DNA from: Paracoccaceae bacterium | GTDB taxonomy: Bacteria > Pseudomonadota > Alphaproteobacteria > Rhodobacterales > Rhodobacteraceae | Reading direction: 5' to 3' | Assembly: GCA_020446815.1 (NCBI GenBank) | Contig: JAGRDY010000013.1 | Coordinates: 1-39,094, forward strand | Length of the DNA stretch: 39,094 nucleotides | Shown: positions 1-39,094 of the stretch, in pieces | How positions within the stretch are numbered: position 1 is the first letter of the stretch | Layout: each line of letters starts with the position of its first letter | The notes under the pieces: generated by a model | Databases searched by the model: none | The model's input: the letters and a program-made list of their open reading frames with translations, nothing else | Told to the model about the DNA's origin: nothing | Position numbers and translations under genes: made by a program

Positions 1-2
1 AG

Positions 3-1289
3 ATTGCCGAGGTCGCGACCTATACGGCCAGCTATACGCTGACCATCGCCTCGGTGACCGATGGCGGTGTGTCCAACACCGTGACGGCAACCGCGCTGCC
101 GGTCTACGGCCCCGGTGTCATCGGCACCCCGACGCCGATCAGCGATGTGTCCGATGACGGCATCGATTCAGATGGCAACACCACCGACGACCCGACCGTG
201 CTTGCGGTGGCCCCGTCGCTTGCGCCTACCGGCCTGACTGTGACCAAGACCACGCCGCGCGGTGTGGTCGAACGTGGCAGTGTCGTGCCCTATACGATCA
301 CGGTGCAGAACGACAATCCGGTGGTGTCCGGCACGCTCAACATCGTCGATGCCTTGCCGCCCGGTTTCCTTTATGTCCCCGGCAGCGCGACGCTGAACGG
401 CGCGCCCTTTGCCGTGACCGTGGTCGGCAGGATCGTCACCTGGCCAAGTGTGCCGGTGCCGCCGCTGACCACTGTTACCGCGACACTTTCGGCGCGGGTC
501 ACGACCGGGGCGGATGCGGGCGACCATGTCAACCGGGTCAATATCCTCAACCCCGGCACCGGCGGGACACTAGCCCCGCCGGCAACGGCAACCGTGCGCA
601 TCCTGCCCGAACCGGTCTTTGATTGCGGCGACGTGATCGGCAAGGTGTTCGATGACCGCAACCGCGACGGATACCAAAATGACGCAGGCCCCGCAGCCGT
701 CACAGATCAGGACTATGCCGGTGGCAAATACGGCGTCGCCCCGGTCGAGATCACCGGTGAACCGGGCATTCCGGGCGTACGTCTGGCCGGTGTCGATGGC
801 ACCATCATCACCACCGATCAACATGGCCGCTATCACGTGCCTTGCGCCATGTTGCCCGCCGATCACGGATCGAACTTCATCCTGAAGCTGGATACCCGAT
901 CGCTGCCATCAGGCTACCGCGTCACCACCGAAAACCCGCGTGTGGTGCGGCTGACACCGGGCAAGATGACCGAGATGAATTTCGGTGCGGCCATCACCCG
1001 GCTGGTGCGGCTTGATCTGAATGCGCGCGGGTTTGTCACGGACGGCGAGGGTCATGCGGCGCTGTCGCCTGCGTTGACCCAGGGCATTGCCACGCTGTTG
1101 CCAAGGATCGCGGGCGAGCCTGTCAATCTGCGGCTGGCCTTCCATCTGCCCAACAGTGCAGGCGATGAAGAGGTCAAGCGGGCCAGGGCCTTGATGCAAC
1201 TGGTGGAAAAACACATCCGCGAAGAATGGCGCGATGTGGGGCGTGTGAAACTGACGGTCGAAAAGACCATTCTGCGGTCGGGCGAGTAA
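3..1289 (+). CDS. Large secreted DUF11 / SdrD-B-like repeat protein, C-terminal part (5' end outside window)
   Basis: The reading frame is open from the left edge, so only the C-terminal ~428 residues are present. A GTG at 54 is an internal codon, not a convincing start. A DUF11-type Ig-like domain is visible from LTVTKTTPRG (about nt 230-550), with the typical 'vertical' pattern PYTITVQN...VDALPPGF. An SdrD-B-like/carboxypeptidase-regulatory-like domain follows (GKVFDDRNRDG ... GIPGVRL ... TTDQHGRYHVPC). The last ~100 residues (LVRLDLNARGF ... VKRARALMQLVEKHIREEW) look like an alpha/beta tail of OmpA-like character. Such proteins are exported to the envelope or surface. The downstream beta-barrel gene begins 7 nt after the stop, so the two are almost certainly one operon and probably one envelope complex. 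The family assignment is good; the function is unknown. Confidence 0.8.
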   Translation: MAEVATYTASYTLTIASVTDGGVSNTVTATALPVYGPGVIGTPTPISDVSDDGIDSDGNTTDDPTVLAVAPSLAPTGLTVTKTTPRGVVERGSVVPYTITVQNDNPVVSGTLNIVDALPPGFLYVPGSATLNGAPFAVTVVGRIVTWPSVPVPPLTTVTATLSARVTTGADAGDHVNRVNILNPGTGGTLAPPATATVRILPEPVFDCGDVIGKVFDDRNRDGYQNDAGPAAVTDQDYAGGKYGVAPVEITGEPGIPGVRLAGVDGTIITTDQHGRYHVPCAMLPADHGSNFILKLDTRSLPSGYRVTTENPRVVRLTPGKMTEMNFGAAITRLVRLDLNARGFVTDGEGHAALSPALTQGIATLLPRIAGEPVNLRLAFHLPNSAGDEEVKRARALMQLVEKHIREEWRDVGRVKLTVEKTILRSGE

Positions 1290-1296
1290 AGGGATT

Positions 1297-4200
1297 ATGA
1301 GCATGTTTAACACTTTCCACCGCCCCCGCCTCAGCACTCTGGCCATTGCCAAGGGTTCCACCGCCTTGATCCTGCTTCTGGCCGCCGCCCCGGCCCAGGC
1401 CCAGGAAACCGATTGCTTTGAGGCGCTGGTGTCGCAACCCGAAGACTGCCGCCGCGCCAATGGTGACATCACCGTCGACATGCCCGCCGGTGAAAATACT
1501 GAGCGGATTGACACACGGCCCGGTGGCAGCTTTGCCAGCGGGGGCTTTTCGATCTCGATTGACGGGGAAACCGTTGCCGGTGCCCCGGCACCCGTCGATC
1601 CGCGCCGTCAGGCCGATATTGCCGCCGCCGCCGCCGATATCGACGTGCGCTATGACGGGCTTGATCTGCGGCGGATGCTGAATGTCTCGACCACCGACCT
1701 GCGGGCCGCGTTCCGGGCGGGTGAAACCGTCAGTTTCCGCAGTTCGGCCAATTACCCGGCCTTTATCACGCGCTCTGAAATCCGCATCATCGACCGTGCC
1801 GGGCGCGGGCGGCCTGTGGTTGCGGTTCTGCCTGCACGTCCGAATGGCCGCGTGGACTGGACCATGCCTGCCGACGGATCGGGCGATCTGGCCTATGTGC
1901 TGCGGGTTTATGACGATGCCGGGCGCTATGACGAAACCGCGCCGCGCGATCTGATCCGCACGGAACGTGGCTTTGACACCCATGACACGGTCGGCGAAGT
2001 CGTCGCGGCGGGCGAGGGCGAAGATAACACCCGCCTGCGCAACATCCCGGTGCGCGGCGGCCGCATCACCGCCACCGGAACCGGCGCGCGACCGGGGGGC
2101 ACCGTGCAGGTGATGGGCGAAGACGTGCCTGTCGATGGCTCGGGTGCCTTTGTCGTTAGCCGTATCCTGCCTGCGGGCGATCATGTGGTCGAGGTGGACG
2201 TGAATGGCCGCCATGTGCGCCGTGACGTGACCGTGCCGGAAAAGGAATGGTTCTATGTCGGTATCGCCGACATTACCGCAGGCCACCGTTTGCAGGATGA
2301 TCTGGCCGCCACCGACCCCGATTACAAGGAAAACTACATCGACGGACGGCTGGCGGGCTATGCCAAGGGCAAGACCGATCGCGGCTATACCATCACCGGA
2401 TCAATCGACACCGGCGAAGGCCCGCTTGAGGATGCGTTCCGGCGGCTGGGTGACAAGGATCCGCGCCGGGTGATCCAGCGGCTTGATCCCGAGGATATGT
2501 ATCCGACTTATGGCGACGATTCATCGGCCTTTGACGATGCGCCAACCTCTGGCCGGTTTTATCTGAAGGTGGAACGCGAAGGCTCCAGCCTGACCTGGGG
2601 TGATTTCAAGGCCGATGTGACCGGTGCCGAACTCTTGCGCAACACCCGCGCGCTATATGGTGCCGAATTGCGCTATGCCTCGCCGTCGGTGACTGAAGGG
2701 GGCGAGCCGCGCACCAAGGTCAGCCTCTATGCCGCCCAGCCCGATACATTGCCCCAGCGCGATATCCTGCGCGGCACCGGCGGGTCGGTCTATTTTCTCA
2801 GCCATCAGGACATCAATGGCGGCTCTGAGACGCTCGTCATCGAATATGTCGATCCGGTTACGGGCCGCGTCAGCAGCCGCACCACGCTTGTCGAAGGTGT
2901 CGACTATGAGATCGACTATATTCAGGGCGTCGTGATCCTGACCAGTCCGCTTTCCTCTACCGGTTCGTCCGGCAGTCTGGTCACCACCGGGTCCGGGTCG
3001 CTTGATGTCAATCTGGTGGCGAGCTATGAATACACCCCCACCACCGGCAGCCTTGACGGCATGGCTTATGGCGGGCGGGTCGAGGTCTGGGCGACCGAAA
3101 AGCTGCGCTTTGGCATCACCGCGATGACCGAAACCACCGGCACTGCTGACCAGAAGATGGCCGGGGCCGACCTGCGCTATGAAATCGGCGAACAAAGCTA
3201 TATCGAGGCTGAGATTGCCCATACCGATGGCCCCGGCTTTGGCCGCACGCTATCGACCGATGGCGGGTTGACGATCACGCCATCAGGTATCGTCGGGGCA
3301 ACGGGGGCCACGGCGTTTCGTTTCGACAGCCGGTTTGAGCTGACCGATCTGGGCCTCGCCAATTCTGGCTTTGTCGGTGTTTACGGCGAACGCAAGGGGG
3401 CCGGTTTCTCGACCCTGACCGAAGACATCACCGCCGATCAGACGCTGGTCGGTATCGATGGCGAGGTGGGTCTGTCCGACCGGCTTTCGTTCGGATTCGA
3501 GGCGGAATCGTTCCGCAAGGATGGTGGCGACAAGAAGGTCGAAGGCGAAGTGCGGCTGGCCTATCAGATCGACGAGACCTGGAAGGTGACGGCGGGCATC
3601 GCCCATCTGGACAAGGTGACGCTGGGCGACGCGACCGAAACCGGCCAGCGCACCGATGCCGCGGTTCGCGTGGATTACCGGCAAAGCGAAGACCTGTCGC
3701 TTTATGCGCTGGGTCAGGTCACGCTAAGCGAAAGCGGCGGCCTGGGTGACAACGACCGTCTGGGCGTCGGCTTTGACGCACAGGTCAGCGAAAAGCTGGC
3801 GGTGCGGGGCGAGGTTTCAGGCGGCGACAAGGGCCGGGGTGCCGCCTTCCGCCTGACCTATTCGCCCACCGCCGATAACGAGGTCTATCTGGGCTACACG
3901 CTTGATCCGACGCGCACGGGGGCGGGCTATGACCTTGTCGGGCAGGACGATGGTGTGATCGTCGTAGGGGGCCGCTACCGCTATTCAGAAGCGGTGTCGA
4001 CTTACGGCGAAAACACCTGGGATATGTTCGGCCAGCGCCGGTCACTGACCGAAACTTACGGCGTCAATTACACGCCGAATGCGCGCTGGACCTTTTCCGG
4101 TGCCATCGAATCCGGCGAAGTGCGCGACAGCGTTAATGGCGATTTTGATCGCGACGCGATTTCCTTCGGGCTGGCCTATAGCGCCGATGATCAGACCGCC

Positions 4201-4890
4201 GCCCGTGCGCGTCTGGAATACCGGACCGAGGATGGCGTTGGTCTGGCGCAGGACCGCCAGACTTGGGCGTTTTCGGGGGGCTACGAATACAAGCTGAACC
4301 CCGACTGGCGTTTTCTGGCCAATGTCGATGCGCTTGTGTCAAGTTCTGATGTCACCAGCTTTCTCGACGGTGAATATATCGAGGCGAGTGCGGGTTACGC
4401 CTACCGCCCGGTGGACAATGACCGGTTGAACCTGCTCGCGCGCTATACCTACCTGCGCGATCTGCCGGGGGCCGATCAGGTAACGGTCGACGGGACGGTG
4501 AATGGTGATTTGCAGGTCAGCCATGTGTTTTCCATCGACGGCAACTATGATTTGTCGCCGAAACTGACGCTGGGCGGCAAATACGGCTATCGGCTCAGCC
4601 AGGTCGCGCCGCGTGGCACCACGGTGTTTGCGGACGAAACCGCCCATCTGGGCATCGTCCGGCTTGACTGGCATGTGGTGCACAAGTGGGACATCCTGGG
4701 CGAGGCCCGGATGCTTTACACCGAGCAATCCGACACCACTGAAACCGGTGCGCTGCTGGCGGCTTACCGTCATATCGGTAACAACGCCAAGATCGGTCTG
4801 GGCTATGAATGGGGACGGGTTTCGGACAATCCGCTGAATATCGACTACACGGGTGCCGGGATATTCCTGAATCTTATCGCGAAATTCTGA
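1297..4890 (+). CDS. Large outer-membrane beta-barrel protein with N-terminal periplasmic domains
   Basis: 1197 residues. An N-terminal signal peptide has a hydrophobic core (ALILLLAAAP) and an AQA cleavage site near residue 35. Residues ~200-300 hold small beta-sandwich/Ig-like segments (GGRITATGTGARPGGTVQV). From roughly residue 330 to the end, the protein is a run of alternating amphipathic strands rich in Tyr, Asp and Gly (for example YGGRVEVWATEKLRFGITA, KLTLGGKYGYRLS). It ends in a Phe-terminated strand (FLNLIAKF), the usual C-terminal signature for BAM-dependent insertion. No TonB box or plug was recognised, so it is not called a TonB-dependent receptor. It starts 7 nt after the DUF11 protein's stop and is likely co-expressed with it. 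Possible roles are surface display or secretion of that partner, or a structural envelope role. The barrel call is firm; the function is inferred. Confidence 0.75.
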   Translation: MSMFNTFHRPRLSTLAIAKGSTALILLLAAAPAQAQETDCFEALVSQPEDCRRANGDITVDMPAGENTERIDTRPGGSFASGGFSISIDGETVAGAPAPVDPRRQADIAAAAADIDVRYDGLDLRRMLNVSTTDLRAAFRAGETVSFRSSANYPAFITRSEIRIIDRAGRGRPVVAVLPARPNGRVDWTMPADGSGDLAYVLRVYDDAGRYDETAPRDLIRTERGFDTHDTVGEVVAAGEGEDNTRLRNIPVRGGRITATGTGARPGGTVQVMGEDVPVDGSGAFVVSRILPAGDHVVEVDVNGRHVRRDVTVPEKEWFYVGIADITAGHRLQDDLAATDPDYKENYIDGRLAGYAKGKTDRGYTITGSIDTGEGPLEDAFRRLGDKDPRRVIQRLDPEDMYPTYGDDSSAFDDAPTSGRFYLKVEREGSSLTWGDFKADVTGAELLRNTRALYGAELRYASPSVTEGGEPRTKVSLYAAQPDTLPQRDILRGTGGSVYFLSHQDINGGSETLVIEYVDPVTGRVSSRTTLVEGVDYEIDYIQGVVILTSPLSSTGSSGSLVTTGSGSLDVNLVASYEYTPTTGSLDGMAYGGRVEVWATEKLRFGITAMTETTGTADQKMAGADLRYEIGEQSYIEAEIAHTDGPGFGRTLSTDGGLTITPSGIVGATGATAFRFDSRFELTDLGLANSGFVGVYGERKGAGFSTLTEDITADQTLVGIDGEVGLSDRLSFGFEAESFRKDGGDKKVEGEVRLAYQIDETWKVTAGIAHLDKVTLGDATETGQRTDAAVRVDYRQSEDLSLYALGQVTLSESGGLGDNDRLGVGFDAQVSEKLAVRGEVSGGDKGRGAAFRLTYSPTADNEVYLGYTLDPTRTGAGYDLVGQDDGVIVVGGRYRYSEAVSTYGENTWDMFGQRRSLTETYGVNYTPNARWTFSGAIESGEVRDSVNGDFDRDAISFGLAYSADDQTAARARLEYRTEDGVGLAQDRQTWAFSGGYEYKLNPDWRFLANVDALVSSSDVTSFLDGEYIEASAGYAYRPVDNDRLNLLARYTYLRDLPGADQVTVDGTVNGDLQVSHVFSIDGNYDLSPKLTLGGKYGYRLSQVAPRGTTVFADETAHLGIVRLDWHVVHKWDILGEARMLYTEQSDTTETGALLAAYRHIGNNAKIGLGYEWGRVSDNPLNIDYTGAGIFLNLIAKF

Positions 4891-4943
4891 CGGGTACTTT
4901 TCGTCTTTCGTTCTATTCTCTTTGATTTTGGCGAAAATACCGC

Positions 4944-4971
4944 AGGGGTCCGGGGCAACGCCCCCGGCCCT
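4944..4971. terminator. GC-rich hairpin between convergent genes
   Basis: Inverted repeat: CCGGGG at 4950-4955 pairs with CCCCGG at 4962-4967 around a CAACGC loop, extended by AGGG/CCCT (4944-4947 with 4968-4971) across a two-base bulge. It sits in the 103-base gap between two convergent stop codons, where a bidirectional terminator is expected. There is no strong T-run on the + strand; on the - strand a short T-rich stretch (TATTTT) follows. Confidence 0.5.
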
Positions 4972-4993
4972 GGCGCAGTCAAATGCCCCGACC

Positions 4994-5440
4994 TCAGACC
5001 TTCAGATCATAGGTCACCCACTTGGTCTGCACGGCCATCCGGTCGTAGACCCCGCGCGCGCGGGCGTTGTCCTCGGCGGTGATCCAGCGGATCACCGACC
5101 AGCCGCGCCTTTGCCCCTCCGATCGCACCGCCTCGATCAGGGCATCGGCCACCCCTGACCCGCGCACCGCCGGGTCCACGAACAGATCATCCAAAAACCC
5201 GCCCACGGTCGCCGACAAAGGCCGCGCGAAGGGGCGAAAATGCGTCAGGCCCAGCAAAGGACCGTCGGGTGCTGCGGCCACAAGGCAGTGGGTTTCATGG
5301 CCCGGATCATTGATCCAACCCCAGACGGTTTCGCGCATTTCCGCCGTCTGGGTTACCTGGTAAAACTCGGCATAGCCCTGATAAAGCCGCGCCCATTCCG
5401 GGCGGTCGGCCTCACTCACGTCGCGTATCACAAAGGCCAT
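4994..5440 (-). CDS. GNAT-family N-acetyltransferase
   Basis: 148 residues. GNAT enzymes transfer an acetyl group from acetyl-CoA to an amine. The acetyl-CoA-binding motif A is visible as FVDPAVRGSGVADALI, and motif B follows as WITAEDNARARGVYDRM. A GTG at 5455 would extend the frame by five residues and overlap truB, but the ATG at 5440 (MAFVIRDVSEADRPEW) has an AAGGGG ribosome-binding site just upstream and gives the normal GNAT N-terminus, so it is preferred. It lies 11 nt downstream of truB and is probably co-transcribed with it. The substrate cannot be told from sequence. Confidence 0.85.
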   Translation of the reverse strand: MAFVIRDVSEADRPEWARLYQGYAEFYQVTQTAEMRETVWGWINDPGHETHCLVAAAPDGPLLGLTHFRPFARPLSATVGGFLDDLFVDPAVRGSGVADALIEAVRSEGQRRGWSVIRWITAEDNARARGVYDRMAVQTKWVTYDLKV

Positions 5441-5451
5441 TGCCGCCCCTT

Positions 5452-6354
5452 TCACAAATTGAACACCCGGCTCGGATACAGTTCGCCGGATTTATAGACC
5501 CCCACCGCCACCGGTTGCCCCTGATAGCTGGCCCAGGCCTCGTCGCCATATTCAACATCCGATGCGATCACCATGCCGGGGTTGCCGTTTTTCAGCCGCG
5601 CCGCGCCTTCCGGTGTCGCTTTCAACTCGCTCAACTCGGCCAGCCCGACCGCAAGCGGCAGCAACAGCGCGTCGAGCGCATCAGTGCGGGCCAGTTCCTC
5701 GACTCGGTCCAGCGTTACCCCGTCTGAGCATTCAAACGGCCCCGACCATTCGCGGCGCAGGCTGATGACATGACCAAGGCAGCCCAATGCCGCGCCCAGA
5801 TCGCGGGCGATGGCGCGCACATAGCCGCCCTTGCCGCAGACCATTTCCAGCACGACCGTATCGGCGTCGGGGCGGGCGATCATTTCCAGGCTTTCCACCC
5901 ATAATTCGCGCGCCGCCAGGTCCATCTCCTCGCCCGCGCGGGCCAGCGCATAGGCGCGTTCCCCATCCACCTTCACGGCGGAAAACTGCGGCGGCACCTG
6001 CAGGATATCGCCGCGAAATGCCGGGAGGGCGGCGCGGATGTCGTCGTCCGAGGGGCGTGCCGCGGATGTGGCGATTACCTCGCCTTCGGCGTCATCGGTA
6101 TTGGTGGCCGCCCCCAGCCGCACGGTAAACCGGTAGCATTTCAGCGCATCGGTGATATAGGGCACGGTCTTGGTCGCCTCGCCCAGCGCCACCGCCAAAA
6201 CGCCGGTTGCCGCCGGATCGAGCGTGCCCGCGTGACCGGCCTTTTTCGCGTCGAACGCCCAACGCACCTTGTTGACCACGGCGGTCGAGGTGATGCCCGC
6301 CGGTTTGTCGACCACCAGCCAGCCGGAAATGTCGCGGCCCTTCTTGCGTGCCAT
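5452..6354 (-). CDS. truB: tRNA pseudouridine(55) synthase TruB
   Basis: 300 residues, the normal length for TruB, the cytosolic enzyme that converts U55 in the T-loop of tRNAs to pseudouridine. The N-terminus [13 protein letters not shown] and the catalytic motif [14 protein letters not shown] are present, with the catalytic Asp at about residue 46. The downstream motif [14 protein letters not shown] and the C-terminal PUA-like segment are also recognisable. The ATG at 6354 is preceded by AAGGGGAAC. This is a core gene; elsewhere truB usually sits near rbfA/rpsO, but here the next genes are a GNAT protein downstream and a broken DUF2233 gene upstream. Confidence 0.97.
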
Positions 6355-6434
6355 GTCTTGTTCCCCTTGTCAGACCGCCGGGTGCTATCCAATGCACCCG
6401 GTGTCGTCAATCTTGCGCCATCAATATTGCGACG

Positions 6435-6944
6435 TCATTTCAGCGGCACCAGCAGCCCCACCATCGGCCCCATCGGAAAGCCGATATCGTCGCGCCCCAG
6501 TTCCGGCGCGTAGAGCCGCGAGATATTGCCGTCGAAGTAAAGCGCATCGGGCGCGCCCAGTCCGTCGCGGAAAAACCGGGCGAAATCGTGAAAACTAACC
6601 GCGCGGTCTGATTGCACGAACCACGCTGTCTGGCCTTCCTGCGAAACCCCGACCCCGTTGCGTACATAGCGCGATTCGGAACCCGTCAAAAACCGCGGAT
6701 GCAGCACGCCTGCCATCACCAGCAAGGGGCCTGACTGGCTGGCAAACCGGCAATCGGGGCGGGCAGTGTCGAAGGCCAGGGTTTCCTGCACCACGAACCG
6801 GGCGTCGGTGATGCAGAAAACCCCGTTCGGCAGCAGCCCGAAATTGCCCGGCCCGGCACTGCGGACCAGCCGCGACATTTCGTGCCGGTCTTCGACATAA
6901 AGCCCAACCGGGCTGCGGTCGGGGTGATACATGCTAATTTTCAT
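6435..6944 (-). pseudogene. 5'-truncated DUF2233 / phosphodiester-glycosidase family gene
   Basis: The C-terminal ~165 residues match the DUF2233 (YigE/NAGPA-like phosphodiester glycosidase) family as I know it: MYHPDRSPVGLYVED, GPGNFGLLPNGVFCI, SQSGPLLV, RNGVGVS, ALYFDGNISRLYAPELG and FPMGPMVGLLVP. Intact members are about 240-250 residues, with a signal peptide, an N-terminal half and the motif N-[AG]-G-M-Y-H-P-D. Here homology starts exactly at MYHPD; before it lies only MKIS, and further upstream the frame runs antisense-free through the cytochrome gene in another register. About 80 N-terminal residues, including the export signal, are therefore missing. It overlaps the 3' end of the cytochrome gene by 11 nt. 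It may still be translated from the ATG at 6944 or 6932, but is presumably non-functional. Confidence 0.8.
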
Positions 6945-6945
6945 T
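6930..6945. other. Probable left boundary of the copper/redox island
   Basis: Homology to DUF2233 stops at about 6933 and the stop codon of the first island gene (TAG, 6934-6936) lies immediately beside it. No integrase, tRNA, IS end or obvious target duplication is visible at the joint, so the mechanism (recombination, IS-mediated deletion or transposition) cannot be read from this sequence. Confidence 0.6.
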
Positions 6946-7914
6946 CGTTTCGGCCACGGGATCGCCGGCCAATTCGACGGCCGCTGAATTTTTCGAAGCG
7001 CCCGCACCTGATGCGGTCCTGGTTGCCTCGGGCGGGTCCAGAAGATACGTGGCGATCGCTTCGCGATCCCCCTCGTCGAGGAAAGCGGTTCCCGTCTGAA
7101 CCACCTCGGCCATGCTGCCGCCAAACACGTCACCGTTCGGCATGACACTCGTTTTCAAGGCGTAGGTCAGATTGGCAACTGTCCAACCGTTGGTTTTCAA
7201 CGCCTCGGGGCGAATGGACGGCGCGGTTTCGCCCTCCGGGAGGCTGTCGCTGCCCGCGAGCGCCTCACTATCTTTCAGGCCGCCAAAAATATTGCGGCCA
7301 GTATGACACGCGGCGCAATGAGCGGCGCCGCGGACAAGTTCCTGTCCGCGAATCCAAGCGTCGGATTTGCCCAGAACAGGTGAGATGTCGGCGGGCTTCA
7401 TATACGCTGCCCGCCACAGCTTGAGACCCCAGCGCATGTTGAAGGGAAAGCGTACGTCATGCGCCGGTGCTGGCTCTGCAATCGACGGAACGGTGCGGAT
7501 TGCGGCCCAAAGGTCAGCAATATCCTGATCCGAGAAATCCGCATAAAACTCATATGGGAAGGCGGGGTAGTAGGCCTTGCCGTCCGGGCGAACGCCCTGC
7601 CGCAAGGCAGCGGCGAACTCTGCAAACGTCATGTCCCCGATGCCGTGGACGGGATCGGCCGTGATATTCGGTGGCACGAAGCTGCCGAAAGGCGTTGTCA
7701 GCGCCTTGCCCCCTGCAAGGGCCGCACCGCCGGCTGCCGTATTTGTGTGGCAGGCGACACACCCGGCAGATCGCGCGAGATAGGCGCCGCGATAGGCATC
7801 TCCGTCTGGTGCCGGCAAATCCCGGGATTCAGCGATCGGCCATCTTGCGATCACGGCTATGGCAACCATACCCAGACCCGCCGAGGCAAGCGCTGCTCTG
7901 ATCAGTCCGCGCAT
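6934..7914 (-). CDS. Diheme cytochrome c, alcohol-dehydrogenase-subunit type
   Basis: 326 residues. An N-terminal hydrophobic segment (residues 5-25) acts as signal or anchor. Two heme c sites are present: CVACH at 52-56 and CAACH at 200-204, each in a class I domain. The motifs GGKALTTPFGSFVPPNITAD and GWTVANLTYALKT, and the overall plan, resemble the cytochrome c subunits of membrane alcohol/aldehyde/gluconate dehydrogenases. No dehydrogenase gene is present, so the electron donor is unknown. It would act on the periplasmic face, passing electrons to the respiratory chain. The ATG lies 1 nt beyond the stop of the cytochrome c' gene, with AAGGGGAAG as ribosome-binding site, indicating a tight operon. 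The C-terminal tail after residue ~290 is low-complexity and ends at the island junction. Confidence 0.88.
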   Translation of the reverse strand: MRGLIRAALASAGLGMVAIAVIARWPIAESRDLPAPDGDAYRGAYLARSAGCVACHTNTAAGGAALAGGKALTTPFGSFVPPNITADPVHGIGDMTFAEFAAALRQGVRPDGKAYYPAFPYEFYADFSDQDIADLWAAIRTVPSIAEPAPAHDVRFPFNMRWGLKLWRAAYMKPADISPVLGKSDAWIRGQELVRGAAHCAACHTGRNIFGGLKDSEALAGSDSLPEGETAPSIRPEALKTNGWTVANLTYALKTSVMPNGDVFGGSMAEVVQTGTAFLDEGDREAIATYLLDPPEATRTASGAGASKNSAAVELAGDPVAETNEN

Positions 7915-7915
7915 G

Positions 7916-8551
7916 TCACTTCCCCTTCCGGAAGGCCGAGTGGCAAGACGCGCAGGTCTGTCCGACCTTCTCGAAAACGTCGTCAGCCGCCATCATTTTG
8001 AAGTCGATGCCGACAGCTTGGGTTTCATCCGCCGCAGGCGATGCGATTGCCGGAGCGGCGTCCTTCAGCGGCTCCACGCCCATCAGTTCAGCAACACTGA
8101 AGCGTTTTGGCGCCGACTGCATCGGCATGTTGCCGTGATCCATGGAATTCATCGCTCCAGTCATGGCTGTCTGAGGCACAAGGCCGTTCGGGGCAGCCAT
8201 CGCGAGCGCTTCTGCATAGAGGTTCAACTCGTCCGCCAGCGCTGAAAACCGCTCCCAATTGCTCCATATCTCCGGTCGGGCATACGAGGCCGCGGGAATC
8301 GCTTCCTCCGGAAAAAGTTGCGTCATGGTCTTGCCCGCGTGCTGTTGCAGCACCGCCGCGGCCGCTTGCACGGCCATTTCGTCATAGTCAGCCTGGCCTT
8401 GCATCATCGGCGCGATGTCCCGCATCGCGTCTCGCATTGCCGACATGCCCATCATGCGCTCCATCACCACGCCTGTTGCGCCGTTATGCGCGAGCGCAGC
8501 GGCACCTATCGCGGATAGCACGAGTGCGCCGAATATATTGTATCGGGTCAT
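7916..8551 (-). CDS. Cytochrome c' (class II) family protein with Met/His-containing insert
   Basis: 211 residues with a signal peptide (ALVLSAIGAAALA). The heme site CASCH is at 200-204, eight residues from the C-terminus, followed by SAFRKGK. This is the diagnostic class II (cytochrome c') arrangement on the last helix of a four-helix bundle. Typical cytochromes c' are about 130-150 residues. The excess lies mainly between helices 3 and 4 (about residues 125-185), which includes the stretch MNSMDHGNMPMQ, suggestive of metal binding. The early segment also has MERMMGMSAM. Cytochromes c' bind NO or CO or carry electrons in the periplasm; a copper-linked role is inference from context. The ATG follows AGGTGAGGT. 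Confidence 0.88.
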   Translation of the reverse strand: MTRYNIFGALVLSAIGAAALAHNGATGVVMERMMGMSAMRDAMRDIAPMMQGQADYDEMAVQAAAAVLQQHAGKTMTQLFPEEAIPAASYARPEIWSNWERFSALADELNLYAEALAMAAPNGLVPQTAMTGAMNSMDHGNMPMQSAPKRFSVAELMGVEPLKDAAPAIASPAADETQAVGIDFKMMAADDVFEKVGQTCASCHSAFRKGK

Positions 8552-8607
8552 ACCTCACCTGTCTGAATACTGTCGTGTCTGGCCGATCAGGCCTCGGTCG
8601 ATCAGCA

Positions 8608-9000
8608 TCAGGCTTGGGGAGGAGGGATCTCAATCGCAGGCAGGCGCCCGGAAATTGTCTGACCTCTGGCGGGCACGGTTCGACGACCACGGTCTCCCAC
8701 GGCCAGGTAAGGCGCGAACTCCGTAGGTGTCATCAGTGGCGAGCAAGTGGTCAGGCCTGAACATTCCTGCAACGCGCCCTTCGATGAATCCGCCTGCGCG
8801 ATTTGAGCAGTCTCGGACTCGGCATGCTGACCAACTGTTGCAGTCGATTCAGCACCCAATGTGATAACTAGAGCACAAACAAGGATACAAATGAGCCCCG
8901 ATCTCGCGAGCAATGACCATTTTCGGAGCGGAGATTTCGCGGAACCCGCCCGCTCCCAAACAAGTTGAACTGCCGAGAGAGTCCTGACTGTGAGGTTCAT
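8608..9000 (-). CDS. Small exported/membrane-anchored protein with a Cys pair (unknown)
   Basis: 130 residues. A basic N-terminus leads into one hydrophobic segment (about 34-50, LICILVCALVITLG), then a hydrophilic periplasmic tail holding ECSGLTTCSP (CX5C) and ending LPAIEIPPPQA. No known domain was recognised. The layout (TM or signal, Cys pair, Pro-Pro C-terminus) recalls two other small proteins of this island (at 11883 and 26064). It lies 37 nt downstream of the L,D-transpeptidase and 56 nt upstream of cytochrome c', in the same transcription direction. The hydrophobic segment and the conserved operon position favour a real gene; the ATG at 9000 is the simplest start but the N-terminus could be shorter. 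Confidence 0.6.
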   Translation of the reverse strand: MNLTVRTLSAVQLVWERAGSAKSPLRKWSLLARSGLICILVCALVITLGAESTATVGQHAESETAQIAQADSSKGALQECSGLTTCSPLMTPTEFAPYLAVGDRGRRTVPARGQTISGRLPAIEIPPPQA

Positions 9001-9037
9001 GCCTGCGATTGTCCCTGGTCGGGCGGTTTCTGCGCTG

Positions 9038-9610
9038 TCAGATCAGTTTGACCTGGGTGCCAACCCGCGCCAATCCGAACAACACCGCGATCTGCTCGTT
9101 ATAGAGACCAATGCATCCGTTCGACGAACGGCGCCCGATCTTCCTTGTATCGTTGGTTCCATGAATACGGTAATACTGCCAAGAAAGATAGAGCGCGTGC
9201 GTGCCCAAGGGATTATCTGGTCCAGGCCCGACGAAATCCGGCCATTCAGGGTTGCGCTTTTTCATCTCCGGCGTCGGGGACCAGCTTGGTCCCTCGACCT
9301 TGCGCACGACCTCGGTGTAGCCGAGCCGCGTCAAGTCTTCAGACAGCGGCACGCTTGTCGGAAACACTTTGTGATTACTTTCATCCTCGGACCAGTATTG
9401 CAGTACCCGCGCGGTCGTGTCGGCGATGATCGCGCCGCCTTTTAGGTTGTCAAAATGATCGCGCCAATCGACCAGCCGAAAAGCTGACGCATTGCGGCGG
9501 GTTGCGCCCGCCGCTCCGAGTTGTTGTGCGATCGCTGGCGCTGCGACCGATGCGGCGCCCGCAGCTACGACCCCCGAAAGGAAACTGCGGCGGTTTGTCG
9601 TGGTGCTCAT
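9038..9610 (-). CDS. Tat-exported L,D-transpeptidase (YkuD domain)
   Basis: 190 residues. The start at MSTTTNRRSFLSG gives a clear twin-arginine signal with an AIA cleavage region near residue 27; the longer open frame adds 37 non-homologous residues and is rejected. The YkuD catalytic motif is complete: His150 in YYRIHGTND and Cys166 in RRSSNGCIGLYN. These enzymes make 3-3 cross-links in peptidoglycan or attach proteins to it, in the periplasm. Tat export is notable, as many YkuD enzymes use Sec. It heads a - strand operon (this gene, small membrane protein, cytochrome c', diheme cytochrome) and has a CueR-like palindrome 44 nt upstream. Confidence 0.9.
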   Translation of the reverse strand: MSTTTNRRSFLSGVVAAGAASVAAPAIAQQLGAAGATRRNASAFRLVDWRDHFDNLKGGAIIADTTARVLQYWSEDESNHKVFPTSVPLSEDLTRLGYTEVVRKVEGPSWSPTPEMKKRNPEWPDFVGPGPDNPLGTHALYLSWQYYRIHGTNDTRKIGRRSSNGCIGLYNEQIAVLFGLARVGTQVKLI

Positions 9611-9653
9611 CGTTGCCTCGTGATCTTTTCTTGTTGTGCGATCTGCTGCCGCA

Positions 9654-9673
9654 TTCCAGCGCTGGAAGCGCAA
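9654..9673 (-). promoter_or_regulatory. CueR/HmrR-like operator upstream of the L,D-transpeptidase operon (weak)
   Basis: Perfect 14-base palindrome TTCCAGCGCTGGAA at 9654-9667, with a -35-like TTGCGC at 9668-9673 read on the - strand. The half-sites equal those of the copper promoters elsewhere in the window, but the -35 departs from TTGACC and the -10 is poor. The spacing between half-sites is 6 rather than the 7 of the classic CueR site. Confidence 0.45.
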
Positions 9674-9820
9674 CGCCGGTGTCTTGACTTTTTCGTGATC
9701 AGAACTTCGCCATGCACACAATCAGGCCTCGGTTCAAGGTCTTTTCGGGAACAGATTCATTGCTGGAAGCAGCGGCCTGGCCATTGCGCGGTTTTGTCCT
9801 GCGCACCATGAGTTGCATAT

Positions 9821-10264
9821 TCAAGACGAGAGCCACTCCTGCCACGCCGACAGGATGACCAGATAGCGCAGGGCTTTGCCGACGGAGACCAACAGCAGAA
9901 ACCGCCAGAACCCGACCCTGAGCAGCCCGGCGACAAGCGTCAGCGGATCTCCGATGACGGGCACCCAGGATAGCAGCAGCGACCAGGCGCCGTAGCGCCC
10001 GAACCAGAGCCGGGTTCTTGCGGTGGTATCGGGTGCTACCGGAAACCAGGCACGGTCGCCGTAGTGGGAAAAGAACCGCCCGAGCAGCCAGTTGACCACT
10101 GCCCCGGCAACATTGCCGAACGAGGCGGCGGCGAGCAGGAATGCGGGCTGGCCCTGTCCGACGGCGAGCAAGCCTACCAGCACCGCCTCGGAGGAACCGG
10201 GCAGGAGCGTGGCCGACAGGAAGGCCGAAACCATCAGGAACCCGTAGGCGTATAGGTCCGGCAC
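9821..10264 (-). CDS. YqaA-family (DedA/SNARE-associated-like) inner-membrane protein
   Basis: 147 residues when started at the GTG at 10264, which has an AAGGGGGG ribosome-binding site; the longer frame to 10381 runs into the oxidase gene and adds 39 unrelated residues. Four to five hydrophobic helices and the motif FLSATLLPGSSEAVLVGLL, followed by NWLLGRFF, WVPVIGDPLTLVAGLLR and KALRYLVI, match the YqaA family. This is a small relative of the DedA proteins implicated in lipid transport and membrane homeostasis. It follows the multicopper oxidase by 56 nt. YqaA proteins recur in metal-resistance loci, but no activity is assigned. Confidence 0.85.
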   Translation of the reverse strand: MPDLYAYGFLMVSAFLSATLLPGSSEAVLVGLLAVGQGQPAFLLAAASFGNVAGAVVNWLLGRFFSHYGDRAWFPVAPDTTARTRLWFGRYGAWSLLLSWVPVIGDPLTLVAGLLRVGFWRFLLLVSVGKALRYLVILSAWQEWLSS

Positions 10265-10286
10265 CGGCCCCCCTTGCAGCGCAGAG

Positions 10287-10312
10287 CCGGGGGCGGGCAT
10301 CCCCGCCCCCGG
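10287..10312 (-). terminator. Strong GC hairpin between multicopper oxidase and yqaA
   Basis: Perfect 11-base stem, CCGGGGGCGGG (10287-10297) with CCCGCCCCCGG (10302-10312), around a CATC loop. There is no T-run after it on either strand. It could be a partial terminator or a 3'-end stabiliser of the oxidase mRNA that lowers expression of the downstream gene. Confidence 0.45.
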
Positions 10313-10320
10313 GCAATCGA

Positions 10321-11814
10321 TCAGGCCGATACGGCGAACTCGGTCATCATACCGGTCGAGAGGTGCGGCATGTGGTGGCAATGCAGCATCCAGCGCGCCG
10401 CCTCGCCGGCGTCGAGCGCCACCGTGACCATTGCCATCGGCGGAACATAGACCGTGTCGCGCACCGCGCCGTCGATCGCGCGGCCGTTGACATTGACCAC
10501 CTGGAAGACATGCCCGTGCAGATGCATCGGGTGGCCCATCATCGACATGTTGTGAAAGGTCAACTCCACTCGTTCGCCGCTTTTCGCGGTGATCGGCTTG
10601 TGTTTCGCCCAGGTCTGGCCGTCGATCGTCCAGAGATAGGGCTGCATCGATCCGCCGAGCATGATCATGTGCGACCGGTCCACGGGTCGCCGCGCCAAGG
10701 GTTCGGCCGCGGTCGCCCTGGCGCCCTTGAGCAGCACCTCCTGCGCAAGGTCGGTATCGAAGGCGCGGGTTTCCTCGTCGCCCGTTTCGGCAATCTTCTG
10801 CACCCCCGCGCCCCTGGTCGCAAGGATGATCCCCGTCCGCTCCCGCGCGCCCTCGCGCAGAGCGAGGATCGGAAACGCGCCGTCGCCCGGCAGGTCGATC
10901 TCCAGGTCAAGGCGCTGAGCCATCGCCATCCCAAAGCGGGAGCCGCCGACCGGTTCGACAGGATGACCGTCGACCGCGACCAGCCGCGCCGGGACCGCGC
11001 CCGAGTCGATCCAGAACGAGGTCGCCGCAGCCGCGTTGATGACGCGCAGCCGGACGCGCCCGCCGCGCTCGACCGCGATCACCTCGGGATCGGCGAGTGT
11101 GCGGTCGTTGGCCAGATAGGCGTCGAAGTTGAAGTCGTTCAGGTCCATCGCCATTCCGCCCATGTCCATGCCAGCCATGCCGCCCGACATGTTCATTCCC
11201 GACATGCCGCCCGACATGTCCATGCCGGTCATCGCGGTATCGCCCGCCGTTGCCGCCATGTCATGGTCCGCCATGCCGCCGGTGATCTCGGCCAGAACCT
11301 CCTCGGCCGGACGGAACGAGAAATCATGCAGGAACATCACGATTTCCTGCCGATCCTCCGCCACTTCTTCAGGTCTGCGCACGATCAGCGGGGCGGCCAG
11401 CAGGCCCATCTCTTGCACGGGAACGTGGCTGTGCATCCAGTGGGTTCCCGCTTCGGGCGCAAAGTCGAAGCTGCGCACCTCGCCGCGCTTCAGGAGCGGC
11501 ATCGGCAAGTCCGGCACCCCGTCCTGTTCGTTCGGGGGAATCTGCCCGTGCCAGTGGATGATAGTCTCGACATCGAGGTCGTTGGTCAGATCGACGCGGA
11601 AACGCTGGCCGGGATCGAGGATGAGGCCTTGCATGCCGTCACCGTTGACGAGGCCGTAGACCGTTGCGGCGCGGCCGCCGATATCGATCACGCGGGTTGT
11701 CGCGGCAAGCGTAAGCGGCGCGCTCTGGCCAAGAGCGACTCGCGGCAGCGCGGTGGAGGCGGTCAGGGCCGCGGAGGCGGCGATAAAACCGCGACGGGTA
11801 AAGATGTCAGTCAT
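10321..11814 (-). CDS. Multicopper oxidase with Met-rich loop (CopA/CueO-like)
   Basis: 497 residues from MTDIFTRRGF, a twin-arginine signal preceded by GGAG; the longer frame is unsupported. All four copper-ligand motifs are present: HWHG (87-90), HWMHSH (125-130), HPMHLHGH (428-435) and HCHHMPHLSTGM (478-489), giving the type 1 and trinuclear type 2/3 sites. Residues 181-223 form a Met/Gly/Asp-rich segment (MTGMDMSGGM, MSGMNMSGGM) like the Cu(I)-binding loops of CopA/PcoA and CueO. The predicted role is oxidation of Cu(I) to less permeant Cu(II) in the periplasm, reducing O2 to water. It lies 68 nt downstream of a small exported protein and, with CueR and CopA, on one strand. It is shorter than plasmid PcoA (~600) and closer to CueO-type size. 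Confidence 0.93.
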   Translation of the reverse strand: MTDIFTRRGFIAASAALTASTALPRVALGQSAPLTLAATTRVIDIGGRAATVYGLVNGDGMQGLILDPGQRFRVDLTNDLDVETIIHWHGQIPPNEQDGVPDLPMPLLKRGEVRSFDFAPEAGTHWMHSHVPVQEMGLLAAPLIVRRPEEVAEDRQEIVMFLHDFSFRPAEEVLAEITGGMADHDMAATAGDTAMTGMDMSGGMSGMNMSGGMAGMDMGGMAMDLNDFNFDAYLANDRTLADPEVIAVERGGRVRLRVINAAAATSFWIDSGAVPARLVAVDGHPVEPVGGSRFGMAMAQRLDLEIDLPGDGAFPILALREGARERTGIILATRGAGVQKIAETGDEETRAFDTDLAQEVLLKGARATAAEPLARRPVDRSHMIMLGGSMQPYLWTIDGQTWAKHKPITAKSGERVELTFHNMSMMGHPMHLHGHVFQVVNVNGRAIDGAVRDTVYVPPMAMVTVALDAGEAARWMLHCHHMPHLSTGMMTEFAVSA

Positions 11815-11882
11815 GTGGTGCTCCGTCTGGTCCGTCGGACCGGGTGAGAAAGGCAATGGGCGACCGCATCGGCCGCGCCGTT

Positions 11883-12251
11883 TCAGGCAACCAGGAGCAG
11901 GTTGGGCGGCCTGAATGCAGGGGCAGGATCGGTCGTGGGCCAAGCACTGATGGGCCCTTCAAACCAGATAACGACGGCCGCGTGGTGGAGTGGCGCGACC
12001 ATGACCAGCTCCTGGGACCGGTTCGTCCCGGTGCAGGCCTGCGCGCAGATGGTGGGCACCGCCGGGTCGTGGGTCGCCCCGCCGACGGCCATGCGGTCAT
12101 GCGCGGTTCCGGCGTGGATCATGTGCATCTCCGCGCCGCCGAGGCCGCCGGCCATGCCGGGATGCGGCAGCGCCAAGGCCAGCACTGCCGCCATCGTCAG
12201 AAACAGGCGGAACAGGTTGAGAGCAGCACTTGAGGAAGCAACGATCACCAT
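11883..12251 (-). CDS. Small exported His/Met-rich protein of the copper locus (unknown)
   Basis: 122 residues. A signal peptide or TM (LFRLFLTMAAVLALALP) is followed by a His/Met-containing region (AEMHMIHAGTAHDRM), a Cys pair (ICAQACTG) and a C-terminus APAFRPPNLLLVA. An AGAGGG-type ribosome-binding site precedes the ATG. No domain was recognised. It resembles, in plan only, the small proteins that precede multicopper oxidases in copper operons (such as CopL-like or DUF2946-like proteins), which may bind copper or act as regulatory leaders. It lies between cueR (107 nt gap) and the oxidase (68 nt gap). Confidence 0.65.
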   Translation of the reverse strand: MVIVASSSAALNLFRLFLTMAAVLALALPHPGMAGGLGGAEMHMIHAGTAHDRMAVGGATHDPAVPTICAQACTGTNRSQELVMVAPLHHAAVVIWFEGPISAWPTTDPAPAFRPPNLLLVA

Positions 12252-12358
12252 ACCTGACCCTCTATGGCCATGCGACGTTCATCACAACTCAAATTCATGC
12301 GAAGGTTATGGCTGAGCGTCGCAGCGTCCACGCCGTGAAAGACTTGTTCCCGTAGCGA

Positions 12359-12793
12359 CTAGTGCGCATTCCGGGCGGTCCGGTGCTTCTCGACAGGCCT
12401 TTCGCCCTCTTCTGCAGCCAGATCCGCGAGGATCGGGCAATCGGGCCGGTGATCGCCGGCGCATGCTTCTACAAGGTGGGAAAGCGTTTCGCGCATAGCC
12501 GCCAGTTCCGCCAGTTTCTCGTCAATCCGGTCGAGATGCCCGAGCGCAATCTGCCGGACATCGGCGCTGGCGCGGTCGCGATCCTCGTAAAGCTTCAAGA
12601 GGTTCCGGCAGTCGTCAATGGTGAAGCCGAGCGACCGCGCCCGCCCGAGAAAGGCGAGCTTGTGGAGATCGCTTTCCCTGAAGGCCCGGTAGCCGTTGCT
12701 GCTGCGCAGCGGCTCGACCAGGCCGATATCCTCGTAATACCGGATGGTCTTTGCCGGCAGTCCGGACAGTCGTGAAACGTCTCCGATGTTCAT
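12359..12793 (-). CDS. cueR: Cu(I)-responsive MerR-family activator CueR/HmrR
   Basis: 144 residues. The N-terminal winged helix is typical of MerR (MNIGDVSRLSGLPAKTIRYYEDIGL...SNGYRAF), followed by the long dimerisation helix (about 80-110). The C-terminal metal loop has Cys111 and Cys119 (CAGDHRPDCPIL), the two-cysteine arrangement that binds Cu(I), Ag(I) and Au(I); the RASADV segment carries the Ser usual for monovalent-ion sensors. It binds the dyad between an overlong -35/-10 spacer and activates transcription. The gene starts 14 nt after copA and would be co-expressed with it, giving autoregulation through the copA promoter. In alphaproteobacteria the same protein is often called HmrR. 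Confidence 0.95.
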   Translation of the reverse strand: MNIGDVSRLSGLPAKTIRYYEDIGLVEPLRSSNGYRAFRESDLHKLAFLGRARSLGFTIDDCRNLLKLYEDRDRASADVRQIALGHLDRIDEKLAELAAMRETLSHLVEACAGDHRPDCPILADLAAEEGERPVEKHRTARNAH

Positions 12794-12807
12794 GTCTATC
12801 TCCCTTC

Positions 12808-15315
12808 CTATTGCGCTGCGGCGACAGCCAATACAGGTTCTTCCGCCGCCACTCGGGGTGCCTCCCGCATTGCCGGCGCGATACGGCGAAGGCGGAGCGC
12901 GTTTGTCAGCACGAAGACCGATGACAATGCCATTGCCCCTGCGGCGAGGATCGGCGACAGCATGAGTCCGAAGGCCGGGTAGAGCGCGCCTGCCGCCACC
13001 GGGATGAGCGCGGTGTTGTAGCCGAACGCCCAGAACAGGTTTTCGTGGATGTTGCGCATCGTGCGGCGCGACACCTCGAACGCGTTGACGACGCCGGCGA
13101 GATCGCCGGACATCAGCACGACATCCGCGGATTCGATGGCCACGTCAGTGCCGGTGCCGATGGCGATGCCGACATCGGCATGGGCGAGCGCGGGCGCATC
13201 ATTGATCCCGTCGCCGACGAAGGCCAGCTTCCCCTCGGCGCGCAACTCGCTCAGCGCCGCGACCTTGCCATCGGGCAGCACCCCGGCGACGATGGTGTCG
13301 ATGCCGATCGCGCGGCCGATGGCGTCTGCGGTCGCGCGCTTGTCGCCGGTGATCATCGCGACCTTGAGGCCTTGTGCGTGCAGCGCCGCGATGGCTGCCC
13401 CGGTCGTGGACTTCACCGGATCCGCCACTGCGATCACGGCGGCGAGCTGTCCGTCGATGGCGGCGAAGAGCGCCGTCTTGCCCTCGCTGGCGAGCCTGGT
13501 CTCGTCCTTGGTCAACACAGAGATGTCTACCCCCTCGCGCACCATCAGCCGGTCGGCACCGACCGCGACGATGCGCCCCCCCACCGTTCCCTGGACGCCG
13601 TGGCCGGTGACCGATCTGAAATCCGCCACCGCCGGCACGGGCATGCCGGCAGCGCGGGCGGCGCGCAGGATGGCCTCGCCCACCGGATGCTCCGACGCCT
13701 GTTCGACGGCGGCAATCAGCGGCAGGATATCGCCCCGCGAAAAACCCGGCGCCGGGATCAGGTCGGTCAGTTCCGGGCGGCCGAGCGTCAGCGTGCCGGT
13801 CTTGTCGAAGGCGACGACCCTGACCGACGACAGTTCCTGAAGCGCGTCGCCCTTGCGGAAAAGAACGCCGAGCTCCGCCGCGCGGCCAGTGCCGACCATG
13901 ATCGAGGTGGGCGTGGCCAGCCCCATCGCGCAGGGGCAGGCGATGATGAGAACCGAGACCCCCGCGACCAGCGCGAGCGAAAGCGCCGGGATCGGCCCGA
14001 GAAGAAGCCAGGCAAGAACCGTCAGCGCCGCCGTCGCCAGAACAGCCGGAACGAACCAGAGCGTGATCCGGTCCACCAGGCCCTGGATGGGCAGCTTGGC
14101 GCCCTGCGCCTCCTCGACCATGCGGATGATCTGCGCGAGCGTCGTCTCTGCCCCAACCCGCGTGACACGGAAGCGGAAGCTGCCCGCGCCGTTCACCGTG
14201 CCGCCGGTCACCGCCGCGCCCCGGCTCTTCGCGACGGGAACCGGCTCTCCGGTGATCATGCTTTCGTCGACATGGCTGTTTCCGTCGATCACCTCGCCGT
14301 CCACCGCGATGCGCTCGCCCGGCCGCACGATCAGCACGTCACCCGCCACGATATCGTCGATGGGCAGTTCCACCGCCGCACCACTGCGTTCCACCCTTGC
14401 GGTGCGGACCTGAAGGCCCAGGAGCTTCTGGATCGCCGCCCCTGTCCGCCCCTTGGCCCGCGCCTCGAGATAGCGGCCAAGGAGGATCAGCACGACGATC
14501 ACCGCTGCCGCCTCGAAATAGACGGCGCGCACACCCTCGGGCAGCAGGGCCGGCGCGAAGGTGGCGATGACCGAATAGGCATAGGCGGCGGCCGTGCCGA
14601 GCGCGACGAGGCTGTTCATGTCCGGCGCACCCTTGAGGAGCGCCGGAAATCCCTTTGCGTAGAAGCCGCGCCCGGGTCCGAACAGCACGACCGAAGTCAG
14701 GACGAACTGGATGACCCAGCTCGTCTGATGGCCGATCGTTCGGCCGATCAGGTCGTGGAAGCCGGGGATCAGGTGGCCGCCCATCTCCAAAAGGAAGACC
14801 GGCAGGGCGAGCGCGGCGGCAACGGCTGTGCGGCGGGCGTAGCTCTGCGCCTCGGCCTGCTTGCGGTCGCTTCGATCCTCGGCTTTCGCCGCATCGGCGA
14901 TCTTGGCGGGATAGCCCGCGTCACGCGCCGCCGCGAGCAGGTCGGTCATCGTGACCGCACCTTCGAGATAGGTCACCGTCGCGGTTTCGGCAGCGAGATT
15001 GACGTTGACGTCAAGAACGCCCGGCACTGCCGCAATCGCCCGGTCCACTCGCGCCACACAGGACGCGCAGGACATCGATTCCACGTTGAGGGTCACCTTG
15101 TTCGTCCGTGCCGGATAGCCTGCGGCCGCCAGCGCCTCGGAAACCTCCGTGATCCGCACCGAGGGGTCGAGCGACAGTCTCGCGGTTTCGCTCGCCAGGT
15201 TGACCGAGATGTCCGCAAGGCCGGGAACCCCCCGAAGCGCACGGTTCACACGCCCGACGCAGGAGGCGCAGGTCATGCCCTCGATGGAGAGATTGAGCGA
15301 TCCTGGCTCGGGCAT
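12808..15315 (-). CDS. copA: Cu+-exporting P1B-type ATPase CopA with two HMA domains
   Basis: 835 residues from the ATG at 15315. Two N-terminal heavy-metal-associated domains carry MTCASC (Cys16/19) and MSCASC (Cys83/86). Eight hydrophobic segments follow, with the translocation motif CPC at 460-462, the actuator motif ITGEP, the phosphorylation motif DKTGTLT (Asp504), the SEHPVGEA His-Pro motif and [16 protein letters not shown]. It pumps Cu(I) from cytosol to periplasm using ATP. The open frame extends far upstream, but the CueR-type promoter puts transcription start near 15337, so ATGs at 15336 and 15330 would be nearly leaderless; the ATG at 15315 has GGAG seven bases upstream. It heads copA-cueR and probably the genes beyond. 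Confidence 0.96.
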
Positions 15316-15343
15316 AGGGCGACTCCGCATCAACATCGACTTG

Positions 15344-15374
15344 CAAGTAATGGTTCCACCCACTGGAAGGTCAA
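15344..15374 (-). promoter_or_regulatory. CueR-type promoter/operator of copA
   Basis: On the - strand, -35 TTGACC (15374-15369), then TTCC-N7-GGAA (15368-15354) and a -10-like TACTTG at 15349-15344. The 19-base spacer is the overlong spacing that MerR-family activators require. The dyad form matches the known CueR site of copA promoters. Confidence 0.82.
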
Positions 15375-15410
15375 GCATCAACGCAGATCTTTTTTGGCAA
15401 AGATGAACTC

Positions 15411-15441
15411 TTGACCTTCCCACGCTGGAACACGCGAAGAC
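15411..15441 (+). promoter_or_regulatory. CueR-type promoter/operator of copZ
   Basis: On the + strand, -35 TTGACC (15411-15416) is followed by TTCC-N6-GGAA (15417-15430). The -10 is weak (GAAGAC at 15436 with a 19-base spacer). It is divergent from the copA promoter 37 nt away and sits 50 nt before copZ. Confidence 0.7.
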
Positions 15442-15465
15442 GTTAAGCGTGAGAAGGAGATTCCC

Positions 15466-15672
15466 ATGACCAGATTCGATGTACCAGAAATGAGCTGCGG
15501 ACACTGCACCGCGGCGATCCGCAAGGCCGTCACCACCCTTGATCCTTCGGCCAGCGTGGACTGTGACCTGAATGTGCGGGTCGTCTCGGTTGAGAGCACG
15601 CTCGGCGATGAAGCGATTGTCCTGGCGATGAAGGAGGCGGGCTATGATGCGACAACCGTCATCGCCGCATAG
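15466..15672 (+). CDS. copZ: Copper chaperone CopZ (HMA domain)
   Basis: 68 residues, a single heavy-metal-associated ferredoxin-like domain. The metal motif is MSCGHC (Cys11/Cys14), and the C-terminal half ([24 protein letters not shown]) fits the fold. It carries Cu(I) in the cytosol to the HMA domains or membrane site of CopA. An AAGGAG ribosome-binding site precedes the ATG. It is divergent from copA, each with its own CueR-type promoter, and convergent with the DsbA-like gene 32 nt beyond; no clear terminator was seen there. Confidence 0.95.
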
Positions 15673-15704
15673 ACAACAGCCAGCCACACGAGCGGCGCGC
15701 GGAA

Positions 15705-16427
15705 CTAGTCTCGCGCCTTCGCGACGTATTCTTCCAGTTGTGACCGATCCACGAAACCGGGGATGAGACCATCGCCAATCACGAAGGATGGCGTGCCCTG
15801 AAAGCCGAGCCCTCGGGTGAGTCGCATCGACGTCGCGATATGCTCCTCGATCTCGGGCGCGGTCATATCCTGCCGGAGCCGGTCCATGTCGAGCCCGAGC
15901 TCGGCGGCGACGCGGAGAACCGATTTCTCCTCCGCCCGGCCTTGTAACCGCATCATCGCCGCGTGGAACTCCGGGTATTTCCCCTGTTTGCGGGACGCAA
16001 GTGCCGCGCGCGCGGCGAAGACCGAGCCTTCGCCGAGGATCGGCCATTCGCGATAGACCAGCCGGATGTTCCGATCCTTGGCAATCAGCGCATCGACCTC
16101 GGGTGCGGCGCGGCGGCAGTAGGGGCAGTTGTAGTCGAAGAACTCCACCACTGTCACGTCGCCCTCGGGGTTGCCGAGCACCGGTGCATTCGGGTCTCGT
16201 TCGATCACGTCCCGCTCGGCCGCAAGGAAGTCTGAGGCGTTCGTGGCCTCGGCGGCAGCCTGACGTTTCTGGAGCGTCGAGAGCGCCTCCATTACGATGT
16301 CCGGGTTCTCGCGAATAGCCTCGTAAACCAGTTCCTTGACGCGCCCTTCGTCCAACGCATCAGCTTCTGCGACCATGGGCACGGCCAATGCTATCGCCAC
16401 CAACAAAAGCGTCGTCACTGTTTTCAT
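15705..16427 (-). CDS. DsbA-family periplasmic thiol-disulfide protein (ScsC-like)
   Basis: 240 residues with a signal peptide ([17 protein letters not shown]). An N-terminal helical extension of about 60 residues ([25 protein letters not shown]) precedes the thioredoxin fold, which carries CPYC at 101-104 and a cis-Pro loop GTPSFVIG. The extension resembles the oligomerisation stalk of ScsC/BcfH-type isomerases and Com1-like proteins. It probably oxidises or isomerises disulfides in the periplasm, possibly in the cytochromes and oxidases encoded beside it. Its start overlaps the stop of the upstream cytochrome c gene by 4 nt, so it is the last gene of a four-gene operon. Confidence 0.9.
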
Positions 16428-16906
16428 TGTGTCGTTTCTCCCTGCAAGCGTTCCACCTCGCTTCGGGCAGACTGAACGTCACGCTGCCGCGCCGGCCATG
16501 AGGATTTGATATAGGCGAGGATATCGCGGATCTGCTGATCGCCCAGTTTATCGCCGAACCCCGGCATCCCGCTATTCAGCTCAATGCCCTGCCGGGCGAG
16601 CGCGGCTTTGCCGCCGAGCTTCGTGTAGTCGAAAAGCACGTCGTCGCCGTGATGCCAGGTATGGCCGGTCTCGTCATGCGGCGGCGCGGGCAGGCTGCCG
16701 TCGTCGTTCTGCGTTTGCCAGTCGGGCTGGCCTTGCAGATTGGCGCCGTGGCAGGAGGCACAGTTTTCGACGTAAAGCTCTGCTCCGGTTGCGATGTCGG
16801 CCTCGGCCGCGGCGGAGGTCGCAGGATCGGGGCGCGACGTCGCCCACCAGGCCAGTGCCAGCGCAGCCGGCAGGACAGCCGCCGCGATGGCCGGATACCG
16901 GCTCAT
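16424..16906 (-). CDS. Membrane-anchored class I cytochrome c
   Basis: 160 residues from MSRYPAIAAAVLP, whose ATG overlaps the stop of the multicopper oxidase as ATGA; the frame upstream of this lies inside the oxidase gene. One N-terminal TM (about 5-22) anchors a periplasmic domain with heme motif CASCH at 49-53. The axial Met is probably in NSGMPGFGD, followed by the C-terminal helix RDILAYIKSSWP. A Gln/Pro-rich insert (GQPDWQTQNDDGSLPAPPHDETGHTWHH) follows the heme. It is translationally coupled to the oxidase and is therefore a plausible electron partner for it; this is inference. Confidence 0.9.
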   Translation of the reverse strand: MSRYPAIAAAVLPAALALAWWATSRPDPATSAAAEADIATGAELYVENCASCHGANLQGQPDWQTQNDDGSLPAPPHDETGHTWHHGDDVLFDYTKLGGKAALARQGIELNSGMPGFGDKLGDQQIRDILAYIKSSWPARQRDVQSARSEVERLQGETTQ

Positions 16907-18300
16907 GCCGTCACCCGCAGCCACGTCATCATCCCTGACGCAGCATGGGAAAGCATGTGGCAATGCAAAAGCCAGTCGCCGGGATTGTCCGCCACGAAGG
17001 CGATGTCGCGGGTCTCGCCGCGGAGCATCAGGGCCGTGTCGCGCAGCGGGCCGAGCGAACCGTCCCCGGCGGCCTCGCGGAAATGCATCCCGTGCAGGTG
17101 CATGGCGTGGGGAAAGACAGTATCATTGACGATCGTCAGTCGCACCGTCTGGCCACGGCTGGCTTCCAGAAGCGGTGTTCCCGTCATGCCGACAGCGCCG
17201 TTGAAGGCCCAGAACTGGTTTGCGTCCACGAGTTGCGCGAAGCTCCGCCGCTCCCCTTCCAGCACGGCGGCGTCAAGCCGGCCCATCGCGCCGCCGGACA
17301 TGTTGAGCCGCGCGGTCAGCGCATCGTCAAGGCCGCCGACCTCCATTCGCAGATTGGGTGGAAGCGCTGCGGGAGCCGGCCTGCCGGCGCCGCCCGCCGC
17401 GCCGGTAACGGGGAAGGCGACCTGCGCAAGGCCCTTCCCGTCCTCGACGCGCACGAGATGCGCGGTTTCGCCCTCCGCCGCCGTCACATCGACGATCAGG
17501 TCCGCCCGCTGCCCCGGCCCAAGGACGATCGGTTCGGCGACAGGTTCGGGTTCGGCAAGCGGCATCCCGTCGAGCGCGACCGTCCAGCCGTCGAGGCCCG
17601 AAAGCGCGAGCACGAATATCCGCGCGTTCGAGGCATTGATGAGCCGGATCCGGAGCCGTTCGTTCGTTCGCACTGGCAGCGAAAGATCATAACGCCCATT
17701 CGTCGTCACGAAATTGCCGATGCGCCCGGCATGGCTCCGGTCGTGGGGTGCCTCGAAATCCGCGGCGATCTGGCCGGTTGCGGGGTCAAGCCGCCAGTCA
17801 TCAAGGATCAGCGCCTCATCCCTGTCGACCTCCGGCGCCTCGGCCTCCTCCACGATCAGGGCGCCGTACAGTCCGCGCGCGACCTGCTCGACCGAGCGGT
17901 TGTGCGCGTGGTACCAGTAGGTGCCGGCATCAGGTGCCACGAAATCGTAGAGGAACTCGGCGCCGCTTGCGACCGTCGCCTGCGTCAGGCCTGGAACACC
18001 ATCCATCGCATTCGCGATCCGCATTCCGTGCCAGTGGATCGACGTGGGCTGCGGCAGGGCGTTTCTCAACCTCCGGGTAACGCGCCCACCCTGCGTCACC
18101 TTCAGCATCGCGCCCGGCATCGTGCCGCCGACCGTCCACACTTCGGTTTCAGGATAGCCCGGAGGCGCAAGCTGAACCCGCGCCGCGCGGGCCTCGAACA
18201 AACCGGCATCCGCCGCCGCTGCGACAAGTCGCGCCGGCGATGCCGCCGCGAGCGCGGACGCTGATGCCTTCACGAGAAAGCTTCGACGTGAAAGGCTCAT
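16903..18300 (-). CDS. Multicopper oxidase, second copy (Tat-exported)
   Basis: 465 residues with twin-arginine signal MSLSRRSFLVKASA. Copper motifs are HWHG (89-92), WYHAH (129-133), HAMHLHG (398-404) and LHCHMLSHAASGM (ending about 457), so the type 1 and type 2/3 centres are intact. Unlike the oxidase at 10321 it lacks a Met-rich loop, which suggests a different substrate or a laccase/CueO-like role without a Cu(I) funnel. The two proteins differ throughout and are not a recent duplication. It sits between two c-type cytochromes (25 nt after the first, ATGA overlap with the second). Confidence 0.92.
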   Translation of the reverse strand: MSLSRRSFLVKASASALAAASPARLVAAAADAGLFEARAARVQLAPPGYPETEVWTVGGTMPGAMLKVTQGGRVTRRLRNALPQPTSIHWHGMRIANAMDGVPGLTQATVASGAEFLYDFVAPDAGTYWYHAHNRSVEQVARGLYGALIVEEAEAPEVDRDEALILDDWRLDPATGQIAADFEAPHDRSHAGRIGNFVTTNGRYDLSLPVRTNERLRIRLINASNARIFVLALSGLDGWTVALDGMPLAEPEPVAEPIVLGPGQRADLIVDVTAAEGETAHLVRVEDGKGLAQVAFPVTGAAGGAGRPAPAALPPNLRMEVGGLDDALTARLNMSGGAMGRLDAAVLEGERRSFAQLVDANQFWAFNGAVGMTGTPLLEASRGQTVRLTIVNDTVFPHAMHLHGMHFREAAGDGSLGPLRDTALMLRGETRDIAFVADNPGDWLLHCHMLSHAASGMMTWLRVTA

Positions 18301-18325
18301 TCATGCACTCCTCGCTTGACGGTCA

Positions 18326-18787
18326 TCAGTTGATGCCGTTCTCACGCTGAAGCTCGCGAACATAACGCGCGATGTAACTCACGTCGGCGTCTGTCAGGCC
18401 CTGGACCGGTGGCATGTTGCCGAAATCCCAATGATGCGACTGCACGCCGTTCTTGGCGGCCATGACGAAGGCCATATCGGAGTGATGATTGGGTTCGTAA
18501 ATCTTGTGGACGAGCGGCGGCGCAATGCCGTTCTGGCCAGCTGCGTTGGCGCCGTGGCATGTTGCGCATTTCGCCTCGAAAGCCCGCTTGCCGATCTGTG
18601 CATCGGGCGACAGTTCGGCTGGTATAGCCACTTCTGCAATGGGGGCACCCTGGGCAATACCGCTTGTGTCCGGCGGGGTCATGGAATGCGTGGGCAAGGC
18701 TGCTTGGGGTTTGTTCATCGTCCCCCAGATGGCGAGCCCGCCGCCCACGATGAAGAAGCCAAGGATTGCGAGTGCCGACTTGCTCAT
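18326..18787 (-). CDS. Membrane-anchored class I cytochrome c
   Basis: 153 residues. An N-terminal TM (SALAILGFFIVGGGLAIWG) is followed by a Pro-rich linker and a heme c domain with CATCH at 74-78. The axial Met is probably in FGNMPPVQGLTDADVSYIARYVRELQ, the classic C-terminal helix of small cytochromes c. The motif HHSDMAFVMAAKNGVQSHHW is His-rich and may contact copper. It is the first gene of the operon, 93 nt after a CueR-type promoter, and it precedes the multicopper oxidase by 25 nt. Confidence 0.9.
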   Translation of the reverse strand: MSKSALAILGFFIVGGGLAIWGTMNKPQAALPTHSMTPPDTSGIAQGAPIAEVAIPAELSPDAQIGKRAFEAKCATCHGANAAGQNGIAPPLVHKIYEPNHHSDMAFVMAAKNGVQSHHWDFGNMPPVQGLTDADVSYIARYVRELQRENGIN

Positions 18788-18879
18788 TCAGATATTCCCG
18801 TTCTTATTATTTCTCCGGATGGCCGACTTGGCGACATCACAGTCAGCGCCTTTGGCTCCGGATTCTCGCGAGGTGGAGA

Positions 18880-18904
18880 CAGCCTTCCAGCGCTGGAGGG
18901 TCAA
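18880..18904 (-). promoter_or_regulatory. CueR-type promoter/operator of the cytochrome-oxidase-cytochrome-DsbA operon
   Basis: Read on the - strand: TTGACC (18904-18899), then CTCC-N6-GGAA (18898-18885), extended as a dyad CCCTCCAGCGCTGGAAGG. The -10 is not obvious. It faces the cytochrome gene starting at 18787. Confidence 0.65.
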
Positions 18905-18941
18905 CCAATATCAGCATGACGAATTGGTGAACATTGTCGCA

Positions 18942-18972
18942 TTGACCTTCCCGCGGGGCAAGGTTGCAACCT
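18942..18972 (+). promoter_or_regulatory. CueR-type promoter/operator facing the lipoprotein-scs genes
   Basis: On the + strand: -35 TTGACC (18942-18947), a 19-base spacer with dyad ACCTTCC-N6-GCAAGGT (18945-18964, one mismatch) and a -10-like CAACCT (18967-18972). It is divergent from the site 38 nt to its left. About 215 bases separate it from the lipoprotein start, leaving a long leader or an unrecognised small gene. Apart from the two promoters I see nothing firm in the 399-base stretch 18788-19186. Confidence 0.7.
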
Positions 18973-19186
18973 TCCTCTCCGAGTGACGCGGGAGCTACGG
19001 AATGCCGGACAACACCGTAAAGGATCGGATGCGTTCTGCAGAACCGAGCAAGGATTCGATCAACCGCGCTCCCATGGCTCCGCCGGCCACCGGGCGCTCT
19101 GACAGCGACGGCGGGGCGTCGAACCGAATGGGACGCAACCACCCCAGCCATGTCTATACCGGCGGAGAACCCGCGCGATCCGCCAG

Positions 19187-19426
19187 ATGTGCTTGAGGTT
19201 TTTTCGCCGTTTGGTGGTGCTCGCACCGCTCGTTCTCGCGGCTTGCGCCGGTCCCTTGCAGTGCCCCTATCGAGGTACGCGGGCGACATCTGCGGAATTC
19301 GCTCCAAGCGCCGATCTTCCGCCCGGATGCAAGATCGTGACTATCGGCGCAAATGGTGCTGCGGAGCTGTCCTGCGAGGGCGGGCGGGTCGGTTTCATGG
19401 CAGAGATCGCGCCCGGAGCGGGTTGA
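19187..19426 (+). CDS. Small lipoprotein (unknown)
   Basis: 79 residues. A basic N-terminus and hydrophobic core lead to a lipobox LVLAAC with the lipidated Cys at residue 20, so it should be anchored to a membrane on the periplasmic side. The mature part has three further cysteines (LQCPYRG, PPGCKIV, ELSCEGG), which may bind metal or form disulfides. No strong ribosome-binding site was seen before the ATG. It precedes the ScsC-like gene by 53 nt on the same strand, consistent with the thiol-redox operon. A longer frame in another register covers this region but lacks coding character. Confidence 0.6.
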   Translation: MCLRFFRRLVVLAPLVLAACAGPLQCPYRGTRATSAEFAPSADLPPGCKIVTIGANGAAELSCEGGRVGFMAEIAPGAG

Positions 19427-19479
19427 CCCTTCGGTGGAACCGTGCGGAATCCTGTAAATTGACGAAGAAAAGAACAGAC

Positions 19480-20247
19480 GTGACATTGACCCGACGCAAA
19501 GCTGTGGCAGGCGCTGTCGCCCTGGCGACCGGTTACGGTGCCTACCGTTCAGTGCCCGTTGTCTTCCGTCCCCGGATCGAATTCGAGCCGCTCGACGAAC
19601 CGCGCGGCTTCCGCCGGATCGCAGGAGGCAAGATCTCGACCGGCTTCGCGCCCTTCGCCGGCATTTCTTCCAACAGCGCCCCGGACCCCCTGTTGGAGCG
19701 GGCTGCAAGGATCGTGAACGACGATATCTGCGGGGCGCTCTTTGGCGCTTCGAAGACCGACAGCGATGTGGTTCGCCTAGCGTCCTTTTCGGACTATTAT
19801 TGCCCCTACTGTCGTGTCCAGACGAAACGGCTTTCATTGATCGAGAGTCGCTCGGGCGGCCGCGTCAGGGTGGTATGGCATGAGTTGCCCCTGCTTGGCG
19901 ACGGTTCTCGGCTTGTGGCAAAGGCGGCGCTGGCCGCCCGCCGTCAGGGGGCCTACGCGGCCTTTCAAAAGCGGATGATGACCGCCTCATTTCAGGCGAC
20001 GCCGGCCTATCTCGCTGCGGTTTCCAATTCGCTCGGGCTTGACTACGACCGCTTGGACGCCGACATGAGCGACCCCGATATCGACCTCGAACTGCACGTC
20101 TCCGCCGAGCTGGCCAGACGTTTCGGTTTTATCGGCACACCGGCCCTGGTGATCGGCAGCACCGCCGTACAGGGCGAGATCGGCGAAAGGGTGACGACCG
20201 AGTTGATCGCGATCGAGCGAAAGGAGCAAAGAGGGATCTGTGCCTAG
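19480..20247 (+). CDS. DsbA-family thioredoxin-like protein, ScsC-like, membrane-anchored
   Basis: 255 residues if started at the GTG at 19480 (MTLTRRKAVAGAVALATGYGAY, a basic plus hydrophobic, possibly Tat-like, signal). The much longer open frame back to 19150 has no homology. The thioredoxin-fold active site CPYC is at 108-111 in FSDYYCPYCRVQTKRL, with a cis-Pro loop IGTPALVIG. It shares the plan of the DsbA-like protein at 15705 (HELPLLGDGS against [10 protein letters not shown]), so the two are homologues, but this one lacks the helical stalk. Its stop overlaps the start of the ScsB-like gene by 8 nt, so the pair should work together, ScsB keeping this protein reduced. The start codon is uncertain. 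Confidence 0.85.
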   Translation: MTLTRRKAVAGAVALATGYGAYRSVPVVFRPRIEFEPLDEPRGFRRIAGGKISTGFAPFAGISSNSAPDPLLERAARIVNDDICGALFGASKTDSDVVRLASFSDYYCPYCRVQTKRLSLIESRSGGRVRVVWHELPLLGDGSRLVAKAALAARRQGAYAAFQKRMMTASFQATPAYLAAVSNSLGLDYDRLDADMSDPDIDLELHVSAELARRFGFIGTPALVIGSTAVQGEIGERVTTELIAIERKEQRGICA

Positions 20248-22363
20248 ATTTTCCAAAGGCTGGTTTCGTATGACCATGCCGCGGCTTGCGGCAGCAGCGG
20301 TGCTGGCTTTCGCAATCGGCTCCGGCGATGTCGCGGCAGCCACGTCCGACTCGCACAAGTCGCCTGCTCTGGTAGCGCGCCTTATCACCGCCGAAAACGG
20401 TGTGGCGCCCGAGGCGACGGCAATATCGGGCGGGCTGGACTTGACGATTTCCGAGGGTTGGAAAACCTATTGGAGGTCTCCCGGCGAAGTCGGCATCCCA
20501 CCCTCGGTGGACTGGACCGGATCAGAAAACGTGGCCGGTGTCGAGTTTCTCTGGCCGGCGCCCACACGCTTCACCGCGTTCGGCATCGAGAATTTCGGCT
20601 ATCACGACGAGGTGGTCTTTCCGCTGCGGATCAGCCTGCGCGATGCCGGCAAACCGGCCTTTCTGAACGCAAAGGTCAACCTGCTCGTCTGTTCCGACAT
20701 CTGCGTGCCGGATGATTTCATACTGACGCTGGATCTGCCCGCAGCGACGGGAATCGACGCGACGGCGGGGGCACGCATTTCGGATTTCGCGGCGCGCGTA
20801 CCCGACGATGGCACCGCCAGCGGGATCGAAGTCACCTCGGCGTTCCTCGCAGCGGATCGAAGCAAGCTGACTGTGACCGCGCGGTCGGAGCGAGGATTCT
20901 CGGCACCCGACATCTTTCCCGAACTTGGCGGCCAGACAACCTTCGGCAAGCCCGACATCCGTCTTGGCGACGGCAACCGGCTGATGTGGGCGCAACTTCC
21001 GATCCTTGGTTCAACCGGCGATCTGCCCGCACTCGCGGTGACGATCACCGACGGAGCGCGTGCAGCGACAATCGGACCCGCCCTGTCGGACGTCGCCGCC
21101 CGTCCGCCCTTCTTGCTCGACCGCATCGTGCCGGGCGTGAGCGAAGTCGCCTGGATTGCGCTTGTTGCACTCCTCGGCGGGCTGATCCTGAACGCGATGC
21201 CCTGCGTCCTGCCGGTCCTCTCGATCAAGCTTGCATCGGCGGTAAAAGCGCACGGCCAATCGCGAACCCGTCTGCGCTCTGGGTTCCTGATGTCAGCGGC
21301 GGGCGTCATCGCCTTCATGTGGCTTCTCGCGGCGGCCACCCTCGGCGCGAAAACGTTGGGGTTGTCGGTCGGCTGGGGCTTGCAGTTCCAGAACCCGCTG
21401 TTCCTCGCGGCGATGGTCGTGGTGCTCGCGCTCTTCTCCGCCAATCTGTTCGGCGCGTTCGAGATTGCGCTGCCCGCCTCCTGGCAGACCCAGCTGGCTC
21501 GGGCTGACGGGCAGCCGGGGCTTGCCGGAGATTTCGCCACCGGGGCCTTCGCCGCAGTGCTGGCGACGCCTTGTTCGGCCCCGTTCCTTGGCACTGCCGT
21601 CGCATTCGCGTTGTCCGGGCGGCCGGTGGACATCGTTGTGATTTTCACTGCGCTAGGCGTCGGTCTCGCCCTGCCCTATCTCTTGGTCGCCGCGACGCCC
21701 GGACTGGTGCACCGCCTGCCCCGGCCAGGCCGCTGGATGGTCTGGCTGAAGTTCGTTCTGGGCGGACTTCTGGCGCTGACGGCGGCCTGGCTGTTCTGGG
21801 TGATGCAAGGCGTCGCCGGGTTCGCCGCCGTGGCCGGCGTCGCCGCCGGCGTTGCGGCCCTTGTTGCTGTTCTGTCCCTCCGCGGGCTGGGCCAGCCGCT
21901 GCGCCTCGGCGCCGCTCTGGCTCTTGCCGCCGCGACCCTCGTCGCCCCCGCAATCCTGCGCGGCACGCCGACCGCGGCGACCGGCCCGGAGACCGGTTGG
22001 GTGCGGTTCGAGCGTGGCGAGATCGCCCGGCTGGTCTCGACCGGAAGGGTGGTGTTGGTCGATGTCACGGCGGATTGGTGCCTGACCTGCAAGGCCAACA
22101 AGGCGCTGGTCCTCGACCGCGATCCGGTGCGCTCTGCGCTGGCCCGGCCGGAGGTCGTGCCGATGCTGGCCGACTGGACCCGGTCCGACGACGCGATCAC
22201 GCGCTATCTGGAAAGCTTCGGCCGCTTCGGCATTCCGTTCAACGCCGTCTATGGCCCTGCGGCGCCGGACGGCATCGTCCTTCCCGAACTGCTGTCGAGC
22301 GAAGCGGTGCTCGAGGCGATCGAAAGGGCGGGGGCGGTCGGGGCGACGGCTGCCGGCGGATGA
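20240..22363 (+). CDS. scsB: ScsB/DsbD-like transmembrane thiol-disulfide reductase
   Basis: 707 residues from a GTG with AGAGGGA upstream. Three parts are visible. The first is an exported N-terminal domain with a Cys pair CSDIC (151/155) of the ScsB/DsbD-alpha type. The second is a central membrane domain of about eight helices with NAMPCVLPVLSIK (Cys322) and ATPCSAPFLG (Cys445), the redox-active pair of DsbD/CcdA-type domains. The third is a C-terminal periplasmic thioredoxin domain with ADWCLTCKANK (614-617). It carries reducing power from cytosolic thioredoxin across the membrane. ScsB is known as a suppressor of copper sensitivity, which fits the island. Likely clients are the ScsC-like protein encoded just upstream and perhaps the stalked DsbA-like protein at 15705. 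Confidence 0.92.
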   Translation: MPRFSKGWFRMTMPRLAAAAVLAFAIGSGDVAAATSDSHKSPALVARLITAENGVAPEATAISGGLDLTISEGWKTYWRSPGEVGIPPSVDWTGSENVAGVEFLWPAPTRFTAFGIENFGYHDEVVFPLRISLRDAGKPAFLNAKVNLLVCSDICVPDDFILTLDLPAATGIDATAGARISDFAARVPDDGTASGIEVTSAFLAADRSKLTVTARSERGFSAPDIFPELGGQTTFGKPDIRLGDGNRLMWAQLPILGSTGDLPALAVTITDGARAATIGPALSDVAARPPFLLDRIVPGVSEVAWIALVALLGGLILNAMPCVLPVLSIKLASAVKAHGQSRTRLRSGFLMSAAGVIAFMWLLAAATLGAKTLGLSVGWGLQFQNPLFLAAMVVVLALFSANLFGAFEIALPASWQTQLARADGQPGLAGDFATGAFAAVLATPCSAPFLGTAVAFALSGRPVDIVVIFTALGVGLALPYLLVAATPGLVHRLPRPGRWMVWLKFVLGGLLALTAAWLFWVMQGVAGFAAVAGVAAGVAALVAVLSLRGLGQPLRLGAALALAAATLVAPAILRGTPTAATGPETGWVRFERGEIARLVSTGRVVLVDVTADWCLTCKANKALVLDRDPVRSALARPEVVPMLADWTRSDDAITRYLESFGRFGIPFNAVYGPAAPDGIVLPELLSSEAVLEAIERAGAVGATAAGG

Positions 22364-22385
22364 GGATGGTCGGCCAGCACATCGA

Positions 22386-23765
22386 TCAGGCTGCGGGAAG
22401 CTCGATCCGCACGGCAAGCCCGCCACCTGCCTGATTCTCCAGCGTAATGGTTCCACCATGTGCCTGGACAATGGAGCGGGCGATCGAGAAGCCCAGTCCG
22501 CTTCCGCCGGTCTCGCGCGAACGTGACTTCTCCAGCCGGTAGAACGGTTCGAAAACCCGCTCGAACTCCGTCTCGGGTATCCCGGGGCCTTGATCGGTGA
22601 CGATGATCTGGATCACGTTCCCCGCGTGTTGCGCGGTCACGGCGGCACTTCCGCCATAGCGAAGAGCGTTTTCAATAACGTTGCGCAGCGCCCGGCGCAT
22701 TGCGCGCGGGCGGATGCGCACTTTCAGCCCCGATCCCGCCTCCAGCGCGAAATCCACCGCCATGTCGGTGCGAAGCTGTCTGAGGAAGGCAGCAAGATCG
22801 ACCGGTTCGGACGGTTCGGATTCCGCCATGCCCCGCGCGAAGGAAAGCGTCGCCTCAACCATGTCCCGCATCTCGTCGATGGATGCGATCAGACGTTCGC
22901 GATCTTCGCCTTCCTCCACCATCTCGGCGCGCACCCGCATCGCGGTCAGCGGCGATTTCAGGTCGTGGCTGAGTGAGGCGAGCAGCCGGGTCCGGTCGGA
23001 AATGAAGCGGATGAGCCGGGACTGCATCCGGTTGAACGCCTCGGTCAGGTGCCGCACCTCTGAAGGGCCGCGGGCTACGAGAGGCGCGCCCGGCTCGCCG
23101 CGACCGAAGTCCTCGGCCGATGCGGACAGCCGGGTCAGCGGACCGGTGATCCGCGTCAGGATAAACCAGCAAGCTGCGATAAGGACAAGAGCAGCCGTCG
23201 CCACGAACGTGACCGCCTGCGCCCAGGGCCATTGCAAGGGTGGTTTCTGAAACCGCGTGGAAACGTTGAGCCAGGTTCCGTCTGCAAGTGCGATCGCCAG
23301 CCGCATCTCGACGGTCGAAAGCGCGCCGCCCATCATCGCGCCATGCATCTGGACCATGTCTGCAGGAACATGCGTCATGTCGGGCGTTCCGGCCGCGACG
23401 TCATGGAGTTCCACCCGGATCTCGCGCGGGGCGTCCGGAGCCATGAGGGCGCCGATACGATCCGCGAGGCCGCCACCATCCGAGTGATCGAGGTGATCGA
23501 CCTCCGGCCTGTCCGACATGCTGAATTGCACGAAGGGAGAATTCGCGGCTCGCAGGATCGCAGAATGGAGACTGGCGGGCGCTTCATCAATGAGACGCGC
23601 GACATTGGCGGCACGCGCCGCGGCCTCCAAGCCCTGCGCCGTGCGAACGGCAAGACTGCGTTCATCAACGAAGAGCCAGACGCTGAGTGCCTGCGCGATA
23701 ACGAGTGCGACAACGATCAGAAGGACGAGCTGGCCGCGCAGGCTGTCCGGGAAATACCATTTCAC
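22386..23765 (-). CDS. Sensor histidine kinase with His/Met-containing periplasmic loop
   Basis: 459 residues. TM1 is at about 12-33 and TM2 at about 185-204, enclosing a ~150-residue periplasmic sensor region. That region includes HLDHSD (91-96) and MTHVPADMVQMHGAMMGG (130-147), a likely metal-binding segment. HAMP (about 205-255), HisKA with His267 in SLSHDLKSPLTAM, and the HATPase motifs NVIENALRYGG, DQGPGIPE and GGSGLGFSIARS complete a functional kinase. It overlaps the response-regulator gene by 4 nt. The predicted stimulus is periplasmic copper or silver, from the loop and the context; the family resemblance alone would not tell this apart from other envelope sensors. Confidence 0.93.
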   Translation of the reverse strand: MKWYFPDSLRGQLVLLIVVALVIAQALSVWLFVDERSLAVRTAQGLEAAARAANVARLIDEAPASLHSAILRAANSPFVQFSMSDRPEVDHLDHSDGGGLADRIGALMAPDAPREIRVELHDVAAGTPDMTHVPADMVQMHGAMMGGALSTVEMRLAIALADGTWLNVSTRFQKPPLQWPWAQAVTFVATAALVLIAACWFILTRITGPLTRLSASAEDFGRGEPGAPLVARGPSEVRHLTEAFNRMQSRLIRFISDRTRLLASLSHDLKSPLTAMRVRAEMVEEGEDRERLIASIDEMRDMVEATLSFARGMAESEPSEPVDLAAFLRQLRTDMAVDFALEAGSGLKVRIRPRAMRRALRNVIENALRYGGSAAVTAQHAGNVIQIIVTDQGPGIPETEFERVFEPFYRLEKSRSRETGGSGLGFSIARSIVQAHGGTITLENQAGGGLAVRIELPAA

Positions 23766-24484
23766 GGCAGATCCCTCACATCTGTCGCAAGACAGTAGCC
23801 GCCGCTTCGGACCGTGGTGATGATGGCCGGACGGCCCGGATCCGCTTCGATCTTGCGTCTGAGCCGGCTGATCTGATTGTCGATGGCCCGGTCGAACGCC
23901 TGCGCCGCACGCCCGGATGTGAGATCGAGGAGCTGCTCGCGGCTGAGGACGAGGCGCGGCCGTTCCAGCAGCACCGTGAGGAGCCGAAATTCGGCGGTGG
24001 TCAGGGCGGTCTCCGCTCCATCCTTTCCGATCAGCACCCGCCGGTCGGTATCAAGCTGCCAGTCCGCGAAGGCGACACGCCGTCCCGACAGCGCGCCGGC
24101 GATGGGTTCCTCTGAGGTGGCGCGGCGCAGGATCGCCTTGATCCGCGCCAGCAATTCGCGCGGATTGAAGGGTTTGGGCAGATAGTCGTCGGCGCCAAGC
24201 TCGAGGCCGACGATACGGTCAGTGTCCTCTCCGAGCGCTGTCAGCATGAGGATCGGCACCTTTCCCTCCGCAGAGAGTCTGCGGCAGACCGACAGCCCGT
24301 CCTCGCCGGGCATCATCACGTCGAGCACGATCAGATCGTATTGACCCGTCGCGAGCCTGGCGTCCATCTCCGTGGCGTCACGAGCAGTGCTCGCCCGCAT
24401 TCCGTTGCGTTCGAGATAGCGGCTGACCGCATCCCGGATTTCGCGGTGATCATCAACGATGAGAATATGAGGCGCTTCGTTCAT
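23762..24484 (-). CDS. OmpR/PhoB-family response regulator
   Basis: 240 residues. The receiver domain has acidic pair DD (11-12), phospho-acceptor Asp55 (LIVLDVMMPG), Thr in LMLTA and Lys in LPKPF. The C-terminal winged helix (about 140-235) carries ELRLLTVLLERPRLVLSREQLLDL-type features and the recognition segment DRAIDNQISRLRRKIE. It is a transcription factor controlled by the kinase encoded downstream. It is transcribed divergently from the Met-rich EF-hand gene, an obvious candidate target. It is clearly OmpR-type but not close enough to CusR/CopR, by eye, to name it. Confidence 0.94.
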   Translation of the reverse strand: MNEAPHILIVDDHREIRDAVSRYLERNGMRASTARDATEMDARLATGQYDLIVLDVMMPGEDGLSVCRRLSAEGKVPILMLTALGEDTDRIVGLELGADDYLPKPFNPRELLARIKAILRRATSEEPIAGALSGRRVAFADWQLDTDRRVLIGKDGAETALTTAEFRLLTVLLERPRLVLSREQLLDLTSGRAAQAFDRAIDNQISRLRRKIEADPGRPAIITTVRSGGYCLATDVRDLP

Positions 24485-24653
24485 GGTCCCTATCTAAGCC
24501 GACAACAGGGCACGGTTCAGGAAAAATTGTCGCGTTTGGTGTCGTCCGCCGAACTTGCGACAGACGGTTACAAATCTCCGAGAGGCTCATATGGCGCTGC
24601 GGCACAGAACGGTCATATCTGCTGCATCGCAACCATGAACACGAGGTGCTGAA
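24485..24653. promoter_or_regulatory. Divergent intergenic region between response regulator and EF-hand gene
   Basis: 169 bases holding both start regions. It is locally AT-richer (CAGGAAAAATTG, GGTTACAAATC). No CueR-like dyad was found, which would fit control by the adjacent two-component system instead. No clear repeat to serve as a response-regulator box was identified by eye. Confidence 0.35.
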
Positions 24654-25319
24654 ATGACACGCAGATCAATTTTCGCAATTGGACTGATCGCGACCACGAT
24701 CGCTGGCGGGGTGGCGTTCGCCCACGGCTCGGGCGGATTTGGAGGCGGAGCCGGTCCGTTCGCCGGCCAGGGCATGATGATGAACCAGCAGGGCGGTCCC
24801 GGCATGATGGGTGGCATGGGCCCTGCGAGTGGCATGGGCCCTGCGAGTGGCATGGGCGATATGGGCGACATGATGCAGATGATGATGCGCATGCACGGCC
24901 AGATGATGGGCGGCGACATGATGGAAAGCGCGGCCGGACCTATGGGCTTCGGCATGACGGGCCGCCAGCTCGACGAGGCTTTCGACGCCGATGGAAACGG
25001 CACCGTGACACCCGAGGAACTGCGCGCCGGACTCGCGGCGCAACTGAAGCAGTACGACTCCGATGGCGACGGATCGCTTTCGATTGCGGAATTCGAGGCG
25101 CTGCACAACGCGATGACCCGTAACTTCATGGTGGACCGGTTCCAGGCGCTCGACGAGGATGGCGACGGCAGGATCACCGGCGACGAGATGGCGGCTCCCG
25201 CCAATTGGATGGAGCGGATGCAGATGATGCGCAGCCAGGCCCCGGTCGCGTCTGGTGAGCAGATGCCAATGAGCCAGGGCAATGGTGCCGGCAACGGCAC
25301 AATGATGAACGGAAACTAG
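24654..25319 (+). CDS. Exported Met/Gly-rich EF-hand protein
   Basis: 221 residues with a signal peptide (SIFAIGLIATTIAGGVAFA). Residues 30-100 are Met/Gly-rich (GQGMMMNQQ, MMQMMMRMHGQMMGGDMM), a composition typical of periplasmic Cu(I)/Ag(I)-binding proteins. The second half has three canonical EF-hand loops: DADGNGTVTPEE (111-122), DSDGDGSLSIAE (135-146) and DEDGDGRITGDE (167-178). The tail is again Met-containing. It may combine calcium binding with soft-metal sequestration in the periplasm; this combined role is inference. It is divergent from the response regulator and probably leads the short operon with the 31-residue peptide and the DUF302 gene. Confidence 0.88.
   Translation: MTRRSIFAIGLIATTIAGGVAFAHGSGGFGGGAGPFAGQGMMMNQQGGPGMMGGMGPASGMGPASGMGDMGDMMQMMMRMHGQMMGGDMMESAAGPMGFGMTGRQLDEAFDADGNGTVTPEELRAGLAAQLKQYDSDGDGSLSIAEFEALHNAMTRNFMVDRFQALDEDGDGRITGDEMAAPANWMERMQMMRSQAPVASGEQMPMSQGNGAGNGTMMNGN
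24813..24857 (+). repeat. 18-base tandem repeat within the EF-hand gene
   Basis: Two exact copies of an 18-base unit beginning GGCATGGGCC, with a partial third (9 bases), encode GMGPAS GMGPAS GMG in the Met-rich part. This is a recent in-frame expansion that could vary in length between strains. Confidence 0.85.
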
Positions 25320-25327
25320 GCGCTTCC

Positions 25328-25352
25328 GGATACCGGCTCCGAGCCGGTATCC
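25328..25352 (+). terminator. Perfect hairpin after the EF-hand gene
   Basis: GGATACCGGC and GCCGGTATCC pair perfectly around a TCCGA loop, starting 9 bases after the stop codon. No T-run follows, and a ribosome-binding site (AAAGGAG) for the next small gene begins 12 bases later. It may be an attenuator or an mRNA-stabilising element rather than a full terminator. Confidence 0.5.
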
Positions 25353-25377
25353 GCCCTTCCCTGAAAGGAGTCCAGCT

Positions 25378-25473
25378 ATGATGGGATATGGCTTTGGCGG
25401 CCTGTGGATGCTGCTCGTCGGCGCGCTTGTCGTGCTCGCGGTCGCGGCACTGGTAAAATACCTGATGAAATGA
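25378..25473 (+). CDS. 31-residue single-helix membrane peptide
   Basis: The short frame ATGATGGGATATGGC...AAATGA is preceded by a strong GAAAGGAG ribosome-binding site and encodes a single hydrophobic helix (LWMLLVGALVVLAVAALV) with a Met/Gly/Tyr N-terminus and a basic C-terminus (KYLMK). It lies between the EF-hand gene and the DUF302 gene (13 nt to the latter). Small membrane peptides of this plan occur beside copper-efflux and SHOCT-domain genes in many bacteria. The function is unknown; the ribosome-binding site and clean helix make it believable. Confidence 0.65.
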   Translation: MMGYGFGGLWMLLVGALVVLAVAALVKYLMK

Positions 25474-25486
25474 AGGACCCAATGAC

Positions 25487-25873
25487 ATGGCTTACACATA
25501 TGACCGCCTGATCACGGACGCGAATTTCGACGAGGTCGACGGGCGCGTGCGCGGGGCGCTTGCCGACAAGGGCTTCGGCATCCTCACAGAGATCGACGTG
25601 AAAGCGACGATGAAGAAGAAGCTGGATGTCGAGATGAACGACTATCGTATCCTCGGCGCCTGCAATCCCACGATGGCCCATAAGGCAATAGGGCTCGAGC
25701 CGCGCGTGGGCGCGATGCTGCCCTGCAACGTGATTCTGCGAAAGGTGGCAGAGGGCGTAGAGGTAAGCGCCATCGATCCCGTCGCCTCGATGGCGGCCAT
25801 CGAAAATGACGAACTGAAAAAGGTTGCTGGGGAAGTGCGCGAGTTGCTGTCCGCCGCCGTCCGGGCGGCATGA
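25487..25873 (+). CDS. DUF302-family protein
   Basis: 128 residues, the usual size of a stand-alone DUF302 domain. Recognisable features are the start AYTYDRLITDANFDEV, the GFGILTEIDVKATMKKKL segment, YRILGACNPTMAHKAI and the central GAMLPCNVILRKVAEGVEVSAIDP. The conserved ACNP/LPCN cysteines (about 64 and 84) could bind metal or undergo redox reactions. No signal peptide is present, so it is cytosolic. DUF302 genes are often found with sulfur, heme and metal-stress genes, but no reaction is established. It follows the 31-residue peptide by 13 nt. Confidence 0.9.
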   Translation: MAYTYDRLITDANFDEVDGRVRGALADKGFGILTEIDVKATMKKKLDVEMNDYRILGACNPTMAHKAIGLEPRVGAMLPCNVILRKVAEGVEVSAIDPVASMAAIENDELKKVAGEVRELLSAAVRAA

Positions 25874-26063
25874 TCGTTTGGGGGGCAACTCAGAGGCAAA
25901 AGTGAGTGTCGTTCGGCCCACCGTCCGGGTTGACGAGCCGTCCGGATATTGGTTCGCGCAAGTGAGCGCATTCATTGCCTTTTGAACACTTGTGAACCAT
26001 GATCCAAGTCAAGGAAGAATGACGCTTGCCCGACGAAGATAGACTGTGGGAAAGTTATGAATC

Positions 26064-26417
26064 ATGCGGCAATTGCGACACAAGAGCAGTTTTGAGAGAG
26101 GGCGTATACGCGCTGTGCTCTTGCTAGCGCTTGTCGCCGCCTTGTTCTTCGGAACGGTCGCCGATGCGTTCCACTCCCATGATATCATCACCGATACTTC
26201 GGTCACCTACATTGATCTGCCGGGCGTCGACGACGGGTCTGTCGCGACAATCGATGATCTCGATTGCGGCATTCATCCAGGCTGCGCTGCGGCGCTAATT
26301 CCCGATACGCCAATTCCGGCAAACCTTCCGGTTTCAGCCGGCAGACAGCCGATTTCCGCCTGCCGAGTGTCATCGATGGTCGAGTTCGAACCCGATCACC
26401 CGCCGATAATCTCCTGA
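26064..26417 (+). CDS. Small exported protein with Cys pair and His pair (unknown)
   Basis: 117 residues. A basic N-terminus precedes a signal peptide or anchor (AVLLLALVAALFFGTVADA), then FHSHD, an acidic stretch, DCGIHPGCAAA (CX5C) and the C-terminus FEPDHPPIIS. No domain was recognised. In plan it matches the other two small exported Cys-pair proteins of this island (8608, 11883). The 190-base gap before it (25874-26063) holds no other gene that I can support; the gap after it (26418-26615) is also without a convincing gene. It probably has its own promoter, since the DUF302 gene is 190 nt upstream. Confidence 0.6.
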   Translation: MRQLRHKSSFERGRIRAVLLLALVAALFFGTVADAFHSHDIITDTSVTYIDLPGVDDGSVATIDDLDCGIHPGCAAALIPDTPIPANLPVSAGRQPISACRVSSMVEFEPDHPPIIS

Positions 26418-26615
26418 TCTCTGGCTGTCTGCGGTGTGCGCCGCAACGTGGCCGTCGGCGGTGGTTGGTCCCAGACCATCACTTGTCGTCAGGAATCCTG
26501 GCACTGCCCCGCGCAGAATCCTGTGCGACCCTGAGGCCACTCTCTGTACGCAAAGCCAAATTACCCCGACCCCGGCGCATCTCGTCGGTGGGTTCCAATT
26601 TCCAGAGGAGTTGCA

Positions 26616-27677
26616 ATGAATACTTTTCGCTCTCTCACAACCGCCCTTGGACTTGTGCTCCTCGGTTTGCCTGCTGCAGCCGAGTCGGGCCGCGTCTTCA
26701 TACCCGAAGGCAGCGCCAATTCTGTCCTGATCGTCCGGGCCGGCACCGGCGAAGCCGTGCGCCGGATCGACGGCGTGGAGGCCGTGCACGGCCTGTCGGG
26801 CGCGCCCGGCGTGCCCTACCTCGTCGCCGGCAGCTATACTGAGGCGCCGCGCGATGAGATCGCCGCGATGGCACAGCCTAAGGGCGTATCGGCCGACGAC
26901 CACGCCGCGCATCATACCCCTGCCGTCAAACCGCTTGGTCCGAAAGATGCCGGGATTAGCATCGTTACCATTCTCGATGCCAAGACCGGTGACATATTGC
27001 GCCGGATCGAGGTGCCCGGCGCGGTCCACCACACCGCCATCTCGCCCGACGGTAAGTTCGCTGTCGCGACCCACCCAGCCGGCGACGGCATCTCTGTGAT
27101 CGACCTCGCCACCTTCAGCGTGACCGGCTATGTCACGACCGGCGCCATGCCGAACTACGCAGTGTTCGGAGCCGACCCCAACCTCGTCTACGTTTCCAAT
27201 ACCGGCAACGGCACGATCAGCGAGGTCGATCTGTCCCGCGCCATCGTGCGCCGAAACCTGATCGCCGGCGAGGGCCCGGAACACATGGCGGCTGCGGCAG
27301 CAACCGACCGGCTCTACGTGGCAGACGCTGATGCCGGCAGGGTTCTGGAAGTATCCCTGAGCGACGGCGAAACGCTTCGGAGCGTGGACATTGGCGGCGA
27401 AATCCACGGGATCGGCCTCTCCGATGACGGTACGATGCTGTTCGTCGCAGGAAGGGGCGAAGGCAAGCTCGTCGCGGTCGATCTGTCCTCGGGCGATAGG
27501 CACGAGACCGCGCTTGCGCCCGAGCCCTACCACCTGACGGTGATCCCGGGATCAGGGACGCTCTTCGTCTCAAGCCGTGCCGAGCCGAAGGTCTGGATGA
27601 TCGACGCTTCGACACTGGGCGAACGCGGTACGATATCGGTCGAAGGCGAAGGGCACCAAATGGTGGCGTTACCCTGA
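26616..27677 (+). CDS. Periplasmic YncE-like beta-propeller protein with His-rich loop
   Basis: 353 residues with a signal peptide (TALGLVLLGLPAAA). Repeats of about 40 residues follow the YVTN/YncE pattern: GRVFIPEGSANSVLIV, ISIVTILDAKTGDILRRI, GISVIDLATFSVTGYV, LVYVSNTGNGTISEVDL, RLYVADADAGRVLEV, MLFVAGRGEGKLVAVDL and LFVSSRAEPKVWMID. These predict a seven-bladed propeller. A loop around residues 90-108 (SADDHAAHHTPAV) is an insertion with three His, a possible metal site. AGAGGAG precedes the ATG. Such propellers are usually scaffolds; some bind metals or cofactors. It is 33 nt upstream of the metallo-beta-lactamase-fold gene and could be the first gene of that operon. Confidence 0.85.
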   Translation: MNTFRSLTTALGLVLLGLPAAAESGRVFIPEGSANSVLIVRAGTGEAVRRIDGVEAVHGLSGAPGVPYLVAGSYTEAPRDEIAAMAQPKGVSADDHAAHHTPAVKPLGPKDAGISIVTILDAKTGDILRRIEVPGAVHHTAISPDGKFAVATHPAGDGISVIDLATFSVTGYVTTGAMPNYAVFGADPNLVYVSNTGNGTISEVDLSRAIVRRNLIAGEGPEHMAAAAATDRLYVADADAGRVLEVSLSDGETLRSVDIGGEIHGIGLSDDGTMLFVAGRGEGKLVAVDLSSGDRHETALAPEPYHLTVIPGSGTLFVSSRAEPKVWMIDASTLGERGTISVEGEGHQMVALP

Positions 27678-27710
27678 CCGGATGTCCATATCAAGGAAAG
27701 GACCAGGGCC

Positions 27711-29096
27711 ATGTCAAAGCAAACCAGTCCGACACTCCGCTTCCTTGGCGCTGCCGGAACCGTTACCGGCTCGCGCTATCTGATCGAGACCGGGGGTCGC
27801 CGCATCCTTATCGACTGCGGCTTGTTCCAGGGGTTCAAGACGTTGCGTGACCGCAATCGCAAGCCTTTCCCGGTGCGCCCCTCGACGATCGACACGGTGC
27901 TTCTCACCCATGCGCATCTCGACCACTCCGGCTATCTGCCCGCGCTGATCCAGAGCGGTTACAGGGGCAAGGTGTTCTGCACAGAGGCGACGGCTCAACT
28001 TTGCGGGCTGATCCTGCCCGACAGCGGTCACATCCAGGAAGAAGAGGCGCGATTTGCCCGCAGGCACGGCTTTTCCAAGCACAAGAACCCGACGCCGCTT
28101 TACACCGTGGCCGATGCCGAGGCGGCACTGGAGCGTCTGCATCCTGTTTCGTTCGGCAGGGCCGTCGACCTCGGCGACGGGATCCGCGCTGAATTCACTC
28201 CGGCCGGTCATCTACTTGGCGCCGCGCAGATCCGTCTCAGCCTGCCCGGAACGACGGTCTTGTTTAGCGGTGACCTCGGACGCCAGAATGACGCGCTGAT
28301 GCGGCCACCACTGCCGTTCTCGGGCGCTGACGTGCTGATCTGCGAGTCCACCTACGGCAACCGCAGTCACGCGAAGATTGATGCTGAGAAAGAACTTGCG
28401 CCGATCCTGAAACGGATGCTCGGGCGCGGCGGCACGGTCCTCATCCCCGCCTTCGCGGTCGGCCGCGCGCAGGGGATCATGTATCACATCGCCCGCCTGC
28501 AGAAGCGCGGCGACATTCCCTATGTGCCGTTCTACCTCAATTCGCCGATGGCGATCGACGCGACCGAGATCTACCACGGCCATCACGAGGAGCATCACGT
28601 CTCGTGGGAGGACTGCCTGGCGATGTTCAAGATCGCCAAGAGGGTCAACTCGGTCACGGAATCGAAGAAGCTGAACACGCAGCACGGTCCGATGATCATC
28701 GTCTCGGCCAGTGGCATGCTCACCGGCGGGCGGATCTTGCACCACCTCGCGAGCTTTGGCGGAGACCCGCGCAACGCGATCCTGCTGTCGGGGTTCCAGG
28801 CCGGCGGCACGCGCGGCGCGGCGCTGGCCGGCGGCGCCGATCACCTGCGCATGTTTGGTCGCGATTTCCCGATCCGGGCCGAGGTGGTCCAACTCGAAGC
28901 CTTTTCGGGACACGCCGACGCGGAAGAGCTTCTGGCCTGGATGCGCGCGGCGGACCGCCCGCCGCGCATGACCTATGTGACGCATGGCGAACCCTCGGCC
29001 TCCGACCGGCTGCGTTGGCGGATCGAGCACGAGCTTGGTTGGCCCGCCCGCGCCCCTGAGCATCTCGACACCATTCGGCTGGACAATCCGAAATGA
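27711..29096 (+). CDS. Metallo-beta-lactamase-fold beta-CASP ribonuclease-like protein
   Basis: 461 residues. The zinc motif HAHLDHSG (His67, His69, Asp71, His72), GHLLGAAQI, FSGDLGR and the beta-CASP signatures STYGNR, IPAFAVGRAQ, ASGMLTGGRILHH and EAFSGHADAEEL identify the CPSF73/RNA-specificity branch of MBL enzymes. Known relatives cut RNA as endo- or 5'-exonucleases using two Zn ions; the substrate of this bacterial branch is not established. It is cytosolic. An AAGGA site precedes the ATG. Its stop overlaps the start of the phosphorylase by 4 nt (ATGA), so the two are translationally coupled. Confidence 0.93.
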   Translation: MSKQTSPTLRFLGAAGTVTGSRYLIETGGRRILIDCGLFQGFKTLRDRNRKPFPVRPSTIDTVLLTHAHLDHSGYLPALIQSGYRGKVFCTEATAQLCGLILPDSGHIQEEEARFARRHGFSKHKNPTPLYTVADAEAALERLHPVSFGRAVDLGDGIRAEFTPAGHLLGAAQIRLSLPGTTVLFSGDLGRQNDALMRPPLPFSGADVLICESTYGNRSHAKIDAEKELAPILKRMLGRGGTVLIPAFAVGRAQGIMYHIARLQKRGDIPYVPFYLNSPMAIDATEIYHGHHEEHHVSWEDCLAMFKIAKRVNSVTESKKLNTQHGPMIIVSASGMLTGGRILHHLASFGGDPRNAILLSGFQAGGTRGAALAGGADHLRMFGRDFPIRAEVVQLEAFSGHADAEELLAWMRAADRPPRMTYVTHGEPSASDRLRWRIEHELGWPARAPEHLDTIRLDNPK

Positions 29097-30607
29097 CGAC
29101 GATCGACAACACGCTTCCGGTCGTCCGCGCCGGGATCGACACCTATCGGCAGCCCGTGGTCTTCATGCGCGAGGACTGCCATGTCTGTCGCGCCGAAGGC
29201 TTTGCCGCCCTGACCCGGATCGAGGTGACTCTGGGCGGCCGTTCGATCATCGCCACGCTGAACGTGCTGACCGATGGCGGGTGGTTGCCAACGGATACCG
29301 CCGCCCTGTCGGAAGAGGCCTGGGCGATCCTGCAACCCGCGTCGGGCGACCGCGCCAGCTTTTCCCACCCCGAGCCGCCGGATTCCGTCTCGGCGATCCG
29401 CGCCAAGGTCTACGGCGAAACATTGGAGCAGGACCGGTTCGAAGCCATTGTCCGCGACGTTCTCGACCGCAGACTCTCCGACCTCGACCTCGCCGCCTTC
29501 ATTGCCGCCTGCGCAGGGGACAGGCTTTCCATCGACGAAACCATCGCACTGACCCGGTCCATGCAGGCGGCAGGCGAAACGCTCGACTGGGGCGGGGTCG
29601 AGATCTACGACAAGCATTGCGTTGGCGGCCTTCCCGGCAACCGCACGACACCGATTGTCGTCTCGATCATCGCGGCGGCAGGCCTGATGATCCCCAAGAC
29701 CTCATCGCGCGCGATCACCTCGCCCGCGGGCACGGCGGACACGATGGAGGTCATGGCGCCGGTCGCGCTCAACATTCCCACGCTGCGACGCGTGGTCGAG
29801 GCCGAGGGCGGCTGCATTGTCTGGGGCGGCAATCTCGCGCTCAGCCCGGCCGATGACCTTCTGATCCGAATCGAGCGGCCGCTCGATTTCGACAGCGACG
29901 GACAGCTCGTGGCGAGCGTGCTGTCGAAGAAGGCGGCGGTGGGCGCGAAGCGGGTGCTGATCGACGTGCCGGTCGGCCCCACGGCCAAGGTCCGTTCGAC
30001 CGAGACCGCTGCCGCGCTGGAAAGTCGGCTCCGGGCCGTGGGCGAGGCGATCGGCCTGACACTTTCCATTCACCAGAGCGATGGCACTTCGCCGGTCGGG
30101 TACGGGATCGGGCCAGCGCTCGAGGCGCAGGATGTCCTCGCCGTTTTGTGCCGCGACAAGGATGGCCCCGCCGACCTGCGCGATCGTGCGCTCGACCTCG
30201 CTGGGGCGCTCCTCGATCTCGCGCCCGAGGCGGGGACAAAAAGCGGGCGCGCGGAGGCAGTGCGAATTCTCGACAGCGGCGCGGCTGAGACGAAGTTCAT
30301 GGCCATCTGCGAGGCCCAAGGTGGATTCAGTGAGCCCGGCGAGGCGCGGTATCACGCGATGGTGACGGCTGGCATCGCGGGGCGCCTTACCGCCATTGAC
30401 AACCGCCGCATCGCGCGAATTGCGAAGCTTGCCGGAGCACCACGCCAGAAGCTCGCGGGTTTGCGCCTTCTGGCCCGCGTCGGCGACCGGATCGATCCCG
30501 GAAGGCCACTGTTCGAGATCCATGCCGAAACCCTGGGGGAACTGGAATACGCCCGGTCCTACGCCGAGGCGCAGACCGGCATCGTCACGGTCGCGGAGGA
30601 CGGATGA
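29093..30607 (+). CDS. AMP phosphorylase / thymidine-phosphorylase family protein
   Basis: 504 residues, longer than bacterial DeoA (~440) and the same as the archaeal-type AMP phosphorylases, which have an extra N-terminal domain (here about residues 1-90, with the RAEGFAALTRIEV segment). Family motifs are DKHCVGGLPGNRTTPIVVSIIAAAG, PKTSSRAITSPAGTADTMEV and VGAKRVLIDVPVGPTAKV. Known members split a nucleoside 5'-monophosphate with phosphate into base and ribose-1,5-bisphosphate. No signal peptide is present. It overlaps both neighbours by 4 nt, so three genes form one translational unit: RNA cleavage, nucleotide phosphorolysis, PRPP chemistry. The name thymidine phosphorylase would probably be misleading. 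Confidence 0.9.
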   Translation: MTTIDNTLPVVRAGIDTYRQPVVFMREDCHVCRAEGFAALTRIEVTLGGRSIIATLNVLTDGGWLPTDTAALSEEAWAILQPASGDRASFSHPEPPDSVSAIRAKVYGETLEQDRFEAIVRDVLDRRLSDLDLAAFIAACAGDRLSIDETIALTRSMQAAGETLDWGGVEIYDKHCVGGLPGNRTTPIVVSIIAAAGLMIPKTSSRAITSPAGTADTMEVMAPVALNIPTLRRVVEAEGGCIVWGGNLALSPADDLLIRIERPLDFDSDGQLVASVLSKKAAVGAKRVLIDVPVGPTAKVRSTETAAALESRLRAVGEAIGLTLSIHQSDGTSPVGYGIGPALEAQDVLAVLCRDKDGPADLRDRALDLAGALLDLAPEAGTKSGRAEAVRILDSGAAETKFMAICEAQGGFSEPGEARYHAMVTAGIAGRLTAIDNRRIARIAKLAGAPRQKLAGLRLLARVGDRIDPGRPLFEIHAETLGELEYARSYAEAQTGIVTVAEDG

Positions 30608-31497
30608 TGCAAATCCTTGCCCCCTTTCCCGGCATGGAGCCGCTGGCACGCGGCATCGCCGCCGTCACCGGCGCCGAAATCCAGCCGGTCGGCCTGCACC
30701 GCTTTCCCGACGGCGAAACCCTCGTGACGCTCGGCGGCGATCCCTCCGGGTGCGACGTTGCCATCCTCGCCACGTTGCGCGATCCCGACCGCTTGGCTCT
30801 GCCGCTGCGCTTCGCCGCCGCGACGGCGCGCGAACTCGGCGCCACTCGGGTAGGCCTCATCGCCCCCTATCTCGGATACATGCGCCAGGACGCGCGGTTC
30901 CACCCGAGCGAAGCGGTGAGCGCCCCGATCTTCGTCGCCTTCCTCGATGACTGTTTCGACTGGCTGGTGACCGCCGACCCCCACCTGCACCGGAACCCGA
31001 GCCTTTCTAACCTGTTCCGCATCCCCGCGCGCCGCGTCGCCACCGCCCCTCTTCTCGCGACGTGGATCGCGGAGAACGTGCCCGATGCGGTCCTCCTCGG
31101 CCCAGACAGCGAAAGCCAGCAGTGGGTGGCCGAGGTCGCGCAGCGGGCTGGCCGCCCGTACGAAGTGCTGCGTAAGCACCGCTCTGGCGACCGCCAGGTC
31201 GAGATCAGCCTGCCACACGGTGCCGTTCTCCGGCAGGGAACGCCGGTGATCCTCGACGACATCGCCTCCTCCGGCCGCACATTGATCCGGACACTCGAAC
31301 AGCTTCGTGCCCTCGATATGCCGCCCGCGTTCTGCGTCGTGATCCACGCCGTCTTCGCGGACGGAGCGGAAGAGGCGATCCGCCGCGCCGGCGCCGCGCA
31401 GATCGTCAGCACGGATTCCATCCCGCATCCGACCAACGCGATCGGCGTCGCCGGGATACTTGCCGGTGCGATGAAGGAGGTTGCGGACGGCACTTGA
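30604..31497 (+). CDS. Divergent ribose-phosphate pyrophosphokinase (PRPP synthetase) homologue
   Basis: 297 residues, about 20 shorter than housekeeping Prs. The PRPP-binding loop [13 protein letters not shown] and the nucleotide-loop equivalent FPDGE (canonical FSDGE) are present. The region usually reading GYARQDRK is [13 protein letters not shown] is replaced by [11 protein letters not shown], and the VSPDxGG motif by [11 protein letters not shown]. It therefore belongs to a divergent branch that may not use the same substrates. Canonical Prs makes PRPP from ribose-5-phosphate and ATP; here, next to an AMP phosphorylase, ribose-1,5-bisphosphate is a possible substrate (inference). Its stop codon lies within the -35 of the next promoter. 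Confidence 0.88.
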
Positions 31498-31524
31498 CCT
31501 TCCAGCAACTGGAAGCCCCACATT
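31494..31524 (+). promoter_or_regulatory. CueR-type promoter/operator of the second Cu/Ag ATPase
   Basis: -35 TTGACC (31494-31499), TTCC-N7-GGAA (31500-31514), 19-base spacer and a -10-like CACATT (31519-31524). The -35 overlaps the TGA of the PRPP synthetase gene (31495-31497). It also fixes the ATPase start: the ATG at 31554 lies about 24 bases after the expected transcription start, whereas the upstream frame begins inside the promoter. Confidence 0.85.
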
Positions 31525-31553
31525 GGGCAGGAAAGACGCGAAAGGAAACACAA

Positions 31554-33920
31554 ATGAACGAGCGCCATACGGACCACGGCCACACCCGCAATCCTGACGA
31601 CACCGTTCCGGCAGGTTTTGCAGGTACGGTCTACACCTGTCCAATGCATCCCGAGATCCGGCGCCCGGAACCGGGGGATTGTCCGAAATGCAACATGCAC
31701 CTGGTGCCAGAAGGCGAAGCCACTCCGCATCACGGCCATCACTACGCCGAACCGGACAGGACGAAGGACAGCTACGACACGGTTCCCGAGGGCTATGCCG
31801 GGCCGGTTTATACCTGCCCGATGCATCCGGACGTGCGCCAGCCCCATCCCGGCTCCTGCCCGATCTGCGGGATGGGGCTGGAGCTTGAGTCCGCCGCGAT
31901 GGAAGCCGAAGGGCCGAACCCTGAACTCGTCGACTTTACCCGCAGGTTCTGGGCTGGCGTCGTCCTAACCATTCCTTTGCTGGTGCTGACGATGGGGCCG
32001 TACCTCGGGTTTGGTGGTGTGCGCGAGATCTTCGGTGAGCGCGCGACGCTCTGGATCGAGCTCGTGCTCGGCACACCGGTCGTGCTCTGGTGCGGATGGC
32101 CATTCCTGGTCCGCGGATGGACTTCGTTCAGGACGATGAACCTGAACATGTTCAGCCTGATCGCCATGGGCGTGATCGCGGCCTGGATCTTCAGCGTCGT
32201 CGCGGTGCTCGCGCCGGGTGTATTCCCGGACGGCTTCCGCGATGCCGAGGGTCATGTTGGCGTCTATTTCGAGGCCGCAGCAGTGATTGTGACGCTCGTG
32301 CTTCTGGGACAGGTCATGGAGCTGCGCGCCCGCGAAGGCACCGGCAAGGCAATTCGCGCGCTTCTCGACATGGCGGCCAAGACCGCGCGCGTCCTCCGCG
32401 ACGACGGCAGCGAGGAGGAAGTGCCCCTGGAGCATGTCGAGGTCGGCGACCGGCTGCGCATACGTCCCGGCGACAAGGTGCCGGTCGATGGGGTCGTGAT
32501 TGAAGGCCGCTCGTCGATCGACGAGTCGATGATCACAGGCGAGCCGGTCCCGGTCGAGAAGGTTGCGGGCGACCCTGTGACCGGCGCCACGATCAATGGC
32601 ACTGGCAGCCTGATCATGGAAGCGACCCGCATCGGTGCCGACACTATGCTGAGCCAGATCGTCGAGATGGTCGCCAACGCGCAGCGCTCGCGCGCGCCGA
32701 TCCAGAAATATGCCGACAAGGTGTCGGGTTACTTCGTGCCGGCGGTGATCGGAATCGCGGTCCTGTCGTTTATCGGCTGGGCGCTCTGGGGGCCCGCGCC
32801 GGCACTGTCCTACGCGCTGATTGCGGCCGTGGCGGTACTGATCATCGCCTGTCCCTGTGCCCTTGGGCTCGCTACGCCGATGTCGATCATGACCGCCACG
32901 GGCCGTGGCGCGCAGGCGGGCGTTCTGATCAAGAATGCCGAAGCGCTCGAACGGTTCGAGAAGGTCGACACGCTCATCGTCGACAAGACCGGTACGCTGA
33001 CGGAAGGGAAGCCGAGGCTCGTCGGCGTCTTCCCCGAGGAGGGTCATGACGAAGCCGAGGTGCTGCGCCTAGCCGCCTCCCTCGAACGCGGCTCAGAGCA
33101 TCCACTGGCCGAGGCGATCGTAAGGGGTGCCGAGGAAAATGGCGTCGAGATGACCGAGGCTCAGGATTTCGAGGCAGTGACCGGCAAGGGTGTCAAGGGC
33201 AAGGTCGACGGGAAACCCGTTGCGCTCGGCAATCTGAAACTCGTTCAGGAGATGGGCCTTGAAGCGGCTGCTTTGACCGAAAAGGCGGACTTCCGCCGCG
33301 ACGAAGGCGAGACGGTGATGTTCGTGGTGGTGGACGGCCGGATTGCCGGCCTCGTCAGCGTCGCCGATCCGGTGAAAGAAACCACGCCCGCCGCGCTGAA
33401 GTCGCTGCACGACCTTGGTTTCCGCATCATCATGGCCACCGGCGACAACGAGCGTACGGCGAAAGCCGTGGCCGGACGTCTCGGCATCGACGAGATCCGC
33501 GCCGATGTCCTGCCCGAAGACAAGGCCCGCATCATCAAGGAGTTGCAGGATGGCGGCGCCAGGGTCGCGATGGCCGGCGACGGTGTCAACGACGCGCCCG
33601 CGCTGGCGCAGGCCGATGTCGGCATCGCGATGGGCACCGGCGCCGACGTCGCGATCGAAAGCGCGGGCTTCACGCTCGTCAAGGGCAATCTCGACGGGAT
33701 CGTCCGCGCCCGCAAATTGGCCCGCGCGACGATGCGCAACATCCGCCAGAACCTGTTCTTCGCTCTGATCTACAACGCCGCAGGCGTCCCGGTCGCGGCG
33801 GGTGTGCTGTTCCCGGTCCTCGGCATTCTCATCAGCCCGATGTTCGCCGCCTTCGCGATGAGCGCCTCCTCGATCTCGGTGGTGCTGAACGCGCTCAGGC
33901 TGCGGAGTGCCAAAATCTGA
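31554..33920 (+). CDS. Cu/Ag-translocating P1B-type ATPase with two N-terminal CPMHP metal-binding domains
   Basis: 788 residues starting [10 protein letters not shown], preceded by AAAGGAAA; the frame back to 31494 overlaps the promoter and is rejected. The N-terminus is His-rich and has two heavy-metal-binding domains (YTCPMHPEI...CPKCNMHL with Cys29, and YTCPMHPDV...[10 protein letters not shown] with Cys88) in place of HMA domains. The core has CPC at 433-435 ([13 protein letters not shown]), Asp477 in DKTGTLT, the GSEHPLAEA motif and [18 protein letters not shown]. This architecture is that of CopB/SilP-like exporters. It complements CopA at 12808, perhaps with higher capacity or different ion preference. 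It leads an operon with DUF2933, the methyltransferase-like protein and a cytochrome c. Confidence 0.95.
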
Positions 33921-33935
33921 CGAAAGGATCTGCAA

Positions 33936-34199
33936 ATGAACGACATGAACACTCACGACGAACACGCCGAAACTGTAGGGCCGGTCTCGACAGGCTTCTG
34001 GAAGTCACGGGCCGGCATCAGCCTGGTGGTCGCATTAGCGGTCGGCGGCCTGATGCTTGGATATGAGCATCGCGTGCACATCCTCGGCAGCGACTGGTTG
34101 CTCTGGCTGCCGCTCCTGCTTTGCGTCGGCATGCACTTCTTCATGCACGGCGGGCATGGCGGTCACGGCGGCAAGCATGGCGGAGGCGGGCAGACATGA
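33936..34199 (+). CDS. DUF2933 small membrane protein
   Basis: 87 residues. A charged N-terminus (MNDMNTHDEHAE) leads into two hydrophobic helices (about 26-42 and 53-70) and a Gly/His tail (FFMHGGHGGHGGKHGGGG) suited to binding soft or borderline metals. The pattern matches DUF2933, found almost always beside copper/silver efflux genes. It follows the ATPase by 15 nt and its stop overlaps the next start (ATGA), so it is translationally coupled to the methyltransferase-like gene. It is likely an inner-membrane accessory of metal export. Confidence 0.88.
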   Translation: MNDMNTHDEHAETVGPVSTGFWKSRAGISLVVALAVGGLMLGYEHRVHILGSDWLLWLPLLLCVGMHFFMHGGHGGHGGKHGGGGQT

Positions 34200-34849
34200 C
34201 CTCTGCGCCGCAAGCCTACGGCCTTTGGACACTGGTAATCGTCAACTCGGCCGTCTTCATCCTTTTTGCGCTGAGCTTCTTCAGGCCGCAGACGGAGCGT
34301 GACTGGCGCAGCCTCGGTGCTTTCAGCGCCTTCGTGGTGGCGCTGTTTACCGAGATGTACGGATATCCCCTAACGCTTTACGTTCTGTCGGGCTGGTTGC
34401 AGTCTGCCTATCCCGGGGTGAACTGGTTTGCTCACGATTCCGGCCACCTGCTCGAGATGATGTTCGGCTGGAAGTCGAATCCGCATTTCGGCCCCTTCCA
34501 CCTGATCAGCTTCGCGCTGATCGGCGGTGGCTTCTGGCTGATCGCGGCCGCCTGGCATGTGCTCTGGGCCGCCCAGCGAAGCGGGAAGCTCGCCGTCACC
34601 GGTCCTTATGCTCGGATCCGCCATCCGCAATATGTTGGCTTCGTCCTGATCCTCACCGGCTTTCTCGTTCAATGGCCGACCCTTCTGACGCTCGCGATGT
34701 ATCCGTTCCTCGTCTGGATGTATGTCCGGCTCTCGCGGGTCGAGGAACGGGAGAGCGAACGGCGGTTCGGCGACGCCTATCGTCGGTATGCGGCGCGGGT
34801 TCCGGCGTTTCTGCCTGAACTGTCCGTCGGAACCGGCGAGAGAACATGA
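34196..34849 (+). CDS. Isoprenylcysteine carboxyl methyltransferase (ICMT)-family membrane protein
   Basis: 217 residues from the ATG overlapping the DUF2933 stop; the longer frame back to 34121 lies inside DUF2933. Four or five TM helices are followed by the ICMT/PEMT signature: TGPYARIRHPQYVGFVLILTGFLVQWPTLLTL, then RLSRVEERESERRFGDAYRRYAARVPAFLP. Eukaryotic relatives methylate prenylated cysteines with S-adenosylmethionine; bacterial members have other, mostly unknown, targets (lipids or small molecules). It commonly travels with DUF2933 and copper ATPases. Its role in copper handling is unknown. Confidence 0.9.
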   Translation: MTSAPQAYGLWTLVIVNSAVFILFALSFFRPQTERDWRSLGAFSAFVVALFTEMYGYPLTLYVLSGWLQSAYPGVNWFAHDSGHLLEMMFGWKSNPHFGPFHLISFALIGGGFWLIAAAWHVLWAAQRSGKLAVTGPYARIRHPQYVGFVLILTGFLVQWPTLLTLAMYPFLVWMYVRLSRVEERESERRFGDAYRRYAARVPAFLPELSVGTGERT

Positions 34850-34950
34850 AAGTGGAGCCTGATCGACACTTGTTCGGGATTGGCCGCGCCGAAATGCGCA
34901 AGCGATGTCAGTCGCCGAGAGGTTCAACCAGAAGAGAGAAGGAGAAAATC

Positions 34951-35460
34951 ATGAACAGAACCGTTTCCGCATTGATCGCGGGTATCGCCATATCGTGGAT
35001 ATCGCCACTTTATGCCCAGGAAAGCTCAGGGATGATGAGCGGCGACGCAATGCGTCAGATGATGAGCTCTGGTCTTATTCTGCCCAAGCTCGATGCGACC
35101 AAAGGCCGAGAGTTGTTCGCGGCGAAGGGTTGTGTCGTCTGCCATTCGATCAACGGCGTCGGCGGAGAAGATGCGCCAGCGCTCGATGCAGAATACATGG
35201 ACTTGCCGATGAATCCCTTTGAGTTCGCCGCGCGGATGTGGCGCGGCGCACCTGCGATGGTCGAGGCGCAGGAGGACGAAATCGGCGGGCAGATCGAGTT
35301 CACTGGCGAGGAACTGGCCAATATCATTGCCTTCGTTCACGACGCCGATGAGCAGAAGAAGTTCTCCGAAAGCGACATCCCTGGGAATATTGAAGGGATG
35401 ATGCACCATATGGGCGAGGAGGATCATCACGGCGACGGTGAGACTGACGATCACGGATGA
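34951..35460 (+). CDS. Periplasmic cytochrome c with Met/His-rich ends
   Basis: 169 residues from MNRTVSALIAGIAISW (signal peptide, AQE junction near residue 22), with a good AGAAGGAG ribosome-binding site; the frame from 34846 overlaps the previous gene and is not needed. The heme motif CVVCH is at 61-65. Before the heme is a Met-rich stretch (SGMMSGDAMRQMMSSG), and the C-terminus is His/Asp/Glu-rich (MMHHMGEEDHHGDGETDDHG), both suited to copper. The axial ligand is probably a Met after PMNPFEFAARMWRGAPAM. It is the last gene of the ATPase operon. Confidence 0.9.
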   Translation: MNRTVSALIAGIAISWISPLYAQESSGMMSGDAMRQMMSSGLILPKLDATKGRELFAAKGCVVCHSINGVGGEDAPALDAEYMDLPMNPFEFAARMWRGAPAMVEAQEDEIGGQIEFTGEELANIIAFVHDADEQKKFSESDIPGNIEGMMHHMGEEDHHGDGETDDHG

Positions 35461-35524
35461 ACCGGTGAACTCGATCCAGCGCTTCTTGGAATGGAGCCCA
35501 AGCGACGTTTGATTGCACAGGCAG

Positions 35525-36676
35525 TCAGGATGCCCGAATGCGGTTGGAGAGGATCAACCCAAGAACTGCCAGGAACGCAGACGCAGCCGACCCTACGAGT
35601 ACTGCGAGTTTGGCTGCGTCCGCGCGGGCAGGATCATCGAACGACGCCGTAACGAAGAACAGGCTCATCGTGAACCCAATGCCGGCGAAAAGGGCCGCGC
35701 CGGCCGCATCCTTCCAGTTTGTTCCCGCCGGGAGTGAACCGACCCGCAACCAGATCGCGCCGTATGTACCCGTCATGATTCCGATCGGTTTTCCGATGAT
35801 GAGGGCGAGAATGATGCCGTATGTGACCGAGTCGGCGTACCAATCCGCACGAATTTCGTTCAGGGGAATGCCGGCATTGAAAAAGGCGAACGCTGGCACG
35901 ACTACGAAAAGAGAAACGGGAGCCAGACGACGCTCTGCACGGCCCGCCGGAAATACTCCCGAAGGCAGCGCCAGCCCGATGATCGCTCCCGCGATGGCGC
36001 CCTCGAGACCGGATCCGACCAGCCCAGCCCAAAGAAGGACGCCAGCAAACAGATAAAGGCTTACCGTTCCGCTTGAACGCCAGTTCAGCACTGCCAAGCC
36101 CAAAAGGCCTGCCGCAATAGCGGCCAGGGGCAACCCGACTTCGATCTCACCGTAGAATACGCCGATCACGACAACCGCGCCGAGGTCGTCGAAAATCGCG
36201 ACTGCCGTTATGAAAGCCAGCAATCCGGAAGACACGGCTGAGCCGAAGAACGACATGAGCCCGAGTACCAGTACGACGTCCGTCGCGATGGGAACGCCCC
36301 ATCCCCGCAAGGCCTCCGGATCTCCGTAATTGAGTGTCAGGTAAATGAGCGCGGGCGCTGCCATACCGCCGAGGGCCGCCGCGGCCGGCAGAGTCGCGCG
36401 CGCTGGCGAGGAAAGAACGCCCGATGTCATCTCGCGTTTGGTGTGCAGGCCGATGTGGAAGAAGAATATGACCAGAAGGCCCTGATTGATCCAATCGATC
36501 AGCGGCGCTTCGACGATCAGCGGCGCGATGCCGAACCGGAGCGGATAGTGATGGATGACCGCATACAACTCCGACAACGATGAATTCGCGGACAGCATCC
36601 CCAGGCCGATGGCGAGAAGCATTGCGATGCCGCCACAACGTTCTTCGGTCACCATTCCCTCCGACCTATCCCGCAC
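35525..36676 (-). CDS. NhaA-family Na+/H+ antiporter with altered carboxylates
   Basis: 383 residues, 11-12 hydrophobic helices. NhaA landmarks are present: PALIYLTLNYGDPEALRGWGVPIATD (equivalent of Asp133), AIFDDLGAVVVI (the essential Asp163/164 pair), LIIGKPIGI (Lys300) and GIGFTMSLF. Against E. coli NhaA, the usual INDAL is INQGL (D65 to Q) and VGLEVKRE is IGLHTKRE (E78 to H). The ion-binding core is thus intact, but the pH-sensor/entry cluster is changed. The start is uncertain: the GTG at 36676 gives the family's normal N-terminal length, while the ATG at 36655 is the alternative. It is convergent with the cytochrome gene; the 195 bases on its right hold nothing I recognise. Confidence 0.9.
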   Translation of the reverse strand: MRDRSEGMVTEERCGGIAMLLAIGLGMLSANSSLSELYAVIHHYPLRFGIAPLIVEAPLIDWINQGLLVIFFFHIGLHTKREMTSGVLSSPARATLPAAAALGGMAAPALIYLTLNYGDPEALRGWGVPIATDVVLVLGLMSFFGSAVSSGLLAFITAVAIFDDLGAVVVIGVFYGEIEVGLPLAAIAAGLLGLAVLNWRSSGTVSLYLFAGVLLWAGLVGSGLEGAIAGAIIGLALPSGVFPAGRAERRLAPVSLFVVVPAFAFFNAGIPLNEIRADWYADSVTYGIILALIIGKPIGIMTGTYGAIWLRVGSLPAGTNWKDAAGAALFAGIGFTMSLFFVTASFDDPARADAAKLAVLVGSAASAFLAVLGLILSNRIRAS

Positions 36677-36871
36677 TCAGTATCCGCCCGCGCCGCCGCG
36701 CATGGAGCGGTTGTCCACTCGTCTCGGAGTTCAATGGCCGAAGGAGAACAGAAATTTGGCTCGCGGCTCTGGAGGCGGTTTCTCGTCACAGACGGCCTGG
36801 CTTCCGAGCTTTGTCTGCACGTTTCTTTCGATTTGTCGGGCGCAGCTCCGTACCCCATATGCGGTCAACCC

Positions 36872-37558
36872 CTAGGAAAACAGCACGGGACATTCCCGGG
36901 CGCATTTGTTGCGCAGGATGATGTAGATGAGGTGCAGCGTTCCAAGTCCGGCCAGCAGGCAGAAGAACGATATGTAGGCATAGCGCAGGAACAGGATGTC
37001 GACCACGACCACTGTGACGATCGTCAGGGCGAACCAGCGCATGTGGTAGTAGGTTGAGATTAGGGGCGGCACGATGATCAGGAAAAGGTAGATCACATAG
37101 GTCATCCAGCGTGGCATGAGGTAGTCGAGGATCATCGTGCCTTCGTAGGCCAGTGACTTCTGATTGACCGTGACCTCGATCCAGCCCGGGTTAACCAGAT
37201 GCGGCACATAGAGTGCCAGACCGAAGGCGAGCCCAGCCAAAGACATCGCTAGCATCCAGGGTTTTCGGGTGCTGCCTGGCGGTTCCAGAACGTAGGTGGC
37301 GAGCGGAATCCAGAAAGGCCACATGAACCAGGTGAAGAAGATGAACCCCAGCGCTCCCAGCAGGGTCGTCCAAGGATCGCCCGTGTTCACGCCCCACCAG
37401 ACATTGCCTTCCATGAATTGCTGGAGCCCGGCAAAAAGTGGCATCACCGCGACCGCGAGATAGCGCTTGTTGATCTTGGCCGACTTGGCGACCGCCAAGG
37501 CGCCGCCTCCAATGAGAAGGACGCTGGCGGCATAACTGACAGTTTGCGACAGACACAT
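36872..37558 (-). CDS. DUF6629-family membrane protein
   Basis: 228 residues and about seven TM helices. The N-terminus MCLSQTVSYAASVLLIGGGALAV and the segment AVMPLFAGLQQFMEGNVWWGV match the DUF6629 family (typical start MCFS). The C-terminus NKCARECPVLFS adds two cysteines. AGGAT precedes the ATG. The function is unknown; the regular Trp/Phe-rich helices suggest an integral inner-membrane protein. It is on the same strand as lgt, 128 nt downstream of it, and upstream of the NhaA-like gene. Confidence 0.82.
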   Translation of the reverse strand: MCLSQTVSYAASVLLIGGGALAVAKSAKINKRYLAVAVMPLFAGLQQFMEGNVWWGVNTGDPWTTLLGALGFIFFTWFMWPFWIPLATYVLEPPGSTRKPWMLAMSLAGLAFGLALYVPHLVNPGWIEVTVNQKSLAYEGTMILDYLMPRWMTYVIYLFLIIVPPLISTYYHMRWFALTIVTVVVVDILFLRYAYISFFCLLAGLGTLHLIYIILRNKCARECPVLFS

Positions 37559-37618
37559 GTGTGATCATCCTAATGATGGCCCTGAGGTCTGGCCGGTTGC
37601 TGGGGACGAAATTTAGGT

Positions 37619-37690
37619 TCACCTCGGCATCTCCGCGGACATGCACATGATGGGGCAGGCGTACGAATGCAGCGCGCGAACGATGGTCAT
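37619..37690 (-). CDS. Possible 23-residue Cys/Met-rich peptide coupled to lgt
   Basis: An ATG at 37690 overlaps the lgt stop codon (ATGA) and opens 23 codons to a [23 protein letters not shown] and three more residues. [10 protein letters not shown] recalls the start of CPM-type heavy-metal-binding domains (YTCPMHP), but the rest of that domain is absent in all frames, so it is either a tiny metal-binding peptide, a remnant, or chance. Confidence 0.3.
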
Positions 37691-38592
37691 GCTGTTTGCT
37701 CGCGGCGTGACTGCCTGAACGACAGCCAGAGCAGACCGATGCCCACGGCCACCATTGGCAGTGAAAGTGTCTGCCCCATCGTGAGGCCCCAGTCGCCAAA
37801 CTGTAGCGCATAGCCGGTCGGGTTGCTGGCAGTCACGAACTGCGCGTCCGGCTGACGGAACAGTTCGACGAAGCTTCGGGCGAGGCCGTAACCAACGAGG
37901 AAAGCGCCTGTTATGGCTCCGGGCCTTCTAAGCCAGCCGCGACGCCAGGCGAGAACCAGGAGCAGCGCGCCGAGCAGCAGACCTTCCAGCAGCGCCTCGT
38001 AAAGCTGCGACGGATGTCTTGCGCACAGCCCCTCGATCCCGGGGCATGTCTGTGCAGCCTCCCCGGGAAAGATCACCGCCCAGGGCAGGTCCGCCGGCCG
38101 TCCCCAGAGCTCGTTGTTGATGAAATTTGCGAGACGCCCGAGAAACAGGCCGGGCGGCGTTGCCAGGGCGAGAAGATCGGCCGTGCCGAGAATTGACGCA
38201 TGTTGGCGCATACAGTAGGCCAGCCCTGCGACCGCTACGCCGGCGAAGCCCCCGTGGAACGACATGCCCCCCTGCCAGACCTTCAGGATTTCGAGCGGGT
38301 TGGCCAGGTAGTATTCGGGCTGATAGACCAGCACGAAGCCGAGCCTTCCACCGACGACCACCCCGATGATGATCCAGGTCAGGAGATTCTCGATCTGATG
38401 CGGCGAAAGCGGCGGCCCGGATGCCGGCCAGAATGCCGCGCGCCTGACCGCCGCGACGCAGAGGCGCCAGCCCATCAACAGGCCGACGATATAGGCAAGC
38501 GCGTACCAACGCAGCGCCAATGTGACGGTGCCGATCTCGATCGAGAATATCTCTGGCCCGATGTCGGGGAATGGAAGCGCGGCGGTCAGCAT
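37687..38592 (-). CDS. lgt: Prolipoprotein diacylglyceryl transferase Lgt (island copy)
   Basis: 301 residues from [17 protein letters not shown]; 17 further upstream residues in the frame overlap the permease gene and are not needed. Lgt moves a diacylglyceryl group from phosphatidylglycerol to the lipobox cysteine in the inner membrane. Motifs are [24 protein letters not shown] (109-115), the Lgt signature [15 protein letters not shown] (152-166) and [13 protein letters not shown]. Seven TM helices are expected. As an essential gene, lgt normally occurs once in the core genome; a copy in an accessory cluster is probably an additional, perhaps stress-specialised, enzyme. It begins 10 nt after the stop of the permease gene. 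Confidence 0.95.
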
Positions 38593-38602
38593 CGGCAAAG
38601 TC

Positions 38603-39094
38603 CTATTCGTGCGAGTGGGATTGGCTGGCGGTTCGGTCGCCACCGCCCAGGCGAAGGAACGACCATTCGAATGCGAAGACCGCTGCCATCAGCCCGACAG
38701 AAACGAGAACGATGAGCGGGTCGCCCCGCCACTTCATCACGGCGAATGCCGACAGCACGACTGCATCGAAGGCGATTGCGCTCAAGAGAACCCAGCTGGC
38801 GGCTTTGATCTCTTGCCTTCGGTGGCGAAACACACCCCAGTGGATGATGATGTCCATCACCAGGTAGAAGAATGCGCCGAGGGACGCGATCCGGCCGAGA
38901 TCAAAGAACACCGTGAGAAAGCCGGCAATGACGACGGTATAGACAAGCGTATGGTCGCGTATGGCCCCGGGCATTCCGAAATGGCTGTGCGGGATCAGCT
39001 TCATGTCGGTCAACATGGCCAGCATCCGCGAGACGGCGAAGATGCTGGCGATCAGACCCGAGGATGTCGCCACCAAGGCCAGAAGCACCGTGAG
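38603..39094 (-). CDS. APC-superfamily permease, C-terminal part (5' end outside window)
   Basis: Only the last ~163 residues are seen; the frame is open to the right edge and the GTG at 39088 is internal. Several TM helices are present, with the segment [29 protein letters not shown] typical of amino-acid/polyamine permeases of the APC superfamily, then [39 protein letters not shown]. The C-terminus ends SQSHSHE. Its substrate cannot be inferred. It lies 10 nt upstream of lgt, so the two are co-transcribed. Confidence 0.75.

Follow-up and report, generated by a model that had tools for sequence, protein, structure and literature searches.

The metabolism of ribose-1,5-bisphosphate (R15P) is best known from archaea, and little is known of its fate in bacteria. 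Three consecutive genes in a 39,094 nt stretch of Paracoccaceae DNA (contig JAGRDY010000013.1; hereafter the window), encoding a beta-CASP MBL protein, a putative NMP phosphorylase and a divergent PRPP synthetase (Prs), raise the question of why a bacterium should hold these functions side by side. Our reading, to which we assign a probability of about one half, is that the trio is a low-oxygen catabolic module, often plasmid-borne, that breaks RNA down to bases and phosphorylated ribose; no description of this pathway was found in the open-licence literature. A cassette that is conserved in bacteria and would supply R15P next to a Prs-like enzyme points to the missing step in bacterial R15P metabolism. 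If this is correct, a different function would fall to hundreds of genes whose present annotation is thymidine phosphorylase or PRPP synthetase, and the trio would illustrate how aerobes might draw on RNA for energy in an emergency. The ORF coordinates agree with a preliminary description of the locus in that the three genes are joined by two successive 4 nt ATGA overlaps, and the identities it gave to their products match those from Pfam, NCBIfam and PDB comparisons (Table 1).

Table 1. Features in and around the three-gene operon, in window coordinates.
Feature	Position	Strand	Remarks
FNR/FixK-like box ATGATCCAAGTCAA, candidate low-oxygen promoter element of the operon	25999..26012	+	one mismatch to TTGAY-N4-RTCAA
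ORF, family not assigned	26064..26417	+	117 aa; first ORF 3' of the FNR/FixK-like box
YncE-like beta-propeller protein	26616..27677	+	ends 33 nt 5' of the MBL gene
MBL-fold beta-CASP ribonuclease homologue, TTHA0252-like (P0001)	27711..29096	+	461 aa; family scans, PDB search
NMP(AMP)-phosphorylase-type protein (P0002)	29093..30607	+	504 aa; thymidine phosphorylase family is the annotation in relatives
Divergent PRPP-synthetase-like protein (P0003), NCBIfam NF005537 (PRK07199) subfamily	30604..31497	+	297 aa; family scans
Subfamily motif DPHLHR	30976..30993	+	Prs residues 125-130; His127 retained, His129 and Arg130 added
Subfamily motif GPDSES	31099..31116	+	Prs residues 166-171; occupies the position of the PDxGG loop
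P1B metal ATPase gene, next after the trio	31494..33920	+	listed start TTG 31494; ATG at 31554 possible

The 117 aa ORF upstream had no match in a Pfam scan, and YncE family is the annotation carried by the counterpart of the beta-propeller protein on a Celeribacter plasmid. A search of positions 20000-39094 for RNA elements returned none at the gathering threshold.

The trio is a conserved unit, with a linkage far beyond chance. Among 299 Pseudomonadota genomes, a Prs of the NF005537 type was over the cut-off in 33 and the phosphorylase in 35; all 33 of the former also hold the phosphorylase, 32 of them within 200 nt on the same strand (Fisher p = 6e-42). The MBL protein (E of 1e-60 or better) is present in 21 of these 33 genomes, against 36 of the other 266. 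A set of 80 Prs-containing loci, found via peptide patterns and kept from at least 584 confirmed relatives, is phylogenetically clustered and has several loci cut by contig ends; the phosphorylase is found in 77 of them, directly 5' of the Prs gene in 73, the MBL protein in 63 and a phosphoketolase in 24. In a separate set of 37 loci, only 17 have the MBL gene, and in five genomes lacking the phosphorylase-Prs pair this gene lies next to a phosphoketolase. The conserved co-occurrence, whose absence was one of three findings that the preliminary description named as counting against its proposal, is present.

The MBL protein P0001 scores over the cut-offs of Pfam Beta-Casp, Lactamase_B and RMMBL, among others, and its best PDB match is the RNase TTHA0252 (E = 7.3e-78). 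It resembles ribonucleases of this type over most of its length and in its active site: the residues of six metal and catalytic motifs (MBL motifs 2-4, beta-CASP motifs A-C) are present, and all six are complete in 56 of the 64 sequences compared, namely the window protein and 63 relatives. It differs from them in that its gene adjoins those of the phosphorylase and Prs. An identity as Cas14 of type VII CRISPR systems was ruled out by score (345.9 bits against a cut-off of 800). By family, P0001 would hydrolyse RNA to 5'-NMPs; counting against this step, TTHA0252 reportedly does not degrade short RNAs in vitro.

P0002 is over the cut-offs of NF003338 (633.6 bits, cut-off 434) and TIGR02645 (562.8 bits, cut-off 434.6), and under that of the AMP-phosphorylase equivalog TIGR03327 (447.6 bits, cut-off 535). 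The motif DxHxxGGxPGNRT was found in 74 of 78 phosphorylase sequences; of the four without it, two are truncated. SSRAITS.AGTAD and GG.PGN[KR]T are common to P0002 and the archaeal phosphorylase 4ga5, which we take to be the T. kodakarensis enzyme, whilst human thymidine phosphorylase differs at these places. A thymidine phosphorylase function is weakened on two counts: P0002 aligns far better with the archaeal type (E = 2e-96 to 4ga5, versus 7.6e-34), and a separate match in the genome, C36:244544, scores like the classical enzymes (191.8 bits). P0002 is a putative NMP phosphorylase that, judged by its family, would convert NMP and phosphate to a base and R15P, and the progression from RNA through NMPs to R15P drawn in the preliminary description gains support at the level of protein families. 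Such a reaction would be shared with the first step of the archaeal NMP shunt, or pentose bisphosphate pathway (NMP phosphorylase, R15P isomerase, Rubisco), from which the present loci differ in having the Prs-like protein, and often the MBL RNase, beside the phosphorylase, and in having no R15P isomerase over the cut-off in any of 34 trio genomes. Three control genomes are over this cut-off; weaker matches below it occur in 34 of 68 genomes, half of these (17) being trio genomes.

The third protein, P0003, is over the cut-offs of NF005537 (355 bits, cut-off 322) and TIGR01251. Its AlphaFold model has a pLDDT of 92.3, and its best matches in fold are PRPP synthetases from M. jannaschii and T. 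volcanium (3mbi, TM 0.89). It is like the class I and class III PRPP synthetases in fold and in catalytic residues, and unlike them in having HxHR and PDxES, as well as in adjoining an NMP phosphorylase gene. The altered active site previously remarked upon is evident from a comparison with eight housekeeping Prs (the eight best-scoring class I loci from a profile search), which have DLHxxQIQGFF and SPDxGGVVR where P0003 has DPHLHR and GPDSES. In alignments of 23 and 46 subfamily sequences, H127, H129, R130 and E170 are invariant and S171 nearly so, with DAHLHR, EPHLHR, DPHMHR or QAHLHR replacing DPHLHR in a few of the 23. Both DPHLHR and GPDxES occur in all of the 80 loci; the count for GPDxES is partly built in, because the peptide patterns used to find the loci contained this motif, whereas DPHLHR was absent from them. 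The PDxES site presumably falls within the pyrophosphate-binding loop. The canonical DxG[GA] form of this loop, which is part of the active site (PMC7689168), is absent from P0003 (D-x-E-S); DxGG is found in all eight class I Prs, and four PDB relatives have DHGG, DKGA, DRGA and DDGG. Relatives of P0003 were also sought in viral contigs by peptide patterns, and none was found.

The remainder of the active site is largely that of a canonical PRPP synthetase: the nucleotide, catalytic and ribose-5-phosphate loop residues are retained, with F34, D36, E38 (at 90% or more in the 46-sequence alignment), R94, Q95, H127, D168, K191, R193, D218 and D219 kept in the subfamily. The roles of the corresponding E. 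coli residues are those given in PMC6332680, the mapping onto P0003 being our own. As the catalytic residues are conserved, a pseudoenzyme was ruled out and ordinary PRPP synthesis is possible, in which case P0003 would be a second synthetase (ribose-5-phosphate + ATP to PRPP + AMP) and the phosphorylase would serve to remove AMP. The NCBIfam name of the matched family, ribose-phosphate diphosphokinase, is in keeping with this, as is a PRPS preprint in which catalytic residues are retained throughout the major classes. We nevertheless regard it as rather unlikely, since all but one of the 34 trio genomes already have a housekeeping class I Prs over the cut-off (the exception being a genome that is 70% complete), and two places in the active site are changed, with HxHR and E170 invariant. 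An R15P kinase, making PRPP and ADP from R15P and ATP so that RNA would feed base salvage, is a little less probable still. In its favour, conversion of R15P to PRPP by PhnN, the known R15P kinase, is described for E. coli (PMC9700705), and PhnN is over its cut-off in only six of the 34 trio genomes, compared with 12 of the 34 other genomes. PhnN would share its substrate with P0003, yet belongs to a different family (TIGR02322). One trio genome, G246, scores 135 bits for PhnN against a cut-off of 156. Such a kinase would, however, consume ATP within a low-oxygen programme, the change from DxGG to DxES in the pyrophosphate loop makes diphosphate handling less likely, and the phosphoketolase and acetate kinase genes linked to some of the loci speak for breakdown.

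In the catabolic reading that we prefer, the least certain step is the one assigned to P0003, which may move the C1 phosphate of R15P onto AMP or ADP, yielding ribose-5-phosphate and ADP or ATP; this would be Prs chemistry in reverse with one phosphate fewer. Transfer of the C1 phosphate to AMP is energetically uphill, which counts against it. Ribose-5-phosphate would then enter the pentose phosphate route and, where phosphoketolase and acetate kinase are linked, might proceed to acetyl phosphate and ATP. In 16 of the 24 loci of the 80-locus set that bear it, the phosphoketolase gene starts 36-197 nt downstream of the Prs match, and an acetate-kinase cluster is found in 11 of the 80. Across whole genomes the association is weak: a phosphoketolase match occurs in 10 of the 33 genomes with the trio-type Prs and in 37 of 266 others (p = 0.02). 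The remaining 23 of the 33, including the genome of the window, have none; local adjacency is the stronger evidence. A bolder proposal, possible but doubtful, is that an enzyme with the Prs fold now serves as an R15P:AMP (or ADP) phosphotransferase that conserves energy, in a plasmid-borne module present in two phyla, with RNA as a fermentable reserve. When oxygen fails, ribosomal ribose would be burnt via R15P to ribose-5-phosphate, with acetyl phosphate and ATP as products where a phosphoketolase is linked.

The link to low oxygen mentioned in the preliminary description is supported by findings in Bradyrhizobium diazoefficiens. The predicted operon bll3117-bll3116-bll3115, compared here by annotation, has three matching products in the order phosphorylase-Prs-MBL, which differs from that in the window. 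According to PMC9104804, it has a FixK2 box, and deletion of fixK2 lowers bll3115 by 30.6-fold and bll3117 by 6.6-fold; the phosphoketolase-acetate kinase pair bll2518-bll2517 is also around 10-fold lower. All three Bradyrhizobium trio proteins appear in a table of microoxia-induced products in PMC6515984, where the genes are marked '-' in the bacteroid column and also as non-members ('-') of the direct FixK2 regulon that an earlier study had defined. The regulon marks do not lower our estimate, because the later PMC9104804 gives both the box and the fall in the fixK2 deletion. The low-oxygen lxa locus of B. cenocepacia was not used: its MBL protein BCAM0300 is listed, and phosphorylase, phosphoribosyl and phosphoketolase are absent from the paper's text.

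Boxes of this type are also found upstream of trio loci. At locus L093 of the 37-locus set, the box ATGATCTGGGTCAA at -90 is identical to the B. diazoefficiens FixK2 box. The window as a whole has six matches, scattered, versus 1.99 expected, and a single box is not significant alone. In seven of the 13 sequences examined (the window, L106, L108, L110-L112 and L115), a box is kept in place, beginning 1711-1722 nt 5' of the MBL start. These seven represent only two flanking types; the flanks of L106 and L110 are unrelated to those of the window and L108. Relative to first-order shuffles, perfect FNR boxes are in excess in the 80-locus set (five of 71 upstream regions, 0.15 expected), as are those with one mismatch or fewer (eight of 71, 2.70 expected), and the 37-locus set has boxes in six of 34 regions (1.13 expected). 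These regions come from 71 of the 77 phosphorylase-holding loci and 34 of the 37, the rest having short upstream sequence or missing one gene; the other 63 of 71 and 28 of 34 have no box within one mismatch, and the operon start may lie further upstream. As part of the catabolic reading, an FNR/FixK-type regulator would switch the operon on when oxygen is low.

The copper setting noted in the preliminary description is real. The metal ATPase gene directly follows Prs, its possible TTG start overlapping the Prs stop codon, and two conjugative roseobacter plasmids carry the trio amid copper genes, with a copper ATPase annotated directly downstream. P-type ATPase ORFs are found in 56 of the 80 loci and, in at least eight of 34 trio genomes, within 10 kb of the trio. 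It might be supposed from this that the trio belongs to copper resistance, clearing or recycling copper-damaged RNA, as was previously suggested. We consider this very unlikely, and it is not supported as a general reading: 24 of the 80 loci have no ATPase, the subtypes are mixed (CPC, CPH, CPD and PEGLP), the other neighbours vary by lineage, and the control reported in Bradyrhizobium is by FixK2 and microoxia. Oxygen is a better clue to the trio than the metal ATPases, frequent neighbours though these are.

The beta-CASP RNase homologue (MBL, P0001), the NMP-phosphorylase-type protein (P0002) and the divergent Prs (P0003) are encoded where the preliminary description had placed them; all three genes are on the plus strand, with two 4 nt overlaps between successive genes. 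Together they are a genuine, widespread cassette. The best supported reading, to which we give a probability of about one half, is that under low oxygen it would convert RNA via NMPs to ribose-1,5-bisphosphate (R15P) and then, through the Prs-like protein, to ribose-5-phosphate.

Positions of the trio genes and the upstream box in the window
Feature	Coordinates	Strand	Remark
FNR/FixK-like box ATGATCCAAGTCAA	25999-26012	+	start 1712 nt 5' of MBL gene
MBL gene, P0001	27711-29096	+	ORF
Phosphorylase gene, P0002	29093-30607	+	ORF
Prs-like gene, P0003	30604-31497	+	ORF

A gene for a YncE-like beta-propeller ends 33 nt upstream of the MBL gene. TTHA0252, the RNase in the PDB closest to P0001, is described as an exonuclease and reported to leave short RNAs undegraded in vitro (PMC3095777). 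P0002 belongs to family NF003338/TIGR02645, a subfamily labelled 'putative thymidine phosphorylase', and fell below the cut-off of the AMP-phosphorylase equivalog in the family profile scan; however, it matches the archaeal phosphorylase 4ga5 with an E value of 2e-96, as against 7.6e-34 for the best thymidine phosphorylase. The Thermococcus enzyme is described as splitting AMP, CMP and UMP, turning NMPs into R15P (PMC9700705). P0003 is a member of NF005537 (PRK07199), annotated as ribose-phosphate diphosphokinase.

When the profile cut-offs of NF003338 and NF005537 were applied to 299 genomes sampled across the Pseudomonadota, 35 genomes contained the former and 33 the latter, all 33 lying within the 35 (Fisher p 6e-42). 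The two matches lie on one strand within 200 nt of each other in 32 of the 33, counting G236, in which the phosphorylase is represented by a fragment where the contig stops; G293 has about 4.4 kb between them. In G285 the adjacent Prs match is slightly below the cut-off (299.6 vs 322 bits), and G249 has a partial phosphorylase match over the cut-off without an NF005537-type Prs. MBL matches at E 1e-60 or better are present in 57 genomes, comprising 21 of the 33 with this Prs and 36 of the remaining 266. G255, which lacks an NF005537 Prs over the cut-off, has a phosphorylase match with an internal stop, slightly below the cut-off, adjoining a divergently oriented MBL gene (G255:C142:10073-12494); this may be a decaying cassette.

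A scan with the Prs alignment found at least 584 relatives, from which 80 loci were kept, spanning alpha-, beta- and gammaproteobacteria and Bacteroidota by their record titles. Among these, 77 have the phosphorylase, 63 MBL and 24 a phosphoketolase; the phosphorylase is directly 5' of Prs in 73 of the 77, and in 52 its stop codon is overlapped by a Prs start codon. In a separate set of 37 loci, MBL is found 5' or 3' of the phosphorylase-Prs pair in 17. In two Brevundimonas loci (L154 and L156), the 9 kb flanking the Prs-like gene on each side contain no phosphorylase. An NfeD and SPFH/Band-7 gene pair (names taken from L070) recurs near the phosphorylase-Prs pair in L070, L073, L074 and L076.

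Metal ATPases are frequent neighbours. In the window, the gene 3' of Prs encodes a P1B-type ATPase with a heavy-metal-binding domain, and a possible start overlaps the Prs stop; a second heavy-metal P-type ATPase (1079 aa, with HMA domains) is encoded at 12808-16047 on the minus strand. P-type ATPase ORFs neighbour the cassette in 56 of the 80 loci, across different phyla; among the 34 trio genomes, at least eight have such an ORF within 10 kb. This is a genuine association, though mixed in subtype when counted by ORF (CPC 18, CPH 13, PEGLP 3 and 24 unclassified, all four inspected of the latter having CPD). Relatives of P0002 at E 1e-50 or better were found in 115 plasmid records; the two inspected, from Celeribacter and Roseovarius, are predicted to be conjugative and carry the trio, a copper ATPase and further copper genes. 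We tentatively take the ATPase association as co-travel within low-oxygen and metal islands.

The Prs subfamily retains F34, D36, R94, Q95, D96, H127, D168, K191, R193, D218, D219 and T226 invariantly in alignments of 23 and 46 members, with E38 invariant in the smaller and at least 90% conserved in the larger. DPHLHR or a near form replaces the ordinary DLHxxQIQGFF, H129 and R130 being invariant, and GPDxES replaces SPDxGG, where E170 never varies and S171 hardly does; at both places the ordinary motif is present in each of the eight class I Prs proteins used for comparison. DPHLHR is present in all 80 loci, as is GPDxES, although the latter belonged to the search pattern. In human PRPS1, PDxGG forms the loop that binds pyrophosphate, at about residues 171-174. 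The AlphaFold model of P0003 (pLDDT 92.3) finds its best matches in the PRPP synthetases of T. volcanium and M. jannaschii. When Prs runs in reverse, the phosphorus bound to C1 is attacked by AMP; were R15P to replace PRPP with the geometry unchanged, the Prs-like protein would yield ribose-5-phosphate and ADP.

Class I Prs exceeds the NF002320 cut-off in 33 of the 34 trio genomes, the lone miss being a 70% complete genome, and the window's genome has an additional, separate match scoring like a classical thymidine phosphorylase. R15P isomerase was over its cut-off in none of 68 genomes (34 trio and 34 others), with weaker, sub-cut-off matches in 34, and PhnN was over its cut-off in six trio genomes as against 12 of the others. 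Hence the Prs-like protein is the linked candidate R15P user in most trio genomes.

Searches of the open-licence literature for the trio or its pathway found regulon tables and archaeal pathways, and no description of this bacterial route. New classes of bacterial PRPS are set out in a 2026 preprint, the main text of which does not contain the word 'phosphorylase' (PMC13252144). The cassette is already known through annotation and expression tables, its function apparently undescribed in that literature.

Bradyrhizobium diazoefficiens bll3117-bll3116-bll3115 is reported as a single predicted operon with the box ATGATCTGGGTCAA at -74, and deletion of fixK2 lowers expression of bll3115 30.6-fold, bll3117 6.6-fold and the phosphoketolase-acetate kinase genes bll2518-bll2517 about 10-fold (PMC9104804). 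A table of microoxia-induced products includes all three trio genes, marking them '-' both for bacteroids and for the direct FixK2 regulon of an earlier study (PMC6515984). These proteins were assigned to the trio families through their annotation and locus L093, which shares the Bradyrhizobium gene order and repeats ATGATCTGGGTCAA exactly at -90; a near copy is present in L091. Perfect boxes (TTGAY-N4-RTCAA) precede the first trio gene in five of 71 regions among the 80 loci, against 0.15 expected, and boxes with up to one mismatch in eight (2.70 expected), or in six of 34 regions of the 37-locus set (1.13 expected). The window's box has a counterpart at -1711 in L108, and CTGATTTAGATCAA stands at -1722 in L106, L110, L111, L112 and L115. 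In the sequence flanking the box, L106 and L110 resemble each other and show no relation to the window and L108, so the positioned boxes represent two independent types; six further relatives examined have no box at the corresponding position. This positional retention may point to selection on the box.

The phosphoketolase starts 36-197 nt after the Prs match in 16 of the 24 loci that have one; of the others, one starts 1127 nt after Prs, one is upstream and six are encoded on the opposite strand at a distance of about 6-9 kb. An acetate-kinase cluster is present in 11 of the 80 loci. As no phosphoketolase match was found in 23 of the 33 genomes with an NF005537 Prs, including that of the window, the sink varies. 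Five genomes of one family (G058, G062, G146, G023 and G298) have MBL and phosphoketolase matches about 1.4 kb apart, without the phosphorylase-Prs pair. The Roseovarius plasmid L107 carries ornithine carbamoyltransferase and carbamate kinase genes (1-1505) about 12 kb upstream of its trio, possibly an arginine-based ATP supply without oxygen.
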